A stretch of 64,000 bases of DNA. Origin: Miltoncostaea oceani. GTDB taxonomy: Bacteria; Actinomycetota; Thermoleophilia; Miltoncostaeales; Miltoncostaeaceae. Positions 1 to 64,000 of the stretch are shown piece by piece (position 1 is the stretch's first letter; each line of letters begins with the position of its first letter). The notes under the pieces were generated by a model. The model ran no database searches, had not been told where the DNA came from, and was given only the letters and a program-made list of their open reading frames with translations. Position numbers and translations under genes: made by a program. The stretch spans positions 1,178,001 through 1,242,000 of the forward strand of contig NZ_CP064356.1 of assembly GCF_018141545.1 (NCBI RefSeq). Reading direction: 5' to 3'.

Positions 1-936
1 GGCCACATCCACCTCGTCGAGCAGGGGGCCGGTCCGCTCGTGCTGCTCGTCCACGGCTTCCTCGGGTCGTGGCACACGTGGCGGCACCAGCTCCCCGCCC
101 TCGCCGGCGCCGGTTACCGGGCCGTCGCCATCGACGTCCGCGGGTACGGCGGCTCGTCGGCGCCCGCCGACGTCGCCGCCTACGGCATGCTCGCTCACGT
201 CGCCGACGACGTCGGCGTGGTGCGGGCCCTCGGCGTTGGCACCGCCGTCGTCGTCGGCCACGACTGGGGGTCGCCGATCGCGGCGAACTCGGCGCTGCTG
301 CGCCCCGACGTGTTCACCGCCGTCGCCACCATCGGCGTGCCGTACGCCCCGCGCGGCGGCATGCGCCCCACCGACGCGTTCGCGATGGCCGGGGGCGACG
401 AGGAGTTCTACGTCTCCTGGTTCCAGGAGCCGGGGCGCGCCGACGCGGAGATCGCCGCGGATCCGCGCGGCTGGCTCCGGGGCCTCCACCTGGCGCTCGC
501 CGGCGAGGCCGACCCGCCCGCCGGCGTCCGCGGGGTGTTCACCATCCCCCGCGGCGGGCGGATGCGCGACCGCTTCCCCGGCGACGACGTGCCGCTGCCG
601 CCGTGGCTCACGGAGGAGGACCTCGACGTCGCCGCGGCCGCCCTCGCCGCCAACGGGCCCGCCGGGGCCCTGGCGCGGTACCGCAACGTCGACCGCGACT
701 GGGAGGACCTCGCGGCGTGGGACGGCGCCCCCGTCACCCGGCCCGCGCTGTTCGTCGGCGGCGAGCGCGACGCCTCCCTCGCCTGGATGGCCGACGCGAT
801 CGCCTCCTTCCCGCGCACCATGCCCGGGCTCATGGCGTCCCACGTCCTCCCCGGGTGCGGGCACTGGGTGCCGCAGGAGCGCCCCGCGCAGCTCAACCGC
901 ATCCTCATCGACTGGCTCGGCGCCCTCCCCGCGTAG
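1..936 (+). CDS. alpha/beta-fold epoxide hydrolase, 5' end outside window
   Basis: Probable soluble epoxide hydrolase, a cytosolic enzyme that opens epoxides to diols through an ester intermediate on aspartate. The frame is open from base 1, so the true start is upstream; about 311 residues are visible. The first residues (IHLVEQGAGPLVLLVHGF) match the opening strands of the family and supply the HG oxyanion motif. The nucleophile elbow GHDWGS has its Asp near visible residue 88, and the catalytic His is in GCGHWVPQERP near residue 288. The family cap region lies between them. Haloalkane dehalogenases share this fold, but the GHDWGS elbow and the family-like N-terminus favour epoxide hydrolase. 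The substrate cannot be told. Confidence 0.82.
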   Translation, partial: GHIHLVEQGAGPLVLLVHGFLGSWHTWRHQLPALAGAGYRAVAIDVRGYGGSSAPADVAAYGMLAHVADDVGVVRALGVGTAVVVGHDWGSPIAANSALLRPDVFTAVATIGVPYAPRGGMRPTDAFAMAGGDEEFYVSWFQEPGRADAEIAADPRGWLRGLHLALAGEADPPAGVRGVFTIPRGGRMRDRFPGDDVPLPPWLTEEDLDVAAAALAANGPAGALARYRNVDRDWEDLAAWDGAPVTRPALFVGGERDASLAWMADAIASFPRTMPGLMASHVLPGCGHWVPQERPAQLNRILIDWLGALPA

Positions 937-957
937 GGGCGGCGGCGCCGGGGGGCG

Positions 958-1386
958 TCAGCCCTCGCGCCGCGCCAGGTCGGCGAGCCGGTCGAGGTCG
1001 CGGGGCACCTGCGACCGGATGATCGGGGCGATCGCCGCGCCCATCAGGCGCCGCGCGCCGCGCAGCCTCAGGTCGACCGTCACGGCGACCCGCGTCGCCT
1101 CCGCGCCGTCGGGGTGCAGCACGATCGCCACCGTCGCGCCGCCGCCGTCGGCGGTGCCCGCCTCCGACCAGGTGGTCGGCGGGTCGAACGCGACGACCTC
1201 CACCTCGGTGTGCCCGACGCCGCGTTGCGTCTCGGTCCACCGCGTGCCGAGGCCCGCGGGGCCGGGGGTCAGGACCCGGACGTCACGGGTGTTGTCCTGC
1301 CACTCCGCGCGGCGTGCCGGGTCGGACACGACGGCGAAGATCCTCTCGGGGGCGACGTCCAGCCGGTGCTCGATCTCGATCCGCAC
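958..1386 (-). CDS. SRPBCC (polyketide cyclase/START-like) ligand-binding protein
   Basis: A 142-residue protein of the SRPBCC superfamily, a helix-grip fold with a deep hydrophobic cavity. It opens with MRIEIEHRLDVAPERIFAVV, followed by DPARRAEWQ, the usual first strand and helix of this fold. The C-terminal helix (MGAAIAPIIRSQVPRDLDRLADL) closes the cavity. Members bind lipids or aromatic ligands or act as cyclases; nothing here fixes the ligand. It is the last of a run of minus-strand genes. The GTG start follows a TACGCT hexamer by 6 nt with no Shine-Dalgarno, so the transcript is probably leaderless. Confidence 0.75.
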   Translation of the reverse strand: MRIEIEHRLDVAPERIFAVVSDPARRAEWQDNTRDVRVLTPGPAGLGTRWTETQRGVGHTEVEVVAFDPPTTWSEAGTADGGGATVAIVLHPDGAEATRVAVTVDLRLRGARRLMGAAIAPIIRSQVPRDLDRLADLARREG

Positions 1387-1392
1387 CCCGGG

Positions 1393-1398
1393 AGCGTA
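1393..1398 (-). promoter_or_regulatory. -10 element TACGCT, SRPBCC gene
   Basis: TACGCT read on the minus strand, 6 nt before the GTG at 1386. Probable leaderless promoter. Confidence 0.45.
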
Positions 1399-1437
1399 CG
1401 TCCCCGGACCCCGCCGTGGCGGGGCCCGGGGCGGGCG

Positions 1438-1518
1438 CTAGGCGCGACCGCGCAGGACGGACAGCAGGCCGATGACGGCCAGGATCACGACGATGATGAC
1501 GATGATGGTCCAGAGCAC
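1438..1518 (-). CDS. 26-residue single-pass membrane mini-protein
   Basis: A very short gene with GTG start and an AAGGAG ribosome site at 1525-1530, 6 nt ahead. The product is almost wholly hydrophobic: a short LWT start, a helix of Ile, Val, Leu and Ala long enough to cross a membrane once, then a basic end (LRGRA). That is the layout of a small membrane protein or modulin-like peptide. It sits between the CopC gene and the SRPBCC gene on the same strand. No family could be named. The good ribosome site and the sharply hydrophobic composition argue that it is real. Confidence 0.55.
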   Translation of the reverse strand: MLWTIIVIIVVILAVIGLLSVLRGRA

Positions 1519-1544
1519 TGGGGGCTCCTTCCGGTTGATGATGA

Positions 1545-1564
1545 CGGGCGGGGGTTCCCGCCCG
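1545..1564 (-). terminator. short hairpin after the CopC gene
   Basis: Stem CGGGCGGG/CCCGCCCG with a GGTT loop in the gap between the CopC gene and the mini-protein gene. No T-run. It could equally attenuate the mini-protein transcript. Confidence 0.3.
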
Positions 1565-1625
1565 GCCGCACCGTCAACCCGCCCGGCGTCTCGATCTGCA
1601 GTTTCTGGCGGAATGGGCGCCGCGA

Positions 1626-2015
1626 TCAGGTGCGCACCCGGAACACGACGACCCCGCTGACGGGGTGGCCGTCGGCGCTCGTCACGCGCCACGTGAGGCG
1701 GTAGAGACCGGCCTGCTTCCTCGGCCCCGGGCGCTTCAGGGTGATCACCGCGCGGCGCGCGTTCCCGGGGGCGATGCGCGCCGACCTCACGAGGTCGCCG
1801 GCACGGTTGCGGGTGACCCGCATCGCGCCGAGGCGGCCGATCGGCTCGCCGAACGTGACGGTCATCTGTGCGGGGACGCGCGTGAGCGTGCTGCCGTGTC
1901 GCGGGGAGCTCGCGACGGCCTCGCTGTGGGCGTACGCGGGCGCCGCGGCGACGGCTGCGACGAGGGCCGCGGCGGCCGGGACGAGCAGGCGGCGGGTGCG
2001 GGTGGGGACGGGCAT
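1626..2015 (-). CDS. CopC-domain copper-binding protein, secreted
   Basis: A CopC/YobA-type protein of 129 residues. A twin-basic N-terminus and hydrophobic stretch (LLVPAAAALVAAVAAAPAYA) form a Sec signal peptide ending AYA. The mature protein would begin AHSEAVASSP, placing a His at position 2, as in CopC proteins that bind Cu(II) through the N-terminal His. The second conserved His is in SADGHPVSG near the C-terminus, and the fold is the usual seven-strand barrel. GGAGGA lies upstream of the ATG. No CopD importer follows; the neighbour upstream is a small membrane protein of unknown family. A role in extracytoplasmic copper handling is likely. Confidence 0.85.
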   Translation of the reverse strand: MPVPTRTRRLLVPAAAALVAAVAAAPAYAHSEAVASSPRHGSTLTRVPAQMTVTFGEPIGRLGAMRVTRNRAGDLVRSARIAPGNARRAVITLKRPGPRKQAGLYRLTWRVTSADGHPVSGVVVFRVRT

Positions 2016-2102
2016 GCGTTCCTCCGGGGGATGGGGTCGGTGACCGCGCCGGCGTCGGCCGGCGGGTCGGTGGGCGGCGTGCGTCCGGCCCCGGTCCCCC
2101 GG

Positions 2103-2684
2103 TCAGCGCGTGGGCGCCACCGCGGGTCGGGCCGGGGACACGGCGCACGGGGGGCCCCGGGAGGTGCGGGGCCGGCGCGGCGTCGTGCCCCGGTGCGCCG
2201 CCACCCAGGCCGCGACGCGCTCCGGGGGGCGTCGCCCGGGGCGGTCCGCCGTGGGCGTCGCGAGCACCCGGCCGACGACGGCGGCCGCCGTCGTGATCGC
2301 GGCGAGCACCAGGTCGGCGCGGCGCAGGAGCACCGCGAGGACCAGGGCGGCGACGAGGTGGAGCGCCGCCGAGCGCGCGTCGACCGGCGGCAGCGCGTGG
2401 TGGTGGGGGGCGAGGCCGAGCGACCACGGCGCCACCACCAGCACGAGGTGCATCAGCGTCTGCGCCCCCGCCAGCATCACGGCGAGCGCCGCATACGAGC
2501 GCGGCCGCAGCGCCCGGCGGCCGCCGCACATCGCGGCCGCCAGCAGCAGGGTCGCCCACAGCACGGGGGCGGTCGCGGCGATGCGCAGGTCGCCGGCGGT
2601 GAGCGCGTGGGCCCCGAGGGTGGCGGCGAGCCCCGTCGCGGTCAGCGCGACGCGGCGCAGCGCGAGTGCGTGGACGACGTGCAT
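2103..2684 (-). CDS. four-helix integral membrane protein, unknown
   Basis: A 193-residue membrane protein taking the ATG at 2684 (MHVVHALALRR), preceded by a G-rich ribosome site; an in-frame start 12 codons upstream is less likely because it reads a Pro/Gly run. There are about four to five hydrophobic segments, a histidine cluster in the middle loop (LAPHHHALPPVD), and a basic, Pro- and Arg-rich cytoplasmic tail of about 45 residues. It lies 87 bp upstream of the CopC gene on the same strand. The His cluster suggests a metal link, but I do not recognise the family and assign no function. Confidence 0.6.
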   Translation of the reverse strand: MHVVHALALRRVALTATGLAATLGAHALTAGDLRIAATAPVLWATLLLAAAMCGGRRALRPRSYAALAVMLAGAQTLMHLVLVVAPWSLGLAPHHHALPPVDARSAALHLVAALVLAVLLRRADLVLAAITTAAAVVGRVLATPTADRPGRRPPERVAAWVAAHRGTTPRRPRTSRGPPCAVSPARPAVAPTR

Positions 2685-2737
2685 CCCCCCGAGTATGACC
2701 CCGCCCCCCGGCGGGGGCACCCCTCGCCCGAGGGGTC

Positions 2738-3886
2738 CTACGCCGCCGCCGTGGCGGCCTGCAACGTGCGCGCCGCCGCGCGCGTCAGGCCCCCCGCCCA
2801 GGCGGCGCTGCCGGGGACGGCGTCGCGCTGGCGGGTGATCGGCGTCGACTCGTACTCGTAGAAGCCGGGTGCCCCCGTCCAGCGCGACACGACGCGCCCG
2901 TCCCGTCGGAGCTCACCGGAGGCCCGCGACTCGATCTCGACGAGGGCGCTCGACCCGTCGAGGCTGAACGACAGCGGGGCGGCGTGGCGGGCGCGGTACC
3001 GCACGCGGATGCTCCAGCCGTCGCTGAGGCGCGCCCGCAGTGTCAGGTCGCGCGGGTAGTAGAGCGGCCCGACCCGCGACCACCGGCCGCGGGTGACGGT
3101 GACGTCCTCGGCGCGCGCCTCGCCGAGGCGGCCGTCCGGCCCGGACAGCACCGCGACGCCGTCGCGCAGGGACGGGTCGGACGGGCGGACGATGCCGGTC
3201 ACGAGGCTCCGGCCGGCGGGCAGGTGGACCTGGCTCCAGTCCCAGCCGCCGTGGGCGTCGTCGGCGAGGTCGAACTCCCCGTAGTTGTGGTCGTGGTAGC
3301 CGGGGGCGCCGTCGAGCGCGTACCGGCGCCCGTCGACCTCGACGACCCCCGACACGCGGGCCGACGGGGCGGCGACCGTCCACGACAGGTCCTGCCCGTC
3401 GGGCAGCTCCAGCGGGCCGGCGGTGAAGCCGGGGGCGGTGGCCCGGATCGTCAGGTCGAGCCGCACGCGCCCGACGGGGGCGCCGTGCAGGGGGAAGCCG
3501 CCGCGCATGTCGATCGTCAGCCGGTACACGCCGGGGGCGACCCGGCGCAGGCGGTCCGTGCCGAGGCGCACGTCGACGTCGTCGGTGGCCGGGGTGCCCT
3601 CGACCGGCTGCGGCCGGGCGACGGTGTGGACGCTCCCGTCCGGCAGATAGAGGAACACGACCGTCGCGGACGGCGAACCGGGGAACTCGCTGCCGAGCGC
3701 GGCGGCGACGGCGAAGTCGGTCCCCGGCGAGAGGGCGCTCACGAACCACCACTCGGTGCGGTCGCCCGCTCCGGGGTGCGCGCCGTTGTCGCGGGGCGTC
3801 GCGGTGCGGACGTCGGCCGCGCCGACCGCCGGCGTCGCGGCGCACAGCAGCAGGGCGACGACGCAGGCGATGCGGCGGAGGGTCAC
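2738..3886 (-). CDS. secreted CrtC/AttH-like lipocalin-fold protein
   Basis: A 382-residue protein with a cleavable signal peptide (RIACVVALLLCAATPAVGAAD). Two hallmark motifs of the CrtC/AttH superfamily are present: EWWF near residue 45 and GYHDHNYGE near residue 200, followed by WDWSQVHL. The family contains carotenoid 1,2-hydratases (CrtC) and AttH-like proteins, built from two lipocalin-like barrels. No carotenoid genes are nearby and the protein is exported, so CrtC activity should not be assumed; an AttH-like role with an unknown hydrophobic ligand is just as likely. It heads the minus-strand run that ends with the SRPBCC gene. Confidence 0.75.
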   Translation of the reverse strand: MTLRRIACVVALLLCAATPAVGAADVRTATPRDNGAHPGAGDRTEWWFVSALSPGTDFAVAAALGSEFPGSPSATVVFLYLPDGSVHTVARPQPVEGTPATDDVDVRLGTDRLRRVAPGVYRLTIDMRGGFPLHGAPVGRVRLDLTIRATAPGFTAGPLELPDGQDLSWTVAAPSARVSGVVEVDGRRYALDGAPGYHDHNYGEFDLADDAHGGWDWSQVHLPAGRSLVTGIVRPSDPSLRDGVAVLSGPDGRLGEARAEDVTVTRGRWSRVGPLYYPRDLTLRARLSDGWSIRVRYRARHAAPLSFSLDGSSALVEIESRASGELRRDGRVVSRWTGAPGFYEYESTPITRQRDAVPGSAAWAGGLTRAAARTLQAATAAA

Positions 3887-3943
3887 CCGATCGACGTTAA
3901 CCCCCCCGGCGCGGCCGGGCCCGGGATCGGTGCCGCCCGGGGG

Positions 3944-4285
3944 TCAGTCCCGGTGGCGCTCCATCACGCGGCGCACGTCGGCGGCGATCCGGCCGTCGTC
4001 GCGCTCGGCGAGCAGGACGTAGCCGATGTAGCCGAGCGCGAGCCACAGCCCGACGGCGAACCCGCCCCACTCGGCGACGTTCCATCCGAAGGCGACCCCC
4101 GAGAGCCACCCGAGCACCAGGCCGATCGGGAAGATCGCGACGAGGTAGATCCGGAGGCGCCGCATCGCGCGGGCCCCGTACACGGGGGAGGGGTGCAGCT
4201 CCTCCTGCTCGCGCACCACCCGCGCGACGATCTCGTCGCGCGTCTCGGTCCGCCCCCGCCCCGCGCCCTCGTCCGGTCCGCCCAT
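3944..4285 (-). CDS. small two-helix membrane protein
   Basis: A 113-residue protein with a charged N-terminal helix (DEIVARVVREQEELHPSPVYG), two hydrophobic segments (LYLVAIFPIGLVLGWLSGVA-like and GGFAVGLWLALGYIGYVLLA) and a charged tail ending VRRVMERHRD. The topology is probably N-in/C-in. It resembles the many 2TM-domain proteins of actinobacteria. No catalytic motif is seen and the neighbours give no hint of function. Confidence 0.6.
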   Translation of the reverse strand: MGGPDEGAGRGRTETRDEIVARVVREQEELHPSPVYGARAMRRLRIYLVAIFPIGLVLGWLSGVAFGWNVAEWGGFAVGLWLALGYIGYVLLAERDDGRIAADVRRVMERHRD

Positions 4286-4419
4286 GTCCCCCCCGGTCGC
4301 CTCCGTGCCCAGCGGTCAGTGTGGCGGGGGGCGCGGGGCGGCGCCAGTGATCTTCGTCCCCCGCGCGGCACGGAAACCACCCGCCGACCGCCGCCGACCC
4401 GGCGTGAGAGGGTCCCGGC

Positions 4420-4914
4420 ATGACCCCCGGTGACGACCCGCGCCCGCTCCTGCACCTGGAGGACCTCGCCCCCGGGATGACGTGGGAGACGGGCGCGCAC
4501 ACGCTGACCACGGACGAGATGACCGCGTTCGCGGCGTCCTACGACCCGCAGCCGTTCCACCTCGACGACGCCGCGGGCCGCGACTCCCTCTTCGGCGGCC
4601 TCGCCGCCAGCGGGTGGCACACGGCGGGGGTGACGATGCGCCTGCAGGTCGAGGGGGGGCCGCGGATCGCCGGCGGGCTGATCGGCGCCGGGGGGCGCAT
4701 CGACTGGCCGCGGCCGACGCGCGCCGGCGACACGCTCCGCGCGGTCTGCGAGATCGTCGCGGTCCGGGAGTCCCGCAGCCGCCCCGACCGGGGGCTGGTG
4801 ACCATGCGGACGACGACCCTCAACCAGGAGGACGAGGTGGCGCAGGTCTTCGAGGCGACGATCGTCGTCCCCCGCCGCGTCCGCGTGGAGGCGCCCGGCG
4901 ACGCCGCCCGCTAG
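4420..4914 (+). CDS. MaoC-type (R)-specific enoyl hydratase
   Basis: A 164-residue single hot-dog protein of the MaoC dehydratase family. The signature region YDPQPFHLDDAAGRDSLFGG followed by LAASGWHTAG contains the Asp and His that activate water in (R)-hydratases. Residues 12-30 form the usual N-terminal extension (LEDLAPGMTWETGAHTLT). Such enzymes hydrate trans-2-enoyl-CoA or related thioesters in fatty-acid or polyketide metabolism. The gene is followed 30 bp later by the PPOX gene on the same strand. The acyl chain preference cannot be read from sequence. Confidence 0.85.
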   Translation: MTPGDDPRPLLHLEDLAPGMTWETGAHTLTTDEMTAFAASYDPQPFHLDDAAGRDSLFGGLAASGWHTAGVTMRLQVEGGPRIAGGLIGAGGRIDWPRPTRAGDTLRAVCEIVAVRESRSRPDRGLVTMRTTTLNQEDEVAQVFEATIVVPRRVRVEAPGDAAR

Positions 4915-4917
4915 CGT
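4912..4917 (+). promoter_or_regulatory. possible -10 element TAGCGT before the PPOX gene
   Basis: TAGCGT overlaps the MaoC stop codon and lies 27 nt before the TTG start at 4945. It could give the PPOX gene its own transcript including the ribosome site at 4934-4940. Confidence 0.3.
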
Positions 4918-4944
4918 CGGCCGCCCACACCCCGAGGAGGACCA

Positions 4945-5346
4945 TTGGCGAGCCTGAACGACCGTGAGCGGACGCTGTTCGAGGAGGTCAACTTCGTGCA
5001 CCTGGCGACGGTGGCCGAGGACGGCCACCCGCACGTCTCGCCCGTCTGGGTCGACCTGGACGGCGACGTGATCGTCATCAACACCGCCGAGGGCCGGCGC
5101 AAGACCGACGACATGCGGCGCGACCCGCGTGTCGGCCTGTCCGTGCACCAGCAGACGAACCCCTACAACCACGCGAGCGTGCGTGGGCGGGTCCTCGAGC
5201 TGACGCACGAGGGCGCCGACGCCCACATCGACGCGATGGCGAAGAAGTACCTCGGCCAGGACGTCTACCCGTTCCGCGCGCCCGGCGAGGTGCGCGTGAT
5301 CGTCCGGATCGAGGTCGAGGCCGTCTCCTCGATGTTCACCGACTGA
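4945..5346 (+). CDS. PPOX-class, probably F420-binding, oxidoreductase
   Basis: A 133-residue split-barrel flavin/deazaflavin-binding protein. The N-terminal FVHLATVAEDGHPHVSPVWV segment, then INTAEGRRKTDDMRRDPRVG and SVRGRVLEL, are typical of actinobacterial PPOX-class F420-dependent enzymes; the lysine in RKTDDM usually contacts the cofactor phosphate. The start is TTG, chosen because GAGGAGG lies 4 nt upstream and the family N-terminus begins here. Together with the LLM enzyme at 23 kb it suggests the organism makes F420. FMN binding is the alternative. Confidence 0.82.
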   Translation: MASLNDRERTLFEEVNFVHLATVAEDGHPHVSPVWVDLDGDVIVINTAEGRRKTDDMRRDPRVGLSVHQQTNPYNHASVRGRVLELTHEGADAHIDAMAKKYLGQDVYPFRAPGEVRVIVRIEVEAVSSMFTD

Positions 5347-5353
5347 CGCCCGC

Positions 5354-5382
5354 GGGGCGGCGGCGGGGGACGCCGCCGCCCC
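5354..5382. terminator. bidirectional hairpin between PPOX and HAD genes
   Basis: An 11-bp perfect stem GGGGCGGCGGC/GCCGCCGCCCC with a 7-nt loop, between two convergent genes. No U-tract, as is common at this G+C. Confidence 0.6.
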
Positions 5383-5388
5383 GGTCCG

Positions 5389-6093
5389 TCAGCAGCCGAG
5401 GCGCTCCGCCAGGTCGACGAGGTCCGCCGCCACAACGTCCACGCCGGGCGGTGGCGACAGGTCGGTCGTCTGCCCGGGGCCGTGCTCGCGGGGGCGGTGG
5501 ACGAAGGCCGTGCGCAGGCCGCACCCCGCGGCGGCGACCAGATCCGACCCGTGGGCGGCGACCATCATGCAGTCGCCCGGCGCCCGCCCGAGCGCCGCGG
5601 CGCTCCGGAGGTAGACCTCGGGACGCGGCTTGTACGTGCCGGCGACCTCGGCCCCGAGCACGGCGTCCCACACCATCCCCGCCCGGCGGGCCATGTCCAC
5701 GATCAGGGCGATGTGGCCGTTCGAGACGGGGGCGACGACGTACCGGGCGCGCAGCCGGGCGAGCCCCTCGAGGGTGTCGGGCCACGGGTCGAGGCGGTGC
5801 CACGCCCCCGTGAGGGCGTCCCGGTCCGCGTCGTCGAGGGCCCCGAGGCCGCAGGACCCGGCGATCTGGTCGAGGCCCTCGCGGTGCAGGACGTCCAGGT
5901 CGGTCCACGGTCGCGCGCCGCTGCGCACCGTCTCGAGCTGCGGCGCGTAGCGGGCCCGCCAGGCGTCGGCGGCCGCGAGGGGGTCGACGCCGGGGAGCCC
6001 ACGCCGCGCCGCGACCGCGGCGATCTCGCGGGCGACGCCGGAGCGCCAGTCCACGCACGTCCCGAAGACGTCGAACAGGAGGGCGCGCACCAC
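5389..6093 (-). CDS. HAD-superfamily hydrolase, type II haloacid dehalogenase-like
   Basis: A 234-residue HAD hydrolase. Motif I is LLFDVFGTCVDW with the nucleophile at Asp8, motif II is the S/N of APVSNGHIA, the lysine is in TYKPRPEVY, and motif IV is MMVAAHGSDLVAA, whose MVAAH pattern is typical of L-2-haloacid dehalogenases. The GTG at 6093 was chosen because it puts the nucleophile strand at the N-terminus as in relatives; a second GTG follows directly. The open frame extends further upstream but overlaps the DedA gene and encodes nothing HAD-like. True activity may be on another phosphate or halide substrate. Confidence 0.8.
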   Translation of the reverse strand: MVRALLFDVFGTCVDWRSGVAREIAAVAARRGLPGVDPLAAADAWRARYAPQLETVRSGARPWTDLDVLHREGLDQIAGSCGLGALDDADRDALTGAWHRLDPWPDTLEGLARLRARYVVAPVSNGHIALIVDMARRAGMVWDAVLGAEVAGTYKPRPEVYLRSAAALGRAPGDCMMVAAHGSDLVAAAGCGLRTAFVHRPREHGPGQTTDLSPPPGVDVVAADLVDLAERLGC

Positions 6094-6113
6094 GACCGGC
6101 CCCCGCGCGCGGG

Positions 6114-6722
6114 TCAGGCGGAGGGCGCCGCCCGGCGTCCGCGGCGCCGCGCGACGAGCGCGAGCACGACGCAGCCGACCACCAGGACCGCGACCACGAC
6201 GTAGCTGACGCCGCTCATCCGGTCCTCGACGGCGCGCCACTGGTCGTCGAGGGCCCACCCGATGCTGATCAGCGTGGTGTTCCAGATGGCGCTGCCGATG
6301 GTCGTGAGCACGAGGAACTTCGGCAGCGAGTAGCGCGCGAGCCCGGCGGGCAGCGACACCGTGCTCCGCACGAGGGGGATCGCGCGGCACGCGAGGACCG
6401 TCGCGGAGCCCCAGCGGTCGAACCAGCGCTCGAGGCGCAGCAGCCGCTCCGGGGTGGCGCCGACGCGCTGGCCGTGCCGCTGGATGAGGGCGACGCCCCC
6501 GCGCCGCGCCGCGACGTAGAGCAGCACGTTGCCGAGCAGCGAGCCGACCGTCGCGGCGAGGATCACCAGCGGGAACGACAGGGTGCCCTCACCGACGGCG
6601 AACCCCACGAAGGGGAGGATCGCCTCGCTCGGAATGGGGGGGAAGACGCACTCGAGGAACATCAGGGCCGCGAGGCCGACGTACCCGAGCGCATCGATCA
6701 CCTCGATGACCCAGTCACTCAC
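6114..6722 (-). CDS. DedA-family membrane protein
   Basis: A 202-residue DedA/SNARE-associated protein. It has the conserved FLECVFPPIPSEAILPFVG segment with the PPxPSE signature near residue 30, a re-entrant region, and the conserved RAIPLVRSTVSLPAGL motif. DedA proteins act in membrane homeostasis, and several are undecaprenyl-phosphate or phospholipid flippases. The C-terminus is a final helix with an Arg-rich cytoplasmic tail. The GTG start lies 9 nt after a TACGCT hexamer with no ribosome site, suggesting a leaderless transcript. The HAD gene follows 20 bp downstream on the same strand. Confidence 0.88.
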   Translation of the reverse strand: MSDWVIEVIDALGYVGLAALMFLECVFPPIPSEAILPFVGFAVGEGTLSFPLVILAATVGSLLGNVLLYVAARRGGVALIQRHGQRVGATPERLLRLERWFDRWGSATVLACRAIPLVRSTVSLPAGLARYSLPKFLVLTTIGSAIWNTTLISIGWALDDQWRAVEDRMSGVSYVVVAVLVVGCVVLALVARRRGRRAAPSA

Positions 6723-6731
6723 TCTGCGCCG

Positions 6732-6737
6732 AGCGTA
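6732..6737 (-). promoter_or_regulatory. -10 element TACGCT, DedA gene
   Basis: TACGCT on the minus strand, 9 nt before the GTG at 6722. Confidence 0.45.
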
Positions 6738-6802
6738 GCAACGGGCCCCGCGGCGTCACCCCCCCCGGGCGCGGGGGGTGGGTGCTGGACCTGCGGGCCG
6801 GA

Positions 6803-6976
6803 TCAGCCGCGCGGCGCCTCGAGGCCGCACGAGGGGCAGCGCCACACGTCGACGGTCTTGTTCTCGGGGATCGCCCCCGCGCGCAGCTGGTGCATCCGCA
6901 TCTCGCGGCGCGTCGGGTAGGTGCGGACGCCGCAGCGCTCGCAGGCGGGAGGGGTCTCGGGAGGTCTCTCGGTCAT
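6803..6976 (-). CDS. 57-residue zinc-ribbon protein
   Basis: A short gene with ATG start. Two CxxC knuckles, CERC at residues 12-15 and CPSC at 47-50, would hold one structural zinc. Between them is a basic segment (RTYPTRREMRMHQLRAG) and a PENKTVDVWRCP stretch typical of small zinc-ribbon proteins. The protein begins with a Pro/Glu-rich leader (MTERPPETPPA). A TAGGCT hexamer 7 nt before the ATG suggests leaderless expression. It stands between the DedA gene and the DUF3037/HipA-like pair with clear gaps on both sides. Nucleic-acid or protein binding is likely; no function is assigned. Confidence 0.7.
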   Translation of the reverse strand: MTERPPETPPACERCGVRTYPTRREMRMHQLRAGAIPENKTVDVWRCPSCGLEAPRG

Positions 6977-6983
6977 GGCTCCG

Positions 6984-6989
6984 AGCCTA
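6984..6989 (-). promoter_or_regulatory. -10 element TAGGCT, zinc-ribbon gene
   Basis: TAGGCT on the minus strand, 7 nt before the ATG at 6976. Confidence 0.45.
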
Positions 6990-7012
6990 ACCGACGGACC
7001 GCGCCGGCGGCC

Positions 7013-7396
7013 TCAGCCGACGAGCGACCGGAAGAGCCGGTCGAGCGTCTCCTGCGGGTCGTCGCAGAGGCCCGTGTGGACGGCCGACGGCTGCACGACG
7101 GTGCTGGAGGGCGCCACGAGCCAGTGGAACCGCTGGTGGACGGGCATCCGCGCGATCGGGCCGGCGTCGGGGTCGCCCGCCGCGATCCGCGCGCGGCCCT
7201 CGAGCTGCGCCGCGACCGGGCCGGGGTCGGTGCCGGGGTCGAGGGCCCGCAGGCGGTCCGCGTCGAGGGCGACGCGCATCCCGAGGAAGTCGCGCGTGCG
7301 GGCGAAGACCACGACGCCGGCGTTGAGGCACTCGCCCCGCTCGACCCTCGGCACGACCCGCAGGATCGCGTACTGGAAGGGGCTACGCGGCGGCAC
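7013..7396 (-). CDS. DUF3037 protein paired with a HipA-like kinase
   Basis: A 127-residue DUF3037 protein, recognised from FQYAILRVVPRVERGECLNAGVVVFARTRDFLGMR and the following LDADRLRALDP. It overlaps the 3' end of the HipA-like kinase gene by 14 nt, so the two are almost certainly co-translated. DUF3037 next to a HipA-like kinase is a recurring pairing in bacteria whose biochemistry I do not know to be settled. By analogy with HipBA one would expect the partner to modulate the kinase, but DUF3037 has no HTH and is not a HipB homologue. Confidence 0.8.
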   Translation of the reverse strand: MPPRSPFQYAILRVVPRVERGECLNAGVVVFARTRDFLGMRVALDADRLRALDPGTDPGPVAAQLEGRARIAAGDPDAGPIARMPVHQRFHWLVAPSSTVVQPSAVHTGLCDDPQETLDRLFRSLVG

Positions 7397-8189
7397 GGGC
7401 CTCCTCCGCCTCGGCCGCGAAGGCCCGGGGCGCCGCCATGCGCCGCACGAGGTGGTCGCGGTACGCCCGCCGCCGGTCCGCCGGGGCGACGCCCTCCTCG
7501 TCCTCGAGCCAGGCGTCGGGGATCAGGTCGGTGATGCGCCCGATCTCGGCCTCCGTCAGCGCCGGCGCGAGCCGGGCGTCCGCGTCGGCGACGGACCCGG
7601 CGACGCCGAGCAGCACGTGGTGGGCGATCGCCGGGAACGGCCGGCTCCACGCGCCCTCCAGCGTCCAGTCCTGGTGGTGGCGGTACAGGGCGGCGCCGTG
7701 GTCGATCAGCCAGACGCGCCCGTGCCAGACGAGGAGGTTCGGGTTCGCGGCCGTCCGGTCGACGTTGGTGAGCAGGGCGTCGAGCCACACGACCCCCGCC
7801 GCGACGTCCGGGTCGACCTCCTGCTCCGCCGCCGGGTCGTAGGCCAGCGACCCCGGCAGGTAGTCGAGGCCGATGTTGAGGCCGGTGCTCGCGCGCAGCA
7901 GGTCCTGGATCTCGGGGTCGGGCTCGGCGCGCCCGAGGTCCGGGTCGAGGTCGATGAACGCCAGCTCCGGCACCGGCAGGCCCACCGTCCGCGCGACCTC
8001 GCCGGCCACGAGCTCGGCGACGAGGGCGCGGGGTCCCTGGCCGGCGCCGCGGAACTTCAGCACGTAGAGGCCGTCGTCGTCGGCCTCGACCAGCGCGGGC
8101 AGCGAACCACCCTCCCGGAACGGCGCGACGTAGCGCGTGGCGGAGATCCGGGCCGGCCCCGTGGCGCCCGCGGTCGTCGGTCCGTCCAT
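7383..8189 (-). CDS. HipA-like serine/threonine kinase
   Basis: A 268-residue HipA-like kinase domain protein, shorter than E. coli HipA (about 440 residues) because it lacks the N-terminal subdomain. The ATP-anchoring lysine is in LYVLKFRGAGQGP, the catalytic loop is LLTNVDRTAANPNLLV (Asp and Asn in the DxxxxN spacing) and the metal-binding Asp is in LIDHGAAL. All key residues are therefore present and activity is expected. The partner DUF3037 gene overlaps its stop. A TAGCCT hexamer sits 8 nt before the ATG. Targets of true HipA toxins are aminoacyl-tRNA synthetases; the target here is unknown. Confidence 0.82.
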   Translation of the reverse strand: MDGPTTAGATGPARISATRYVAPFREGGSLPALVEADDDGLYVLKFRGAGQGPRALVAELVAGEVARTVGLPVPELAFIDLDPDLGRAEPDPEIQDLLRASTGLNIGLDYLPGSLAYDPAAEQEVDPDVAAGVVWLDALLTNVDRTAANPNLLVWHGRVWLIDHGAALYRHHQDWTLEGAWSRPFPAIAHHVLLGVAGSVADADARLAPALTEAEIGRITDLIPDAWLEDEEGVAPADRRRAYRDHLVRRMAAPRAFAAEAEEARAAA

Positions 8190-8197
8190 GGGACGGG

Positions 8198-8203
8198 AGG
8201 CTA
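8198..8203 (-). promoter_or_regulatory. -10 element TAGCCT, HipA-like/DUF3037 operon
   Basis: TAGCCT on the minus strand, 8 nt before the ATG at 8189. The divergent monooxygenase promoter begins 19 bp away. Confidence 0.45.
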
Positions 8204-8221
8204 GACCACCGCCGGGCGGGG

Positions 8222-8227
8222 TACCCT
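8222..8227 (+). promoter_or_regulatory. -10 element TACCCT, FAD monooxygenase gene
   Basis: TACCCT 6 nt before the GTG at 8234. Confidence 0.4.
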
Positions 8228-8233
8228 CGGCCC

Positions 8234-9256
8234 GTGAGCCGGATCGTCATCGTCGGGGGCGGCCTCACCGGCCTCGCCCTCGCGCGCCTCCTGGCGGTCC
8301 GCGGCGTCACCGCCGAGGTGATCGAGCCCCGCGGGCCCGGCGAGTACCAGCCGCGCCCGTTCCTGCTCGGCTTCCAGGCCTTCCCGGTGCTCGACGAGCT
8401 CGGCCTGCTGGCGCGGGTGCGCTCCCTCGGCTGGGACATCGCCCCGGGCGCCGACGGCTCCCCCGTCGCCGTCTGCGTGGAGGTCGGCAGGCTGCTGGGG
8501 GCGGTGGGGGAGGGCGTCCCCGTGCGGCACGGGTCCCGGGTCACGGGCCTGCTCCGCTCCGGGGACCGGGTCACCGGCGTCCGCGTCGCGGGCCCCGGCG
8601 GCGCGGAGGAGGACCTGCCGGCCGACCTCGTGGTCGCCTGCGACGGCGTGGGCTCGCGCGTCCGCGCCATGGCCGGCCTCGAGGCGGAGGTGTCGGCCCT
8701 GTCCGACGCCACCCTCACGTTCATGAGCCCGGCCGTCATCGACCGGTCGTTCTCGATGCGCTACCTCTCCGACGGCGGCCAGATGGGCCTCCTCGGCTGG
8801 CCCGAGGGGTCGGCGGGCTGGCGCACCATCGACCGCGTCGGGCGCGAGGCGGCCGTGGCCCCCGGGGTCGCGGCGTTCCGCGAGACGTTCGCGGCGCTGA
8901 TGCCGGAGGCCGCCGGCGCCCTCGCCGGGGTGACCTCCACCGACCAGCTCCTCTACCAGGAGCCCGCGGTGCTGCGCGCGGCCCGGTGGTGGACGCCGGG
9001 GGTCGTCCTCATCGGCGACGCCGCCCACTTCTTCGGTCCCGAGACCGGCGTCGGCGCGGCCCTCGGGCTGGGCGACGCCCAGGCCCTCGCGATCGCCGTC
9101 GCCGCCGAGCCCGGCGACCCCGACGCCGCGTGCGCCCGCTACGAGGCCTGGCGGGTCCCCGTCATCCGGCCGTACGAGGCCGCCGACCCCGCGTCGGGCC
9201 GCATGGCGCTGCCGAACCGCGACCGCCCGCCCGCGGAGCGCTGGCCGCCCGGCTGA
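8234..9256 (+). CDS. FAD-dependent aromatic-type monooxygenase
   Basis: A 340-residue class A flavoprotein monooxygenase of the PHBH fold. The dinucleotide-binding motif IVIVGGGLTGLALARLLAVRG is at the N-terminus, the DG-like motif LVVACDGVGSRVRAM near residue 140, and the FAD pyrophosphate motif VLIGDAAHFFGPETGVGAALG near residue 260. Such enzymes hydroxylate aromatic or polyketide substrates with NAD(P)H and O2. The sequence after the GD motif is shorter than in large phenol hydroxylases. It converges on the c-di-GMP enzyme gene 10 bp away. The substrate is unknown. Confidence 0.85.
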   Translation: MSRIVIVGGGLTGLALARLLAVRGVTAEVIEPRGPGEYQPRPFLLGFQAFPVLDELGLLARVRSLGWDIAPGADGSPVAVCVEVGRLLGAVGEGVPVRHGSRVTGLLRSGDRVTGVRVAGPGGAEEDLPADLVVACDGVGSRVRAMAGLEAEVSALSDATLTFMSPAVIDRSFSMRYLSDGGQMGLLGWPEGSAGWRTIDRVGREAAVAPGVAAFRETFAALMPEAAGALAGVTSTDQLLYQEPAVLRAARWWTPGVVLIGDAAHFFGPETGVGAALGLGDAQALAIAVAAEPGDPDAACARYEAWRVPVIRPYEAADPASGRMALPNRDRPPAERWPPG

Positions 9257-9266
9257 GCGGGGCGGC

Positions 9267-12200
9267 TCAGATCAGCTCGGCCGCGCGGGTGGCGCCCGAG
9301 GCGACGAGGCGCGCCAGGGCGTCCACCACGTCCGGCGAGAACTGGCTGCCGGCGACGCGGTGGCACTCCTGCAGCGCCGCCTCGGCGGTGATCGGCGGCG
9401 CGTAGGGGCGGTCGCTGGTCATGACGTCCCACGCGTCGGCCACCGCCAGCACCCGCGATCCCTCGGGGATGTCGTCGCCCGCCAGGCCGTCGGGGTAGCC
9501 CGCGCCGTCGATCCGCTCGTGGTGGTGGCGCACCCACACCACCTGCTCCGCGCTCAGGACGTCCGCGACGATCTGCGCGCCGAGGCGGGCGTGCTGCTTG
9601 ACCTGCTCGTACTCGCCCGACGTGAGCCGGCCGGGCTTGAAGAGGATCGAGTCGGGGACGCCGATCTTGCCGACGTCGTGCACCAGCCCCGCCCCGCGCA
9701 GCAGGGCGCGGCGCTCGGCGGGCCAGCCGAGCTCGCCGGCGATCTGGTCGGCCAGCTCGGAGACGCGCTCCGAGTGCCGGCGCGTCGACGGGTCCTTGGC
9801 GTCCACGGCGCGGGCGAGAACGCGGATCGCGTTGAGCGCCTGGGACCGCTCGAGGCGGTCGGCGCGCTCCTGCGCCGACAGCTCCTCGACGACCTCCGGG
9901 GAGTAGCGGAAGCTGATGTCGCGGCCGTGCCCCTTCGCCCAGTAGAGGGCGCCGTCGGCGAGGCGCAGCAGGTCGCCCGCGTCGCTCGCCTGCGACAGCT
10001 CCGCGACGCCCGCCGACAGGGTGAGGCGCTCGCCCCCCGCGACCGGCAGGCGGCGCACCGCCTCCCGCACCCGCTCGGCCGCCTGCCAGGCGTCGAGCGA
10101 GTCGCTCTCGGCGACGAGCCAGGCGAACTCCTCGCCCCCGAGGCGCGCGACGACGTCCTCCGGGCGGGCCTGGGCGCCGAGGCACTCTCCGACCGCGACC
10201 AGGATCTCGTCGCCCGCCTGGTGGCCGTGGCGGTCGTTGACGTCCTTGAAGTGGTCGAGGTCGAACACCACGAGCGACAGCGGACGGCGGTGGCGGCGGG
10301 ACCGCTCCACCTCCTCGCGGAGCCGCTCGTGGAAGACGCGGTGGTTCACGAGCCCCGTCAGCGGGTCCGTCGCGGCCCGCTCCTCGGCGTCGGCGAGGTG
10401 GGCGAGGGTCAGCGCGTGCCGCCGGGCGTTGACGACCGCCAGCTCGGCGACGCTCGCGAGGCTGCGAAGGGTCGCGCGGTCGCGCGGGGTGAACCGCCGC
10501 GGCACCCGGTACGACGCGACGATCGTGCCGAGCACCTCCTCGCCGGCCCTGAGGCGGATCGAGATCGACGACGCCATCGTGAGGGGCGAGCGGACGCCGG
10601 TGGCCGCCTCGACGGCCGCCCCCGCGTCCTCCATCTCGGTGATCGGGTCCCGCCCCTCCCTCATCCGGCTCCACATGAGGGCGGCGACGGGCTCCTCGCG
10701 CAGGGCGCGCTCGATCTCGGCGCGCACGGCGGGGTCCTCCTCCGTGGTGAAGACGTCGGTCGGGGTGTCGCCCTCGGCCGCGACGATGCACGTCACCCGG
10801 TCCGCGTAGAGGGCGCGACGCGCCGACCGGGCGATCGCCTGCAACGTGGAGGGCATGTCGAGGGCGCCCCCCGAGATGAGCGCCGCGGCCTCGTCGACGG
10901 AGCGTCGCCGCGCCTCCTCGTTCGCGACCGCGATGCCGGCCAGGTCGGCGAAGCGGGCCAGCCGGGCCTCGATCGCGACGCCGAGGGGGCCGTCGACCCC
11001 GGCGACGCCGAGGGTGCCCCACAGCTCACCGCCGAGGACGATGGGCGCCGCCACGACGTCGTCGAACGCCCGCGTCCACGACGGCGAGGCCTCGTCGGGG
11101 GCGAAGTGGGCGGCGCGGCCGGCGCGCAGGTCGCCGGCGGCGGCGGGCCGGGCCTCCATGTCGATGATCGCCCCGGGGGCGGGGGCGGGCATGCCCTCGG
11201 CCGTCCAGTTCGCGACCACCTGGGAGCGGCGTTCGTCGAGGAAGCGCATCACCCCGGCCGACGGCACGTCGAGCAGGGCGGCCGCCTCGCGGCAGATCAG
11301 CGCGAAGACCTCGTCGAGGTCGGCGGTGGCGGCGACGGCCGTCGCGACGCGGCGGAGGGCCGCCTGCTCCCGCGCCTCCTGCGCCGTCGCCGCCCGGTTC
11401 TCCGCGTTCAGGATCGACACGCCGACGAGGTGGGCGAACGCCAGCAGCCGCTCGTCCTCGTCGGCGGCGATCCGCTCGCCGCCCACGGGGCTGACGCACA
11501 GGATCCCCCAGAGGCGGCCGTGCACGCCGATCGGCGCGGCGACGCTCTCGCCGTAGGCCTCGCGCCACGGGCCGGTGTCGAGGTGCCCGAGCGGGACGCG
11601 CACCGGCCGGCCGCCGTGGAGCGCCCGGGCGGTCTCGGTGTCCGCCATGGGGACGCTGAGCCCGTCGGGCGGCGCCGGCAGGCCCGGGCGCCGCCACCCC
11701 CCGACGAGGTGCATCGCACGCCGCGCGTCGACGTGGATGACGAGGCCCGACGCCGCCCCGAGCAGGTCGGCGGCCTCCCGGCTCACGAGCGCGAAGACCT
11801 CCTCCGGCTCCGCGTCGGCGGCGACGGCGGTCGCGACCCGGCGGAGGGCGGCCTGCTCGGCCGCGTGGCGGGCGATCTCGCGGCGGCTCTCCGCGTTCGC
11901 GACGGCGACCCCGGCGAGCTCGGCCAGGCGCGTGAGGCGCGCCTCCGCGCCGGGGGGGAGCGACCCGCCGGCGGCCGCCGCGACGCTGAGGATGCCCCAC
12001 CGGACGCCGGCGATCATGATCGGGCACGTGACGGCGTCGCCCCACCCGAGCCGCCAGTCCGGGCCGCCGGCGGTGGGCGCGCTGCGCAGCGCCTCACCCG
12101 CCGCGGCGGGCAGCTCGCCCGACCGCGGCGCGAGGGGGATCCGCGACCCGACCGCGAGCGGCGAGGTCCCGCCGTCGGTCCACGCCGTGCGCATCAGGCC

Positions 12201-12881
12201 CTCGTCGGGCCCGAGGAGCTGGATGACGCACCCGCCGACGGCGCCCGTCAGGCGGGCGGCCTCGTGGCAGACCAGCGTGAACACCTCGTCCGGGGGCCAC
12301 TCCGCGGCGACCGCGGCGGCGACCCGGCCCAGGGCCGTCTGCTCGGCGACGCGGTCCGCCAGCGCCCGCCGGTCCTCGCTGTTGACGATGGCCAGGCCGA
12401 CGAGCTCCGCGAAGCGGCCGAGGCGCTCCTCGGCGCCCTCCGGCAGGCCGTCGGGGCGGGTCGTGGCGGCGAGCACGGCGCCCCAGATGCCCCCGCTGGT
12501 GCGGATCGGCGCGCCGACCCCCGCGCGGTACCCCTCCGGGCCGATGCGGGCACGCGTGGGGTCGTCGGCCGGGATCTCGTCGTACAGCGCGCGCGCCGGG
12601 CGGTTCGTCGCCCAGATCCGCGGCAGCACGCCGTGGCCGCGCAGGGGGAAGCGGGAGCCGACGATGGTGAGGTGGTCGCCCCAGCTCCCCACCGCCTCCG
12701 ACGTCATGCCCTCGAACCGCCAGACGATCCCCGCCTCGACGCCGAGCAGCCCGGCGACCTCCTCCGCCACGAGGTCGTAGAGGGCGACCGGCGAGATCGA
12801 CTCCGCGACGGCGGACGCCACGCGGTGCAGCGCCGCCTGCTCGGCCAGGGCGCGGAAGACGTCGAAGGGCTGGGCCTCCAC
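9267..12881 (-). CDS. multi-GAF GGDEF and HD-GYP cyclic-di-GMP enzyme
   Basis: A 1204-residue soluble sensor. Five consecutive GAF-type modules occupy about residues 1-835; the first four each begin with a repeated ALxRVAxAVA helix near residues 14, 180, 345 and 510. A GGDEF domain follows with its active site intact as GGEEF near residue 915, and an HD-GYP phosphodiesterase domain with VHDVGK near 1066 and GAGYPDGL near 1126. The protein can therefore in principle both make and break c-di-GMP under the control of several ligand-binding modules. There is no membrane segment or HTH. The GTG start is preceded by a weak GAGGT site. No c-di-GMP effector is encoded nearby. Confidence 0.9.
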   Translation of the reverse strand: MEAQPFDVFRALAEQAALHRVASAVAESISPVALYDLVAEEVAGLLGVEAGIVWRFEGMTSEAVGSWGDHLTIVGSRFPLRGHGVLPRIWATNRPARALYDEIPADDPTRARIGPEGYRAGVGAPIRTSGGIWGAVLAATTRPDGLPEGAEERLGRFAELVGLAIVNSEDRRALADRVAEQTALGRVAAAVAAEWPPDEVFTLVCHEAARLTGAVGGCVIQLLGPDEGLMRTAWTDGGTSPLAVGSRIPLAPRSGELPAAAGEALRSAPTAGGPDWRLGWGDAVTCPIMIAGVRWGILSVAAAAGGSLPPGAEARLTRLAELAGVAVANAESRREIARHAAEQAALRRVATAVAADAEPEEVFALVSREAADLLGAASGLVIHVDARRAMHLVGGWRRPGLPAPPDGLSVPMADTETARALHGGRPVRVPLGHLDTGPWREAYGESVAAPIGVHGRLWGILCVSPVGGERIAADEDERLLAFAHLVGVSILNAENRAATAQEAREQAALRRVATAVAATADLDEVFALICREAAALLDVPSAGVMRFLDERRSQVVANWTAEGMPAPAPGAIIDMEARPAAAGDLRAGRAAHFAPDEASPSWTRAFDDVVAAPIVLGGELWGTLGVAGVDGPLGVAIEARLARFADLAGIAVANEEARRRSVDEAAALISGGALDMPSTLQAIARSARRALYADRVTCIVAAEGDTPTDVFTTEEDPAVRAEIERALREEPVAALMWSRMREGRDPITEMEDAGAAVEAATGVRSPLTMASSISIRLRAGEEVLGTIVASYRVPRRFTPRDRATLRSLASVAELAVVNARRHALTLAHLADAEERAATDPLTGLVNHRVFHERLREEVERSRRHRRPLSLVVFDLDHFKDVNDRHGHQAGDEILVAVGECLGAQARPEDVVARLGGEEFAWLVAESDSLDAWQAAERVREAVRRLPVAGGERLTLSAGVAELSQASDAGDLLRLADGALYWAKGHGRDISFRYSPEVVEELSAQERADRLERSQALNAIRVLARAVDAKDPSTRRHSERVSELADQIAGELGWPAERRALLRGAGLVHDVGKIGVPDSILFKPGRLTSGEYEQVKQHARLGAQIVADVLSAEQVVWVRHHHERIDGAGYPDGLAGDDIPEGSRVLAVADAWDVMTSDRPYAPPITAEAALQECHRVAGSQFSPDVVDALARLVASGATRAAELI

Positions 12882-13168
12882 AGGACCTCGTTTTTACGGC
12901 GTCGGACGGGAAACCATTCGCACTATGGCCCGCGCCGGGGACGCATGCCAGGGTCCGGCGCCGGCCCGTCGCGGCCGCCGGGGACGGTGACGGCGGCACG
13001 GGGATGTTGCCCCGGGGAACGACACGTGCGTAACATCACGCGCGACGTCCGCGGGCGGGCTCGTCCCGTCGTGGCCGGTCATGGGGGCGAGGCCAGGGGA
13101 CGCCACGGGTCCGGGAGCGGGCCGGGTGCCCCACGCCTCGCGACGCGCGCGACGAGCAGGAGGCATCC

Positions 13169-14881
13169 TTGGCACGAAAGAGCGTGGTGATCCGGCTTGC
13201 CGGAGAGTCCGGCGAGGGGGTCATCTCGTCGGGGGACATCCTGACCCAGGCCGCCGCCCGCGGCGGGTACTGGACCCAGACGTTCCGCACCTATCCCGCC
13301 GAGATCAAGGGCGGGCCGTGCATGTACCAGGTGCGGATGGGCGAGGAGCGGATCTACAGCCACGGCAAGGACGTGGACCTCCTCGTCTGCTTCAACCAGG
13401 AGGCCTGGGACCTCCACTGGGACTCCCTCGGGCCGGACGGCGTCATCCTGTTCGACGAGACCGCGGTCGACATCCCCGAGGAGTACGCGGCGCGCGCCCG
13501 CCCCGTGCGGATGGAGAAGCTCGCCAAGGAGATCGGCGGCTCCCTGCGCGCGAAGAACATGGTCGCCGTCGGCGCCGTCGCCGGCGTCATCTCGTTCAAC
13601 ACGACGCCGATCGAGGAGCTCGTGCTCCGCCGCTACGCCCACAAGCAGGGCGTGGCCGACGCGAACATCGCCGCCCTGCGCGCCGGCGGTGACGAGAGCG
13701 CCGACCTGCGCGGGTCCCTCGCGATCACCGACCCCGTCGAGGTCGAGGCCGACCGGATCCTCATGTCCGGCAACCAGGCGATCGCCGTCGGCGCCATCGC
13801 CGCCGGCGTGAAGTACTTCGCCGGCTACCCGATCACCCCGGCCTCCGACATCCTGGAGTGGCTGTCGGCGAAGCTCCCGCAGGTCGGCGGCATCACCATC
13901 CAGTGCGAGGACGAGATCGCCTCGATCTCCTCCGTGCTGGGCGCCTCCTACGCCGGGGTCAAGTCGATGACGGCGACCTCCGGGCCCGGCCTCTCCCTCA
14001 TGACGGAGATGCTCGGCTACGCCGGCACGGCGGAGATCCCCTGCGTCGTCATCGACGCGCAGCGCGGCGGCCCGTCCACCGGCCTGCCGACGAAGACCGA
14101 GCAGTCCGACCTGCAGCACGCCCTGTACGGCGGGCACGGCGAGGCCCCCCGGGTCGTGATCGCGCCGATCACCGTCGAGGACTGCTTCTGGGCGACGATC
14201 GACGCCTTCAACTACTCGGAGCGCTACCAGGTGCCGGTCATCCTGCTGACCGACCAGGGCCTCGCGACGCGCATGGAGGTCATCCACAAGCCCGACACCG
14301 ACCTGATCGAGCTGTGGGACCGCCGCACCTCCGCCGGCCTCGACCGCGAGTACAAGCGGTACGAGCTGACGGAGGACTCGATCTCCCCGATGGGCATCCC
14401 GGGCGAGGAGGGCGGCCAGTACGTCTCCACCGGCATCGAGCACGACGAGCTCGGCCACCCCGCCTACACGCCAGAGAACCACGTCGCGATGCAGACGAAG
14501 CGCTGGGCGAAGCTCGAGCCGCTGAAGAACGGCATCGTGCGCCACGAGCACTACGGCGAGGAGCAGCCGGAGATCGCGATCATCGGCTTCGGCTCGACCT
14601 ACGGCGCGGTGCGCGAGGCGATCGACCTCGCCCGGGCCGAGGGCGCCTCCGTCGGCGCGTTCTACCCCCGCGTGCTCGGGCCCTTCCCGGGCGAGCAGGT
14701 CACCGCGTTCGCGGCGAAGGCCCGCCGCGTGGTGGTCCCGGAGGTCAACTTCACCGGCCAGCTCGCGCGTCTCGTGCGCGGCGAGTGCGGCATCCCCGTC
14801 GAGAGCCACGCCAAGTGCGACGGCCTCCCCTTCACCGCCGAGGACGTCCTCGACGTCATCATGGAAAGGATCCCCAGTTGA
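13169..14881 (+). CDS. korA: 2-oxoacid:ferredoxin oxidoreductase, fused gamma-alpha subunit
   Basis: A 570-residue KorA-type subunit. Residues 1-190 are the gamma domain (VIRLAGESGEGVISSGDILT at the start) and residues 200-570 the alpha, pyrimidine-binding part with GYPITPASDILE near residue 219. With the beta subunit it oxidatively decarboxylates a 2-oxoacid, most likely 2-oxoglutarate, to the CoA thioester while reducing ferredoxin. The TTG start is fixed by AGGAGG at 13158-13163. The stop codon overlaps the beta-subunit start. Pyruvate-type enzymes have a different subunit layout, so 2-oxoglutarate is favoured over pyruvate. Confidence 0.9.
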   Translation: MARKSVVIRLAGESGEGVISSGDILTQAAARGGYWTQTFRTYPAEIKGGPCMYQVRMGEERIYSHGKDVDLLVCFNQEAWDLHWDSLGPDGVILFDETAVDIPEEYAARARPVRMEKLAKEIGGSLRAKNMVAVGAVAGVISFNTTPIEELVLRRYAHKQGVADANIAALRAGGDESADLRGSLAITDPVEVEADRILMSGNQAIAVGAIAAGVKYFAGYPITPASDILEWLSAKLPQVGGITIQCEDEIASISSVLGASYAGVKSMTATSGPGLSLMTEMLGYAGTAEIPCVVIDAQRGGPSTGLPTKTEQSDLQHALYGGHGEAPRVVIAPITVEDCFWATIDAFNYSERYQVPVILLTDQGLATRMEVIHKPDTDLIELWDRRTSAGLDREYKRYELTEDSISPMGIPGEEGGQYVSTGIEHDELGHPAYTPENHVAMQTKRWAKLEPLKNGIVRHEHYGEEQPEIAIIGFGSTYGAVREAIDLARAEGASVGAFYPRVLGPFPGEQVTAFAAKARRVVVPEVNFTGQLARLVRGECGIPVESHAKCDGLPFTAEDVLDVIMERIPS

Positions 14882-15756
14882 GCACCGTCCCCGCGAAGCG
14901 CAAGCCCTCCGATTACAAGTCGGAGCTCAAGCCGATCTGGTGCCCGGGCTGCGGTGACTTCGGCGTCCTCGCCTCGCTCTACCGGGCGTTCGCCGAGCTC
15001 GACCTGGACCCCGCCAACACCGTCGTCGTCTCGGGCATCGGCTGCTCCAGCCGCCTCCCGGGCTTCGTCTCGACGTACGGCTTCCACTCCCTGCACGGGC
15101 GCCCGCTGCCGGTCGCGATGGGCGTGAAGCTCGCGAACCCCGACCTGAACGTGATCGCGGTCGGCGGCGACGGCGACGGCTTCGCCATCGGCGCCGGCCA
15201 CTTCCCGCACGCGGCCCGCCGCAACGTCGACATCACGTACCTGGTGATGGACAACGAGATCTACGGCCTCACCAAGGGCCAGGTCTCGCCGACGTCGCTC
15301 ACCGACCAGAAGGCGCCCTCGACCCCCTGGGGCAACCTCGAGACGCCGCTGAACACGCTGGCGTTCGCGGTCGCCTCCGGCGCGTCGTTCGTCGCCCGCG
15401 GGGCCTCCTTCAACACGAAGGCGCTGACCGAGCTGATCGTGCAGGCGATGGAGCACAAGGGCTTCTCGTACATCGACGCCCTCTCGCCCTGCGTGATGTT
15501 CAACAACCACCAGGAGGAGTGGAAGGAGCTCGTCACCGACGTCGCGCCCGACCACGACGTCGCCGACAAGACGGCCGCCTTCGACCTCGCCCTGAAGGGC
15601 GGGTTCAAGATGGGGATCCTCTACCGCGAGCAGCGCGCCACGATCAACGAGAAGTACGCGGCGCTGGTCGAGGCCGCGAAGGACAGCGACCTCGAGACGA
15701 TGCTCGAGGCGTTCAACGCCCGCAAGGGCGCGGCGATCGGCAAGCCGACCGTCTAG
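14878..15756 (+). CDS. korB: 2-oxoacid:ferredoxin oxidoreductase, beta subunit
   Basis: A 292-residue thiamine-pyrophosphate-binding subunit. The CPGCGDFG motif near residue 22 supplies cluster-related cysteines, GIGCSSRLPGF follows near 55, and the TPP/Mg motif GGDGDGFAIGAGHF lies near 95 with DNEIYGLTKGQ near 125. The start is TTG, overlapping the korA stop as TTGA, which indicates translational coupling. No ferredoxin gene is adjacent. The operon ends at a strong palindromic hairpin. Confidence 0.92.
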   Translation: MSTVPAKRKPSDYKSELKPIWCPGCGDFGVLASLYRAFAELDLDPANTVVVSGIGCSSRLPGFVSTYGFHSLHGRPLPVAMGVKLANPDLNVIAVGGDGDGFAIGAGHFPHAARRNVDITYLVMDNEIYGLTKGQVSPTSLTDQKAPSTPWGNLETPLNTLAFAVASGASFVARGASFNTKALTELIVQAMEHKGFSYIDALSPCVMFNNHQEEWKELVTDVAPDHDVADKTAAFDLALKGGFKMGILYREQRATINEKYAALVEAAKDSDLETMLEAFNARKGAAIGKPTV

Positions 15757-15765
15757 TGGCCCGGC

Positions 15766-15795
15766 GCCCCGGCCCTCCGCGCGGAGGGCCGGGGC
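15766..15795. terminator. 30-bp perfect palindrome after korB
   Basis: Arms GCCCCGGCCCTCCGC and its exact complement with no spacer (the practical loop is about 4 nt). It lies between convergent korB and the cupin gene and can terminate both. Confidence 0.7.
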
Positions 15796-15806
15796 GGCCT
15801 GGAGGC

Positions 15807-16304
15807 TCAGGCGTCGAAGTCCACCGCCTCGACGCCGTGACGCGACGCCGCCGCCAGCGTGCGGGCGATCTCGTCGGCGTCGATCGGCGGGGCCGGTCCG
15901 TCGTCGAGCGCGGGCCGCCCGGACTCCCGGAAGAAGCCCTCCATGCCGCCGGGCGTGAAGCCCACCAGCACGCGGCTCGGCGTCGCGGCGGTGTTGCGGA
16001 AGTTGTGGACCGTGCCGCGCGGCGCGTAGGCGAACCCGCCGGTCCCCAGCTCGTGGACCCGGTCGCCGATGCGGATCTCGAAGGTGCCGTCGAGGACGTA
16101 CCAGAACTCGTCCTCCCGGGTGTGCACGTGCGGCGGGGGCCCGCCACCCGGTGCGGTCACGTTCTCGAGGAGGACGAGCCCGCCGCCGGTGCGCTCGCCC
16201 GTCGCCAGCAACGTCATCGTGTCCCCGACGATCCAGATCCTCTCGCCGTCGCCGGGACGGACCGCGTGGCCCGGGTCGGCCGGCGCCTGCGTCGTCGCCA
16301 TCAT
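15807..16304 (-). CDS. cupin-domain protein
   Basis: A 165-residue single-cupin protein. Motif 1 is PPPHVHTREDEFWYVLDGTF, giving the HxH and Glu metal ligands, and motif 2 is APRGTVHNFRNT with the last His. The C-terminal 50 residues are extra to the barrel (ESGRPALDDGPAPPIDADEI). Related proteins include small dioxygenase- and quercetinase-like enzymes and metabolite sensors. It is transcribed divergently from a LysR regulator 100 bp away, which is the likely controller. The substrate is unknown. Confidence 0.82.
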   Translation of the reverse strand: MMATTQAPADPGHAVRPGDGERIWIVGDTMTLLATGERTGGGLVLLENVTAPGGGPPPHVHTREDEFWYVLDGTFEIRIGDRVHELGTGGFAYAPRGTVHNFRNTAATPSRVLVGFTPGGMEGFFRESGRPALDDGPAPPIDADEIARTLAAASRHGVEAVDFDA

Positions 16305-16316
16305 CGAAGCTCCCCT

Positions 16317-16340
16317 CTCCTGCGGTGGACGGTGCAGGAG
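16317..16340. promoter_or_regulatory. inverted repeat in cupin/LysR intergenic region
   Basis: Arms CTCCTGC and GCAGGAG with a 10-nt spacer, overlapping the cupin ribosome-site region. Candidate operator for the LysR protein, though it lacks the usual T-N11-A core. Confidence 0.3.
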
Positions 16341-16392
16341 GAGCCTCCCCCCGGGAGATCAGCAGCGCCACTGATTATCCTTCTTTGAGTAG

Positions 16393-16398
16393 TAGGTT
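16393..16398 (+). promoter_or_regulatory. -10 element TAGGTT, LysR gene
   Basis: TAGGTT 6 nt before the ATG at 16405, in one of the few A+T-rich patches of the window (about 16372-16404). Confidence 0.45.
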
Positions 16399-16404
16399 CT
16401 CTTC

Positions 16405-17376
16405 ATGCCCGTCGGTGACGTCGCCCGCCTCCGCGCCTTCGCCCTCGTCGCGGAGCTCGGCTCGGTCTCGGCGGCGGCGGACGTCCTCGGATACACCCAG
16501 TCGGCCGTCTCCCAGCAGCTCGCCGGCCTGGAGCGCGACACCGGCGTCCCGCTGATCGACCGGGCGCAGCGGCCCCTGCGCCCGACCGTCGCCGGCGCCG
16601 CTCTGCTGCCCCACGCCCAGCGCGTGCTCGCCGCCGTCGTCGGCATCGAGGGCGCGCTCGACGACCTCCACAGCGGCCGGAGGATGATCCGGCTCGCCGC
16701 GTTCACCAGCGCGCTCTCCTCCTTCGTGCCCGCCGCGGTGCGCGACCTGCGGCGCGCGAACCCCGGCCTCGTGGTGCGGGTGCTGCAGGTGGAGACCCGG
16801 GAGGCCATCGACCGGCTCCGGCGCGGCGAGGCGGACCTCGCCGTCGTGCACCACATGCCGGGCGTCGCCGTGCCCGACACGGCGGGGCTGCGCCGGCGCC
16901 ACCTGCTCGACGACCACCTGAGCATCGTGCTGCCGGGGCGCCACCGGCTGGCGCGCCTCGACGCGGTGCGGATCGCCGACCTGGAGGGCGAGCCGCTCAT
17001 CCTCCCCCGGCGGGACACCCCGGCGGGACGTTTCCGGGCGGTCGTCGAGCAGCTCTGCGCGGAGGCCGGGTTCACGCCGACGGTCGCCTACGAGCTCGAC
17101 GACCTGCCGGCCGTCCAGGCCTTCGCCGCCGCCGGGATCGGCATCGTGCCGATGCACGGGCTGACGCTCGGAACGGTGCCGGCGGGGGCCGTGACGCGGC
17201 CGCTCGCCGACCGTCCCGCCGGCAGCCGGAGGATCGAGGCGCTCCTGCCCGCCGGCGCGGATCGGCTCGTCGAGCAGATCGCCGAGCGCCTCGTGGTCTC
17301 CTCGCGGCAGCACGCGAGGCGGTCGCGGTCGTCCGGTGACGGCGCCCCGGAGGACCGCGGGCGGGTCAGGGCATGA
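16405..17376 (+). CDS. LysR-family transcriptional regulator
   Basis: A 323-residue LysR protein. The N-terminal winged HTH covers residues 5-64 (FALVAELGSVSAAADVLGYT then QSAVSQQLAGLERDTGVPL), followed by a periplasmic-binding-protein-like effector domain with LDDHLSIVLPGRHRLA and GIGIVPMHGLTL. It is divergent from the cupin gene and, like most LysR proteins, probably controls that neighbour and itself. The 3' end converges on the ATPase operon with an 11-bp overlap (17366-17376). The effector is unknown. Confidence 0.9.
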   Translation: MPVGDVARLRAFALVAELGSVSAAADVLGYTQSAVSQQLAGLERDTGVPLIDRAQRPLRPTVAGAALLPHAQRVLAAVVGIEGALDDLHSGRRMIRLAAFTSALSSFVPAAVRDLRRANPGLVVRVLQVETREAIDRLRRGEADLAVVHHMPGVAVPDTAGLRRRHLLDDHLSIVLPGRHRLARLDAVRIADLEGEPLILPRRDTPAGRFRAVVEQLCAEAGFTPTVAYELDDLPAVQAFAAAGIGIVPMHGLTLGTVPAGAVTRPLADRPAGSRRIEALLPAGADRLVEQIAERLVVSSRQHARRSRSSGDGAPEDRGRVRA

Positions 17377-18451
17377 GCCCCGCCCGCTTCGCGCGGGCGG
17401 CCCGCACGGCGGCGCGACCCACGAGCCCCGCGGACTCGTCCTGCAGCGCCTCGCCGACCGCCTCGTCGGCGAGCGCCAGCACGAGCCGCAGGTCGCCGTG
17501 GGCCTCCTCGTAGACCGTCGCGAGGTCGCGGAGCGCCGGCTCGGCGAACGCGTCGGCCGTGCCCCCGGCGATCCCGGCGACCTCCATCCGGCGGTCGAGG
17601 ATCCGGACGAGCCCCGCGACGGGGTCGGGTAGCCGCGGCAGCTCGACGAGCTGCAGGCGACGGGCGGTCTCCGCCATCGCCGGGTACCGCAGGTACTCCG
17701 TGTGGACCTGGAGGGCGAGCCCGCAGTCGACCTCGGTGATCATCGTCCGGACGTTCGCGACGAAGCCGCGCACGAGGACCTCCGCCTCGTCGGCGTACAC
17801 CGACCGCAGCCAGATGTCGGTGTCGTCGAGCACGAAGAACGGCTCGAGGTCGCGCCCGCGGAACACGGCGACGAGGTCGCCGAGGGCGTGCCACGGCTCC
17901 CCGCCGCGCACCCGCGACTCCCACCCGCCGGCCGACACCTCGATGTCGCTCGCGAGGCCCGCGGTCACCGCCGCGAGGCGCGGGGAGACCAGGGCGAGCG
18001 GCACGTTGAGCGCGAAGCCGCGGCGGCGCGCCCGGCGGCTGCGGCGCGACAGGTCCGCGATCCGCTCCTCGATCGCCTGCTGCTCGCGCCGGCTCGGGAG
18101 GTCGGGCGCCGCCCAGTCGATGACCTGCCGGACGATGTGGCGCGCGAAGTCCCCGGGGTCGACGACCCCCCGCTCCACGACGCTCATGGGGACGCGCACG
18201 GGGACGAGGTGCGCGGGGACGTCCGGCGCGAGCTGGCCGAGCACCGCCGCCAGCACGCTCGACTTCCCGGTGCCGGAGGGGCCGACGACCGCGAGGTGCC
18301 CGCCGCTGCGGGCGACGCGGCCGATCTCACCCTCGACGCGGCTGCCGCCGACGAGGTCGTCCCACGGGACGTGGAGCGCCTCCAGCGCCTCGTAGTGGCG
18401 GTCCCCGAGGGCGCCGCGCTCGCGCAGCTCGACCAGGACGTCGCGGCTCAC
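17366..18451 (-). CDS. P-loop AAA-type ATPase, intact Walker motifs
   Basis: A 361-residue ATPase, the second gene of a two-gene operon. Walker A is GPSGTGKSS at residues 57-65 and Walker B FFVLDD at 205-210, both complete. Residues 1-35 form a Leu/Arg-rich N-terminal helix pair (VELRERGALGDRHYEALEAL), and a basic region with RRSRRARRRG lies near 138-145. The layout resembles ORC1/CDC6-like or KAP-type ATPases, but no HTH follows the ATPase core. The GTG start overlaps the stop of the upstream partner as GTGA. Function is unknown; it may work as a hetero-oligomer with the degenerate ATPase upstream. Confidence 0.75.
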   Translation of the reverse strand: MSRDVLVELRERGALGDRHYEALEALHVPWDDLVGGSRVEGEIGRVARSGGHLAVVGPSGTGKSSVLAAVLGQLAPDVPAHLVPVRVPMSVVERGVVDPGDFARHIVRQVIDWAAPDLPSRREQQAIEERIADLSRRSRRARRRGFALNVPLALVSPRLAAVTAGLASDIEVSAGGWESRVRGGEPWHALGDLVAVFRGRDLEPFFVLDDTDIWLRSVYADEAEVLVRGFVANVRTMITEVDCGLALQVHTEYLRYPAMAETARRLQLVELPRLPDPVAGLVRILDRRMEVAGIAGGTADAFAEPALRDLATVYEEAHGDLRLVLALADEAVGEALQDESAGLVGRAAVRAARAKRAGLMP

Positions 18452-19446
18452 GGCGCCGGGACCCCCTCGCCGGGGGCGAGTGCCGACGCGGGGACGGGGA
18501 CGAACACGCGGCGCACGCGGCGGTCGTCGCCGCGGGCGGTTCCGCTGGTCACGAGCCCCCCCTCCTCGAGGGCGCGGGCGACCTGGGCGGCCCGCTGGCG
18601 CGACCAGCCGAGGCGGGCGAGCAGCCGCGGGTCGGAGGCGCTGGCGGGGCCGCTCGCGTCGAGCTCCGCGAGCAGGCGCTCGGCGGCGGGGCCGAGCGCG
18701 GCCGCCCGGCGGGCGCGCTCCCGCGCGGCGGCCCCGGCGCCGCCGGGCGCGGTGCCGCCGATGAGGGCGTCGCGGGCGGCGGCCAGGACCTCGCGGGGCG
18801 TGTCGAGCCCCGCGCCACGGAGCGCGTCGGCGACGCGCTCCGCGTCGGCGGGGTCGAGGCGTCGCCGCAGCATGTCGGCGCGTGCCTCCTCCCCCAGGGG
18901 CCCGAGGCGCACGACGGCCTCGAAGAAGACGTCCGCCGGCGGCTGCAGGAAGCCGGCGGCGTCCGCGGCCGACGCGGCGACGACGAAGCGGACGGGCGTC
19001 TGCCACAGCTCGTCGCGCAGGCGCCCGAAGAGGGGGTGGGCGAGCTCGGGACGCACGCCGTCGAGCATCACGTGGACCCGGGTGTCCGCCGCGTCCGCCC
19101 AGGAGCGGATCGTGGCGAGCACGCGGGTCGTCTCCGACGCTCCGGCGCGACCGGCCCGTCCGTCGTCCCCGTCGCCGCCCGCCACCGCGCGGTCGATGGC
19201 GCGCACGAGCTCCGGCAGGTCGGCGGCGGCGCCCGCGTCGACCGGCTCGGCGCGGTGACCGTGCGCGCGCAGCCGGAAGGCGGCGGCGTGGAGCGTCGTC
19301 GTCGCACCCGCGCCCCGTGGCCCGACCACCAGCACGTTCAGGCCGCGGCGGGCGAGGTCGACGACGGCGTCGATCTCGGGGCGCTCCACGACCATCCGCT
19401 GGTCGCGGGCCGTCGCGAGGAGGGGGCGGTTGCCGAGCTCATCCAT
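18448..19446 (-). CDS. degenerate AAA-type ATPase with C-terminal winged helix
   Basis: A 332-residue protein with the fold of a P-loop ATPase but an altered Walker A: GPRGAGATT at residues 42-50 has Ala48 where the catalytic Lys should be. A Walker-B-like strand VHVMLDG is at 124-130. The C-terminus contains a helix-turn-helix-like segment (RLLARLGWSRQRAAQVARAL then EEGGLVTSG), suggesting DNA binding. It is the first gene of an operon with the intact ATPase downstream. It probably binds nucleotide poorly or not at all and may serve as a regulatory or DNA-targeting subunit. Confidence 0.7.
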   Translation of the reverse strand: MDELGNRPLLATARDQRMVVERPEIDAVVDLARRGLNVLVVGPRGAGATTTLHAAAFRLRAHGHRAEPVDAGAAADLPELVRAIDRAVAGGDGDDGRAGRAGASETTRVLATIRSWADAADTRVHVMLDGVRPELAHPLFGRLRDELWQTPVRFVVAASAADAAGFLQPPADVFFEAVVRLGPLGEEARADMLRRRLDPADAERVADALRGAGLDTPREVLAAARDALIGGTAPGGAGAAARERARRAAALGPAAERLLAELDASGPASASDPRLLARLGWSRQRAAQVARALEEGGLVTSGTARGDDRRVRRVFVPVPASALAPGEGVPAP

Positions 19447-19455
19447 GGGGTTGCG

Positions 19456-19461
19456 ACCATA
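19456..19461 (-). promoter_or_regulatory. -10 element TATGGT, two-ATPase operon
   Basis: TATGGT on the minus strand, 9 nt before the ATG at 19446. Confidence 0.5.
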
Positions 19462-19494
19462 GCAGCAAGGGACGCAACCCCTGACCGCGGGGCG

Positions 19495-20607
19495 TCAGGC
19501 GGCGACGGCGGCGCCGCGCGGGAGGCGTGCGGCGAGGCGCCACCCCCCGTCCGCGCCGGGGCCGGCCTCGAGGCTGCCCCCGAGGGACTCGGCCCGCTCC
19601 CGCAGTCCGCGCAGGCCGGTGCCCCCGCCGATGCCGGTGAGGGAGGCCTCGTCTCCGGCCGGGCCGTTCACGACCTCGACCTCCAGGGCGTCGCGGCCCC
19701 CCCGCAGGCGCACCGCGACGGGTGCGCCCGCCGCGTACCGCAGGGCGTTCGTGAGGCCCTCCTGGACCACGCGGTAGGCGGTCTGCGTCACGTCCGGCGG
19801 CAGTCCCTCGCGCTCGCCCTCCAGCGTCATGCGCACGTCGAGCCCGCTGCCGGAGGCGCGCGACACGAGCTCCTCGACGAGGGCGAGGTCGGGGCCGGGG
19901 GCGGGTTCGTCGGCGAGCAGCCGCACCAGCAGGGCCATCTCGCGTTCCGCCTGCCGGGCCGCCCCCGCGATCGCCTCGAACGTCTCGGCGGCCGCGGCGT
20001 CGTCGCGGCCCACGAGACGCTGACCGGCGCTCGCCTGCACCACCATGACGCTGATCGCGTGCGCGACGATGTCGTGGAGCTCCGAGGCGATCCGCGCCCG
20101 CTCGTACCGCACCGACAGCGTCGCGAACGCCTCGCGCTCGGCCTCCAGCTCGCGCACCCGGGTGGCGAGCTGCGCGGCGGCGACCGACCGCTCGCGCAGC
20201 GCCCGCCCCGCCCCCCAGGCGGCGGGCGGGATGAACAGGAAGACCGCCTCCGCGCTCCCGGCCATCAGGGCGCCGGTCGTCGCGGCGGCCACGATGACGA
20301 GCATCCCCACGACGCCGGAGCGGCGGCCGTCGAACCTCCCCGCGGCGAACGCGTGGGCGGCGACGGCGAGGTAGGCGACGAGCGAGTCGTCGCCGGGCAG
20401 GGTGCCGGCGGCCCCGGCGACGAGGAAGAGGGCGGCGGCGAGCGCCCAGCACGCGGCGGGCGCCCACCGGGCGAGGCCGAGGGCGGCCCCGAGCAGGCCG
20501 CCCGTCACCAGCCCCGCGCCCCCGCCGGTCCACGGGAGGGCGGCGACGAGCGCGACGGCGCCCCCCGCGAGGGCGATCCCGAGGTCGGCCCGGCGGGGGG
20601 CGGTCAT
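19495..20607 (-). CDS. NarL-family sensor histidine kinase
   Basis: A 370-residue membrane kinase of the HisKA_3 type. About five hydrophobic helices fill residues 8-130, then a coiled coil (ATRVRELEAEREAFATLSVR) leads to the phospho-acceptor box RARIASELHDIVAHAISVM with His178. The ATPase domain keeps its N box (QEGLTNALRYA) and G box (GGGTGLRGLRERAESLGG). Its ATG overlaps the stop of the upstream pseudokinase gene (TGATG), so the two are made together. The cognate regulator is most likely the NarL protein encoded divergently at 22447. The signal is unknown. Confidence 0.9.
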   Translation of the reverse strand: MTAPRRADLGIALAGGAVALVAALPWTGGGAGLVTGGLLGAALGLARWAPAACWALAAALFLVAGAAGTLPGDDSLVAYLAVAAHAFAAGRFDGRRSGVVGMLVIVAAATTGALMAGSAEAVFLFIPPAAWGAGRALRERSVAAAQLATRVRELEAEREAFATLSVRYERARIASELHDIVAHAISVMVVQASAGQRLVGRDDAAAAETFEAIAGAARQAEREMALLVRLLADEPAPGPDLALVEELVSRASGSGLDVRMTLEGEREGLPPDVTQTAYRVVQEGLTNALRYAAGAPVAVRLRGGRDALEVEVVNGPAGDEASLTGIGGGTGLRGLRERAESLGGSLEAGPGADGGWRLAARLPRGAAVAA

Positions 20608-21743
20608 CAGACCGTCGCGTAGATGGGGAGCGACACCCGGGCCTCGGCGCGCCCGCCCTCGGTGGTGACCGCCACGTGTCCGTCGTGGAGGCGCGCCCGC
20701 TCGCGGGCGCGTTCGATGGCGGCGGCGGCGCGGCGGCGCGCCGGCCCGGTGGCGCGGAGCTCCAGCGCGTCGTCGGTGAAGCGCACGACCACGGCGACGT
20801 CCGGCGCGTCGCCGAGGGCGTCGAGCAGGTGCTCGACCACCCGGTACGCGGAGAGCTCCACGCCGGCGGGCAGCGCCCGCGGGTGGCCCTCGACGGTCAG
20901 GCGGGCGCCGGACCCCTTGGCGCGGACGAGCAGCGCGTCGAGCTGGGTGAGGGTCGGCTGCGGGGCGGTCGCGGCGGCGCCGTCCTCGTCGCGCAGGACG
21001 CCGACGACCGCGCGCATCTCCTCGAGGGTCGCGCGGCTCTCCCGCTCGATCCGGGCGAGCGTCCCGGCGGCGGCCCCCGGGTCGGCGGGGTCCACCCCCG
21101 CCTCCGCGAGTTCGGTCAGGGCGGCGAGGCGACGCTGCAGCAGGGCGTCGAGCTCGGCCGACAGACGCGCCCGGTCGCCGGTGACCTCGAGGCGGGCACG
21201 CTCGTCGCGGGCCGCGCGCAGCTCACCGGTGCGGGCCTCCAGCTCGCGCACGACCCTGCCGCGGGAGTGGACGAGGCGGCCGACGCCCCAGACGCCGATC
21301 AGGATCGGGCCGATGAAGCCGTAGAAGGCCCCGACGTCCGCCCCGCTCGAATGGTCGGGGGCGGTGCCGAGGAACGCGATGCCGAGCGTCGCGACGAGGC
21401 CGATCAGCGACGCGCGCAGCTCGAGCCGCGCGCCGACGGCGAAGCCGAGGATGAGCGCGAGCGGGGCGAGGACACCACACCGGACGACGTCGTCCTGGAA
21501 GATCGCGACGTGCAGGCCGGCGGCGGCGAGGGTGGCGACCGACGCGGCGAGGGGCGCGACGCGGCGCCACAGCAGGGGGACCGCGCAGAGCGCGAAGAGC
21601 GGGACGGCGGGCCACGGGGCCGCGACGACGTCGTCGGGGACCTGGATCGCCATGTAGACGGCGGCGAGTGCGACGCCGAGCGCGGCGATGGCGATGTCCA
21701 GCCCGCCGATGCGCTCGCGGATGTTCGTCATGGACCGGATCAT
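20607..21743 (-). CDS. histidine-kinase-like membrane protein lacking the phospho-acceptor histidine
   Basis: A 378-residue protein with the architecture of the downstream kinase: five to six membrane helices (residues 14-155), a coiled coil, a HisKA_3-like helix and a HATPase-like C-terminus. At the H box it reads RARLSAELDALLQRRLAAL, with Asp199 where the kinase has His. The N box is eroded (RVVEHLLDAL, no Asn) and the G box is replaced by an Ala/Arg helix. Autophosphorylation on His is therefore not expected. The pair probably forms a heterodimer or a sensor plus modulator. The start could also be the in-frame ATG at 21731. Confidence 0.75.
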   Translation of the reverse strand: MIRSMTNIRERIGGLDIAIAALGVALAAVYMAIQVPDDVVAAPWPAVPLFALCAVPLLWRRVAPLAASVATLAAAGLHVAIFQDDVVRCGVLAPLALILGFAVGARLELRASLIGLVATLGIAFLGTAPDHSSGADVGAFYGFIGPILIGVWGVGRLVHSRGRVVRELEARTGELRAARDERARLEVTGDRARLSAELDALLQRRLAALTELAEAGVDPADPGAAAGTLARIERESRATLEEMRAVVGVLRDEDGAAATAPQPTLTQLDALLVRAKGSGARLTVEGHPRALPAGVELSAYRVVEHLLDALGDAPDVAVVVRFTDDALELRATGPARRRAAAAIERARERARLHDGHVAVTTEGGRAEARVSLPIYATV

Positions 21744-21865
21744 GGGGGCGACACGACCTTTCCGTAAAGGGGTGGGTGGACCCGGTCGTCGCCGGGAGCG
21801 GGGCGAGCATCCGCCGGGGGCGCCGCGTCGTCGTCCCCCGCCGGGATGAACGGCGGCGCGGCGGT

Positions 21866-21883
21866 GTCATCACCGGGGGTGAC
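21866..21883. promoter_or_regulatory. imperfect palindrome related to the GTCATCCCCGGGGATGAC module
   Basis: GTCATCACCGGGGGTGAC, matching the palindrome at 45250 and 57354 at 16 of 18 positions. It is flanked on the left by GGCGCGGCGG and on the right by GCGCG, as at 57354. It sits between the divergent kinase operon and the regulator gene; candidate binding site of the local NarL regulator. Confidence 0.45.
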
Positions 21884-21917
21884 GCGCGCCCGGCCGGGGC
21901 GCGAGGATGCTCCGACC

Positions 21918-22532
21918 GTGGACACCGCCTTCGCGACCGTGCTCGCCGCCGACCTCGCCGGTCCCGCCGGACGCGCGCCCGACCCCGCGCGGCGCGCGGC
22001 CCTCGACGCGCTGCGGGCGGTCGCCGCCGCCCACGGCGGACGTGGGCTCTCCGGCGCCGGGACGGGCCTGCTCGTCACGTTCGCCGGCGCCGCGGCGGCG
22101 GTGCGCTGCGCCGTCGAGATGCAGCGGGCCGCCGCGGCCGCGGGCACGGCGCCCCCGAGGATCGGCATCGCCGCGGGGGAGATGGCGGTCGGCGGGGACG
22201 GCGGGGACGGGCCGGCGCTGCTGGCGCGCCGCCTGTGCAACGCCGCCGCGTCGGGCGGGATCGTCGCCGCGGACGTCGTCCGCCAGGTCGCCGGGCCGTC
22301 GCTGGAGCAGGTGGTTCGCCCGGCCGCGGGGCTGCGCCTGCCGGGCATCGACGAGCGGGTCGCGACGGCCGAGGTGCTGTGGCGGGACGACGCCGACGCC
22401 GACGACCCGGGCGCCGCCCCCGGAGGCCCCCTCCCGCGAGATCACGGTGGTGGTGGCGGACGACCAGCGGCTGCTGCGCGCCGGGTTCCGGGTGATCCTC
22501 GACTCGGAGCCGGACATGCGCGTCGTGGGTGA
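21918..22532 (+). CDS. cyclase-homology-domain protein lacking catalytic residues
   Basis: About 204 residues of a class III adenylyl/guanylyl cyclase homology domain. The opening strand FATVLAADLAGPAG keeps one metal Asp, but the second metal motif, normally GDG in a strand before a TF pair, reads GAGTGLLVTFAG. The expected substrate-binding loop is replaced by GIAAGEMAVGGDGGDGP. The domain ends with LCNAAASGGIVAADVVRQVAG, the usual C-terminal helix and strand. It is probably a non-catalytic regulatory domain. The GTG start at 21918 fits best. The frame runs 86 nt into the response-regulator gene, an overlap too long for simple coupling. Confidence 0.6.
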   Translation: MDTAFATVLAADLAGPAGRAPDPARRAALDALRAVAAAHGGRGLSGAGTGLLVTFAGAAAAVRCAVEMQRAAAAAGTAPPRIGIAAGEMAVGGDGGDGPALLARRLCNAAASGGIVAADVVRQVAGPSLEQVVRPAAGLRLPGIDERVATAEVLWRDDADADDPGAAPGGPLPRDHGGGGGRPAAAARRVPGDPRLGAGHARRG

Positions 22533-23109
22533 GGCCGCCGACGGCGAGGCGGCCGTCGACGTGGTCCGCCGGCGCCGGCCGGACGTGGTGCTGATGGACA
22601 TCCGCATGCCGGGGCTCGACGGCCTGGCGGCGGCGGAGCGGATCCTGTCCGAGCCGGGGCTACGGACGGCGGTGGTGATGCTGACGACCTTCGACCGCGA
22701 CGAGTACGTCTTCGAGGCGCTCCGGATCGGCGCGAGCGGGTTCCTGCTGAAGGACACGCCCGCGGACCGCCTCCTCGACGCGGTGCGCGTCGCCGCCGAC
22801 GGCGACGCGCTGCTCGCCCCGTCGATCACCCGCCGCCTGGTGGAGCGTTTCGCCCGCGCCGCACGTCCGGACGCGGCGGGTCCCCACCCACGCCTCGCGG
22901 CCCTCACCGCCCGGGAGCGGGAGGTGCTGCGGCTCGTGGCGGGCGGCCTCTCCAACGCCGAGATCGCCGCGGAGCTGGTGCTCGGCGAGAGCACCGTGAA
23001 GACCCACGTGGCCCGCCTGCTGTCGAAGCTCGGCCTGCGGGACCGCGTGCAGGCGGTGGTGCTGGCCTACGAGACCGGCTTCGTCACGCCGGCCCCCGAC
23101 GACGACTAG
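22447..23109 (+). CDS. NarL/LuxR-family response regulator
   Basis: A 220-residue regulator. The receiver has the acidic pair in VVVADDQ, phospho-acceptor Asp51 in [13 protein letters not shown], the Thr of VVMLTTF and the Lys of FLLKDTPA. The C-terminal LuxR HTH is [20 protein letters not shown] followed by [16 protein letters not shown]. The start is uncertain: three GTG codons stand in tandem at 22447-22455, and the frame is open further upstream. It is encoded divergently from the kinase/pseudokinase operon and overlaps the cyclase-like gene. Its stop shares CTAG with the convergent LLM gene. Confidence 0.9.
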
Positions 23110-24152
23110 GCGGTCGCGGGCTCCTTCGCCGCGAGCGCGGCCCGGACGGCGGGCGCGACCTCGGTGCCGAACAGCTCGATGCTCCGCATCATCCGGTCGT
23201 GGGGCATCGTGCCGACGCTGAACTGGATGAGGAAGCGGTCGTGCCCGAAGACCTCGTGCTGGAAGAGGATCTTCTCGACCACCTGCTGCGGGCTCCCGAC
23301 GAGGTTCGCGCCGTGCAGGTCGATGGAGGCGTCGAACGCGGCGCGCGACATCGGTGACCACCCGCGCTCGCGGCCGATGCGGTCCATCATGGTCTTGAAG
23401 GGGCCGAACGCCTCGTCGGCCGCCCGCTGCGAGGTGTCCGCGACGTAGCCGTGCGAGTTGATGCTGAGCGGCAGCGGGCCGTGGCCCGCCTCCGCGGCGG
23501 CGGTGCGGAACAGCTCGGCGTACGGGGCGAACCGGGCGGGCTGGCCGCCGATGATCGCGAGCGCCATCGGCAGGCCGAGGGTGCCGGCGCGGACCACCGA
23601 CGCCGGGGTGCCGCCCACCGCGACCCAGACCGGCAGGGGGTCCTGCACGGGGCGCGGGTAGACGCCGCGCCCGTCGATCGGCGCGCGGTGGCGCCCGGAC
23701 CACGTGACCGTCTCCCGGTCGCGGAGGGCCAGCAGCATCCGGAGCTTCTCGTCGAACAGGGAGTCGTAGTCCTCGAGGGGGTACCCGAACAGCGGGAACG
23801 ACTCGATGAACGACCCGCGCCCCGCCATCACCTCGGCGCGCCCGCCGGACAGGAGGTCGACGGTGGCGAACTGCTGGAAGACCCGGACGGGGTCGTCGGA
23901 GCTGAGCACGCTCACCGCGCTCGTCAGGCGGATGCGCTCCGTGATCGCCGCGGCGGCGCCGAGCACGACGGCGGGGGCGGAGACGGTGAAGTCGGGGCGG
24001 TGGTGCTCGCCGAGCCCGAACACGTCGAGGCCGACGCGGTCGGCGAGGGCGATCTCCTCCAGCAGGTCGGCCAGCCGCTCCTGCGGCGAGATCATGTGGC
24101 CGGTCTCGGCGTCCGGGGTGAGCTCCGCGAACGTGTAGATGCCGAGTTCCAT
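23106..24152 (-). CDS. LLM-class (luciferase-like) flavin/F420 oxidoreductase
   Basis: A 348-residue bacterial-luciferase-fold protein. Typical segments are [40 protein letters not shown] and [16 protein letters not shown]. Such TIM-barrel enzymes use FMNH2 or F420. The short insertion loop and the HHRPDF stretch fit the general LLM group rather than true luciferase. A TACCCT hexamer lies 9 nt before the ATG. It converges on the regulator gene, sharing the last four bases. Confidence 0.88.
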
Positions 24153-24161
24153 GCGGGTCCG

Positions 24162-24167
24162 AGGGTA
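24162..24167 (-). promoter_or_regulatory. -10 element TACCCT, LLM gene
   Basis: TACCCT on the minus strand, 9 nt before the ATG at 24152. Confidence 0.45.
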
Positions 24168-24211
24168 GCGGAGGACCGGCGGGGAGGCCCGGTCCGGGCA
24201 CCTCCGTCATC

Positions 24212-25297
24212 ATGGCCCGCGTGAGCCGCACCCGCGCCCTCGGCGCCCTGCTCGGGGCCGCGACGCTCTGCCTCGCCGCGTGGGGCTGCGGCGGCGGGGA
24301 CGACGGCGGGGGGGAGGCCCCGGCGGCGGCCTTCACGCGCGCCCCCTACCTGACCCGCGTCGCGCCGACGTCCGCCCGGATGCGCTGGGTGGCGCCGCCG
24401 GGGACGCGGGTGACGGTGACCGCGACCCCCGCGGACGGGGGCGCCGCCCGCACCGCCGACGGCGGCGACCTGCGCGGCCTCGCGCCGGACACCCGCTACG
24501 CGTGGACGGCGCGCATCGACGGGCGGGACGCGGCGTCGGGGGCGTTCACGACCGCGCCCCGCGACCTGTCGCGCCCGCTCGACCTCGTCGCGTTCGGCGA
24601 CTACGGGGCGCCCAACGACAGCTCCCGCGCCGTCGCCGCGCGGGTCGCGGCGGAGGAGCCGCGCCTGCTCGTCACCGCCGGCGACAACGCCTACATCGTG
24701 ACCCTGCCGCAGCTGCTCGACGAGCTCGTGTTCGGCCCGCTCGCGCCCGTGCTCGGCTCCGCCCCGAACTACGGGACCGTCGGGGACCACGACGTCGTGT
24801 TCCCGGCCGGGCAGCGGGCCCTCGCCGAGGCCTTCGAGTGGCCCGCCGACGGCGAGCGGTACGACCTGCGGTACGGGCCGGTGCAGGTCGTCGCGATCGG
24901 GCTGCGGGGCGACGCCGCGGACGTCCCGTTCCTGCGGCGGGCCCTCGCCCGGCCCGGACCCCTCGCCCGCCTCGTGGTGATGCACCAGCCGGTCACGGCC
25001 GGCAACCCGGTGCTGCCGGTGATCGCCGCCGCCGACGTCACGGCCGTGCTCGCCGGCCACCTGCACGCCTACGAGCGCCGCGAGGTGGCGGGCGCCCCCG
25101 GCGTCCCCTTCCTCACCGTCGGCACCGGCGGCGCCCCCCGCAACGACGGGCGGACGCCCCGCAGCCGGGACGCCGTCGTGTACCTCGCGGCGTTCGGCGT
25201 GCTGCGGGTCCGCCTCCACGACGGCCGGGCGACGTTCGCGTTCGTGGACGTCGAGGGCCGCGTCCGCGACACCCTGGAGGCGCCGCTGCTGTCGTGA
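24212..25297 (+). CDS. purple-acid-phosphatase-like metallophosphoesterase, exported
   Basis: A 361-residue exported protein. The N-terminus is a signal peptide ending LCLAAWGCGGG; the Cys could be lipidated, although Trp at -2 is unusual for a lipobox. Residues 40-110 form a fibronectin-like domain (RAPYLTRVAPTSARMRWVAP) as in purple acid phosphatases. The metal motifs follow: VAFGDYG, TAGDNAYI, the VGDHDV site, VVMHQP and GHLHAYERR. In the third motif the family Asn ligand (GNH) is Asp. A phosphate-ester hydrolase acting outside the membrane is the likely role. The gene ends inside a strong hairpin. Confidence 0.82.
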   Translation: MARVSRTRALGALLGAATLCLAAWGCGGGDDGGGEAPAAAFTRAPYLTRVAPTSARMRWVAPPGTRVTVTATPADGGAARTADGGDLRGLAPDTRYAWTARIDGRDAASGAFTTAPRDLSRPLDLVAFGDYGAPNDSSRAVAARVAAEEPRLLVTAGDNAYIVTLPQLLDELVFGPLAPVLGSAPNYGTVGDHDVVFPAGQRALAEAFEWPADGERYDLRYGPVQVVAIGLRGDAADVPFLRRALARPGPLARLVVMHQPVTAGNPVLPVIAAADVTAVLAGHLHAYERREVAGAPGVPFLTVGTGGAPRNDGRTPRSRDAVVYLAAFGVLRVRLHDGRATFAFVDVEGRVRDTLEAPLLS

Positions 25298-25326
25298 CCC
25301 GCCCGCGCCGCGGCGCGGGAGGGTCA
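25295..25326. terminator. hairpin containing both convergent stop codons
   Basis: Stem TGACCC-G-CCCGCGCC pairing with its complement (one G/A mismatch) around a 2-nt centre. The outermost base pairs are the TGA of the phosphatase and the TGA of the cyclase on the other strand. Confidence 0.7.
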
Positions 25327-26694
25327 GGGGCCCGAGGGGCCGTCCAGCAGGACGGCCTCGACCGGTTCCGCCCGGCCCTTCACCGCCGTCCCGCCGAGGG
25401 ACGTGCCCGCCACCCCGGCCCCGGCCGCCGTCGCGGCGGCCACCACCACGCCGCCGACGGGCGCGAGACCCTCGAGCCGCGCGGCCACGTTCACCGCGTC
25501 GCCGAGCACCGTGTGGGTGCGCCCGCCGCGCGTGCCGAGCACGACGGTGACGGCCTCCCCGGTGTTCACGCCGACGCGGAAGCGCGGCCAGCCCTCGGGC
25601 TCCCCCGCGGCGGGGACCGTCGCCCGCTGCAGGGCGCGGGCCGCCGCCACCGCTCGTGCGGCGTGGTCGGGCTGGTCGCCGGCGCGGTTGAAGACGACCA
25701 TCACGGCGTCGCCGACGAGGCGGTCGACGTCGCCGCCCTCGGCGGTGACCGCGGTGACGGCGGCGCCGAGGCGCACGTTCAGCATCCGCGACACGGCGGC
25801 CGGGTCGGAGCGCTCGCAGAAGGCCGTGAACCCCGCGAGGTCGGCGAACAGCACGCTCATCTCCCGCCGTCCCGCGGCGGTGTCGTCGAGGTAGAGGGCC
25901 CCGAAGCGCTCCTCGTGCCACTCGAGGTGCGCGCCGACGGCGACGAGGCCGAACGCCGCGAGGATCAGGACGTGCCACTCCCACCACGACGCCTGCCACG
26001 TGCGCGACGCGGCGACGGCGACCATCGTCTCGGCGAGCAGCAGCATCGCGACCGCCGCGAGGGCCGCCAGCGTCCCGCGGCGCCGCCACCAGAGCCGCGC
26101 GAACCCGGCGGCCGCGGCCAGATACAGGGCCGCCCCGGCGACGCCCAGCGCGACGAGGGCCGCGTCCCCCCGGGCGGGTGGCTCCGTGCCCGACAGCGGG
26201 CCGTCCGCCGTCAGGGCGAGGACCCCCCACGCCGCGGCGGCGACCAGCACCAGCACCTGGACGGCGGGCAGCACCCGCATCGCCCGGGCGGCGCGGGCGC
26301 CCTCCCAGCCGCGCGCCGCGGCGGCGCAGAGGACCGCCGCCAGAACCAGGCCGACGGGCGTCGCGGCGGCGAACGCCGCGGACGGGCGCTCCACCAGCAC
26401 CCCCGGCGTCGCGAGGGCGTGCAGCCCGAGGAACGCCGACGCCGCGAGGAACGCGATCGAGAGGGCCAGCACGCGCGCGTCGCCACGTCGTCGTGCGGCG
26501 CCGCCCATCGCGTAGGCGAGCGCCCCCGTCACGGCCGCGGCGGCGAGGACGATCCACAGGTGCGAGGGGTGGTGCTGCCACCGTCCGTCGAGGCCGGGGC
26601 GCGCGAGCAGCGCCAGCAGCGCCGCCATCGGCGCGGCGAGCAGCAACGCCACCGCCGCGATGGCGGGGGGCGCCGGGGCGGCGGGGGGAGGCAT
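25324..26694 (-). CDS. membrane-anchored class III adenylate cyclase
   Basis: A 456-residue protein. Residues 1-260 hold seven or eight membrane helices and end at the linker HLEWHEERFGALYLDD. The cyclase domain is complete: the first metal Asp in MSVLFADLAGFTAF, the second in DRLVGDAVMVVFN, and GVNTGEAV plus THTVLGDAVNVAARLEGLAP for substrate and transition-state contacts. It should make cAMP at the membrane. It is divergent from a glutaminase that carries a cyclic-nucleotide-binding domain. A TAGCCT hexamer 9 nt before the ATG indicates leaderless expression. Confidence 0.88.
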   Translation of the reverse strand: MPPPAAPAPPAIAAVALLLAAPMAALLALLARPGLDGRWQHHPSHLWIVLAAAAVTGALAYAMGGAARRRGDARVLALSIAFLAASAFLGLHALATPGVLVERPSAAFAAATPVGLVLAAVLCAAAARGWEGARAARAMRVLPAVQVLVLVAAAAWGVLALTADGPLSGTEPPARGDAALVALGVAGAALYLAAAAGFARLWWRRRGTLAALAAVAMLLLAETMVAVAASRTWQASWWEWHVLILAAFGLVAVGAHLEWHEERFGALYLDDTAAGRREMSVLFADLAGFTAFCERSDPAAVSRMLNVRLGAAVTAVTAEGGDVDRLVGDAVMVVFNRAGDQPDHAARAVAAARALQRATVPAAGEPEGWPRFRVGVNTGEAVTVVLGTRGGRTHTVLGDAVNVAARLEGLAPVGGVVVAAATAAGAGVAGTSLGGTAVKGRAEPVEAVLLDGPSGP

Positions 26695-26703
26695 GGCGCG
26701 GCG

Positions 26704-26709
26704 AGGCTA
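26704..26709 (-). promoter_or_regulatory. -10 element TAGCCT, adenylate cyclase gene
   Basis: TAGCCT on the minus strand, 9 nt before the ATG at 26694. Confidence 0.45.
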
Positions 26710-26824
26710 GAGGGGCGACCGGGGCGCCGGCGTCGGCCCCGCGGCCAAACGCCCGCCGCCGCGGCGGGCCGCGCGGTCCGGATCATGTCCCGGGGGCCAC
26801 TGGTGGTGGCCGGCGCCGGGCGGG

Positions 26825-26830
26825 TAGCGT
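26825..26830 (+). promoter_or_regulatory. -10 element TAGCGT, glutaminase gene
   Basis: TAGCGT 11 nt before the ATG at 26842. Confidence 0.45.
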
Positions 26831-26841
26831 TGCGGCGCCCC

Positions 26842-28677
26842 ATGACCGTGCCCCCCGCATCCTCCGTCCGCCGCATCCTGATGTCGGTGCACGCGTCGGT
26901 CGGGGCGGAGCCGCCCGCCGGCGCCCCCGCGTCGTACATCCCGGAGCTCGCGGTCGCCGACCCGGCGCTGTTCGGGGTGGCGACGGCCACCGCCGACGGC
27001 GACGTCCACGAGGTGGGGGACACCCGCCACGCCTTCACGATCCAGTCGATCTCGAAGCCGCTCCTCTACGGCATGGCGCTCGAGGACCACGGCGTCGACG
27101 GGGTCCGCGCCAAGGTCGGCGTCGAGCCGACGGGGGAGGCGTTCAACTCGATCCGCCTCGACGAGGAGAGCGGCACCCCCTTCAACCCCATGGTGAACGC
27201 AGGCGCGATCGCGACCACCGGCATGGTGCGCGGGGAGGGGGCGGAGCACCGGATGGCGCGGATCCTCGCGACCGTCGGCCGGTACGTGGGGCGCCGCGTC
27301 GCCGTCGACGAGGCCGTCCACCTGTCGGAGCGCGCGACGGGGCACCGCAACCGCGCGATCGCCCACCTGCTGCGCAACGCCGACGTGCTGGAGGGCGACC
27401 CCGAGGAGGCGCTCGACCTCTACTTCCGCCAGTGCGCGATCCTCGTCACGTGCCGCGACCTGGCGTTGATCGGCGCCACCCTCGCGAACCGGGGCGTGAA
27501 CCCGGTCACGGGGGAGCGGGCCCTGGAGGAGCGGCACGTCGCCCGTGTTCTCAGCGTGATGGCGACCTGCGGGATGTACGACGCCGCCGGTCAGTGGCTG
27601 TTCGACGTGGGGCTCCCCGCGAAGAGCGGGGTGGCGGGCGGCGTGCTGGCCGTGCTGCCGGGGCAGATCGGCATCGCCGCCTTCGCCCCGCCGCTCGACG
27701 AGTACGGCAACAGCGTGCGTGGCGTGCGCGTCTGCGCGGAGCTGTCGCGCCGGTTCGCCCTGCACCTGTTCGAGACGCCGCGCCCCGGCACGGCGGCGAT
27801 CCGGCGGCGCTGGACGGCCGCCACCGCGGGGTCGCGCCGCCGCCGCACCGAGCCCGAGCGGACGGTCCTCCGGGCGTGGGGCCGCATGGTGCGCGTCTAC
27901 GAGCTGCACGGCGACCTCGGGTTCACCGCCGCCGCGGCGCTGGCGCGGGCGGTGGGGGAGGAGATGCCCGAGCACGGCTTCGCGATCTTCGACATCGGGA
28001 GGGTGACGGGCGTGAACCGCGCGGCGCGGGCGATCCTCGCGGACCTGCGCGAGTCGCTGGAGGGCGCCGGCACCCACGTCGTGGTCGTCGACCCCGGTGG
28101 CCGCTGGGAGGCGCGGACCGATCCGCCGCCGTCCCACCCCGACGCGGGGACCGACCTCGACGCCGCGATCGAGTGGTGCGAGGACCTGCTGCTGCGCCGC
28201 CGCGGCGTCGAGCCCCACGGCGACGGCGCGCGGGAGGTGCCCCTCGCCGACACCGACCTGTGCCGTGACATGCCGGCCGCCGAGGTCGCGGAGCTCGCCG
28301 CGGCCGTCGAGCGGATCGAGGTCCCGGCGGGGGCGGTGTTCCTGCGCGAGGGCGACCCCCCGGACGCCCTCCTGGTGCTGGCGCGCGGTCGCGCGCGGGT
28401 GATGGCCGTCGGCGCCGACGGGGGCGTCCCGGTGCGCCTCGCCGCCGTCGGCCCCGGGATGCTCCTCGGCGAGGCGGCGTTCATCGACGGGCTGCCGCGC
28501 TCGGCCTCGGCCGTCGCCGAGACCGACGTCGTCGCCTACCGCCTCTCCCGCGAGGCGTTCGGCGAGGTCGGCGACCACGACGACCTCCGCACCCGCAGCC
28601 ACGTGCTCGCGGGCGTGGCGCGCACCCTCGCCGACCGCATGCGCCGCGTGTCGGCCGAGCTCGCCGCGATGTCCTAG
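26842..28677 (+). CDS. glsA: glutaminase A fused to STAS and cyclic-nucleotide-binding domains
   Basis: A 611-residue three-domain protein. Residues 8-310 are a serine-dependent glutaminase (glutamine to glutamate plus ammonia) with the catalytic Ser69-Ile-Ser-Lys72 in [22 protein letters not shown], and the late [16 protein letters not shown] loop. Residues about 350-460 are a STAS domain ([20 protein letters not shown]) and about 480-605 a CAP_ED domain ([40 protein letters not shown]). The CAP_ED domain keeps the GExAFxxGxPRSA phosphate-binding cassette, so cAMP control is plausible, with the divergent adenylate cyclase as source. The stop shares CTAG with meaB. Confidence 0.92.
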
Positions 28678-29657
28678 CCCACGGCCTCCAGGATGCGGGC
28701 GGCGGCGAGGGCGGCGGTGGTCGACCCGGCGCGCACGAGGTCCTCCTGCTCCGCCACGACCGCCGCGACCGCGGCGTCCTCCCGCAGCCGGGCGGTGAGG
28801 CCGTCCTCGACCATCCGCCGCAGCCACGTCACCTCCTGGCCGGCGCGCCGGGCGGCGAGCTCGCCGGCGTCCTCGAGGGCGGCGCGGTGGTCCTCGACGG
28901 CCCGCCAGACATCGTCGACGCCGGCGTCCTCGAGGCCGCTGCACGTCAGGACCGGCGGCAGCCACGACGCCCCCGGCGGCGTGAGCATCCGCATCACGTC
29001 GGCGAGCTCGCGGGCGGCGGCGCGGGCCTCGCGGGCGTGCTCGCCGTCGGCCTTGTTCACCGCGATCACGTCCGCCAGCTCGAGGACGCCCTTCTTGATG
29101 CCCTGCAGCGAGTCGCCGGTGCGGGCCAGCATCAGCAGGAGGAAGTGGTCGACCATCCCGGCGACCGCCGTCTCGGACTGGCCGACGCCGACCGTCTCGA
29201 CGAGGACCACGTCGAAGCCGGCGGCCTCCAGCACCACGATCGCCTCGCGCGTGGCGCGGGCGACGCCGCCGAGGGTCCCGGAGGTGGGGGAGGGCCGGAT
29301 GTAGGCCGCCGGGTCGACGGCGAGACGCGCCATGCGGGTCTTGTCGCCGAGGATGCTGCCGCCGCGACGCGTCGACGACGGATCCACGGCGAGGACCGCC
29401 ACCCGGTGCCCGGCGGCCGTCAGGTGGGTGCCGAGGGCGTCGATGAACGTCGACTTCCCGACCCCGGGGACGCCCGTGATGCCGACCCGGCGCGCGCCGC
29501 CCGCGTGGGGCAGCAGCTCGACGAGCATCTCCTGCGCCATACGGCGGTGCGCCGGCAACGTCGACTCGACGAGCGTGATCGCGCGGGCGACCTGGGCGAG
29601 GCCCCCGTCGCGGACGCCGCGGACGTGGCCGGCGACGTCCTCCGCCGGCCCGCTCAC
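28674..29657 (-). CDS. meaB: methylmalonyl-CoA mutase-associated GTPase
   Basis: A 327-residue G3E-type GTPase of the MeaB/ArgK group. The P loop is GVPGVGKST at residues 62-70, followed by [20 protein letters not shown], the switch regions (ETVGVGQSE) and the guanine motif NKAD. MeaB guards the cobalamin cofactor of methylmalonyl-CoA mutase and assists its loading and exchange. The GTG start overlaps the stop of the large mutase subunit as GTGA. It is the last gene of the purK-purE-mutase operon. Confidence 0.94.
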
Positions 29658-31870
29658 CGCTCGGCGGAGGCGGCGGCCCCCTCGAGCCGGTCGAGCAGCT
29701 CCCCGGCGGCCGAGGCGATCACGGTGCCGGGGGGGAAGATCGCGGCGGCCCCGGCGGCGCGCAGGGCGTCCCAGTCGCCCGGGGGGATGACGCCGCCGAC
29801 GGCGACCATGATCCCCTCGCCGCCGAGCTTCGCGAGCTCCTCCCGCAGCTCCGGCACCAGGGTCAGGTGCCCGGCGGCGAGCGACGAGACCCCGACCACG
29901 TGCACGTCGGCCTCGACGGCCTGGCGGGCGACCTCGGCCGGCGTCTGGAACAGCGGGCCGACGTCGACGTCGAAGCCGAGGTCGGCGAACGCCGTCGCGA
30001 TCACCTTCTGGCCGCGGTCGTGGCCGTCCTGGCCCATCTTCGCGACGAGGATGCGGGGGCGGCGCCCGTGGGCCCGCGCGAACTCCTCCACCCGTGCGTG
30101 GACCCGATCGGCGTCCGCCGACTCCCCGACCTCGCGCCGGTACACGCCCGAGATCGTACGGATGCGGGCGGTGTGGCGGCCGAACACCTTCTCCATCGCC
30201 TCGCTGATCTCCCCGACGGTGGCGTGGGCGCGGGCCGCCTCGACCGACAGGTGCAGCAGGTTCTCGTCGAGGCCGGGGCCGCGGTGGCCCTCCGCCGCCC
30301 GCGCCGCCGCGGCGGTCAGGCGGGCGAGGGCGGCCGCGCAGGCCTCCCCGTCGCGCTCGGCGCGCAGGCGGCGCAGCTTCTCGAGCTGTTCCGTCCGCAC
30401 CGCGCGGTTGTCGACCCGCAGGACGTCGATCGGGTCCTCGTGCTTCGGCCGGAAGCGGTTCACCCCGATCACGGGCTGCTGGCCCGAGTCGATGCGCGCC
30501 TGGGTGCGGGCGGCGGCCTCCTCGATGCGGAGCTTCGGGATGCCCTCCTCGATGGCGGCGGTCATGCCGCCGGCCTCCTCGACCTCGCGGATGTGCCCCC
30601 ACGCGGCGCGGGCGAGGTCGTGGGTGAGCCGCTCCACGAAGTACGAGCCGCCCCACGGGTCGATGACGCGGGTCGTCCCCGACTCCTGCTGCAGCAGCAG
30701 CTGGGTGTTGCGGGCGATGCGGGCGCTGAAGTCGGTGGGGAGGGCGAGGGCCTCGTCGAGGGCGTTGGTGTGGAGCGACTGGGTGTGGCCCTGGGTGGCG
30801 GCCATCGCCTCGACGCACGTCCGGACGACGTTGTTGAAGACGTCCTGGGCGGTGAGCGACCAGCCGGAGGTCTGGGAGTGGGTGCGCAGCGACAGCGACT
30901 TGTCGTTGCGGGGGCCGAACTCGGCGACGAGGCGCGCCCAAAGCAGGCGGGCGGCCCGCAGCTTCGCGACCTCCATGAAGAAGTTCATGCCGATCGCCCA
31001 GAAGAACGACAGGCGTGGCGCGAACGCGTCGACGTCCATCCCCGCGGCCTGGCCGGCGCGGATGTACTGGACGCCGTCGGCGAGCGTGTACGCCAGCTCC
31101 AGGTCGGCCGTCGCCCCGGCCTCCTGCATGTGGTACCCGGAGATCGAGATGGAGTTGAAGCGCGGCATCCGCTGCGACGTGTACGCGAAGATGTCCGAGA
31201 TCACGGTCATCGAGGGCGCCGGCGGATAGATGTAGGTGTTCCGGACCATGAACTCCTTGAGGATGTCGTTCTGGATCGTCCCGGCGAGCTTCTCGGGCGG
31301 GACGCCCTGCTCCTCGGCGGCGACGATGTAGAGCGCCATCACCGGCAGCACCGCGCCGTTCATGGTCATCGACACGCTCATGCGGTCCAGCGGGATCCCG
31401 TCGAACAGCTGGCGCATGTCGAGGATCGAGTCGATCGCGACGCCCGCCATCCCGACGTCGCCGCCGACGCGCGGGTGGTCGCTGTCGTAGCCGCGGTGGG
31501 TGGGCAGGTCGAACGCGATCGACAGGCCCTTCTGCCCGGCGGCGAGGTTGCGCCGGTAGAACGCGTTCGACTCCTGCGCCGTCGAGAACCCGGCGTACTG
31601 GCGCACCGTCCACGGCTGGTTGACGTACATCGTGGGGTAGGGGCCGCGCAGGAACGGCGCGATCCCCGGGTACGTGCCGAGGAAGTCGAGGCCGTCCCGG
31701 TCGGCGGGGGTGTGCACCGGCGCGACGGGGATCGACTCGGGCGTCGTCCACGTCAGGGCGTCGGCGGGCACGCCCTCCCGCTCCTCGGCCGCCGCACGCC
31801 AGGCGGCGAGGTCGCCGTCGGGCTCCGGGTCGCCGAGGGGGACCTCGGAGAAGTCGGGGATCCCGCTCAC
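29654..31870 (-). CDS. mutB: methylmalonyl-CoA mutase, large (B12-binding) subunit
   Basis: A 738-residue catalytic subunit that interconverts (R)-methylmalonyl-CoA and succinyl-CoA using adenosylcobalamin. The N-terminal TIM barrel starts near [18 protein letters not shown] and contains [15 protein letters not shown] and [12 protein letters not shown]. The C-terminal B12 domain has the base-off motif MGQDGHDRG with the cobalt-ligand His near residue 616. The GTG start overlaps the stop of the small subunit. It belongs to propionate and branched-chain degradation and feeds the citric-acid cycle. Confidence 0.95.
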
Positions 31871-33789
31871 GTCTCCACCCCTGCGGCGGCGAGCGCCCCC
31901 GTCAGGAGCGCGACGGCGTCGCATCCGGCGTACGCGTGCTCGTCGACGCCGTCCACCTCGGTGCGTCCCGCGAGGTAGACGCGGGCGGCGCCCGCCGCGT
32001 GGAGCTCCGCCGCGACGCCGGCGGCGCGCTCGGCGTAGACGTCGTCGCCGGAGCAGATGCACGCGAGGGCCGCCCCGCTCGCGGCGAACGCGGCGCCGGC
32101 GTCGTCGCCGGGGCCGAGGCCCGGGTGGGCGACCACCCGCACGCCCCCGGCGGCGAAGAGGTTGGCGGCGAAGCCCGCCCGCGCGGTGTGCACGGCGGGC
32201 GGGCCGAGGGTCGCGAGGAACACGGCGGGGCGGCCGGCGTCCGTCCCCGCGGCGCGGTCGGCGCGGGCGCGGAGGTCCTCGAAGGGCTCGGCGTAGCGGC
32301 GGGGGACGAGGGCGGGGATCGGCGTGCCCGGCGGGGCGACGGCGGCGGGCGCGGGGGGCGGCGGCGTCTCGCCGGGGTCGGGGAACTCGCTGACCCCGGT
32401 GATCGGGTCGCGGCGGCGGGCGATCGCGCCGCGGCGCTCCTCCCAGGCCTCCGCGACGGCGCGCTGCACGTCGCCGGCGTCGAGCGCCGCGACGATGCCG
32501 CCGGACCGCTCGACGTCGCGGAACCGGTCCCACGCGGCGGTCGCGAGGTCCTCCGTGAGCCGCTCCACGAACCACGACCCGCCGGCGGGGTCGGCCACCC
32601 GTCCCAGCCCGGACTCGTCCATCAGCAGGCTCTGGGTGTTGCGGGCGAGGCGCCTCCCGAGGTCGGAGTCGGCGTCGAGCGCCGCGTCGTAGGGCTCGAC
32701 GGTGACCACCTCGGCGCCGCCGATCCCCGCCGAGAAGCACGCGATGGTGCCGCGCAGCAGGTTGACCCAGGGGTCGTACCGGGTCGCCATCGCACGCGAG
32801 GAGATGGCGTGCACCCGGGCCGCCCGCGCGGCGGGCGCGGCCCCGGCGACCTCGGCGACCCGCGCCCACAGCCGCCGCAGGGCGCGGACCGTGGCGATCG
32901 CGGGGAACTGCCGGTCGCCGGCGGCGAGGCGGAACTCGATCTGCCCGAGGGCGGGGCCGAGGGCGAGGCCGCCGTCGGTCAGCGCGCGCAGGTAGGCGAC
33001 GCCGGTGGCGACGGCGTAGGCGAGCTGCTGGACGTCGGAGCCGCCGGCGTCGTGGTAGCGGGACGCGTCCACCAGGACGGTGCGGACGCCGGGGTGGCGG
33101 GCCGCGACCTCCGCCGCCACCGCCACCGCGGCGGCGACCCCCTCGGAGACCGGCCCGTCGGCGCCGCCTGACGCCGCGTGGCGGCCGATCGGGTCGAGCC
33201 CGAGCGACCCGGCGACCTCGTCGTCGGCGACGCCGCGCTCGGCCCACAGCCCACGCAGGGCGGTCGCCGCCGCGAGGCCGCGCGCCCCGGCGCGGAGGCC
33301 GACGGCCGCGGCGTCGAGCAGCACGCCGTCGAGGACCCGGTCGAGCAGGGCGACGTCGATCTCCGTGGCGTCGCGCAGGTCGAGCAGCACCGACGACGCG
33401 CCGTTCTCCAGCTCGTGGCGGGCCCTCCCGGCGGCGCCGGCGCCGTCACCGGCGACGCGGACGACCTGCCGCGCGTCCCAGCGCCCGGCGGGCGGCCGCG
33501 GCAGCGCGCCACGGGTGAAGGGGTGCAGCCCGGGCAGCCCCTCCGCCCCCGGCGGCGGCGCGTCGGCGGCCGTGTAGAGCGGCTGCAGCGTGGGCCCGTC
33601 GGGCGTCGGCGTCTCGAGGACGCGGGCGAACAGGGCTCGCACCTCGTCGTCGGTGGCGTCGTCGCGGCCGCGGGTCAGCACCCGCCGCACCTCGTCCATC
33701 CACCGCGCGTGGTCCGCGGGCGGGAAGCCGGCGGCGAGGGGCATCGTCCCCCCGGGAGGGCCCGTCATCGCGTCGTCCTCGTCGGGCAT
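31867..33789 (-). CDS. mutA: methylmalonyl-CoA mutase, small subunit
   Basis: A 640-residue non-catalytic partner. It keeps the barrel ([34 protein letters not shown]) but the C-terminal domain ([20 protein letters not shown]) lacks the DxHxxG cobalamin motif, as expected for the small subunit. It starts 14 nt after the purE stop. The ATG at 33789 is preceded by a modest GAGGGA site; in-frame ATGs at 33768 and 33747 are alternatives. It forms a heterodimer with the large subunit. Confidence 0.93.
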
Positions 33790-33803
33790 GCGCGCACCGT
33801 CCC

Positions 33804-34304
33804 TCAGACGCCCCGGACCCGGGCGTCCGCGGTGCGCGCCGCCTCGGCGGTCTCGGCCCGCAGGTGGGCGATCCGGTGGCCGAGGGCGGGGTCGCCGAGG
33901 GCGAGGATCTGGGCGGCGAGCAGGCCGGCGTTGCGGCCGCCGTCGATGGCGACGGTCGCGACGGGGACGCCCTTCGGCATCTGCACGATCGAGAGGAGGG
34001 AGTCCATGCCGTCGAGGGCGGTGGTGCGCACCGGGACGCCGATGACGGGGAGCGTGGTGACGGCCGCCAGCATCCCCGGCAGGTGCGCCGCGCCGCCGGC
34101 GCCCGCGACGATGACGCGCAGGCCGCGGTCGGCGGCCTCGCCGCCGTAGGCGATCATGTCGTGCGGGGTGCGGTGGGCCGACACGACGCGCACCTCGTGG
34201 GGGACGCCGAGGTCGCGCAGCACCTCCGCGGCGGCCTTCATCACGGGCAGGTCGCTGTCGCTGCCCATCACGATCCCCACCACGGGGGCCGTGCCGGCGC
34301 TCAC
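33804..34304 (-). CDS. purE: N5-carboxyaminoimidazole ribonucleotide mutase
   Basis: A 166-residue class I PurE. It has [34 protein letters not shown] and [19 protein letters not shown], with the catalytic His in the GGAAHLPG loop. It converts N5-CAIR to CAIR in purine synthesis. The GTG start overlaps the purK stop as GTGA. It is co-transcribed with the mutase genes, which is not a functional grouping. Confidence 0.96.
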
Positions 34305-35434
34305 AGGCCGGCCGCCGCGGCGGCGGCCCGGGCGCGCGCCAGGGCCTCCCCGGTCGTGGCGCCGAGCGCCGTGACGTGTCCCATCTTGCGCCCGGGCCGC
34401 ACCTCGGCCTTGTCGTAGAGGTGCAGGTGCGCGCCTTCCACGGCGAGGGCGGCGCGGACGTCGGGGCGGGCGGGGCCCGTGGTGGAGCCGAGCAGGTTCA
34501 CCATCGCGGCCGCCGGGGCGCGCATCGCGACGTCGCCGAGGGGCAGGTCGAGCACCCCGCGGAGGTGGTTCTCGAACTGCGACGTCTCACAGGCCTCGAT
34601 CGTGTAGTGCCCCGAGTTGTGGGGGCGGGGGGCGAGCTCGTTGACCATGACGGCGCCGTCGGCGAGGAACATCTCGACCCCGGTGACGCCGAGCCCCTCC
34701 GCCGCGTCCGCGGCGGCGAGCGCGACCTCGCGGGCCCGGGCGAGGGCGTCGGGCGCGACGGGCGCGGGGGCGATGACCTCGTGGCAGACGTGGTCGCGCT
34801 GCACGGTCTCGACGACGGGGTAGCAGGCGACGCCCCCGGAGGGCGTCCGCGCGACCATCGCGGCGAGCTCGTTGGCGAAGGCCACCATGCCCTCCACCAG
34901 CACCCCGTCGCCGCCGTCGAGGCGGGCGAACGCGGCGACGGCCTCCGCCTCGTCGGCGCAGGTGGCGTTGCCGTACCCGTCGTAGCCGAGGCGGCGCGAC
35001 TTCAGCATCAGCGGCCAGCCGAGGTCGCGGCCGGCGGCGGCGAGCTCGCGCGCGTGGCCGGCGACGACGAACGGGGCGGTCGGCAGGCCCGCGCCCCGCA
35101 GCAGCTCCTTCTGCAGCGCCTTGTCCTGGACGCGCGCGAGGACGGCGGGGTCGGGGCGCACCGGCGTGCCGGCGGCCTGCACCTCCGCGAGCGCGCCGGC
35201 GTCCACGAACTCGTTCTCGAGCGTGACGACGCCCGCCGCGGCCCCGAGGGCGCGGACGGCCTCCGCGTCGCGCCAGTCGCCCTCCACCAGGCCGGCGGCC
35301 ATCGCGACGGCCGGCTCGCCGGGGCGTCCCAGCACCCCGACCCGCAGGCCGAGCGGCCACGCGGCGAGGCAGGTCATCCGCGCGAGCTGCCCGGCGCCCG
35401 CGATGCCGACGTCGAGGGGGGCGGGTGCGGACAC
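34301..35434 (-). CDS. purK: N5-carboxyaminoimidazole ribonucleotide synthase
   Basis: A 377-residue ATP-grasp enzyme making N5-CAIR from AIR, bicarbonate and ATP. It shows [20 protein letters not shown] at the N-terminus, [26 protein letters not shown] in the ATP-grasp, and [16 protein letters not shown] as metal-binding signature. The GTG at 35434 was chosen because the family N-terminal Rossmann strand follows directly; the longer open frame upstream is non-homologous and crosses the divergent gene. Confidence 0.95.
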
Positions 35435-35523
35435 GCCCGGGACGGTACACGCGGCCCGCGCGGCCTCGCAATTCCCGAACATGACCCTCACGCAGGGCTC
35501 ACGGTCTCGGCCCCGGCCGCCGA

Positions 35524-35529
35524 TAGGGT
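35524..35529 (+). promoter_or_regulatory. -10 element TAGGGT, cupredoxin operon
   Basis: TAGGGT 8 nt before the ATG at 35538. Confidence 0.4.
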
Positions 35530-35537
35530 CGGCGACG

Positions 35538-35885
35538 ATGTTCGCCCTCGCCGTGCCCCCGGCGCCCGTCGCCACCCCGCCGCCCGCGCGGGTGCTGACG
35601 TTCGCCGACGAGTTCCGCTTCACCGGCACCCGCCGGTCGGTCCCCGCCGGGCCGGTCCTGCTGCAGGTGAAGAACATCGGCGAGGACGACCACGACCTGC
35701 GGATCGTCGGCCCCCGCGGCACCGCCCGCGGCGAGACCGGGGTCGTCGGCCCCGGCGACCTGGGCCGGCTGAAGGTGCGCCTCACCCGCGGGCGGTACAC
35801 GTTCTACTGCACCGTCAGCGACCACCGGGAGCGCGGCATGGGCGGCACCCTCCTCGTCACGAAGCGCCGGACGGCGGCGAGGTAG
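35538..35885 (+). CDS. cupredoxin-like copper protein
   Basis: A 115-residue plastocyanin/azurin-fold protein. The type-1 copper ligands appear intact: His52 in EDDHDLRI, then Cys91, His96 and Met101 in YCTVSDHRERGM. The N-terminus (MFALAVPPAPVATPPPARVL) is a short, weakly hydrophobic leader with no clear cleavage site, so location is uncertain; a lipoprotein or Sec signal is not evident. The stop overlaps the DUF1800 start (TAGTG). It may shuttle electrons for, or carry copper to, the products of the two downstream genes. Confidence 0.8.
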   Translation: MFALAVPPAPVATPPPARVLTFADEFRFTGTRRSVPAGPVLLQVKNIGEDDHDLRIVGPRGTARGETGVVGPGDLGRLKVRLTRGRYTFYCTVSDHRERGMGGTLLVTKRRTAAR

Positions 35886-37198
35886 TGGCGGGGTCCGCGG
35901 ACCGGGCGCGCGCGGAGCGCCTCACCTGGCGGGCGGGGTTCGGCCCGCGGCCCGGTGAGGTCGACGACCTGGCGCGCCGCGGCGTCGCGGGCGCCGTCGA
36001 GCACCTCCTCGCCCCCCGGGGCCGCGCCCTGGCGGGCCGCCCGGCGCGGGTCGACGGCGCACCCCTCGACCCGGTGAACGCCTACGGCCACGACGTCCTC
36101 TGGTGGCTCGACCGGGCGGTGCGGACCCGCCACCCGCTCGTGGAGCGGATGACGTTCAACTGGCACGACCACTTCGCCACCTCGAACGACGGGGTGGGCG
36201 ACACGCGGCTGATGCTCGCCCAGTACTGGACGTTGCGGCGCGGGGCGCTCGGCCGTTTCCGCGACCTGGCGCGGGCGATCACCCGCGACCGGGCGATGCA
36301 GCTCTTCCTCAGCCTCGCGAACTCCGAGAAGGGCCACCCGAACGAGAACTTCGCCCGCGAGCTGCTCGAGCTGTTCACGCTCGGGGTGAACAACGGCTAC
36401 ACGGAGCGGGACGTCCGCGAGGCCGCACGCGCGCTGACGGGGTTCACCTTCGACTACGAGAGCCGGCGCTTCGGGTTCGACCCCGACCGCCACGACCCCG
36501 GCGTGAAGCGGATCATGGGCCGCGTCGGCCGCTTCCAGCCCCTCGACGTGGTGGACATCGCGGTCGAGCACAAGGCCCACCCGGCGTTCATCTGCGGGAA
36601 GCTCTGGGACTACTTCAGCCCGCGGCCGTGCCCCCCGTCGCTGCTGCGGTCGCTGGCGCGCACGTACCGGACGGCGAAGACCGACGTGCGGCCGGTGCTG
36701 CGCGAGATCCTCACCCACAAGCTCTTCTACGCGAGCCTCGCCGAGCCCGACATGGTGAAGTCGCCGTTCGTCTACACGGCGGGGATGCTCCGGATGACGG
36801 GCGGGCGCGTCGACGACGAGAGCTGGGTGTACCGCCTCGACCAGATGGGGCAGGTGCCGTTCCACCCGCCGAACGTGTCGGGCTGGGAGGGCGGGACCTC
36901 CTGGCTGTCGACGAGCTCGATCCGGGCGCGCTTCGACGCCGCGACGGCGGTGCTCCGCGACACCATCGAGGACGGGTCGATCTCGGCGAAGCAGACGCCC
37001 GCCCAGGCCCTCCGCAGCGCGATGGCGGCGACGGGGTCCCCGCGGGTCGGGCCCCGCACCCGCCGCGCCCTCCAGTCGTACGCGGTGTCGTCGGTGAAGG
37101 GCCGCACCGACGACTGGGAGGTCGAGCACTTCTTCCCGGAGCGCCAGCGCGTGCTGCGGCACCTGCTCCTGGCCGGTCCCGACGCCCAGGTCTGCTGA
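35885..37198 (+). CDS. DUF1800 family protein
   Basis: A 437-residue DUF1800 protein. Family hallmarks seen are RLTWRAGFGPRPGEVDDL at the start, MTFNWHDHFATS, QLFLSLANSEKGHPNENFAR, ELLELFTLGVNNGYTERDVR and FICGKLWDYF near the middle, then PPNVSGWEGGTSWLSTSSI. The function of the family is not established. It is commonly encoded beside a DUF1501 protein, as here. The GTG start overlaps the cupredoxin stop. No signal peptide is visible, so it may be exported by its partner or remain in the cytosol. Confidence 0.9.
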   Translation: MAGSADRARAERLTWRAGFGPRPGEVDDLARRGVAGAVEHLLAPRGRALAGRPARVDGAPLDPVNAYGHDVLWWLDRAVRTRHPLVERMTFNWHDHFATSNDGVGDTRLMLAQYWTLRRGALGRFRDLARAITRDRAMQLFLSLANSEKGHPNENFARELLELFTLGVNNGYTERDVREAARALTGFTFDYESRRFGFDPDRHDPGVKRIMGRVGRFQPLDVVDIAVEHKAHPAFICGKLWDYFSPRPCPPSLLRSLARTYRTAKTDVRPVLREILTHKLFYASLAEPDMVKSPFVYTAGMLRMTGGRVDDESWVYRLDQMGQVPFHPPNVSGWEGGTSWLSTSSIRARFDAATAVLRDTIEDGSISAKQTPAQALRSAMAATGSPRVGPRTRRALQSYAVSSVKGRTDDWEVEHFFPERQRVLRHLLLAGPDAQVC

Positions 37199-37206
37199 GG
37201 AGCGCG

Positions 37207-38589
37207 ATGAGCACCCCCCGTCACGGCTGCCGCGACCACCACGCCACCCGCCGGGCGTTCCTCGGCCGCGCCACCGACGTGGTCCCCGTGCCGGCGGACG
37301 CCCTCGACGGCCTCGCCGAGTTCGAGCGCTCCGGCGGCATGACGCGCAAGGACCTGCTGGAGCGCGGCGTCGGTCTCTGGATCGGCGCGGCGGCGCTCGG
37401 CGGGCTGTCGACCCGCAGCGTGCTGGAGGCGGCCTCCGCCCAGGCGCAGGGCGCCCCCGACGCGACCATCCTCGTGTCCCTCTACCTCGATGGCGGCAAC
37501 GACGGGCTGAACACGCTCGTGCCGCTCGCCGACCCCCTGTACCCGACGTACCGCAGCCGCCTCCGCATCGCGCCGGAGACGACCCTGCCGCTGGCGGGGC
37601 ACCCGGAGTTCGGCTGGCACCCGTCCCTCGGCGGCCTGAGCCGGCTCTACGACCAGGGGAAGGTGGCGGTGCTGCCGTCGGTGGACTTCGCCGACGCCGA
37701 CCAGTCGCACTTCAACTCCGTCGCGTACTGGCGCCGCGGCATCGTCGGGCCGTCGTTCGAGACGACGGGGTGGCTGGGGCGCACCCTCGACGCCGTCGGC
37801 GTGCGCGACAACCCGCTCCAGGGGATCAGCGTCTCGTGGTCGCCCGACCCCGTCCTCGTGTCCCGCCGCGCGGCGACGGCGACGGTGTTCGACCCGAACG
37901 GCTTCGACTTCTACATCCAGGGTGTCTGGGGCGGCGACGGGTTCTCCGACGCGTACCGGCGCGCCGCGTCCGGCCCGACGTCGTCGCCCGCGCTGGCGGC
38001 CGCCCGGCGGACGTACTCGAACGCGTTCACGGTGCGCGACCAGCTCCGGCCCCTGCGCGTGACCGAGCAGAACCCGCTGCCGCCGGTGCCGATGGAGTAC
38101 CCGGACAGCAACCTCGGGAAGGGGCTGCAGAACCTCGCCCGGATGCTCGGCGCCGGGTTCGGGACGCGCGTCGCGGCCCTGTCGGTCGGCGGGTTCGACA
38201 CCCACGACGACCAGGCCACCGACCACGCCGACCTCCTCACCGACCTCGGCGACTCCCTCGTCGCGTGGCAGGCCGACCTCGGGGCCCGCGGGCTGTCGGG
38301 TCGTGTGCTGACGCTGGTGTGGAGCGAGTTCGGCCGGCGCCCCGAGGACAACGACTCCGGCGGCACCGACCACGGCGCCGGCGGGCTGGTGATGGTCGTC
38401 GGGGACCGGGCGAACGGGGGCATCCGCAGCGAGTTCCCGGGCCTCGCCCGGCTCGACGAGGACGACAACCTCCTCGTCACGACCGAGTTCCGCACCGTCT
38501 ATGCGAGCCTGCTCGAACAGTGGCTCGGGGTGGAGGCCGGACGTGTGCTGCCCCGGATCGACGCGGCGCGCATCCCGCTCGTCCGCTAG
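37207..38589 (+). CDS. DUF1501 family protein, Tat-type N-terminus
   Basis: A 460-residue DUF1501 protein related to the alkaline-phosphatase/sulfatase superfamily. The N-terminus has two twin-arginine-like patterns: TRRAFLG near residue 16, not followed by a hydrophobic stretch, and TRKDLLERGVGLWIGAAALG near residue 46, which is. Family motifs are LYLDGGNDGLNTLVPLAD, SVDFADADQSHFNSVAYWRR, GGFDTHDDQ and LVWSEFGRRPEDNDSGGTDH. The ATG follows GAGGAG. Export through Tat is likely. It completes the cupredoxin-DUF1800-DUF1501 operon. Confidence 0.9.
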   Translation: MSTPRHGCRDHHATRRAFLGRATDVVPVPADALDGLAEFERSGGMTRKDLLERGVGLWIGAAALGGLSTRSVLEAASAQAQGAPDATILVSLYLDGGNDGLNTLVPLADPLYPTYRSRLRIAPETTLPLAGHPEFGWHPSLGGLSRLYDQGKVAVLPSVDFADADQSHFNSVAYWRRGIVGPSFETTGWLGRTLDAVGVRDNPLQGISVSWSPDPVLVSRRAATATVFDPNGFDFYIQGVWGGDGFSDAYRRAASGPTSSPALAAARRTYSNAFTVRDQLRPLRVTEQNPLPPVPMEYPDSNLGKGLQNLARMLGAGFGTRVAALSVGGFDTHDDQATDHADLLTDLGDSLVAWQADLGARGLSGRVLTLVWSEFGRRPEDNDSGGTDHGAGGLVMVVGDRANGGIRSEFPGLARLDEDDNLLVTTEFRTVYASLLEQWLGVEAGRVLPRIDAARIPLVR

Positions 38590-38616
38590 GGCCGCGGACG
38601 GTCCGGCGGGGGCTGC

Positions 38617-38622
38617 TATGGT
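38617..38622 (+). promoter_or_regulatory. -10 element TATGGT of the tRNA gene
   Basis: TGCTATGGT, an extended -10-like sequence, 10 nt upstream of the mature 5' end at 38633. Confidence 0.45.
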
Positions 38623-38632
38623 CCCGGGCCGC

Positions 38633-38705
38633 GGGCCGTTAGCTCAGTTGGGAGAGCACCAGCTCGACAAGCTGGGGGTCACTGGTTCGAGCCCAGTACG
38701 GCCCA
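38633..38705 (+). tRNA. tRNA-Val, anticodon GAC, with C33
   Basis: A full cloverleaf: acceptor GGGCCGT/ACGGCCC, D stem GCTC/GAGC with an AGTTGGGA loop, anticodon stem CCAGC/GCTGG, variable GGGTC, T stem ACTGG/CCAGT with a TTCGAGC loop, discriminator A. The 3' CCA is not encoded. The anticodon loop reads TCGACAA, giving GAC (valine) at 34-36, but position 33 is C instead of the almost invariant U. T32 and A38 could also pair, leaving a 5-nt loop. Confidence 0.9.
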
Positions 38706-38707
38706 TG

Positions 38708-38732
38708 GAAAGCCCCGCATCGCGGGGCTTTC
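38708..38732 (+). terminator. tRNA terminator hairpin
   Basis: An 11-bp perfect stem GAAAGCCCCGC/GCGGGGCTTTC around ATC, directly after the tRNA. The stem itself ends in TTTC, giving a partial U-tract. Confidence 0.8.
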
Positions 38733-39049
38733 GTCGTTCCGGGACGTCCCCGTCGTGTCGCGCGGGAACCGGCGGCGGCGCTCGGGCCAACCTTGGGGGC
38801 GGTCCCGTGTCCTGGTGTGGTCCCGTCCCCCCGGGCCGCGCGGGCCCCACGTCCGATCCTGCCGAAACCCCTCCCCGGGCCGGCGGATGCTGCGTGGGGA
38901 AGTGCGTTCCGGGGAATGTGGACGATCCGTGTCCGTCCCGTGCGCGTACTCTTCTGCGTACGCGGAGGAGAGGACGCGTCCACACCGTCCTGCACCCGCG
39001 CCCCCCGGAGGCGACCCATCGCGTTCCACGTCCACGGTGACGCCGGTCG
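38733..39049. other. non-coding gap between tRNA-Val and the acetyltransferase gene
   Basis: 317 bp with no convincing gene. It contains an inverted repeat GCGTAC (38944-38949)/GTACGC (38958-38963) with an 8-nt spacer overlapping a TACTCT hexamer, about 100 bp before the ATG; this may be the promoter of the next gene. The short open frames here lack ribosome sites and family features. Confidence 0.4.
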
Positions 39050-39694
39050 ATGAGTGACACCCTCGCGAGCCGCAAGTTCGGGACGATGCAGGCCATCCTC
39101 ACCCGGAACGGGGTGCGGGGGGTCGCGTTCGTCGCGCTGCAGAAGATCCTGCCGCCCCGCTGGGCGAGCGCGGAGTGGTACCACCTGTACGAGACGCGCC
39201 AGGCCGTCCCCTCGGACCTCCGCGCCGCGTGGGCGCGGTCGTACGAGGACATCGCGGCCCTGTCGGCGTCGAGCGGCCAGGACGCGAACCCCGGCCGGCT
39301 GCGCGACGGCCACCGGGTCGCCGTCGCCTACGACGGGGACATCCCCGTCTCGTACCTCTGGGTCCACGGCGGGTCGGAGTACACGGAGGAGGGCGTCACG
39401 TTCGTCCTCGCGCCGGACGAGTACTGGATCTTCGACGGCTTCACCCTCCCGTCGCACCGGGGCCGGCGCTTCTACCCCCGCCTCGTCCACTGGGCGGTCC
39501 GCGACCTCGCCCCCCGCCGCATCCTCTCGACGATCGACGTCGTCAACCACGGATCCGTCCGCGCGGCGGCCGCCCGGGGCGCGGTGCGCCTCACCACCCT
39601 GTTCGCCCTCCGGGTCGGGCCGTTCCTCGCGTTGAGGATGGACGGCCGCTGGCGCGTCGGTCGCCACCCCTTCCGCCTGACCGCCCCGGGGTAG
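39050..39694 (+). CDS. GNAT-fold acetyltransferase-like protein
   Basis: A 214-residue protein with the core of a GNAT/FemAB-like acyltransferase: HRVAVAYDGDIPVSYLWVHG, then YWIFDGFTLPSHRGRRFYPR, which corresponds to the strand, pyrophosphate loop and helix of motif A, and ILSTIDVVNHGSVRAAAARG as motif B. Close relatives are often found near polysaccharide genes, though none lie here. The C-terminal FALRVGPFLALRMDGRWRVG segment is hydrophobic and basic and may touch the membrane. The substrate is unknown. Confidence 0.7.
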   Translation: MSDTLASRKFGTMQAILTRNGVRGVAFVALQKILPPRWASAEWYHLYETRQAVPSDLRAAWARSYEDIAALSASSGQDANPGRLRDGHRVAVAYDGDIPVSYLWVHGGSEYTEEGVTFVLAPDEYWIFDGFTLPSHRGRRFYPRLVHWAVRDLAPRRILSTIDVVNHGSVRAAAARGAVRLTTLFALRVGPFLALRMDGRWRVGRHPFRLTAPG

Positions 39695-39696
39695 GA

Positions 39697-39729
39697 CCGG
39701 GCCGGGCGGCGCACGGGCCGCCCGGCCGG
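39697..39729. terminator. hairpin between convergent genes
   Basis: CCGG-G-CCGGGCGGC pairing with GCCGCCCGGCCGG (one bulged G) between the acetyltransferase gene and the secreted Ig-like gene. Confidence 0.55.
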
Positions 39730-39734
39730 CGGCG

Positions 39735-41189
39735 TCACCGCCCGAAGGTGACGGTGCGGGCGATGACGCGGACGTTGCCGCTCGCGTCGGTCCCGGTCAG
39801 CTCCAACCGGGCCGCCAGCGACCTGCGCCCCGCGAGCGCCCGCCGCGCGCGCGGCGTGAGGCGCACGATCGTGACCGCCCGCGTGGCGGGGGTGCCGACC
39901 GCCGGTCCCGTCGAGCCGATGAGGCGCGGCAGTCCGAGGCGGGCGGCCGTCGCGGCCGGCAGCAGCAGCCGGGCCGTCACGAGGCAGTTCTCGGTGCAGG
40001 TGAAGCGCGCGACCAGGCCGACGAGGCGCAGGGTGCGGATCGACCGGCCCGTCGTGCCGAGCCCGACCCCGGGCGCCGTCACGTCGGCCGGGGCCACGGC
40101 CGGGACGACCGGCGGGGGCGTGACGACGACGGGTGGCGACGTGCTCACGATCGGCGCGAGCGCCGGCGGCGTGGGCGGGGGCGGCGGCACCGGCAGGGGC
40201 GGCGGCGGTGGAGCGCCCTCCGGGTTGTCCACGACCACCTGGATGCTGGAGGCACGGGAGTTGCCCCGCGCGTCGTAGGCGACGGCCCTCAGGGTGTGGG
40301 TGCCGTTGGCGATCGCCGTGGTGTCGAGCACGCACGCCCACGGGGCGTACAGCTCCTGGTTCAGGAAGTCCCCGTCGAGGAACACGTCGACGCGGGTGAC
40401 GCCCACGTCATCGGTCGCGCCGATGCGGCATGCCGAGCGGCCGTTGCCCCCGGCCTCCTGCCAGATGCCGGAGATCGTCTGGCCCTGCCGCGGCGACTGC
40501 CAGCTCACGACGGGCGCGGTGACGTCGTCCGTCGCCGGCGGGGGCGGCGCGAACCCGCTGAAGAAGAACGGCGACGCCTCGTCGGGGTTGTCCGTCCAGC
40601 GGCCCATCACGATCGACGTGACGCACGTCAGGTCGCGCCGGACGAGCGCTGGGACCGGGCCGAACGTCCACGTGACCCCGCGCCGGTCGGCGCTCTGGGT
40701 GCCGGAGCTCACACCGACCGCGCCGGAGTAGCCCGCCACGCGCATGTAGCCGTAGGCCTGGAAGTCGGTCCATCCCCGCTGGTAGTCGGTGTACACCGAC
40801 AGGTCGAGGACGGGGTCGCCGGTGCGCCCCACGGCCGCGCCGGTGTTCGGGTTGGTGGTCGGTGCGCTGCAGCGGCCGTCGGCTCCCGCGGCGCCCAGCC
40901 CGAGGCCGAGGTCCGTCGACGCGCCCCACGGAAGTGGGTCGTGGAGTGTGAGGACGACGGTGAGCTCGCCCGTCTCGGGCTCGTAGGTCGTCGCGACCGA
41001 GCGGACGTCCATCCCGCTCAGCCCCGGGTTCTGGACGCTCGGCAGGACGTCGCGGGGATCGGAGACGGACCCCGACCGGGGCGCCGCCGAGGCGACGGAC
41101 GCGAGGGAGAGGGCCGCTGCGAGCGCGACCGCGGCGGCGGCGACCCGCCGCCGCAGCCGATGCGGTCCGGGGGACGGGAACGGGGTCAT
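39735..41189 (-). CDS. secreted protein with Ig-like domain and proline-rich linker
   Basis: A 484-residue exported protein. The signal peptide is [20 protein letters not shown] followed by VASA. Residues 30-215 form a beta-rich domain of unknown family (SVSDPRDVLPSVQNPGLSGM). Residues about 220-310 are a bacterial Ig-like domain (VDVFLDGDFLNQELYAPWAC, THTLRAVAYDARGN). A linker rich in PPP and PPVV follows, then a C-terminal beta domain with two Cys (FTCTENCLV). It is probably a cell-surface or extracellular structural protein. The second of two near ATGs was taken because AGGAG lies 6 nt before it. Confidence 0.7.
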   Translation of the reverse strand: MTPFPSPGPHRLRRRVAAAAVALAAALSLASVASAAPRSGSVSDPRDVLPSVQNPGLSGMDVRSVATTYEPETGELTVVLTLHDPLPWGASTDLGLGLGAAGADGRCSAPTTNPNTGAAVGRTGDPVLDLSVYTDYQRGWTDFQAYGYMRVAGYSGAVGVSSGTQSADRRGVTWTFGPVPALVRRDLTCVTSIVMGRWTDNPDEASPFFFSGFAPPPPATDDVTAPVVSWQSPRQGQTISGIWQEAGGNGRSACRIGATDDVGVTRVDVFLDGDFLNQELYAPWACVLDTTAIANGTHTLRAVAYDARGNSRASSIQVVVDNPEGAPPPPPLPVPPPPPTPPALAPIVSTSPPVVVTPPPVVPAVAPADVTAPGVGLGTTGRSIRTLRLVGLVARFTCTENCLVTARLLLPAATAARLGLPRLIGSTGPAVGTPATRAVTIVRLTPRARRALAGRRSLAARLELTGTDASGNVRVIARTVTFGR

Positions 41190-41368
41190 CTGCATCTCCT
41201 GCCGGGGCTCGGCCTGCCGGGAACGGGTCACGCCGGGTGGAGCTTCTGTGGGTTTCGGCGAATCTACGACCCGCGGGCTCCCACGCGCCACCCCTCGCGG
41301 ATCACCCGGGCCGCGCGGTCGTCTTACGTCGCCGGGCCCGGGCCGCCGGGTCCCGTCACGATGTGCGG

Positions 41369-41836
41369 GTGACCACGACGCCCCGGACCCTGTGGACCAT
41401 CGGCTACGAGCGCTTCCCGACGCCGGTCGCCATGCGCGAGGTGCTGGAGGAGGCGGGGATCGAGTGGGTCTGCGACGTGCGGGCCCTCCCGCAGAGCCGC
41501 CGGGCCGGGTTCTCGCGGCGGCGCCTGCAGGACGTGCTCGCCGACGGCGGGATCGTCTACGAGCACCGCCCCGAGCTCGGCAACCCCGCCCCCCTGCGCG
41601 AGGTGTTCAAGGCCGGCCGCCTCGAGGAGGGGCGCGAGGCGTTCCGGGAGCACCTGCTCGGCGCCCACGGGTGGGCCGTCGACGTCGTCGCCGAGCGGAT
41701 CGCGGAGCGGCCCACCGCGATGCTGTGCCTCGAGGACGACCCGGCCCTCTGCCACCGCGGCGTCATCATCGAGGAGCTCGTCCGCCGCAACCCCGACGTG
41801 CGCGTCGTGCGGTTGTCCGCTCCCCCGCCCGGGTAG
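41369..41836 (+). CDS. DUF488 family protein
   Basis: A 155-residue DUF488 protein. It starts with TLWTIGYERF, the diagnostic strand, then EWVCDVRALPQSRRAGFSRR, YEHRPELGNP and AMLCLEDDPALCHRGVIIEE; the two Cys and the His of LCLEDDPALCHR are conserved in the family. The function of DUF488 is not established, although nucleic-acid-related roles have been proposed. The GTG at 41369 is favoured; another in-frame GTG lies two codons earlier. The preceding 130 bp hold no other gene. Confidence 0.82.
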   Translation: MTTTPRTLWTIGYERFPTPVAMREVLEEAGIEWVCDVRALPQSRRAGFSRRRLQDVLADGGIVYEHRPELGNPAPLREVFKAGRLEEGREAFREHLLGAHGWAVDVVAERIAERPTAMLCLEDDPALCHRGVIIEELVRRNPDVRVVRLSAPPPG

Positions 41837-41869
41837 GCCGTGGTCCGGTCCGCGACGAGGAGGGTGGGG

Positions 41870-42010
41870 ATGGATCCGAAGAGGTCGGCCGACGAGCGCG
41901 AGGGTCCCGACGTGCAGCCGGAGCACCTGGAGGGCGAGGACGAGTGGCCGGAGGAGACCGGCCCCGCCGACGTCGACGCCGCCGAGGACCCCGCGACGCC
42001 CTCGCCGTGA
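41870..42010 (+). CDS. 46-residue acidic mini-protein
   Basis: A short gene with a strong ribosome site (GAGGAGGG at 41857-41864, 5 nt before the ATG). The product begins MDPKRSADEREGPDVQPEHL and is rich in Glu, Asp and Pro with one Trp (EDEWPEE); it is probably disordered. It lies 33 bp after the DUF488 gene on the same strand and may be co-expressed with it. No family recognised. Confidence 0.55.
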   Translation: MDPKRSADEREGPDVQPEHLEGEDEWPEETGPADVDAAEDPATPSP

Positions 42011-42015
42011 CGGGC

Positions 42016-42055
42016 CCGCCGGGGGCCGCGCTCAGGCGGGCGCGGCCCCCGGCGG
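42016..42055. terminator. 15-bp-stem hairpin between mini-protein and MFS genes
   Basis: Stem CCGCCGGGGGCCGCG/CGCGGCCCCCGGCGG with a 10-nt loop that contains the stop codon of the convergent MFS gene. Confidence 0.6.
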
Positions 42056-43234
42056 CTCCAGCAGGCGACGGGCGACGACCGCGATGACCGTGGCGAGCAG
42101 CACCATCCCGGCCGCGCCCGCCATCGCGGCGTGCGTCGAGAACGCATCGACCGTCGCGCCGCCCACCGCCGCCCCCGCGGCGAGCCCCGTCGTCACGCCC
42201 GTGCTGACCCACGTGTACGACTCCGTCAACGTCCCCTCGCGGGCGAGGTCGGACACCATCGAGTAGAGGGTCGCGAACGCCGGGGCGATGCACGACCCCG
42301 CGACGAACAGCGCCGGCGCCAGCAGCAGCGGCCGTGGGGCGACCGCCACCAGCACGTCCGCGGCCGCCGTCGCCGCCAGGAGCACCACCAGCCGCCCCCG
42401 CGGGTCGGACGGGGCGCGGCTCCGCGCCGTCGCGACGCCCCCCACCAGGCTCCCCGCCGCCCACGCCGCGAGCAGCGGGCCGACGAGGGCCGGGGATCCG
42501 TGCTCGTCGGCGTGGGCCGTCGTCGCCACCTCGATCGCCCCGAACGACGCGCCCATGCACACCGACGACGCGACGAGGGTCAGCAGGGCGGGGCTGCCGA
42601 GGGCCCCCGTCAGGGTCCGCACCGCCGCCGACGCCGGCCGCCAGTCGCGGGAGGACGGGGCCGTCGTGAACAGCAGCGTCCCACCGACCAGCAGGGCGGC
42701 CGCGGCGAGGAGGGCCACCGACGGCGACGCCACCCCCGCGAGTACGCCGACCAGCAGGAGGGGCCCCGCGATGAACGTGAGCTCCACACCCGCGGCCTCG
42801 ATGGCGAACACCGCGTGCCGCCGGTCGGGGGGCACGAGCTCCGGCCACAGGGCGCGCATCGCGCCGCTCAACGGCGGGTGCGCCATCCCGGCGAGCGCCG
42901 CCAGCACCACGAACACGGCGACGTGCGTGTCGTCGGGGACCAGCGCCGCCGCCGTCAGCGGCAGGGCGCAGAGGACCGCGCACGGCAGCAGCACCGCCCG
43001 CTGGCCGTGGCGGTCGACGAGGCGCCCCACCACGGGGCCGAGCAGGGCCAGGCCGACGGCGAAGGCGCCGGCGGCGGCGCCGCCCTCCGCGTAGCCCCCG
43101 CCCGTCTCGCGCACCCGCAGGATCAGCAGCAGGCCGATCGCCGTGTACGGCAGGCGCCCGAGCAGCGACGCCGACAGCGTCCGGCCGACCTGCGGGATGC
43201 CGAGGAGGGAGCGCAGCGAGGTCTCGGCGGCCAT
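42032..43234 (-). CDS. major facilitator superfamily transporter
   Basis: A 400-residue, about 12-helix MFS protein. The loop 2-3 motif GRLVDRHGQRAVL matches motif A, the loop between helices 6 and 7 is short (APSSRDWRPASAA), and the second half repeats the fold (LLAAWAAGSLVGGVATARSR). It looks like a drug/metabolite exporter of the Bcr/YcaD-like groups. The substrate is not predictable. It is divergent from the unknown gene at 43297. Confidence 0.85.
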   Translation of the reverse strand: MAAETSLRSLLGIPQVGRTLSASLLGRLPYTAIGLLLILRVRETGGGYAEGGAAAGAFAVGLALLGPVVGRLVDRHGQRAVLLPCAVLCALPLTAAALVPDDTHVAVFVVLAALAGMAHPPLSGAMRALWPELVPPDRRHAVFAIEAAGVELTFIAGPLLLVGVLAGVASPSVALLAAAALLVGGTLLFTTAPSSRDWRPASAAVRTLTGALGSPALLTLVASSVCMGASFGAIEVATTAHADEHGSPALVGPLLAAWAAGSLVGGVATARSRAPSDPRGRLVVLLAATAAADVLVAVAPRPLLLAPALFVAGSCIAPAFATLYSMVSDLAREGTLTESYTWVSTGVTTGLAAGAAVGGATVDAFSTHAAMAGAAGMVLLATVIAVVARRLLEPPGAAPA

Positions 43235-43284
43235 CAGGCCAGGCTCTCACAGCCGCCGCGCGCCGGCCGTCCGGGATCCGGCGC

Positions 43285-43290
43285 TACGAT
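43285..43290 (+). promoter_or_regulatory. -10 element TACGAT, gene at 43297
   Basis: TACGAT 6 nt before the ATG. Confidence 0.4.
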
Positions 43291-43296
43291 CGCCAC

Positions 43297-44187
43297 ATGA
43301 CCAGCAGCGGGTCGGCCGCCGCGGGCGGGGCGGGCTACGGACAGCACATGACACCGGGTGACCTCACCGTCCTGCTGCGCCTCGCCGGGGTCCCCGACGC
43401 CCACCACGCCGAGGCCCTCCGACGCGACCCCGGCCTCGTCGACCGGACGCTCGCCTCCGACGCCGCCGCCCACCACCTGCTGCGGCACGGCGCCGACGAC
43501 CCCGAGCGCGAGCCGCTCCTCCGGGCCTCGCCGTTCCTGACGTTCGCGGTCGCCGTCGAGCGGGTCGCCGAGGAGCTGCGCGGCGCGACGTACGTGCAGG
43601 AGTGGGTCGGCCCGCGTCAGCGCATCCCGCTGCTCGGCGCCGACGACCTCCGCGAGCTGCTCGCCGACGGCCGGCGGCGCGTGTTCCTCGCGACGCTCCT
43701 CACCTCCTACACGCGCGTCGCGAGCGGCAGCGTGTGGCGCGAGACGCCGCGGGGGTGGCGCCGCCAGCGCTACAGCGAGCTCGACCCGATGGAGCTGGCG
43801 TCCACGCTCGACGCGCTGCCCGAGGCCCGCCACCCCATGGTCCACCGCCGCCTCGGCGACCTGTCGCTGTTCCTCGCCGGCGTCTTCCCCGACCACACCG
43901 CGTCCCGGGCGTTCCGGCCGATCGACCTCCAGCGCCTCGGACGCGCCGCCGAGGTCGGCGGCACGTCCGGCGAGACGCTGGGGGAGGCCCTCGAGAGCCG
44001 GGGAGGCGTGGGCCTGCTCGATCAGCTCGGGGCGCGCTGGTACCGGCTCGCGGCGCGCGCGCAGGCCCCGGCGACGCCGCTGCTCGAGGCGATCGCCGAC
44101 CGGTTCGTGCAGGCCCGGCGGGCGCTGAACGTGCTCGCCGACCGCCACCTGTTCGCCGTCGCACGGGGCTGGTTCCCCGCGCCCTGA
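43297..44187 (+). CDS. conserved-looking soluble protein of unknown function
   Basis: A 296-residue alpha-helical protein without signal peptide or membrane helix. The first 17 residues are low-complexity (MTSSGSAAAGGAGYGQH), so the ATG at 43348 (MTPGDLTVLLRLAGVPDAHH) may be the true start. Regions that look conserved are RASPFLTFAVAVERVAEELR, VFLATLLTSYTRVASGSVWR, MVHRRLGDLSLFLAGVFPDH and LLDQLGARWYRLAARA. I do not recognise the family. Its 3' end overlaps the convergent PAP2 gene by 166 nt. Confidence 0.65.
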   Translation: MTSSGSAAAGGAGYGQHMTPGDLTVLLRLAGVPDAHHAEALRRDPGLVDRTLASDAAAHHLLRHGADDPEREPLLRASPFLTFAVAVERVAEELRGATYVQEWVGPRQRIPLLGADDLRELLADGRRRVFLATLLTSYTRVASGSVWRETPRGWRRQRYSELDPMELASTLDALPEARHPMVHRRLGDLSLFLAGVFPDHTASRAFRPIDLQRLGRAAEVGGTSGETLGEALESRGGVGLLDQLGARWYRLAARAQAPATPLLEAIADRFVQARRALNVLADRHLFAVARGWFPAP

Positions 44188-45005
44188 GCGAGGGCGACGC
44201 CGGCGAGGCCCGCCGCCCCGCCGAGCGCCGGCAGCGCCACGCGACCCCAGTCGCCACGGCTCGTGACCGGCGCCGGGCGGCGCAGGCGCACCGGGTGCGC
44301 GTGCAGCCAGGCGGCGGCCCCGACGCCGACGGCCATCACCAGGCCACCGGCCGCGGCGTCCACCACGAAGTGGTTCGCCGTCGCGACGATCGTGAGGAAC
44401 ACGACCACGGGGTACGCCAGGGCGAGGGATCCGAGCACCCGGTTGCGCGACAGGGCGAGCACGCCGCCGCCGATCAGCGCCGCGTAGCCGAAGTGCATCG
44501 AGGGGACGGCGGCGTACGGGTTGAACAGCCCCGACAGCGGACCGCCGTGCAGGTCGATCCCGCTGACGGTGCGCAGGGTGTCGTCGAGGCCCGGCAGCGA
44601 CGCGAGGCGCGGCGGCGCGACGGGGACCGCCACGAAGATCGTCAGGGCGATCGCGTTCGCGGCCAGGAAGCCGTCGCGGAGCACCCGGTACGCGGGGCGG
44701 CGCCGGCGGTACACCCACACGAAGAACGCCGCCGTCACCGGCAGGTGGGCGAGCAGGTAGAACTGGTTCATCGCCGGGACCAGGCCGTCGTGGCTCCGCG
44801 CCCACGCCTGGATCGCCGGCTCCCAGAACACGCCCGCGGCGCGCTCGGCGTCGACGATGGCGGCGGTGTTGCGCAGGGCGTCCTCGGCGTCGCCGATCAC
44901 CACGGCGCGCGACGCCTGGTAGGCGAGCAGCGCCATGGCGAAGACCGTGAGCTCGGCGACCCATCCCGTGGGTCGCGTCAGTCGTGCGGATCGTGTGCGG
45001 TTCAT
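44022..45005 (-). CDS. PAP2-superfamily membrane phosphatase/phosphotransferase
   Basis: A 327-residue protein of the PAP2_3 (inositolphosphotransferase/AUR1-like) type. The catalytic motifs are PSMHFGYA with His171 and ANHFVVDAAAG with His212 and Asp216; the first Lys/Arg motif is not evident, as in this subgroup. Five or six helices surround them. It probably acts on an isoprenoid or phospholipid phosphate at the membrane surface. About 55 C-terminal residues are antisense to the convergent gene and look unstructured. AGAAAGG precedes the ATG, and a TAGCGT hexamer stands at 45036-45041. Confidence 0.8.
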   Translation of the reverse strand: MNRTRSARLTRPTGWVAELTVFAMALLAYQASRAVVIGDAEDALRNTAAIVDAERAAGVFWEPAIQAWARSHDGLVPAMNQFYLLAHLPVTAAFFVWVYRRRRPAYRVLRDGFLAANAIALTIFVAVPVAPPRLASLPGLDDTLRTVSGIDLHGGPLSGLFNPYAAVPSMHFGYAALIGGGVLALSRNRVLGSLALAYPVVVFLTIVATANHFVVDAAAGGLVMAVGVGAAAWLHAHPVRLRRPAPVTSRGDWGRVALPALGGAAGLAGVALAQGAGNQPRATANRWRSASTFSARRACTNRSAIASSSGVAGACARAASRYQRAPS

Positions 45006-45035
45006 CGTCGAGCCTTTCTCCGTGCCGTCAACGCC

Positions 45036-45041
45036 ACGCTA
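45036..45041 (-). promoter_or_regulatory. -10 element TAGCGT, PAP2 gene
   Basis: TAGCGT on the minus strand, 30 nt before the ATG at 45005, which leaves room for the AGAAAGG ribosome site. Confidence 0.4.
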
Positions 45042-45145
45042 CGTCGGCTCCCGACGCGGCGAGTCGGTGAAGCCCCTAGTCCGGTCCCTGGTCCGCACCC
45101 GGGCCCCGTCGCGTGCTCGGGGGGGTGTGGCCGGTGACGGGGCCG

Positions 45146-45267
45146 ACGCTATGGCGGATCCGTCGCCACGCCATCCACCGTCACTCCGAACCGCCTCCGA
45201 CCGCGGGATGGTCCGCGGCGCGCGGCACCCATCCCGTGGGCCACCCCGCGTCATCCCCGGGGATGAC
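45146..45267 (-). promoter_or_regulatory. conserved promoter/activator module, copy A
   Basis: Listed on the plus strand: ACGCTA at 45146 (minus-strand -10 TAGCGT), GCCATC at 45170 (minus-strand GATGGC at -35, 18-bp spacer), GGGATGG at 45205, CATCCC at 45230 and GTCATCCCCGGGGATGAC at 45250, which extends to a 24-bp perfect palindrome at 45247-45270. All five offsets equal those of copy B at 57250. The promoter points toward the PAP2 gene, whose start is 141 bp away. Confidence 0.65.
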
Positions 45268-45321
45268 GCGGCCGCCGGGCCGGGGTCCCGCGCCGATGTC
45301 CGGGGGGAGGTCACGAACGCC

Positions 45322-45352
45322 ACGCTAGGACTTCGACCGAACTCGAAGTCAA
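45322..45352 (-). promoter_or_regulatory. MerR-type promoter with 19-bp spacer
   Basis: On the minus strand, TTGACT (-35), 19 bp, TAGCGT (-10). The spacer region holds an inverted repeat GACTTCGA/TCGAAGTC (45329-45336 and 45343-45350, 6-nt centre). An overlong spacer with a central dyad is the signature of MerR-family activation. No MerR gene is in the window. Confidence 0.5.
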
Positions 45353-45527
45353 GCCCCCGTGGCGCGTGCGTGACCACCTCGGTCCGAGACGCCCCGGCCC
45401 CCGGGCCCGGGGGGTCACTAGGCGGGGCGGACCCGGACGGGGTACTCTCGCGCGGCTTTCACGAATCCGTCACATCTCGGACGGCGCCCGCACACGCGGC
45501 GCCGCCCGGCGAACCCCGAGGACCCGC

Positions 45528-46397
45528 ATGCGCAGAGCCCGTCGCCTCATCGCCGCCCTCGCCCTCGTGGCCGTCGCGTCCGTCGCCCTCGCCGCCTGTG
45601 GCGACGACGACGACACCTCGGCCGCCTCGACCGCCGCGACGACCGCGACCGCCTGTGAGCGGAGCGATCTCGACCTGGTCGCGGACGACACGCTGACGAT
45701 CGGCACCGACTCCCCCGCGTTCCCCCCGTACTTCGTCGATGACGACCCGACCAACGGCGAGGGCTTCGAGAGCGCCGTCGCCTACGCCATCGCCGCCGGG
45801 CTCGGGTTCGCGCCCGACGAGGTCACGTGGGCGGTCGTCCCGTTCAACTCGTCGTATGCGCCCGGTCCGAAGGACTTCGACTTCGACATCAACCAGATCT
45901 CGATCACCCCCGAGCGGGCCGGTCAGGTCGACTTCTCCGAGCCGTACTACACGACCCCCCAGGCCGTCCTCGTCGCGGCGGGCTCCGACTACGCGGGCGC
46001 GACCAGCGTCGCCGAGCTGAAGGACGCGAAGATCGGCGTGCAGGTCGGCACCACCAGCCTCGACGCGGTCACGAGCGTCATCGGCCCTTCCTCCGAGCCG
46101 CAGGTCTTCAACGACTCGAACGACACGGTGCGGGCGCTGAAGAACGGCCAGGTCGACGCGATCGTCACCGACCTGCCCACCGCGATCTACCTGCGCGACG
46201 TCGAGATCGAGGGCTCCGAGGTCGTCGGCCAGTTCAGCGCCCCCGGCGGCGACGACTGGGGCGTCGTGCTCGCGAAGGACTCCGCCCTCACCCCCTGCGT
46301 CTCCTCGGCGGTCTCGGCCCTGCGCGAATCGGGTGAGCTCGCCGCCATCACCGAGCAGTGGATCGGCGCCGAGGCGCCGGAGCTGGACCTGGAGTAG
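45528..46397 (+). CDS. ABC amino-acid transporter, substrate-binding lipoprotein
   Basis: A 289-residue family-3 solute-binding protein. The lipoprotein signal ends VASVALAAC with Cys24, followed by an acidic DDDD and Ser/Thr/Ala linker. The mature domain has DTLTIGTDSPAFPPYFVDDD, FDFDINQISITPERAGQVDF and IGVQVGTTSLDAVTS, typical of polar amino-acid binders. It is the first gene of an operon with permease and ATPase; the gap to the permease is 24 bp. The ligand is likely a polar amino acid, not further resolved. Confidence 0.92.
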   Translation: MRRARRLIAALALVAVASVALAACGDDDDTSAASTAATTATACERSDLDLVADDTLTIGTDSPAFPPYFVDDDPTNGEGFESAVAYAIAAGLGFAPDEVTWAVVPFNSSYAPGPKDFDFDINQISITPERAGQVDFSEPYYTTPQAVLVAAGSDYAGATSVAELKDAKIGVQVGTTSLDAVTSVIGPSSEPQVFNDSNDTVRALKNGQVDAIVTDLPTAIYLRDVEIEGSEVVGQFSAPGGDDWGVVLAKDSALTPCVSSAVSALRESGELAAITEQWIGAEAPELDLE

Positions 46398-46421
46398 GCG
46401 GTCGCCGCCCCGCACGACGGC

Positions 46422-47267
46422 GTGACCACCGCATCCGCACGCCGGGTCGCCCGTGAGGCGGCCCGGCGGCGGCGTGCCCGCCGCGGCACGGTCGTCGCGG
46501 CGGTCTCCACCGTCGTCGTCCTCGGCGGGCTGGCGCTGCTGCTGGTCAACGCCCCCGGCTGGGACGACGTCCGCGAGACGTTCTTCTCGTGGGACGTCTT
46601 CCGGGAGTCGTTCCCCGACGTGCTGCGGGGCTTCTGGCTCGACGTGAAGCTCTTCGTGGTCGTCGAGGTCATCGTCCTCGTCGCCGCCCTCGGGGTCGCC
46701 CTCGTCCGCGTGACGGGCGCGCCGGCCCTGTTCCCCGTCCGGCTGCTGGCGACGGTCTACACCGACGTCCTGCGCGGCGTCCCGGTGATCCTGGTCGTCT
46801 ACCTCGTCGGGTTCGGCATCCCGGCCCTCGGGGTGCGGGGGTGGTTCGCCGACCCCGTCGTGCTCGGCGGCTTCGGCCTTGCCCTCTGCTACACCGCCTA
46901 CGTCGCGGAGGTCTACCGCGCCGGCCTCGACTCGGTCCACCCGAGTCAGAGGTCGGCGGCGCTCGCCGTGGGACTGACGGAGCGCCAGGCGATGCGCTTC
47001 GTGATCGTGCCCCAGGCGGTGCGGCGCGTCGTCCCGCCCCTCCTCAACGACTTCATCTCGCTGCAGAAGGACGTGGCCCTGGTCTCGATCCTCGGGCCGC
47101 AGGAGGCGTTCCGCGTCGCCCAGATCAACGCCGCGTCGGACTTCAACTACACGCCGTTCCTCGCGGCGGCGCTGCTCTACCTCGCGGTGACCGTGCCGCT
47201 CGCCCGCATCGTCGACCACCAGCAGGCGCGCGCCCGGCGTCGGCAGGGGCACACGGTGACGCCGTGA
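46422..47267 (+). CDS. ABC amino-acid transporter, permease
   Basis: A 281-residue HisM/GlnP-type permease. After a basic N-terminus and first helix it has the FWLDVKLFVVVEVIVLVAAL segment, VYTDVLRGVPVILVVYLVGF, and the EAA coupling loop RSAALAVGLTERQAMRFVIV. The GTG start is at 46422. The stop overlaps the ATPase start as GTGA. It works as a homodimer with the neighbouring ATPase and lipoprotein. Confidence 0.92.
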   Translation: MTTASARRVAREAARRRRARRGTVVAAVSTVVVLGGLALLLVNAPGWDDVRETFFSWDVFRESFPDVLRGFWLDVKLFVVVEVIVLVAALGVALVRVTGAPALFPVRLLATVYTDVLRGVPVILVVYLVGFGIPALGVRGWFADPVVLGGFGLALCYTAYVAEVYRAGLDSVHPSQRSAALAVGLTERQAMRFVIVPQAVRRVVPPLLNDFISLQKDVALVSILGPQEAFRVAQINAASDFNYTPFLAAALLYLAVTVPLARIVDHQQARARRRQGHTVTP

Positions 47268-48013
47268 AGCCGCCGGTGATCGAGGTGCGCGGCGTGACCA
47301 AGGCGTACGGCGAGCGGCAGGTGCTCCGGGGCATCGACATGGAGGTCGGGGAGCACCGGGCGACGGCCCTGATCGGTGCGTCCGGGTCGGGCAAGTCGAC
47401 GCTGCTGCGGTGCATCGACCTGCTGGAGGAGATCGACGACGGCGACATCCTGCTCGACGGCGAGGTGATCACCGACCCCGCGTGCGCGGTCGTCGGCGTC
47501 CGGCGCCGCCTCGGCCTCGTCTTCCAGGCGTTCAACCTGTTCCCGCACCTGTCGGTCATCGAGAACGTCGTCCTGGCGCCGGTGCGCGCCGGCGGCGTCG
47601 ACCGGGCCGAGGCGCGGGAGCGGGGACGCGACCTGCTCGCGCGGTTCGGCCTCGCGGGACGCGAGGACGACTACCCCGACCGCCTCTCCGGCGGCCAGCA
47701 GCAGCGCGTCGCGATCGTCCGGGCCCTCGCGACCCGGCCGCGGGCCCTGCTGCTCGACGAGGTCACGAGCGCCCTCGACCCGGAGCTCGTCGGGGAGGTG
47801 CTCGAGCTGATCCGCGGCCTGAAGGCGGAGGGCATGACGATGGTGATCGCCACCCACGAGATGGCGTTCGCGCGGGACGTCGCCGACGAGGTCTGCTTCC
47901 TGCACGAGGGCCGCGTCGTCGAGCGGGGCGACCCGGCGCGGATCTTCACCGCCCCCGAGCGCCCCGAGACCCAGCAGTTCCTGCGCCGGGTCCTCGCGTC
48001 CGGCCGCCTCTAG
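47264..48013 (+). CDS. ABC amino-acid transporter, ATP-binding protein
   Basis: A 249-residue GlnQ/HisP-type ATPase. Walker A is GASGSGKST near residues 38-46, Q loop VFQAFNLFPHLSV, signature LSGGQQQRV, Walker B ALLLDEVTSALDP and H loop ATHEMAFA. The Q loop FNLFPH is typical of polar amino-acid importers. It completes the operon. Confidence 0.95.
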   Translation: MKPPVIEVRGVTKAYGERQVLRGIDMEVGEHRATALIGASGSGKSTLLRCIDLLEEIDDGDILLDGEVITDPACAVVGVRRRLGLVFQAFNLFPHLSVIENVVLAPVRAGGVDRAEARERGRDLLARFGLAGREDDYPDRLSGGQQQRVAIVRALATRPRALLLDEVTSALDPELVGEVLELIRGLKAEGMTMVIATHEMAFARDVADEVCFLHEGRVVERGDPARIFTAPERPETQQFLRRVLASGRL

Positions 48014-48019
48014 GCCCCG

Positions 48020-48538
48020 CTACACGACCGGGCCGCGGCGCTCGAGCAGCAGCACGTCGCGCCACCGGCCGTCGCGCTTCGCCAGCCGCTCGCGCGTGCC
48101 GACGACGCGGAACCCGCACGCCTCCAGCATCTTCAGGCTCGCGGTGTTGTCGGGGAAGACGATCGCCTCCATCGTCCAGATGCCGGCCCGGTCCGCCTGC
48201 GCGGTGAGGGCGTCCATCAGCGCCTCGCCGACGCCCATCCCACGGGCCTCCGCCGCGATGTAGAGCGAGCACTCGACCCGGCCCCGGTAGACGGCGCGGT
48301 CGGAGACGCGGGCGACGGCCGCCCAGCCCATGATGCGCCCGTCGATCCGCGCGACGGGCCGGGGCGCCGGGAGGTGCGCCGCGTCCCACCGCCCCCAGGG
48401 CGGCACCTCGGTCTCGAAGGTCGCCCCGCCGGTCGCGATCCCCTCGGCGTAGATCTCGGCGACCCGCGGCCAGTCGGCGCGCCGCATGGCCACGATCTCG
48501 ACGTCCCGCTCCGCCGCGCCCTCCATGGCGCCCATCAT
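48020..48538 (-). CDS. GNAT acetyltransferase, phosphinothricin-acetyltransferase-like
   Basis: A 172-residue N-acetyltransferase of the Pat group: MRRADWPRVAEIYAEGIATG, GGATFETEVPPW, VECSLYIAAEARGMGVGEAL (motif A with the acetyl-CoA loop) and AIVFPDNTASLKMLEACGFR (motif B). Relatives acetylate phosphinothricin, methionine sulfoximine or other amino acids. Three in-frame ATGs (48538, 48535, 48526) compete; no clear ribosome site decides. It converges on the ABC operon 6 bp away. Confidence 0.85.
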   Translation of the reverse strand: MMGAMEGAAERDVEIVAMRRADWPRVAEIYAEGIATGGATFETEVPPWGRWDAAHLPAPRPVARIDGRIMGWAAVARVSDRAVYRGRVECSLYIAAEARGMGVGEALMDALTAQADRAGIWTMEAIVFPDNTASLKMLEACGFRVVGTRERLAKRDGRWRDVLLLERRGPVV

Positions 48539-48570
48539 GGCCGGTCCGCCGGCCGCGGGCCCGGTCGGGC

Positions 48571-49311
48571 CTAGGCGACGATCTCGACCGGGGTGCCGGG
48601 CCGCACCAGGTTGTAGAGGCGCGTGACGGCGGCGTTGTCGATGCGGATGCACCCGTTGCTGACCGCCTGCCCCAGCAGGTGCGACGCGGAGGTGCCGTGG
48701 ATCGCGACGAGGCCGTTGCCGCCCATGAACGTCTGCAGCACCGAGCTGTAGGCGGTCAGGGTGAGGATGTACGGGCCGAGGTACGACCGCTGGGACGCCG
48801 ACGAGGGCACGGGGTCCTGGATCGCGAAGAGGCCGGTCGGCGTGGGGGTCGCGTCGTTCCCGACGGCGGCCCGGTACGAGGCCACCTTCCGGCCGCCGCG
48901 CAGCAGCTCGACCTTCCGCCCGCTCACCGACACGCGCAGGCGCAGGGAGGTGGTGGAGAGCTTCACCGCGTCGACGGGGACGAAGCCGCTGGAGCGGTTC
49001 GGCCGCTCCGGCAGCCGCACCCGCACCCAGCCCTTGCCGGTGGCGTCCTCGGTCACGGCGCTCAGCACCAGCAGGCGCTGCGGCCGCCGCCAGAAGGCGG
49101 TGACCCGGTCGACGCGCGCGACGGCGCGCGACGACAGGCCGGGCGCGGAGCGGGCCGTGACACCGCGTGTCAGTGACGCCGTCCACGCCGACGCGTCGGT
49201 CGGGGGACCCGGCGCGGGCGGCCCCGCGGCGGCCGGGGCACCGGTCGCCGCGGCGGCGGACGCCAGCAGCACGATTGCGGAAACGGGCAGGAACGATCGG
49301 CGAGTGGGCAT
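48571..49311 (-). CDS. YkuD-family L,D-transpeptidase, exported
   Basis: A 246-residue exported enzyme. The signal peptide is RRSFLPVSAIVLLASAAAAT, with a twin-Arg that may be fortuitous. Residues 50-125 resemble an SH3-like module (VTARSAPGLSSRAVARVD). The YkuD domain ends with VAIHGTSASHLLGQAVSNGC (His205, Cys221) and IRIDNA, the complete catalytic set. It would form 3-3 cross-links or anchor proteins to peptidoglycan. The ATG at 49311 was chosen to begin at the signal peptide; the open frame extends 30 codons upstream. Confidence 0.88.
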   Translation of the reverse strand: MPTRRSFLPVSAIVLLASAAAATGAPAAAGPPAPGPPTDASAWTASLTRGVTARSAPGLSSRAVARVDRVTAFWRRPQRLLVLSAVTEDATGKGWVRVRLPERPNRSSGFVPVDAVKLSTTSLRLRVSVSGRKVELLRGGRKVASYRAAVGNDATPTPTGLFAIQDPVPSSASQRSYLGPYILTLTAYSSVLQTFMGGNGLVAIHGTSASHLLGQAVSNGCIRIDNAAVTRLYNLVRPGTPVEIVA

Positions 49312-49397
49312 CGCGGCATGAGACACGTCCGCCCGCGCCAACGCAAGCCGGATTGACAGTTCCCTCACACCGGGGGTGCCCGTACCTCCCAGAACGT

Positions 49398-50891
49398 TCA
49401 CGTCGGGCGGCCCGCGACCTCCGCCGGGGCGGCCGACGGGCGTTCGCGGACGACCGGTCCGCGGCCCAGGGACAGGGCCGCGCCCGCGAGCGCGATGGCG
49501 GCGCCGACCAGCATCGCCAGCCGGTAGCCGTCGAGGTACGCGTCCGCGCCGGCCAGGCCGTCCGTCTCACCGCCGAAGAGCGCCCGCGCGCCCTCCGCGC
49601 CGAGGGGCGCGGCCGCGAGGGTGCCGAGGATGGCGAGCGACAGCGTCTGGCCGAGGGTCCGCATCATCGCGAGGACGGCCGCGGCGACGCCGAGCCGGTC
49701 GGGGTCGGCCGAGCCCATCACGGCGGACGTGTTCGGGGAGCTGAAGGCCGCCATCCCGAGCCCGGTGACGGCGAGCCCCGCGACGACGTGGGGGACGGGG
49801 ATGCCGGCCGGCACGAACGCGAGGATCCCGAGGCCGGCCGCGACGAGCACCATGCCGCCGCTCGCCAGCGCCCGCGACCCGATCCGGTCGGACATGCGCC
49901 CGGCGACGGGGGAGAGGGCGACCATGATCACCGGCTGGGCGATCATGATCAGCCCCGCCTGCGTCGGGGAGCGCCCGCCGGAGATCTCGAGCAGCACCGC
50001 CGTGAGCGCGATCACCCCGAAGACGGCGGCGTAGTTCAGCAGCGCCGCCAGGTTGCCCAGGGCGAAGAGGCGGCTGCGCCGGAACATGGCGAGGTCGATC
50101 AGGGGCGCACGCACGCGCGTCTCGGCCACGGCGAACGCGGCGAGCAGCCCGGCGCCCGCGGCGATCAGCCCGCCGACGCGGGGCGATCCCCACCCCCAGA
50201 CGGGGCCGAAGGTGAGGCCGATCATCACGCCGCACAGCCCCGCGCCGAGCAGCAGCGTCCCGACCGGGTCGAGACGGGGCCGTCCCGGGACCGGCCGGCC
50301 CTCGGGGAGGCCGAGCGAGCCGAGGAACGCGACGGCGGCGACCGGCAGGTTGACCAGGAAGATCCACCGCCAGCCGGCGTGGTCGACCAGCAGCCCGCCG
50401 ATGAGCGGCCCGAGCGCCAGGCCGAGGTACAGGGCCATGACGTTGAGGCCGAGCGCCTTGCCGCGCTCGCGCGGCGGGAACACGGCCGTCACGAGCGCCG
50501 TCGACGTCGCGGCGAGCATCGCCCCGCCCCCGCCCTGCAGGGCCCGCCACGCCAGCAGCGCGGCGTCGCTCTGGCTGACGGCCGACCCGAGGGACGCGAG
50601 GGCGAACACCCCGATGCCGATGCGCCACACCCGCAGGCGCCCGAGCTGGTCCGACAGGCGCCCGGCGGGGATCAGCACGAGGGCGTAGGCGAGGAGGTAC
50701 CCCGCCTGGATCCAGATCGCGCCCGAGAACGAGAGCCCGAGCTCGCGCCCGATCGCGGGCAGCGCGAGCGCCACCACCGTCACGTCGAGGGGGCCGAGGA
50801 AGGCGCCCATCCCGGTGACGGTGAGCACCCGCCAGCGGCGCTCCCGTAGCGCGCCGAGCGGGTCGGGCGGGGGCGGGGAGGGCGCGGGCAT
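49398..50891 (-). CDS. DHA2-type (14-helix) MFS drug exporter
   Basis: A 497-residue exporter of the EmrB/QacA type. It begins RVLTVTGMGAFLGPLDVTVV, a DHA2 first helix with Asp, then motif A GRLSDQLGRLRVWR and motif C LGLALGPLIGGLLVDHAGWR. Two extra central helices make about 14. It is divergent from a MarR regulator, with an inverted-repeat operator between, so it is probably induced by a MarR ligand. The ATG at 50891 is favoured over the longer open frame. Confidence 0.9.
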   Translation of the reverse strand: MPAPSPPPPDPLGALRERRWRVLTVTGMGAFLGPLDVTVVALALPAIGRELGLSFSGAIWIQAGYLLAYALVLIPAGRLSDQLGRLRVWRIGIGVFALASLGSAVSQSDAALLAWRALQGGGGAMLAATSTALVTAVFPPRERGKALGLNVMALYLGLALGPLIGGLLVDHAGWRWIFLVNLPVAAVAFLGSLGLPEGRPVPGRPRLDPVGTLLLGAGLCGVMIGLTFGPVWGWGSPRVGGLIAAGAGLLAAFAVAETRVRAPLIDLAMFRRSRLFALGNLAALLNYAAVFGVIALTAVLLEISGGRSPTQAGLIMIAQPVIMVALSPVAGRMSDRIGSRALASGGMVLVAAGLGILAFVPAGIPVPHVVAGLAVTGLGMAAFSSPNTSAVMGSADPDRLGVAAAVLAMMRTLGQTLSLAILGTLAAAPLGAEGARALFGGETDGLAGADAYLDGYRLAMLVGAAIALAGAALSLGRGPVVRERPSAAPAEVAGRPT

Positions 50892-50953
50892 CCGCCAAGC
50901 GTAGGCCGTCGGGGCGGGTCGGAGCCCGCCGGGCGCGCCGCGCCCCGGCGCGC

Positions 50954-50972
50954 TATAGTTGCCTTCCGGCAA
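50954..50972. promoter_or_regulatory. MarR operator overlapping a TATAGT -10 element
   Basis: TATAGT at 50954-50959 overlaps the dyad TTGCC (50959-50963)-TTCC-GGCAA (50968-50972). The flanks CTAT and ATAG extend the symmetry. Position between the divergent exporter and MarR genes fits autoregulation. Confidence 0.6.
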
Positions 50973-51019
50973 GCAATAGATCACGAGGTGCGACCACGAG
51001 CGAGCCCCGCCCCCCCGCG

Positions 51020-51448
51020 ATGGACGAGGAGTCCGTCATCCGCCTGCGCAACGCGATCATGCGCACCGGCCGGCGCCTGCGGACCACCGCCTCGGAGGAG
51101 GGGCTGACGGCGACCCAGTCGAGCGTGCTCGCCACGCTCGTGCGGCAGGGGCCCACGGGCGCCGGGGAGCTCGCGGCCGCCGAGGCGGTCAACCCGACGA
51201 TGCTCTCCCGGGTGCTCGCCCACCTGGAGGAGGCCGGCCTCGCCACGCGGGCGCCGAGCCCGGACGACGCCCGCTGCACGCTCGCCCGGGCCACCCCCGC
51301 CGGGCGGCGCCTCGTCGCCCGGCTGCGCGCGCGCCGCGCGGCGCTGCTGCTGGAGCGCATCGAGGAGCTCGACCCCGCGCACGTGGCGGTGCTGCTCGAC
51401 GCACTGCCGGCGCTCGAGGCCCTCGCCCGCGTGGACGAGGCCCGATGA
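51020..51448 (+). CDS. MarR-family transcriptional regulator
   Basis: A 142-residue winged-helix repressor. The recognition region is AEAVNPTMLSRVLAHLEEAG and the wing lies at LATRAPSPDDARCTLARATP, with dimer helices at both ends. Its stop overlaps the ATG of the following MFS exporter (ATGA). Located between two exporters, it most likely represses both from the dyad at 50959. No ribosome site is visible before the ATG. Confidence 0.9.
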   Translation: MDEESVIRLRNAIMRTGRRLRTTASEEGLTATQSSVLATLVRQGPTGAGELAAAEAVNPTMLSRVLAHLEEAGLATRAPSPDDARCTLARATPAGRRLVARLRARRAALLLERIEELDPAHVAVLLDALPALEALARVDEAR

Positions 51449-52695
51449 TCCGCGCCTGGGCCGGGGGGACGTTCGCGGCGCTCGCCACGCCGAACTACCG
51501 CCGCTACTTCGCCGGGCAGGCCGTCAGCCTCGTCGGCACGTGGATGCAGACGGTGGCGCAGGCCTGGCTCGTCCTGGAGATGACGGGCTCGGGCACCGCC
51601 CTCGGCCTGGTCGCCGGCGCGCAGTTCCTCCCGATCCTGCTGCTCGCCCCCTACGGCGGGCTGCTCGCCGACCGGATGGACAAGCGGCGCCTCCTGATCG
51701 CCACCCAGGTCGCCCTCGGCGCCATCGCGCTGACCCTCGGCGTCCTCACCGTCACCGGGGCCGTCGAGCTCTGGATGGTCATCGCCCTCGCCCTCGCGCT
51801 CGGCCTGGTGACCGCCTGCGACAACCCGGCGCGGCAGAGCTTCGCCCAGGAGATGGTGGGCGCCGGCAACCTGCGCAACGCCGTCAGCCTCAACAGCGTC
51901 CTCGTGAACAGCGCGCGCGCGGTGGGGCCGGCGGTGGCGGGCGTCCTGATCGCGACGGTCGGCACCGGCCTCTGCTTCCTCATCAACGCCGCGAGCTACA
52001 TCGCGGTCGTCGTCGCCCTCGCCGGCATGGACGTCGCGGCCCTCCGCCCGGCGCCGCGCGCCGCCCGCGAGCCGCGTCAGGTGCGCCAGGGCCTCAGCTA
52101 CGTCGCGCACACCCCCGACCTGCTCGTCCCCCTGATGATGCTCGCCGTCGTCGGCACGCTCGCCTACGAGTTCCAGGTCGTGCTGCCGCTGCTCGCGGAG
52201 GGCACCTTCGGCGGCGGCGCCGGCACCTACGGCCTGCTCACCTCGGCGATGGGGGCGGGCGCCATCGTCGGCGGGCTGGTGGTCGCCGGCCGCGGCCGCA
52301 CCGGGCTGCCGGCCCTGACGCTCGCGGCGGCGACGTTCGGCGCCGCGATCCTCGTGGCGGCCGCCGCACCGACCGTCGCGGTCGCGCTCGTCGCGCTCGC
52401 GGTCGTCGGCGCCACCAGCGTCACGTTCCTCGCCGTCGGCAACACCACCCTCCAGCTCACCGCGGAGCCCCGGTTCCGCGGCCGCGTGATGGCGCTCTGG
52501 GCCGTGGCGTTCCTCGGCAGCACGCCCGTCGGGGCGCCCCTCATCGGCGCGGTCTCGGAGCACCTCGGCGCCCGCGGGGGCCTCGTCATCGGCGGCGTCG
52601 CGTGCCTCGTCGCCGCGGGCATGGGGGCGGTCGCCTCCGCCCGCCGCCGCGACCACGACGGACGCCCCCGGACGGTGGAGCCGCATCCCGCCTGA
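51445..52695 (+). CDS. DHA3-type (12-helix) MFS exporter
   Basis: A 416-residue MFS protein of the EntS/MefA-like group. Residues 10-45 (ATPNYRRYFAGQAVSLVGTW) are typical of the group, with motif A LLADRMDKRRLLI and LVTACDNPARQSFAQEMVG. The second half starts near TPDLLVPLMMLAVVG. It is translationally coupled to the MarR gene and presumably exports a toxic or siderophore-like compound. Confidence 0.88.
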   Translation: MIRAWAGGTFAALATPNYRRYFAGQAVSLVGTWMQTVAQAWLVLEMTGSGTALGLVAGAQFLPILLLAPYGGLLADRMDKRRLLIATQVALGAIALTLGVLTVTGAVELWMVIALALALGLVTACDNPARQSFAQEMVGAGNLRNAVSLNSVLVNSARAVGPAVAGVLIATVGTGLCFLINAASYIAVVVALAGMDVAALRPAPRAAREPRQVRQGLSYVAHTPDLLVPLMMLAVVGTLAYEFQVVLPLLAEGTFGGGAGTYGLLTSAMGAGAIVGGLVVAGRGRTGLPALTLAAATFGAAILVAAAAPTVAVALVALAVVGATSVTFLAVGNTTLQLTAEPRFRGRVMALWAVAFLGSTPVGAPLIGAVSEHLGARGGLVIGGVACLVAAGMGAVASARRRDHDGRPRTVEPHPA

Positions 52696-52702
52696 CGCAC
52701 GG

Positions 52703-52760
52703 CGGACCCACGAATCGACCACGTCGACGCGGTCCCGCGCAACTCCTCCGGGTGGGTCCG
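52703..52760. repeat. widely spaced inverted repeat after the MFS gene
   Basis: Arms CGGACCCAC (52703-52711) and GTGGGTCCG (52752-52760) with a 40-nt spacer, in the 201-bp gap before the RTX gene. Could be a terminator base or a regulatory fold; no further support. Confidence 0.3.
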
Positions 52761-52896
52761 CAACCTGCAACAGACGAAACGCCGATTTCAGCCCGGTCGC
52801 AACGCGCGGACCTTTACGGAGCCACCCCGGGCGTGATCCTTGTCGAGTCCACGGCCCGCAGAGGGCCCTCGCGCGGTCGTCCCAGGAGGAGTGTCC

Positions 52897-53820
52897 ATGG
52901 CTGTGAAGACCCTGCCCACGATGCGGATGAGGAGACTCGGCGCGCTCGCGGCCATCGCGGTGGTCGGCGGCGCCGGCGCCGGGATCGCCATCGCCGCGAC
53001 CCCCCACCAGTCCGGGGTCGGCTTCACCTGCGAGGGCAAGCTCGCCACGCAGGTCGGGACCGAGGCGGCGGACAACATCACGGGCACCCCCAACGCCGAC
53101 GTCATCGTGACCCTCGGCGGGAACGACACGGTCAACGGCGGAGGCGGCGACGACGTCATCTGCCTCGGCGACGGCAACGACAGCGCCAACGGCGGGGACG
53201 GCAACGACCGGATCTTCGGCGAGGGCGGCGACGACAACGTCAACGGCTCGAACGGGGACGACCACCTCGACGGCGGCGAGGGCACGGACCGCCTCGTCGG
53301 CAGCCTCGGCAACGACACCGCGATGGGCCGCTCCGGCAACGACCGGATCGACCTCGGCGGCGGCGACGACATCGGCGACGGTGGCGAGGGCAACGACACC
53401 ATCCTCGGCGGCGCCGGCAACGACAGCCGCCTGAGCGGCGCGGACGGCCTCGACACCATCTCCGGTGACGCGGGCCGCGACACGATCCTCGGCGGCTCCG
53501 GCCGTGACAGCCTCAACGGCGGCGCCGGCATCGACCGGATCTCCGGTCAGCCCGGCGTGGACGTGATCACCGGCGGCGGCGGCAACGACATCGCCAACGG
53601 CGGTCCCGGCAACGACACGCTCAACGGTGGCGCCGGTGGCGACCGCCTGCGCGGCGGTGGCGGCAACGACCGCGTCAACGGCGACGGCGGCGGAGACCGC
53701 CTGTTCGGCGAGAGCGGCGACGACAGCCTCGACGGCGGCGCCGGTCGCGACGCGGCCAACGGCGGTATCGGCACCGACTCGTGCGTGAACGTCGAGTCGC
53801 GGAAGGCCTGCGAGAGCTGA
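52897..53820 (+). CDS. secreted RTX-type calcium-binding repeat protein
   Basis: A 307-residue protein. The N-terminal signal RRLGALAAIAVVGGAGAGIA is followed by about 20 tandem nonapeptides of the GGxGxDxux type (for example GGGGDDVICLGDGNDSANGG) from residue 55 to 295, which fold into a calcium-loaded parallel beta roll. Some repeats are irregular. Cysteines at both ends (FTCEGK, DSCVNVESRKAC) may form disulphides. Unlike Gram-negative RTX toxins there is no type I secretion gene nearby and the signal is Sec-like. No enzymatic domain is present. AGGAGGA lies 6 nt before the ATG. Confidence 0.88.
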   Translation: MAVKTLPTMRMRRLGALAAIAVVGGAGAGIAIAATPHQSGVGFTCEGKLATQVGTEAADNITGTPNADVIVTLGGNDTVNGGGGDDVICLGDGNDSANGGDGNDRIFGEGGDDNVNGSNGDDHLDGGEGTDRLVGSLGNDTAMGRSGNDRIDLGGGDDIGDGGEGNDTILGGAGNDSRLSGADGLDTISGDAGRDTILGGSGRDSLNGGAGIDRISGQPGVDVITGGGGNDIANGGPGNDTLNGGAGGDRLRGGGGNDRVNGDGGGDRLFGESGDDSLDGGAGRDAANGGIGTDSCVNVESRKACES

Positions 53821-53828
53821 TCGCACGC

Positions 53829-53867
53829 GGAGGGGCCCGCCGCCGTCCGTGGCGGCGGGCCCCCTCC
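53829..53867. terminator. 16-bp hairpin after the RTX gene
   Basis: GGAGGGGCCCGCCGCC pairing with GGCGGCGGGCCCCCTCC (one bulged C), loop GTCCGT, between convergent genes. Confidence 0.7.
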
Positions 53868-53877
53868 GGTCCCGCGC

Positions 53878-56433
53878 CTACTCGTACTGCAGGGCGCGGA
53901 GCACGTCGAGCCGGGCGGCGCGCCGCGCCGGGGCGACGGCCGCGACGACGCCGACGACCACGGCCACCGCGGCGAAGGCGAGGAGGCTCCCGAGGGGGAT
54001 CTCCAGCCGCACACCCCACTCCGAGAGCGACCGGACGGCGAGGGCGGCGATGCCGATGCCGACCGGGATGCCGACCGCCGCGCCGATGAGGGCGGTGACG
54101 ACGCTCTCGCCGCGCACCATCCGCCGGGTCTGGCGGCGCGTCATGCCGACCGCCCGCAGCATTCCCAGCTCGCGGGTGCGCTCGTGGACGGCCAGCACCA
54201 GGGTGTTGACCATCCCGAACACGCTCACGACCACCGAGAGGGCCAGCAGCACGTAGAGCATGTTGAGGATCGTGGAGAGCTCCGCGGTGGTGTCGCGGGC
54301 GAAGTCCTCGGTCGTGCTCACCGTCGTGTCGGGGAAGTCGGTCAGCGCCCGCTCGATGCCCGCGGTGCCGCCGTCCGCCCCCGCCACGAACGTGTAGCGG
54401 TCCTTCGCCCGCGGGAAGCCGTCGTCGAACGCGTCCTGCGAGATGACGACGGGGCTCAGCACCGGCATCAGCCGGGGCGGGTCGTAGACGCCCACCACGG
54501 TGCGGGTGAGCGTGGCGCCCGAGGGGCTCGTGATCTCCAGCGACGACCCCACGGACAGGCCGTGGTCGTCCGCGAAGGTGCGCGTGACGAGGGCCCCGTC
54601 GCCCGCGAGGGACGCGAGCGACGCGGCGGACCCCTCGCTCCAGGTGAACGCGTAGGCGCGGTCGATGGTGCCGGGGTCCACGCCGCTCACGGGGACCGGC
54701 TCGCCCTGCACCAGCGCGCGGTCCTCGCGGACGCTCGAGACGAGCGCCTCGGGGTGTGCGGCGGCGACGGCACGGCCGGCGCCCGTCGGGGCCGGGTCCC
54801 AGCCGTTCGACGAGGTGATGACGTGCGAGGCCGCGACCTGGTCGGTGACGTCGGACCGGGCGGTCCCGATGAGGCCCGCGCCCAGCACCGAGACGAGCGT
54901 GACGAGGGCGAGCCCGATCATGAGGGCCGCCGCGGTGGCGGCCGTGCGGGAGGGGTTGCGGATGGTGTTCTCGCGGGCCAGCTCGCCGGCGACGCCGGTA
55001 CGGGCGATGGGCCAGCCGACGAGGCCGGCGATCGGCCGCACGAGGCGCGACGACACGACCGCGATGCCGACGAAGAGCGCCAGGGCCCCGCCGCCCAGCA
55101 TCAGCAGGCGCTCGGCGGCGCCGAGGCCGTCGGCCAGGAGGCCCCGGACGAGCATCGCGGCGGCGAGGAGCGTCGCGGCGCCCGCGACCACGCTCCGGCG
55201 CCGCGAGGCGCCGCCCTCGGCGGCCGCCGCGCCCTCGCGGACCGCGAGGATCGGCGGGACCCGCGTGGCCCGGACGGCCGGCACGACGCCCGCCAGGAGG
55301 GTCACGACCGTCCCGACCACCAGGGAGACGACGACCGTCGAGGTGGCGAAGACGGTGTCGCCCTGCGGCATGTCGAGGCCCATGGCGCGGAAGAGCGCCG
55401 TCAGGCCGGCGGCGAGCCCGAGGCCGAGCGCCAGCCCGAGGAGCGACGCGGTCAGCCCGATGATCGCCGCCTCGCCCATCACCGAGCGCAGCACCTGCCG
55501 GCGCGACGCGCCGAGGGTGCGCAGCGTCGCGAGCTCGCGGGAGCGCTGGGCGACGGTGATCGACAGGGTGTTGAAGATGACGAAGGCGCCGACGAACAGG
55601 GCGATGCCGCCGAAGGCGAGCAGGATGCCCCGGATGAACGTGATCGCCTCCGAGATGACCTGCTTGTCGGCGGCGGCCTGCTCCTCGCCGGTGCGGACGC
55701 CGGCGGCGTCGGGCAGGACGGCCGCGATGCGCGCGGCGAGGGCCTCGTCGGGGACGCCGGGCGCAGCGGCGACCTGGATCGCGTCGAAGCCGGTCTTGCC
55801 GAGCACCGCGCGCGCCGTCGGGATGTCGAACACGGCGATCGTCGCCCCGCCGAGCGAGTCGACGTCGCCGAACCGGGCGATGCCGCTCACGGTGTAGGAG
55901 CGCACCGGCCCCTCGGCCACCACGCGGATCGTGTCGCCCACCGCGAAGTCGTGGTCGGAGGCGGTGGTCACGTCGATGACGACCTGTCCGGGGCCCGACG
56001 CCCACGTGCCCTCGGCGAGGGTGAGCGGGTTGAAGCGGGGGTGGGCGGGGTCCACGCCGAAGCCGAAGGACGGCATGTCGCCGCCGATGACCGCGCCGTC
56101 GCGGTCGAGCATCCTCGCGGTGTTGCCCGTGCCCGAGAAGTCCACGAGCGTGCCGCCCGCCTCGGCGACCCCGGGGATCGCCTCGATGCGCGGGAGCAGC
56201 GACGCCGGGACGGTGGGGGTGCCGGCGAAGGCGTCGTCGACGACCGGTGTGCCGCGCACGACGAGGTCGGTGTTGGTGTACGAGCTGCTGAAGATGTTGG
56301 TGAACGCCCGATCGATCGTGTCCGTGAGGATGAGGCTGCCGGCGATCATGGCCACGCCCAGCACGATGGCGAGGGCGGTGAGGGCGGCGCGGGTGCGCCG
56401 CTCCATCAGGCTCCTGAGGGTGGCGAGGGTCAT
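53878..56433 (-). CDS. MacB/FtsX-type ABC exporter permease
   Basis: An 851-residue permease with two FtsX modules. It starts LRSLMERRTRAALTALAIVL with the first helix, followed by a large extracytoplasmic MacB-type domain (residues 45-250), three helices near 260-420 (LAFGGIALFVGAFVIFNTLS, SRELATLRTLGASRRQVLRS), a second pair of helices, a second periplasmic domain (about 500-700) and the last three helices (ERTRELGMLRAVGMTRRQTR). It would form a mechanotransmission-type exporter with the adjacent ATPase. Its ATG overlaps the ATPase stop (ATGA). Confidence 0.9.
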   Translation of the reverse strand: MTLATLRSLMERRTRAALTALAIVLGVAMIAGSLILTDTIDRAFTNIFSSSYTNTDLVVRGTPVVDDAFAGTPTVPASLLPRIEAIPGVAEAGGTLVDFSGTGNTARMLDRDGAVIGGDMPSFGFGVDPAHPRFNPLTLAEGTWASGPGQVVIDVTTASDHDFAVGDTIRVVAEGPVRSYTVSGIARFGDVDSLGGATIAVFDIPTARAVLGKTGFDAIQVAAAPGVPDEALAARIAAVLPDAAGVRTGEEQAAADKQVISEAITFIRGILLAFGGIALFVGAFVIFNTLSITVAQRSRELATLRTLGASRRQVLRSVMGEAAIIGLTASLLGLALGLGLAAGLTALFRAMGLDMPQGDTVFATSTVVVSLVVGTVVTLLAGVVPAVRATRVPPILAVREGAAAAEGGASRRRSVVAGAATLLAAAMLVRGLLADGLGAAERLLMLGGGALALFVGIAVVSSRLVRPIAGLVGWPIARTGVAGELARENTIRNPSRTAATAAALMIGLALVTLVSVLGAGLIGTARSDVTDQVAASHVITSSNGWDPAPTGAGRAVAAAHPEALVSSVREDRALVQGEPVPVSGVDPGTIDRAYAFTWSEGSAASLASLAGDGALVTRTFADDHGLSVGSSLEITSPSGATLTRTVVGVYDPPRLMPVLSPVVISQDAFDDGFPRAKDRYTFVAGADGGTAGIERALTDFPDTTVSTTEDFARDTTAELSTILNMLYVLLALSVVVSVFGMVNTLVLAVHERTRELGMLRAVGMTRRQTRRMVRGESVVTALIGAAVGIPVGIGIAALAVRSLSEWGVRLEIPLGSLLAFAAVAVVVGVVAAVAPARRAARLDVLRALQYE

Positions 56434-57210
56434 CGGGTCACCTCCGCGAGGGCGTCGAGCACCTCGGTCGACGTGGACCGGCCGAGCGTGCGCACGATGC
56501 GCCCGTCGGCGAGGAAGACGATCCGGTCGGCGATCGTCGCCGCCCGGGCGTCGTGCGTGACCATCACGAGCGTCTGCCCGTGGTCGTCCGCGGAGCGCCG
56601 CAGCAGGTCGAGCACCTCGGCGCTCGCGCGGGAGTCGAGGTTGCCCGTCGGCTCGTCGGCGAACATGACGGTCGGGCGCGAGAGCATCGCCCGGGCGATG
56701 GCCACCCGCTGCTGCTGACCGCCCGACAGCTGCGCCGGACGGTGCCGGCGCCGCTCCGAGAGGCCGACGGAGTCGATCACCTCGTCGAGCCACCGGGGGT
56801 CCGGGCGGCCGCCGGCGATGCGCGTCGGCAACGCGATGTTCTCCTCGGCGGTGAGGGTGGGGAGGAGGTTGAAGAACTGGAAGACGAAGCCGATGTGCCG
56901 GCGGCGGAGCTTCGTGAGGGCGGTGTCGCCCATCCCGGTGATCTCGCGGTCGTCGATCCAGACCTCGCCCTCCGTCGGGCGGTCGAGGCCCGCGAGGATG
57001 TGCATGAGCCGTCGACTTGCCGGAGCCCGAGGGGCCCATCACGGCGACGAGCTCACCACGCTCCACGGCGATCGAGACGCCGTCGAGCGCGCGCACCGCG
57101 GTCTCGCCGGCGCCGTGCAGGCGGACGAGGTCGCGGGCGACGACGACGGGGTGTTCGCGGGTGCCGCCGTCCGCGACCAGGGGGGTCACGAGGGGGGATG
57201 CGGTGGTCAT
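56430..57210 (-). pseudogene. ABC exporter ATPase with a one-base frameshift at Walker A
   Basis: Gene for a LolD/MacB-type ATPase broken by one extra G at about 57009-57010. From the ATG at 57210 (AGGAGG upstream) the frame reads to MGPSGSGKST; the rest continues in another frame from MHILAGLDRPTEGEVWID at 57005 through LSGGQQQRVAIARAM, VMFADEPTGNLDS and VMVTHDA to 56430. Removing one base restores GSGKSTLMHILAGLD. The downstream part alone lacks Walker A. Sequencing error, a recent mutation and translational slippage are all possible; everything else in the gene looks functional. Confidence 0.85.
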
Positions 57211-57249
57211 GGCGCTGCCTCCTGGAAGGGGTGGTCCGGTGATGGGGCG

Positions 57250-57371
57250 ACGCTACGACCGGCCCGCGCCGCCGCCATCGGCCGCCCTCCCGATCCGGCG
57301 GCGGCGGGGGGATGGTCCCGGCGGCGCCGTGCGCATCCCGCCGGCGCGGCGGCGTCATCCCCGGGGATGAC
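57250..57371 (-). promoter_or_regulatory. conserved promoter/activator module, copy B
   Basis: On the plus strand: ACGCTA at 57250 (minus-strand -10 TAGCGT, 39 bp upstream of the ATPase ATG), GCCATC at 57274, GGGATGG at 57309, CATCCC at 57334 and the palindrome GTCATCCCCGGGGATGAC at 57354, perfect over 22 bp (57352-57373). Offsets are identical to copy A at 45146. Likely target of the response regulator encoded at 58595, driving the exporter. Confidence 0.7.
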
Positions 57372-57415
57372 GCGCCACCGCCCGGACGGGCGACGTCGCC
57401 GCGGACCTCCCGATG

Positions 57416-57421
57416 TACCGT
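57416..57421 (+). promoter_or_regulatory. -10 element TACCGT, kinase gene at 57429
   Basis: TACCGT 7 nt before the ATG. Confidence 0.4.
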
Positions 57422-57428
57422 CCCTCCC

Positions 57429-58598
57429 ATGAGGCTGCTGGGAGGCACCATCGAGCGGGTATGGCTGGACGTCGTGGTCGTCGCGCTGTTCGCCTTCTGG
57501 GTCGGAGAGGTCTTCCTCAGCGAGGACATCGAGGGGGCGCCCGTTCCCCTCATCGCGTTCAGCCTGATCTGGGGGCTGCCCCTGCTGGCGCGGAGGCGTG
57601 CCCCGGTCCTGGCGCCCGCGCTCGTCATCGCCGGGGTGACCGCGCAGGCGCTCATCTGGCCCCGCTCGGTGCCCTACTCGTTCGCGACGTTCATGGTGAT
57701 CGCGATCTCGGCGGGTCTGCTCGGCGCGGCGCTGCGGGGCACCTGGCCGCGGCTGCTGGGCGCGGCGGGCCTGCTGGTGGCGGTGATCGTCGTCGTCTTC
57801 CGCGACCCCGACGGCAGCCCGACCAACCTCCTCTCGGTGATCCCGACCCTGGGCGTCGCCTGGCTCATCGGCCACCTCTACCGCGTCAACGCGCGGCGCA
57901 CCGCCGAGCTGCGCGAGCGCGCCGAGCGCCTCGAGCGCGAACGCGAGACCGAGGCGCGCGCCGCCGTCGCGGAGGAGCGGGCGCGCATCGCCCGCGAGAT
58001 GCACGACGTCGTCGCGCACAGCCTGAGCGTGATGGTCGTGCAGGCCGAGGCGGCGGAGGCGATGCTCGACACCGACCCGGAGCGGGCGCGACGGCCCCTC
58101 GGCGCCGTGCAGGACACCGGCCGCGGGGCGCTCACCGAGCTGCGCCGCATGCTCGGGGTGCTCCGCGAGATGGCCGACGAGGACCCCGCCCTCGCGCCGC
58201 AGCCCGGCCTGGCGGAGCTCGACGCGCTCGTCGGCCAGGTGCGCGCCGCGGGCCTGCCGGTCGAGGTGAGCGTCGCCGGCGACCCGCGCCCCCTGCCCCC
58301 GGGGATCGACCTGTCGGCCTACCGCATCGTGCAGGAGGGGCTGACCAACGCCCTGAAGCACGCGGGGCCGGCGCGCGCCCATGTGGCGCTCGAGTACGGA
58401 CCGCGGGAGCTGCGCCTCGAGGTGAGCGACGACGGTCGCGGGCACGACCCCTCCGACGACGGCCTCGGGCACGGCCTGCTGGGCATGCGGGAGCGGGTCG
58501 CCTGCTACGGCGGCGACCTCCAGGCGGGACCCCGCGACGACGCCGCCGGGTTCGCCCTGCGGGCGCGCCTGCCCCTCGACGCGGGGGCGGCGTCGTGA
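57429..58598 (+). CDS. NarL-family sensor histidine kinase beside ABC exporter
   Basis: A 389-residue kinase. Five or so helices span residues 10-150 with very short external loops, the pattern of intramembrane-sensing kinases that detect envelope damage. A coiled coil (RRTAELRERAERLERERETE) precedes the phospho-acceptor box ARIAREMHDVVAHSLSVM with His192. N box QEGLTNALKHAG and G box GHGLLGMRERVA are intact. The stop overlaps the regulator start as GTGA. It is divergent from the exporter genes, an arrangement typical of BceRS/LiaRS-like stress modules. Confidence 0.92.
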   Translation: MRLLGGTIERVWLDVVVVALFAFWVGEVFLSEDIEGAPVPLIAFSLIWGLPLLARRRAPVLAPALVIAGVTAQALIWPRSVPYSFATFMVIAISAGLLGAALRGTWPRLLGAAGLLVAVIVVVFRDPDGSPTNLLSVIPTLGVAWLIGHLYRVNARRTAELRERAERLERERETEARAAVAEERARIAREMHDVVAHSLSVMVVQAEAAEAMLDTDPERARRPLGAVQDTGRGALTELRRMLGVLREMADEDPALAPQPGLAELDALVGQVRAAGLPVEVSVAGDPRPLPPGIDLSAYRIVQEGLTNALKHAGPARAHVALEYGPRELRLEVSDDGRGHDPSDDGLGHGLLGMRERVACYGGDLQAGPRDDAAGFALRARLPLDAGAAS

Positions 58599-59257
58599 TC
58601 CGGATCCTGATCGCCGACGACCAGGAGCTCGTGCGCGACGGGTTCGGGATGATCCTCGACGCGCAGCCCGACATGGAGGTCGTCGGCGGCGCGCGCGACG
58701 GCCACGAGGCGATCGACATGGCCCGGGCGGAGCGCCCCGACGTGGTGCTGATGGACATCCGGATGCCCGGCCTCGACGGCATCTCCGCGACCCGCCGCCT
58801 GATGGGCGACGGGGACGACGCGCCGCGGGTGCTGATGCTGACCACCTTCGACGGCGACGAGTACGTCTACGAGGCGATGAAGGCCGGCGCCAGCGGGTTC
58901 ATGCTGAAGGACGTCCGCCGCGAGGAGCTGGTCAACGCGGTCCGGGTGGTGGCGGCGGGCGACGCCCTGCTCGCCCCGGCGCTCACCCGCCGCCTGATCG
59001 CCGACTTCGTGCGCCGTCCCCCGCCGGGGGCCGGCCCCGCCGGGGCGATGGCGGAGCTGACCGACCGCGAGCTCGACGTGGTGCGGCTCGTCGCGCGCGG
59101 GCGGTCCAACGCCGAGATCGCCGCGGAGCTGGTGGTCAGCGAGGCGACCGTGAAGACGCACGTGGCGCGCATCCTCGCCAAGCTCGGGTTGCGCGACCGG
59201 GTGCAGGTCGTCGTGGCGGCCTACGAGTCCGGCTTCGTCCAGCCGGGCGAGGGCTGA
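58595..59257 (+). CDS. NarL-family response regulator beside ABC exporter
   Basis: A 220-residue regulator with receiver (IRILIADDQELVRDGFGMIL, phospho-acceptor Asp54 in [32 protein letters not shown]) and LuxR HTH (ELTDRELDVVRLVARGRSNA). It is close in sequence to the regulator at 22447; their HTH helices differ at few positions ([15 protein letters not shown] versus [15 protein letters not shown]), consistent with related binding sites at 57354 and 21866. The gene is followed by two small paralogues in the same transcript. Confidence 0.93.
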   Translation: MIRILIADDQELVRDGFGMILDAQPDMEVVGGARDGHEAIDMARAERPDVVLMDIRMPGLDGISATRRLMGDGDDAPRVLMLTTFDGDEYVYEAMKAGASGFMLKDVRREELVNAVRVVAAGDALLAPALTRRLIADFVRRPPPGAGPAGAMAELTDRELDVVRLVARGRSNAEIAAELVVSEATVKTHVARILAKLGLRDRVQVVVAAYESGFVQPGEG

Positions 59258-59260
59258 GTC

Positions 59261-59476
59261 CTGCCGCCCGGCGTCGGCGACGTCGTCGCGCTGGAGGTGC
59301 TCGGCATGGGCCGGGTCGACGCCGTCGTCGAGGCGGTGGAGGAGCTGGTGCAGGAGGGGGTGCGGGGCCTGGCGTGGCGCGTGCGCCTGCGCCTGCCGGA
59401 CGGCAGCACCGCGAACGGCATCAAACGCGGCAACGCGCGCCTGATGTTCCTCGACCCGCGGCACCGGCTGGCGTGA
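59261..59476 (+). CDS. small beta-rich protein, first of a tandem pair, apparent CTG start
   Basis: A 71-residue protein in the same frame as the upstream regulator and separated from it by the TGA at 59255. It begins PPGVGDVVALEVLGMGRVDA and ends NARLMFLDPRHRLA. No ATG, GTG or TTG precedes the homologous N-terminus; CTG at 59261 stands 7 nt after GAGGG (59249-59253) and is the best start. The later GTG (59297) or ATG (59306) would cut off the region shared with the next gene. Its stop overlaps the next start as GTGA. Family unknown. Confidence 0.5.
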   Translation: MPPGVGDVVALEVLGMGRVDAVVEAVEELVQEGVRGLAWRVRLRLPDGSTANGIKRGNARLMFLDPRHRLA

Positions 59477-59703
59477 CCGGGCCCCCCGCCGTCGGCGCGG
59501 AGCTGCCGGTGGCGGTGCTGGGCGAGGGCACGGTGACGGGGGTGGTGGAGAGGGTCGACGAGGTGCGGCCCATGGGCGGACTGCCCGGCATGGTGTGGCG
59601 CGTCGTCGTGCGCCTGCCGGACGGGGCGGCGCCCGAGGCGATCGTGACGGGCGACGCGCCCCCCGCGTTCCCCGACCCGCGCTACGGCGTGGCGGGCTCG
59701 TGA
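59473..59703 (+). CDS. small beta-rich protein, second of a tandem pair
   Basis: A 76-residue paralogue of the preceding protein. The two align through VGDVVALEVLGMGRV/VGAELPVAVLGEGTV and LAWRVRLRLPDG/MVWRVVVRLPDG. Both look like short beta barrels of the SH3/KOW kind, but I cannot name a family. The GTG start at 59473 overlaps the previous stop. It lies at the end of the kinase/regulator transcript, so a link to that signalling system is plausible. The 3' end overlaps the convergent GNAT gene by 22 nt. Confidence 0.55.
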   Translation: MTGPPAVGAELPVAVLGEGTVTGVVERVDEVRPMGGLPGMVWRVVVRLPDGAAPEAIVTGDAPPAFPDPRYGVAGS

Positions 59704-60167
59704 CCGAGCCACCGCACCAGGACCACCGACCCGCCGGTCGCGAGGATGATGTGCCACCCCATCCGCACCCAGAAGGCGCGGGCGGTCATGCACCGCTCGG
59801 GGGTCGTGCCCGGGTGCAGCACCGAGTTGGCCCCGATCGCCGCGCGGTAGCCCGCGTCCCGCAGGTCCTGCTCCGTCCGGGCGACCATCCTCCGCCCCAG
59901 TCCGCGTCCGCGGTGGCGGGCCGCGATGAGCATGTTCTGCATCTCGACGATGTCGGGGGCGAACGGGCGCCCGTAGAAGAACCCGACGAGCTCGTCGTCC
60001 TCGACGGCGACGAGGCTCGGCGCCGAGGCCAGGCTCGCGGCGATGGCCGCCTCGTCGGCGGGCCGGTGGTTCTCGCGCCGGATGAGGGCGGCGATCGCGG
60101 CGGCGTCCCGTGGCGCGCCCGCGCGCAGGGCGGTCGGGTCGGGCTCGTCGGCGTGGCGTCGCGCCAC
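59682..60167 (-). CDS. GNAT-family N-acetyltransferase
   Basis: A 161-residue acetyltransferase. Motif D/A features are LVAVEDDELVGFFYGRPF and MLIAARHRGRGLGRRMVART, the latter holding the R/Q-x-x-G-x-G/A acetyl-CoA loop, and SVLHPGTTPERCMTARAFWV follows. The substrate is unknown. No strong ribosome site precedes the ATG at 60167. The gene is divergent from murI. Confidence 0.8.
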   Translation of the reverse strand: MARRHADEPDPTALRAGAPRDAAAIAALIRRENHRPADEAAIAASLASAPSLVAVEDDELVGFFYGRPFAPDIVEMQNMLIAARHRGRGLGRRMVARTEQDLRDAGYRAAIGANSVLHPGTTPERCMTARAFWVRMGWHIILATGGSVVLVRWLGHEPATP

Positions 60168-60204
60168 GGTGTCCTCCCGGGTCGTTCGCCGTCGGCCCCG
60201 AGGC

Positions 60205-60210
60205 TATCGT
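60205..60210 (+). promoter_or_regulatory. -10 element TATCGT, murI
   Basis: TATCGT 7 nt before the GTG at 60218. Confidence 0.45.
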
Positions 60211-60217
60211 GGGAGCC

Positions 60218-61063
60218 GTGGCGTCAGGGGCCCGTCAGGCGATCGGCGTGTTCGACTCCGGCGTGGGCGGGCTGACCGTCCTCGGGGCGTGCCTCGACGC
60301 GTTGCCGCAGGAGGACTTCGTCTACTTCGGCGACACCGGCTTCTTCCCCTACGGCGACAAGGACCCGGCGGTCGTGCGGTCCCGTACCCTCGCGATCGGG
60401 CGCTGGGTGGCGGCCCAGGGGGCGAAGCTCGTGGTGGTCGCGTGCAACACGGCGACGGCGGTGGCCCTCCCCGACCTCCAGCGGGAGCTCGACGCGCCGG
60501 TGATCGGGGTGATCCGGCCGGAGGTGCACGCGGCGGTCCGCGCGACGCGCAACCGCCGGATCGGCGTGCTGGCGACGGAGGCGACGACCCGCTCCGGCGC
60601 CTACCCGCGGATGATCCACGCCCACGACGCGGGCGTGAGCGTGACCGGCGTCGCCTGCCCCGACCTGGCGACGGTCGTCCAGAACGGCGAGCCGCTCGGC
60701 GACCGGGTGGCCGGGATCGTCGCGGGGTGCGCCGCGCCCCTCGTCGCCGCGGGCGTCGACACCGTCATCCTCGGGTGCACCCACTTCCCGGCGGTCGCGC
60801 CCCTGCTGCGCGCCGAGCTGCCGGGCGTGACCCTCATCGAGGGGCGCGCGGAGATGGCGCAGGAGGTGGCCGGGACGCTCCACCGGAGGCACGCGGCGCG
60901 GGCCGCCGGCCGGCGGGGGACGCGCCGGTACGCCTGCAGCGGCGACACCGCCGCCTTCCGCGTGCTCGCGGAGCGCATCCTCGGCGTCCCCATCGCGGCG
61001 GTCGAGGCCGTCGATCCCGGGGCGGCGGGTTCAGGCGGTGGCGGTGGTCCCCTCGGCGGCTGA
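60218..61063 (+). CDS. murI: glutamate racemase
   Basis: A 281-residue cofactor-independent racemase supplying D-glutamate for peptidoglycan. The start IGVFDSGVGGLTVL holds the Asp-Ser pair, YFGDTGFFPYGDKD follows, the first catalytic Cys is in VVACNTATAVALP and the second in VILGCTHFPAVAPLL. The GTG start was taken from homology. The last 20 residues (GAAGSGGGGGPLGG) are low-complexity and overlap the convergent FTR1 gene by 33 nt. Confidence 0.95.
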   Translation: MASGARQAIGVFDSGVGGLTVLGACLDALPQEDFVYFGDTGFFPYGDKDPAVVRSRTLAIGRWVAAQGAKLVVVACNTATAVALPDLQRELDAPVIGVIRPEVHAAVRATRNRRIGVLATEATTRSGAYPRMIHAHDAGVSVTGVACPDLATVVQNGEPLGDRVAGIVAGCAAPLVAAGVDTVILGCTHFPAVAPLLRAELPGVTLIEGRAEMAQEVAGTLHRRHAARAAGRRGTRRYACSGDTAAFRVLAERILGVPIAAVEAVDPGAAGSGGGGGPLGG

Positions 61064-61909
61064 CGCGTGGGGGACGGGCCGGCGGGGGCGGGCGCCGCGG
61101 AGGAACAGGACCAGCGTCGGCACCAGGTACGCCGCGTAGACGAGGACCTGCTCGACGCTGGGCCGCGGGTCCCACCCGAGGATGCCGGCGAGGAACCGGC
61201 CGCTCTGGGTGTCGATGGTGAGCCAGCCGAACCCGGTGAGGTCGTAGACGGCGTCGTCGGCCGTCCCGAGGTCGCCCGCCGCCTGCAGGAACTGGACGGA
61301 CCGCGCGAGCAGCCCCGCGGCGATCACGATGACGAGGACGCCGGTCACCTGGAAGAAGAGGCGCATCGGGACGACGCGGCTGCCGTGGTAGACGGCCACG
61401 CCGAGCGCCACCGCGACGACCAGGCCGGCGAGCCCGCCGATCAGGACGTCCGACGGGGAGCCGGCGCCGGTGCTGGACACCAGGAACAGGGCGGTCTCCA
61501 GGCCCTCCCGGGCGACGGCGACGAACGCGACGCCGGCGAGCGCGAGCGCCGAGTGGGCGACGGCGTCCTCGACGCGGCCCTCGAGCTCGGCCCGCAGGCC
61601 GCGGGCGTGGCGGCGCATCCAGAACACCATCCAGGTGAGCAGCCCCGCGGCGGCGAGGCAGATCAGGGCGAACGTGCGCAGGCGGGGGACGCCGGTGAGG
61701 TCCTCCACCGTCAGGTGCAGCACGACGCCCGCGGCCGCCGACACGAGGAGGGCGGCGGCGGTGCCGGCCCACACCCAGCGGGCCATGTCGGGGCGGTTGC
61801 CGCGGTGGACCGCGGCCAGCACGATCGCGACGACGAGGGCCGCCTCGAACCCTTCGCGCAGCGTTATGAGGAGGCTCTCACCCACGGAGTTCACCGTACC
61901 GAACACCAT
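61031..61909 (-). CDS. FTR1-family iron permease
   Basis: A 292-residue, seven-helix high-affinity iron permease. The two REGxE iron-coordination motifs are present: LREGFEAALVV at residues 17-27 and VAREGLETALFLV near 133. The DLTGFGWLTIDTQSGRFLAG loop near the C-terminus is also conserved. In bacteria FTR1 (EfeU) usually works with EfeO and EfeB; neither is adjacent here. An orphan FTR1 may still import ferrous iron, or the partners lie elsewhere. Confidence 0.9.
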   Translation of the reverse strand: MVFGTVNSVGESLLITLREGFEAALVVAIVLAAVHRGNRPDMARWVWAGTAAALLVSAAAGVVLHLTVEDLTGVPRLRTFALICLAAAGLLTWMVFWMRRHARGLRAELEGRVEDAVAHSALALAGVAFVAVAREGLETALFLVSSTGAGSPSDVLIGGLAGLVVAVALGVAVYHGSRVVPMRLFFQVTGVLVIVIAAGLLARSVQFLQAAGDLGTADDAVYDLTGFGWLTIDTQSGRFLAGILGWDPRPSVEQVLVYAAYLVPTLVLFLRGARPRRPVPHASAAEGTTATA

Positions 61910-61949
61910 GGAGGGGTCGGCGCGCGGCGCGCCGGTGGTCAGGGCGTGT

Positions 61950-62525
61950 TCAGGCCCCGGGCAGCAGGGGCGACGCCGGCCGCGCCGCCATGCCGCGCTC
62001 CGCGGCGAGGGCCTCGAGCAGCATCGCCGTGTCGGCGACGGGCACGCCGGTGAGGTGGGCGTCGCGGCCCTCGAAGTCGGTCACCACCGCCGCCACCGCC
62101 GCGCCGTACGCGGCGGTGTCGCGCGCCGCCAGGGCTGCGAGGGCGGCCGCGGCGCGGGCGAAGGCGTCGCCCCCGCCGGCCATGGTCGCCGCCGCCTCGG
62201 CGGCGCCGGCGTCGTCGCCCTCGATCAGCGCCGTCACGGCGAGTGCGTACGCCGAGGTGGGGGAGTCGGCCGTCCCGCCGAGCGCCGCCCGCACGTAGCC
62301 CGCCGCCTCCCTGCCGTCCCCCGCCAGCACCGCCGACTTCAGGTACGCCACGAGGCGCCCGTAGCTGCGGGGCGGGGCGGCCTCCCACGACGCGCGGTAG
62401 AGGCCGGCGGCCGTCCGCAGGGCCGCCCGGGCGTCGTCGGCGCGCCCGTCGAACAGGGCCCGGAACGCCGCGCCGTCGGCCGCGACCCCCTCGGTCAGCA
62501 GGTCCGCGTGCCGCCCCTCCATCAT
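61950..62525 (-). CDS. Ala-rich helical protein, unknown
   Basis: A 191-residue soluble helical protein whose segments (AALRTAAGLYRASWEAAPPR, SPTSAYALAVTALIEGDDAG, DAFARAAAALAALAARDTAA) suggest tetratricopeptide-like hairpins. It is likely an interaction or scaffold protein. The start overlaps the stop of the upstream membrane-protein gene (ATGA), so the two are coupled and may function together. No family named. Confidence 0.6.
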   Translation of the reverse strand: MMEGRHADLLTEGVAADGAAFRALFDGRADDARAALRTAAGLYRASWEAAPPRSYGRLVAYLKSAVLAGDGREAAGYVRAALGGTADSPTSAYALAVTALIEGDDAGAAEAAATMAGGGDAFARAAAALAALAARDTAAYGAAVAAVVTDFEGRDAHLTGVPVADTAMLLEALAAERGMAARPASPLLPGA

Positions 62526-63013
62526 CCCCCGGGACGACCCCGGCGGGCGCCCGGGCGGGCCAGCATGGCGTCGATGTGGAGCGCCGTGTCGACCGCCGAC
62601 AGCTTGACGTCGCCGCCGACCCGGTCGGCCACGTTCCAGGCCTCGCGCTGGAGGTACGCGAGCCGGGCGGGCGCGTCGGGCATCCGCTCCACGCGGTCGG
62701 CCTCGGCGACGAGGTACGCGAGGATCTCCCGCGCCTCCCGCTCGCTCCACTTCGGGGGCCGCACCGGCCACTCCGTGTTCCGCAGGATGAACCAGAACGC
62801 GAGGCTGACCAGCGGGAACTTCAGCATGAAGACCGAGAACAGCACCCAGAGGGTCTGCACCCCCTCGTGGTCGCCGAGCAGGGGCGTCAGCACCAGCAGG
62901 AAGCTACCGAAGAGGGCGAACGCGATGCAGGTCGCCACGAGGCCGATCATGTGGCGGACGCGCACGCGCCCGTCGGCGGTGTAGAGGAACCGCTCGAGCA
63001 TCCTGCCGATCAT
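62522..63013 (-). CDS. two-helix membrane protein with helical tail, unknown
   Basis: A 163-residue protein starting MIGRMLERFLYTADGRVRVR. Two hydrophobic helices (MIGLVATCIAFALFGSFLLV and VLFSVFMLKFPLVSLAFWFI) are followed by a long cytoplasmic helical tail with conserved-looking EREAREILAYLVAEADRVER. It is coupled to the Ala-rich gene downstream and divergent from thrS. A TTG at 63037 is an alternative start. Unknown function. Confidence 0.6.
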   Translation of the reverse strand: MIGRMLERFLYTADGRVRVRHMIGLVATCIAFALFGSFLLVLTPLLGDHEGVQTLWVLFSVFMLKFPLVSLAFWFILRNTEWPVRPPKWSEREAREILAYLVAEADRVERMPDAPARLAYLQREAWNVADRVGGDVKLSAVDTALHIDAMLARPGARRGRPGG

Positions 63014-63074
63014 CGCCCCGTCACCCGGCGGCCACAACCCCGTCGGCGGACCCGTCCACTAGCATCCCCTCCCG

Positions 63075-64000
63075 ATGAACGTGTTCCTCCCCGACGGCAG
63101 CCGTCTGGAGTTGCCCGAGGGCGCCAGCGGGTACGACGCCGCCGCCGCGATCGGGCCCGGCCTCGCGAAGGCCGCGGTCGCCGTGCGCGTCGGCGACGAC
63201 ATACGCGACCTCGCCCTCCCGCTCCACGAGGGCGACCACCTCCAGATCGTCACGCCGAAGAGCGGCGACGACTACCTCTACGTGATGCGCCACTCGGCGG
63301 CCCACGTCATGGCGGAGGCCGTCCAGACCGTCGTCCCCGGCACGAAGCTCGGCTTCGGCCCGCCGATCGCCGACGGCTTCTACTACGACTTCGACCCGCC
63401 GCGTCCCCTCACCGAGGGCGACTTCGCGGCCATCGAGGCCGAGGTCAACCGGATCCGCAAGGCGAAGGCGCCGTTCCAGCGCAGCGTGATGAGCGTCGCC
63501 GACGCCCACGCCTACTTCTCCGAGCGCGGCGACCCGTACAAGGTCGACCAGGTCGAGGAGCTGACCCGGCAGGGCGAGACCGAGGTCTCCCTCTACCGCC
63601 AGCGCGACTTCGTGGACCTCTGCCGCGGCCCGCACGTCCAGGACACCGGGCGCCTCGGCCCCGTCAAGCTGCTGTCGGTGGCGGGCGCCTACTGGCGCGG
63701 CAGCGAGAAGAACCCGCAGCTCACCCGGGTCTACGCGACGGGGTTCACGTCGAAGGCCGACCTCGACGCCCACCTCGAGCGACTCGAGACGGCGCGGGCC
63801 CGCGACCACCGCCGCGTCGGCCGCGACCTCGACCTGTTCCACTTCGACGACTTCGGCCCCGGGTTCCCGTTCTTCCTGCCGCGCGGCATGACGATCGTCA
63901 ACGCGATCACCGCCGCGGTGCGCGAGGAGCTCGACCGGATGGAGTACGGCGAGATCCAGACGCCGACGATGCTCTCGTCGCAGCTGTGGGACATCAGCGG
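63075..64000 (+). CDS. thrS: threonyl-tRNA synthetase, 3' end outside window
   Basis: The first 308 residues of ThrS. It opens with a TGS domain (MNVFLPDGSRLELPEGASGY), followed by the editing N2 domain with the zinc/active-site motif RHSAAHVMAEAV (HxxxH) and DLCRGPHVQDTGR, and then the class II catalytic core begins at FHFDDFGPGFPFFLPRGMTI (motif 1 region). The window ends at LSSQLWDISG. The ATG at 63075 fits family starts. No ribosome site stands out, and no T-box-like structure is visible in the short upstream gap. Confidence 0.95.
   Translation, partial: MNVFLPDGSRLELPEGASGYDAAAAIGPGLAKAAVAVRVGDDIRDLALPLHEGDHLQIVTPKSGDDYLYVMRHSAAHVMAEAVQTVVPGTKLGFGPPIADGFYYDFDPPRPLTEGDFAAIEAEVNRIRKAKAPFQRSVMSVADAHAYFSERGDPYKVDQVEELTRQGETEVSLYRQRDFVDLCRGPHVQDTGRLGPVKLLSVAGAYWRGSEKNPQLTRVYATGFTSKADLDAHLERLETARARDHRRVGRDLDLFHFDDFGPGFPFFLPRGMTIVNAITAAVREELDRMEYGEIQTPTMLSSQLWDIS

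What the first reader, a model, noticed from the sequence alone, without database searches (positions are those of the whole stretch)
45006..45527. Copy A of the module has no adjacent kinase or exporter: orphan control region or fossil
In copy B the -10 TAGCGT lies 39 bp before the ABC ATPase start and the palindrome 58 bp before the kinase start. Copy A has neither gene. Minus-strand reading from 45146 finds no plausible protein before the PAP2 promoter, and the nearest plus-strand gene is 260 bp away. Either the module was recruited to control the PAP2 gene, or a whole exporter/kinase cassette was deleted and the control DNA remains. Three TAGCGT hexamers in 300 bp support a history of rearrangement.
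Basis: partly seen in the sequence, partly recalled or inferred. Interest (0 to 1): 0.55.

Follow-up and report, generated by a model that had tools for sequence, protein, structure and literature searches.

The report
Duplicated two-component promoter before a lipid-phosphatase gene
The stray control region looks like a copied switch: a short promoter that normally sits between a sensor-kinase gene pair and an exporter has been duplicated 12 kb away in front of a membrane lipid-phosphatase-like gene, and it probably places that gene under the same sensor; this is a neat but ordinary kind of regulatory rewiring.

Summary
Copy A (45122-45284, minus) and copy B (57228-57390, minus) are homologous: 74% over 163-167 bp, E=8.9e-17 in the genome. 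The homology stops before coding sequence. Four elements keep identical spacing in A, in B and in the B-orthologues of two congeners: operator GTCATCCCC|GGGGATGAC, CCATCC (+56), GATGGC (+92), -10 TAGCGT (+116).

The palindrome is most likely the operator of the adjacent VraR/LiaR/DesR-like regulator. In 41 related cassettes, GTCATCC-N4-GGATGAC is enriched near the kinase start and just after the regulator gene (17 of 41 cassettes; zones chosen after inspection).

Copy A is not an obvious fossil. No cassette remnant is detectable beside it. Congeners show no second cassette in the flanks available. A keeps 30 of 33 positions in conserved blocks against 55 of 90 elsewhere.

PAP2 orthologues in two congeners lie near metH, lack the module, and share a proximal element with the window gene. 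Best reading: a short promoter block was duplicated in this lineage and now acts as a regulator-controlled promoter for PAP2, between an older proximal promoter and an unexplained MerR-type promoter (45322-45352). The three TAGCGT are read as three tandem -10 elements. Function is inferred; no expression data exist.

The parts
44022..45005 (-). PAP2_3 (PF14378) membrane phosphatase-like gene, proposed target of copy A
   Evidence: Pfam E=2.7e-38; 61% identical orthologues in G001 and G002
45036..45041 (-). -10 (TAGCGT) of the proximal PAP2 promoter P1
   Evidence: 31 nt after the CGGACTAGGGG element, the same distance as CAGGCT and AAGGCT in the two orthologues
45073..45083 (-). CGGACTAGGGG, upstream element of P1 shared with PAP2 orthologues in G001 and G002
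45122..45284 (-). copy A: block homologous to copy B (57228-57390), 74% identity
   Evidence: E=8.9e-17 in own genome; 167 columns, E=3.3e-18 locally
45146..45151 (-). -10 (TAGCGT) of copy A promoter P2
   Evidence: same spacing from the palindrome (+116) in A, B and two orthologous cassettes
45170..45175 (-). GATGGC, -35-region element, 18 bp before TAGCGT
45206..45211 (-). CCATCC half-site-like element (+56 from palindrome start)
45250..45267 (-). palindromic operator GTCATCCCCGGGGATGAC, copy A
   Evidence: operator identity inferred
45322..45352 (-). MerR-type promoter P3: TTGACT, 19-bp spacer with dyad GACTTCGA...TCGAAGTC, TAGCGT
   Evidence: sequence; within 3 mismatches only one other place in four genomes of the genus, a 2-mismatch site in G000 before an SDR-like gene
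45528..46397 (+). amino-acid solute-binding protein gene, divergent neighbour, own promoter upstream
   Evidence: Pfam SBP_bac_3; orthologues in G001-G003; similar upstream sequence in G001 and G002
57228..57390 (-). copy B: the parental type of module between exporter and kinase
57354..57371 (.). palindromic operator, copy B
57250..57255 (-). -10 (TAGCGT) of exporter promoter in copy B
56430..57210 (-). ABC exporter ATPase; reading frame interrupted near 57015
   Evidence: ORFs from 57210 and 57005-56430; intact 260-aa orthologue in G001
53878..56439 (-). MacB/FtsX-type ABC permease
   Evidence: Pfam
57429..58598 (+). HisKA_3 sensor histidine kinase (DUF7134 N-terminal domain)
   Evidence: Pfam
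58595..59257 (+). NarL-type response regulator, VraR/LiaR/DesR-like; proposed ligand of both operators
   Evidence: Pfam; PDB best hits VraR, DesR, NarL, DevR
21866..21883 (.). two-mismatch version of the operator between a divergent kinase gene and the gene region of a paralogous regulator (62% identical)

Best explanation
Copy A is a duplicated, still intact operator-promoter of a NarL-type (VraR/LiaR/DesR-like) two-component system. The parental copy B lies between the divergent kinase-regulator pair (57429-59257) and its MacB-type exporter (57210-53878), where the phosphorylated regulator would bind the palindrome and flanking half-sites and switch on the exporter and the kinase-regulator genes. 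In this lineage a block of about 160 bp was copied 12 kb away, upstream of a PAP2-type membrane phosphatase gene. There it acts as promoter P2: transcription would start near 45139 and run through a leader of about 135 nt into PAP2, so the gene becomes a trans member of the exporter regulon. P2 is added to an older proximal promoter P1 (CGGACTAGGGG-N31-TAGCGT) and lies downstream of a MerR-type promoter P3. Shown: homology, spacing, association of the dyad with such cassettes, absence of detectable cassette remnants. Inferred: binding by this regulator, activation, start sites, direction of copying, physiological role in envelope stress.
For: A-B homology is 74% over 163 bp, E=8.9e-17 in the whole genome, ending outside coding sequence. 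Palindrome, CCATCC +56, GATGGC +92 and TAGCGT +116 have identical spacing in A, B and the G001 and G003 orthologues of B; A versus B without the palindrome scores z=9.5 over 500 shuffles. A matches 51 of 64 columns invariant in the three B copies; the next unrelated place in the window reaches 37 of 64. In runs of 6 or more columns invariant among B copies (defined without A), A keeps 30 of 33 against 55 of 90 elsewhere (Fisher one-sided P=9e-4; without the palindrome 22 of 25 against 45 of 80, P=0.003). Operator identity: in 41 cassettes of related regulators (38 from other genera, 3 paralogous cassettes of the same genus), GTCATCC-N4-GGATGAC with up to 3 mismatches occurs 18 times 1000-1500 bp upstream of the regulator, where the kinase begins (2.9 expected), and 9 times within 100 bp after the regulator gene (0.57 expected); 17 of 41 cassettes have at least one; 0 of 419 permuted half-sites gives as many. 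Exact copies also lie beside the regulator of a Chloroflexi MAG and of Paraconexibacter. The importer flanks available in three congeners hold neither PAP2 nor module, and PAP2 orthologues elsewhere have only the proximal element.
Against: No expression or binding data. The leader (about 135 nt) is much longer than in copy B (about 33 nt) and has no special fold (z=0.47). Copy A is found in one genome only, so conservation of an A-PAP2 link cannot be tested. The broader column test is weaker (51 of 64 against 33 of 58, P=0.010; without palindrome P=0.042). The dyad and the two zones were defined after looking at the same loci, some cassettes share a genus, and 24 of 41 show no dyad in the zones; one permuted half-site (CATCCGT) has a higher ratio to background, from 6 hits over 2. 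The dyad alone is not specific: 57 places within 2 mismatches in G000. GATGGC-N18-TAGCGT also occurs exactly at two unrelated loci without the palindrome. Of 21 loci with the exact palindrome in the GTDB scan, 17 hold no related regulator and in one it is 5.5 kb away.
Confidence: 0.6

Rival explanations
1. Copy A is a non-functional remnant (fossil): a whole second exporter/kinase cassette, or a promoter fragment, was once here, and its genes were lost; what remains decays neutrally.
For: Copy A exists in one genome only; no gene starts at the distance seen in copy B; the leader after the -10 has lost the ribosome-binding-like sequence seen in copy B (by eye); the region differs from that of the congeners.
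Against: No coding remnant of kinase, regulator, ATPase or permease; homology stops before coding sequence on both sides; no second cassette upstream of the importer in the flanks available from three congeners (10.1, 6.7 and 1.5 kb); functional blocks preferentially kept.
Confidence: 0.2
2. Copy A works only as a distal operator: the regulator binds at 45250-45267 and acts on P1 at 45036 (or represses P3 at 45322), while the TAGCGT at 45146 is not itself used.
For: P1 is the promoter shared with the orthologues, by its CGGACTAGGGG element; P3 ends 54 bp upstream of the palindrome, so a bound regulator would lie in its transcribed region.
Against: The exact 92/116-bp geometry to GATGGC-N18-TAGCGT is kept in A, as in copy B where that -10 is the one next to the gene.
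Confidence: 0.1
3. The promoters serve a short leaderless gene or RNA inside 45314-45039 rather than PAP2.
For: The GTG at 45314 is 7 nt after the P3 -10, the same distance as the ATG of an SDR-like gene behind the other MerR-type site of the genome.
Against: No Pfam match for the longer form of the frame; no Rfam match; no unusual fold of the part tested, 44990-45140; in this GC-rich DNA long open frames arise by chance, for example 57 frames of 60 or more codons overlap 40000-50000.
Confidence: 0.06

Closest known systems
VraR/LiaR/CesR-type cell-envelope two-component systems (Firmicutes)
   Same: NarL-type regulator with HisKA_3 kinase; best solved relatives are VraR and DesR; the regulators are reported to use an inverted repeat of about 16 bp (S. 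mutans LiaR within a 25-bp motif, CesR TCAGHCTnnAGDCTGA; passages of PMC4447274); TCA...TGA ends are shared with the dyad here
   Different: Different half-site (GTCATCC), GC-rich host, kinase and regulator divergent from a MacB-type exporter; binding not shown. S. mutans LiaR did not bind the 16-bp repeat alone
MadRS system of Enterococcus faecalis
   Same: Two-component system whose reported regulon combines a MacAB-like ABC exporter (madEFG) with membrane- or wall-modifying genes (dlt, mprF2, salA) (passages of PMC10614854); the window regulator scores 145 bits on the MadR model
   Different: Regulator far below the MadR equivalog cut-off (145 of 300 bits); in that paper dltA did not change in the madR knockout; target here is a PAP2-type gene, from sequence only
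BcrC-type PAP2 phosphatases in envelope stress regulons
   Same: PAP2-superfamily membrane protein proposed as envelope-stress target; BcrC overexpression is linked to bacitracin tolerance (passage of PMC3670847; title and abstract start of PMC5723303 in a listing)
   Different: The window gene is PAP2_3 (PF14378), with a weak, far sub-cut-off match to phosphoinositol dihydroceramide synthase (25 of 480 bits); substrate unknown
MerR-family promoters with 19-bp spacer
   Same: P3 has TTGACT, a 19-bp spacer, TAGCGT and a dyad centred in the spacer (definition recalled)
   Different: No merR gene was sought, and no credible gene lies directly behind it

Membership tests
Regulon of the window NarL-type regulator (promoter of the copy B type) | Operator identical to copy B | tested here: met
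   18 of 18, only two exact copies in the genome
Regulon of the window NarL-type regulator (promoter of the copy B type) | Conserved geometry of operator, CCATCC, GATGGC, TAGCGT | tested here: met
   +56, +92, +116 in 4 of 4 copies
Regulon of the window NarL-type regulator (promoter of the copy B type) | Gene directly behind the promoter | tested here: inconclusive
   PAP2 is in the right orientation but 140 nt from the -10 instead of 39
Regulon of the window NarL-type regulator (promoter of the copy B type) | Binding and regulation by that regulator | not testable with these tools
   needs wet-lab work
VraR/LiaR/DesR-like NarL-family response regulator | Receiver domain plus LuxR/GerE HTH | tested here: met
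   PF00072 E=5.7e-28, PF00196 E=1.9e-18
VraR/LiaR/DesR-like NarL-family response regulator | Equivalog score of a named system (NarL, MadR, MctR) | tested here: not met
   160 of 250, 145 of 300, 158 of 300 bits; so it is called 'like', not a member
Exporter/kinase cassette remnant (fossil) | Residual coding homology beside copy A | tested here: not met
   best E 0.12 for cassette proteins
MerR-type promoter (P3) | 19-bp spacer with dyad between -35 and -10 | tested here: met
   TTGACT-N19-TAGCGT, 45322-45352
MerR-type promoter (P3) | Cognate MerR regulator identified | not tested
   no regulator search was made

The most novel reading that the evidence does not exclude
A compact operator-promoter cartridge of about 160 bp was copied on its own and captured by an unrelated membrane-phosphatase gene, giving it three stacked inputs (an envelope-stress-type regulator, a MerR-type sensor and its old proximal promoter). 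The dyad GTCATCC-N4-GGATGAC would be the general operator of a widespread, largely uncharacterised Actinomycetota family of kinase-regulator-exporter cassettes.
Probability: 0.35. Interest if true: 0.45.

Novelty: new member of a known kind. Interest (0 to 1): 0.32.

Why it matters
If true it is a clean natural example of regulatory rewiring by duplication of a bare promoter block. It also predicts a concrete operator for a two-component/exporter family: a close regulator homologue (E<=1e-72, at most 7 candidates scored per genome) was found in 64 of 396 genomes sampled across the phylum. For the MacB-like exporter it predicts a trans target, a PAP2 membrane phosphatase, which points towards envelope or lipid stress as the signal.

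Tried and rejected
Leader as RNA element: 44990-45140 folds no better than shuffles (z=0.47), no Rfam match in 44900-45600, no terminator-like or sigma-70-like pattern in 44900-45560 by simple scan.

Cassette remnant: rejected, no coding similarity.

A second cassette in G001: the importer contig C117 ends in a permease fragment, but its 896 bp match the copy B cassette contig C164 at 93%, so it looks like a strain-variant contig overlap of the same cassette, not a second one.

TAGCGT counts as evidence of rearrangement: rejected as such; the hexamer is at chance frequency in the window. Reading, the other three copies (4912, 26825, 57250) are followed 11-39 nt later by a possible start codon in the same direction.

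PAP2 elsewhere with the operator: of 34 rows examined over up to 500 bp upstream (33 distinct places, L014 and L059 being one), only the window locus has a near-perfect dyad; one other (L011) has a 3-mismatch site, within what chance gives. None of the 21 exact-palindrome loci from the GTDB scan has a PAP2 match.

Is PAP2 near metH in this genome as in G001 and G002 (one small gene between)? No: metH is at C1:3514320 and none of the 7 PAP2 matches of G000 is near it. Which position is ancestral was not resolved.

GATGGC-N18-TAGCGT as a diagnostic of the module alone: rejected, two further exact places lack the palindrome.

Rows dropped before the enrichment count: the window and genus orthologues of copy B, two further own-genome paralogue loci (L073, L074), and short loci replaced by longer stretches of the same place. 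Only a part of the regulator matches was fetched.

Literature for the dyad: searches listed no paper that I recognised as describing it; the library holds open-licence papers only. A paper on AbrB1/B2 of Streptomyces reports that no motif was found (passage of PMC7581861). Passages of PMC10128005 (HexRK) were seen and not used.

Organism: not established. A guess of Miltoncostaea is recalled only; the paper search for it (listing only) was not used.

Full report
What is there. The window lies at G000:C1:1178001-1242000 of a 4.54-Mb genome; the window is 71-80% GC. Between the minus-strand PAP2_3 gene (45005-44022) and the plus-strand solute-binding gene (45528) there are 522 bp with no convincing gene. 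Read on the minus strand, in order: a MerR-type promoter (45352-45322), a perfect 18-bp palindrome (45267-45250), a CCATCC element (45211-45206), GATGGC (45175-45170), TAGCGT (45151-45146), a CGGACTAGGGG element (45083-45073), TAGCGT (45041-45036), and the PAP2 start codon (45005).

The two copies are homologous. A blastn search of the whole genome with 45006-45440 returns copy B as the best other place: 163 bp, 74% identity, E=8.9e-17. A local comparison of 8.5 kb around A with 9 kb around B finds the same block (45122-45284 against 57228-57390, 167 columns, E=3.3e-18). The other local matches are the palindrome region in reverse, a 439-column match between the two ATPase genes, and four short weak ones (E 0.002-0.005). 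The block starts 17 bp upstream of the palindrome and ends 24 bp downstream of the -10, inside the untranslated leader of copy B. What was copied was, as far as can be seen, a promoter block and not a cassette.

Copy B is a conserved promoter of a real cassette. In G001 the orthologous cassette has the same palindrome, and in G003 the orthologue has a degenerate palindrome (14 of 18) but the same promoter elements. In all four copies CCATCC, GATGGC and TAGCGT are 56, 92 and 116 bp from the palindrome start. In 122 ungapped columns A and B agree at 84, B and G001 at 84, B and G003 at 87, A and G001 at 72, A and G003 at 74. A is thus closest to B, which fits a duplication in this lineage, although four sequences are too few to date it.

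The palindrome is probably an operator of this class of response regulator. The regulator beside copy B is of the NarL type, with VraR, DesR, NarL and DevR as best solved relatives. I took cassettes of regulators at least 55% identical to it, outside the orthologous copies of B, and oriented them by the regulator gene: 41 cassettes, 38 of them from other genera and 3 paralogous ones from G000, G001 and G002. Sites matching GTCATCC-N4-GGATGAC with at most 3 of 14 mismatches number 18 in the zone 1000-1500 bp upstream of the regulator start, where the kinase gene begins (2.9 expected from the background of the same loci, P=2e-9). They number 9 within 100 bp after the regulator gene (0.57 expected, P=1e-8). 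13 cassettes have a site in the first zone, 8 in the second, 17 in either; 24 have none. With at most 2 mismatches there are 7 and 3, against 2 in the background outside the regulator genes. None of 419 permutations of the half-site gives as many zone hits (best 12); by ratio to background one, CATCCGT, is higher, from 6 hits over a background of 2 (individual sites). The dyad and the zones were chosen after seeing on the same loci, and some cassettes come from the same genus, so the P values are optimistic. In the scan of named genomes, 4 of 21 loci with the exact 18-mer hold a related regulator: the G001 contig itself, a Chloroflexi MAG, Paraconexibacter, and Isoptericola, where it is 5.5 kb away. 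The other 17 do not, as expected for a short palindrome found in many phyla. Inside the window a two-mismatch version (21866-21883) lies upstream of another divergent kinase gene, whose neighbouring regulator is 62% identical. The dyad alone does not define a regulon: 57 places in G000 lie within 2 mismatches.

Copy A looks maintained. Blocks of 6 or more columns invariant among the three B-type copies, chosen without looking at A, are GTCATCCC, CCATCC, GCGGCCGATGGC and TAGCGTC. A keeps 30 of these 33 positions but only 55 of the other 90 (one-sided Fisher P=9e-4; without the palindrome 22 of 25 against 45 of 80, P=0.003). With runs of 7 or more the values are 24 of 27 and 61 of 96, P=0.008. 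The plain test on all invariant columns is weaker (51 of 64 against 33 of 58, P=0.010; 37 of 50 against 29 of 54 without the palindrome, P=0.042). This argues for selection but does not prove it.

What lies behind copy A. PAP2 is the nearest credible gene in the right direction. Its orthologues in G001 and G002 (61%) lie near metH, one small gene away; their upstream DNA has no module but has CGGACTAGGGG at -52, preceded by CAGGGA, and 31 nt later CAGGCT or AAGGCT. The window gene has CGGACTAGGGG at -78, also preceded by CAGGGA, and 31 nt later TAGCGT at 45036. I therefore read 45036 as the older proximal promoter P1 and copy A as an added promoter P2 with a leader of about 135 nt. In G003, G001 and G002 the importer block (binding protein, permease, ATPase and the gene like 48571; in G003 and G001 also the gene like 49398, in G001 as a fragment) is kept, but neither PAP2 nor the module is found in the flank held upstream of it: 10.1 kb, 1.5 kb and 6.7 kb. 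In G003 the sequence just upstream of the importer reads as coding for another protein. In G003 the copy B cassette lies on the far side of the importer as in the window. In G001 the importer contig ends in a permease fragment that matches the cassette contig at 93%. So one cassette in the same place is the pattern in these genomes. The junction with PAP2 and copy A is seen only in the window genome among the four of the genus held.

The third TAGCGT. At 45322-45352 there is TTGACT-N19-TAGCGT with the dyad GACTTCGA-GTTCGG-TCGAAGTC, the classical layout of a MerR-controlled promoter (recalled). Only one other place in four genomes of the genus fits within 3 mismatches: G000:C1:2757784, whose -10 is 7 nt before the ATG of a short-chain-dehydrogenase-like gene (by eye). 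In copy A's region a GTG lies at the same 7 nt, but its 91-codon frame runs through the palindrome and promoter of copy A and has no Pfam match in its longer form. P3 may be the true leftover here: a promoter cut off from its gene, now firing towards PAP2. The -10 regions of P1 and P3 share 12 bp (TAGCGTGGCGTT), which may be chance.

How it most likely works. When the kinase senses its signal, the phosphorylated regulator would bind the palindrome and flanking half-sites at B and A. At B it would raise exporter and kinase-regulator transcription; at A it would raise PAP2 from P2. The known systems that this resembles in function are VraSR/LiaSR and MadRS; the MadRS regulon is reported to combine a MacAB-like exporter with genes that alter lipids or wall polymers (passages seen: PMC10614854, PMC4447274, PMC3670847). 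Membership in a named system is not claimed: the regulator is far below the curated cut-offs for NarL, MadR and MctR.

Verdict. It is an instructive but ordinary event of promoter duplication. The more general result is the predicted operator for a common family of kinase-regulator-exporter cassettes.

Noticed in passing
57210-56430 (minus), near 57015: The ABC exporter ATPase frame is interrupted just after the Walker A motif: the start of the protein and the rest lie in two frames. An intact 260-aa orthologue exists in G001. Sequencing error or real inactivation cannot be told apart.
   Followed up: partly
45322-45352 (minus): Strict MerR-type promoter without an adjacent target gene; the only other such site in the four genomes of the genus lies before a leaderless SDR-like gene.
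   Followed up: partly
45073-45083 (minus); L054 and L055 upstream of PAP2: CGGACTAGGGG element 31 nt before the -10, shared by PAP2 genes of three species; probably a site for another activator.
   Followed up: partly
21866-21883: Two-mismatch version of the operator between a divergent kinase gene (start near 21733) and a frame with cyclase-like sequence (by eye) that precedes the paralogous regulator (22441-23094).
   Followed up: partly
L182 1501 (G000:C1:3305160) and L176 1501 (G002:C285:7688): GATGGC-N18-TAGCGT exact at two further genes (methyltransferase-like; a CMD/AhpD-like gene behind a LuxR-type gene, names by eye), both preceded by GACGAAGATGG; looks like another regulator's direct-repeat promoter class.
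   Followed up: no
57410-57431, and L062 and L063 at the kinase starts: The kinase genes appear leaderless: TACCGT is followed by 6-7 nt before the ATG in three species.
   Followed up: no

What the first reader, a model, noticed from the sequence alone, without database searches (positions are those of the whole stretch)
59258..59703. Tandem small paralogues after the stress regulator, the first with an apparent CTG start
Two proteins of about 71 and 76 residues share a VG...VLGxG...WRVxxRLPDG pattern and are joined by GTGA overlap. The first lies in frame with the regulator, just after its TGA. The region homologous to its sister has no ATG, GTG or TTG, but CTG at 59261 is spaced 7 nt from GAGGG. 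Options are a CTG start, translational readthrough of the regulator stop, or a shortened product from 59297. Their position at the end of the kinase/regulator transcript suggests an accessory role.
Basis: partly seen in the sequence, partly recalled or inferred. Interest (0 to 1): 0.6.

Follow-up and report, generated by a model that had tools for sequence, protein, structure and literature searches.

The report
Small beta-barrel gene started by CTG
A conserved small-protein gene behind a bacterial two-component regulator has lost its normal start codon and most likely starts at the very rare codon CTG, and the same genome shows at least two other convincing CTG starts, so this genus may use CTG more than textbooks allow.

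Summary
A (59261-59476) and B (59473-59703) are 45% identical paralogues joined by GTGA, behind a HisKA_3 kinase / NarL-type regulator pair. A has orthologues (75-77% identity) in the three other genomes held for the genus. Two carry ATG exactly where the window has CTG 59261; the third could start at a CTG or a GTG. The codons between CTG and the first usual start (GTG 59297) are conserved as coding sequence and hold beta-strand 1 of a confidently predicted small barrel, so the 59-residue version is unlikely. Readthrough is unlikely: the regulator ends at the equivalent place in all four genomes. Here a ~55-codon membrane ORF between regulator and A is missing, which put A's start 3 nt after the regulator's stop. 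A survey of 534 orthologue pairs found two more convincing CTG starts (RNB exonuclease, Ser/Thr kinase) and one probable (guaA). The protein family is restricted to this bacterial family (9 of 42 genomes) and matches no Pfam or NCBIfam model; the fold is SH3-like, function unknown. The accessory-role idea rests only on genus-level synteny. The gene is a new CTG-start example; recurrent CTG use is the interesting part.

The parts
57312..58598 (+). Histidine kinase ORF (HisKA_3, HATPase_c, DUF7134); exact start not determined; overlaps the regulator by GTGA
58595..59257 (+). NarL-type response regulator (Response_reg + GerE), GTG start, TGA stop 59255-59257
   Evidence: stop at the equivalent position in G001, G002, G003
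59249..59253 (+). GAGGG, candidate Shine-Dalgarno 7 nt before CTG, inside the last codons of the regulator
   Evidence: sequence
59261..59263 (+). CTG, proposed start codon of A; ATG at this codon in G001 and G002
59261..59476 (+). Gene A, 71 residues, predicted five-stranded SH3-like barrel
59297..59299 (+). GTG, first canonical in-frame codon; a start here would remove beta-strand 1
59473..59703 (+). Gene B, 76 residues, paralogue of A, GTG start overlapping the stop of A (GTGA); only in this genome

Best explanation
A is a real, conserved small-protein gene whose ancestral start codon has become CTG in this lineage. Ribosomes most likely start it at CTG 59261, helped by the GAGGG inside the end of the regulator gene and by reinitiation right after the regulator's stop (3 nt gap); B is then coupled to A through GTGA. 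The tight layout arose when an intervening ~55-codon membrane ORF, present in the three other genomes of the genus, was lost. CTG starts are not unique to this gene here: the same genome has at least two other genes whose only workable start is a CTG placed where relatives have GTG. A and B form a five-stranded SH3-like barrel and are probably small cytoplasmic binding proteins made together with the kinase/regulator. Shown: conservation, position of the start, coding constraint, further CTG starts. Predicted: the fold. Inferred: actual use of CTG, coupling, role.
For: Orthologues at 75-77% identity with ATG at the CTG codon in two. The 11 codons between CTG and GTG 59297 have pN/pS 0.21-0.41, like the rest of the gene, and GC of 100/42/100% by codon position. 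Strand 1 of the model (pLDDT 92) is residues 8-13. B shares the same N-terminal PPxVG pattern. Regulator stop position conserved. Other CTG starts in the genome: RNB exonuclease with GTG in G003 and G013, Ser/Thr kinase with GGAGGT 6 nt upstream, CTG also in G003, GTG in G001 and in six loci of five other genomes of the family, probable guaA.
Against: No protein or ribosome data. CUG is a very poor start in E. coli (0.86% of AUG, PMC11497404) and was not enriched in a mycobacterial selection (PMC4633059). The initiator tRNA is standard, so no special adaptation is seen. G003 does not settle the start. A nearby ABC-transporter gene has a one-base frame break, so either decay or a sequence error exists close by.
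Confidence: 0.76

Rival explanations
1. A is made as a shorter 59-residue protein from GTG 59297.
For: It is the first canonical in-frame start and is what a standard gene caller would choose.
Against: The codons upstream are conserved as coding in all four genomes; the short form lacks strand 1 of the barrel; orthologues with ATG start at 59261.
Confidence: 0.1
2. A is made by readthrough of the regulator's TGA, as a regulator-A fusion.
For: A lies in frame with the regulator, only one codon (GTC) separates the TGA from the CTG.
Against: The regulator ends at the equivalent position in G001, G002 and G003, where another gene intervenes and A has its own start. The same layout with a GTG in the RNB orthologue of G003 needs no readthrough. 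The kinase CTG start has no upstream gene in frame.
Confidence: 0.05
3. A lost its start when the upstream ORF was deleted and is now a silent remnant, with B as the working copy.
For: A shifted to a very weak start codon; B is intact with a GTG start.
Against: The A frame is intact, with pN/pS below 1 against every orthologue, and the codon retains NTG with a spaced GAGGG. B is no closer to the orthologues than A is, at 41-53% against 75-77%.
Confidence: 0.06
4. The CTG is a sequence error and the true codon is ATG or GTG.
For: Only one assembly carries this CTG; a one-base frame break lies nearby.
Against: Substitution errors in a near-complete three-contig assembly are rare (own knowledge); similar CTG starts occur elsewhere, one of them in two independent genomes.
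Confidence: 0.03

Closest known systems
Non-canonical (CUG) start codons in bacteria, as summarised in PMC11497404 and counted in PMC5622118; Deinococcus deserti proteogenomics (Baudet et al. 2010, seen only as a reference in PMC3564903)
   Same: A gene whose start position is occupied by CTG, changed from ATG or GTG in relatives, with a spaced Shine-Dalgarno-like sequence.
   Different: At least three firm cases in 534 compared genes of one genome, against 0.024% of annotated starts; one is shared by two species. No protein evidence here.
CarD / Mfd RNA-polymerase interaction domain (PF02559)
   Same: Similar small barrel (Z 5.6, 21% identity to Thermus CarD) and a local GDxV...GxGxV resemblance.
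   Different: No Pfam match; the profile comparison does not exceed shuffles.
EF-P domain I (PF08207), SH3/KOW-like barrel
   Same: Best structural matches of both models: Z 6.8, rmsd 2.2 and 1.8 over 55 residues.
   Different: No sequence relationship; the conserved KPGKGGAF loop of EF-P is absent; a Z under 8 may mean only a common arrangement.

Membership tests
Gene with a CTG start codon | No in-frame ATG, GTG or TTG that gives the full-length protein | tested here: met
   Only GTC and CTG lie between the TGA and PP; first canonical codon GTG 59297 removes strand 1
Gene with a CTG start codon | Orthologues start at the same codon with a canonical start | tested here: met
   ATG in G001 and G002; G003 undecided
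Gene with a CTG start codon | Sequence from CTG onward is under protein-level constraint | tested here: met
   pN/pS 0.21-0.41 over 11 codons
Gene with a CTG start codon | N-terminal peptide or initiating ribosome at the CTG | not testable with these tools
   Needs proteomics or ribosome profiling
CarD/TRCF interaction domain (PF02559) | Match to the family profile | tested here: not met
   No match at E up to 10 for any of ten members, while the same profile finds CarD and Mfd in this genome
CarD/TRCF interaction domain (PF02559) | Same fold | tested here: inconclusive
   Z 5.6, rmsd 3.0 over 57 residues
EF-P domain I (PF08207) | Match to the family profile | tested here: not met
   No match; hhalign at the level of shuffles; profile finds EF-P in this genome
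EF-P domain I (PF08207) | Same fold | tested here: inconclusive
   Z 6.8, rmsd 2.2 and 1.8 over 55 residues for A and B

The most novel reading that the evidence does not exclude
In this actinobacterial genus CTG is a regular fourth start codon: ATG, GTG and TTG starts switch to CTG at a rate well above the published one, without an unusual initiator tRNA, so start-codon discrimination is relaxed elsewhere (ribosome, IF2/IF3 or context), and standard annotation truncates or misses such genes.
Probability: 0.3. Interest if true: 0.68.

Novelty: new member of a known kind. Interest (0 to 1): 0.48.

Why it matters
CUG starts are considered almost unused in bacteria and annotation pipelines rarely call them. 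Several homologous-position switches to CTG in one genus give natural material to ask what makes CUG work, and show that gene starts in such genomes are likely to be mis-annotated. The small-barrel family is also undescribed.

Tried and rejected
No Pfam, NCBIfam or PDB-sequence match for A or B, only chance-level PHROGs matches, none in viral contigs or plasmids. A relationship to CarD/Mfd RID or EF-P was tested by profile comparison and is not supported by sequence. A mutant initiator tRNA was looked for and rejected. The missing membrane ORF was searched for in the window genome and not found; that search had no positive control in that genome. The first version of the start survey timed out; early versions gave many antisense-frame artefacts, removed by requiring sense-strand composition and no overlap. 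Other apparent CTG/NTG pairs were set aside because a nearby canonical start could serve. Conservation upstream of rplK is not coding. A control clade for the CTG rate was not run, and published rates rest on annotated starts, so the excess is not a controlled figure.

Full report
What was claimed and what is there. The regulator gene ends with TGA at 59255-59257. In the same frame follow GTC, CTG 59261, then PPGVGDVVALEVLGMGRVDAVVEAVEELVQEGVRGLAWRVRLRLPDG..., ending at TGA 59474-59476. GAGGG 59249-59253 is 7 nt before the CTG. B begins at GTG 59473 in a GTGA overlap and ends at 59703. A and B are 45% identical over 71 residues with E 2e-11 in the whole genome, where the next match has E 0.5.

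Relatives. Protein A has orthologues of 75-77% identity in the three other genomes held for the genus: G001, G002 and G003 (two loci of a named collection, called Thermoleophilia and Actinobacteria MAGs, match the contigs of G002 and G001 in length and position). Members at 30-50% identity occur in five more genomes of the same family. A profile search found the protein in 9 of 42 genomes of the family and in no other of 399 genomes sampled from the class. No Pfam or NCBIfam model matches, and PHROGs and PDB-sequence searches gave only chance-level hits. B exists only in the window genome. Its distance to A (45%) and to the orthologues of A (41-53%), and its place in a small tree (weak support), suggest that it is not a recent duplicate.

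Start of A. In G001 and G002 the codon aligned with CTG 59261 is ATG (CTG ATG CCC CCG GCC GTC GGC against GTC CTG CCG CCC GGC GTC GGC). In G003 no ATG is present; a CTG overlapping the previous stop, or a GTG seven codons on, could serve. Between CTG and the first canonical start in the window (GTG 59297) the 11 codons PP..ALE show pN/pS of 0.41, 0.41 and 0.21 against the three orthologues (rest of gene 0.36, 0.33, 0.66), and codons 1-12 have GC of 100/42/100% in positions 1/2/3. This stretch looks translated. AlphaFold2 on four sequences gives pLDDT 92 and five strands, the first being residues 8-13, which a start at 59297 would remove. The paralogue B has the same N-terminal pattern PPAVG and the same predicted architecture (pLDDT 85).

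Why the layout is unusual. In G001, G002 and G003 the order is kinase, regulator, a 53-55 codon ORF with one hydrophobic stretch, A (the G002 contig shows only the last part of the regulator and no kinase). In the window the small ORF is missing (not found anywhere in the genome, a search without positive control) and A follows the regulator's stop by 3 nt. The regulator ends at the equivalent position in all four genomes. So readthrough is not required; termination followed by reinitiation at the CTG is the simplest reading. This step is inferred.

Is CTG credible here? In E. coli CUG gives 0.86% of AUG activity, and CUG makes up 0.024% of bacterial starts (PMC11497404); a mycobacterial selection with a Shine-Dalgarno did not enrich CTG (PMC4633059). 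Reconstruction of starts in 36 genome triplets found 2 AUG-to-CUG switches in 61,358 and 1 GUG-to-CUG in 5,080 (PMC5622118). I therefore looked for other CTG starts in this genome by comparing 1.2 Mb of it with 1.2 Mb of G003: 534 sense-strand orthologue pairs, searched for conserved coding sequence upstream of the first ATG/GTG/TTG. After the flagged cases were read by eye, three genes in the window genome have no usable canonical start and carry CTG at the place of the start, and a fourth is probable.

The three and the fourth. (1) A itself. (2) An RNB-domain exonuclease, CTG at G000:C1:1086801 on the minus strand, with 29 aligned codons before the first GTG (19 identical residues; third-position changes 16 against 4 and 8); G003 and G013 have GTG at that codon. 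Like A it starts a few bases after the TGA of the upstream gene. (3) A Ser/Thr protein kinase, CTG at 1527927 on the minus strand, with GGAGGT 6 nt upstream; the first canonical codon lies inside the glycine-rich loop, so an upstream start is unavoidable. G003 also has CTG with its own GGAGGT, G001 has GTG, and six loci in five other genomes of the family have GTG at the same codon. (4) Probable: guaA (named from its sequence), CTG at 1065611, aligned with a TTG in G003 and preceded by a TANNNT box, hence possibly leaderless. Each change keeps NTG, as expected for a working start and not for decay. The initiator tRNA is standard (GGGCTCATAACCC), so the cause, if discrimination is relaxed at all, lies elsewhere. 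Three firm cases in 534 pairs are a lower bound, because a CTG start near another in-frame NTG would not be flagged; but no control clade was run and the published figures depend on annotation, so the excess is suggestive, not measured.

Function. Both models match SH3-like barrels: EF-P domain I (Z 6.8), CarD interaction domain (Z 5.6, model of A), Tudor domains (Z 5-6), all within the range that may mean only a common arrangement. Profile comparison with CarD, Mfd and EF-P domains of the same clade gave nothing above shuffles. I file A and B under none of these. The most likely role is a small cytoplasmic binding protein expressed with the kinase/regulator (about 0.3 confidence); outside the genus the homologues are not next to such genes. 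An ABC transporter lies divergently upstream of the kinase here and in G001 and G003, so the regulator probably controls it; that is inference from arrangement.

Verdict. Observation confirmed; CTG start likely; readthrough and the short form unlikely; accessory role open. As a single gene it is a new example of a known rarity; the recurrence of CTG starts in one genus is what deserves follow-up.

Noticed in passing
L159:6474-7928 (-) (G000:C1:1527927, minus strand); L196, L197, L198-L203, L208: Ser/Thr protein kinase with GGAGGT 6 nt before a CTG start; CTG also in G003, GTG in G001 and in six loci of five other genomes of the family. The strongest CTG start seen.
   Followed up: yes
L117:5363-6802 (-) (G000:C1:1086801, minus strand); L213, L217: RNB-domain exonuclease gene with CTG where G003 and G013 have GTG, a few bases after the TGA of the upstream gene.
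   Followed up: yes
L116:5612 (+) (G000:C1:1065611); L249: guaA-like gene with CTG aligned to a TTG in G003; a TANNNT box just upstream in both suggests a leaderless transcript.
   Followed up: partly
G000:C1:1264075-1264839 (-): Metallophosphoesterase-like gene with no ATG, GTG, TTG or CTG before conserved coding sequence in either G000 or G003; the start codon is unclear (ACG or ATC possible).
   Followed up: no
window about 57005-57012 (-): The ABC transporter ATPase gene divergent from the kinase has a one-base length difference right after Walker A that breaks the frame; the frame is intact in G001 and G003. Real decay or a sequence error.
   Followed up: partly
L044:5475-5642, L045:8696-8863, L046:8104-8265 (-): A 53-55 codon ORF with one predicted hydrophobic stretch, between regulator and A in the three other genomes of the genus, without a Pfam match; missing in the window genome.
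   Followed up: partly
L015 (G014), minus-strand frame from 1426: The distant homologue in G014 also lacks ATG, GTG, TTG and CTG over its N-terminal third; the first is a GTG after the glycine-rich part. This genome is a draft.
   Followed up: no
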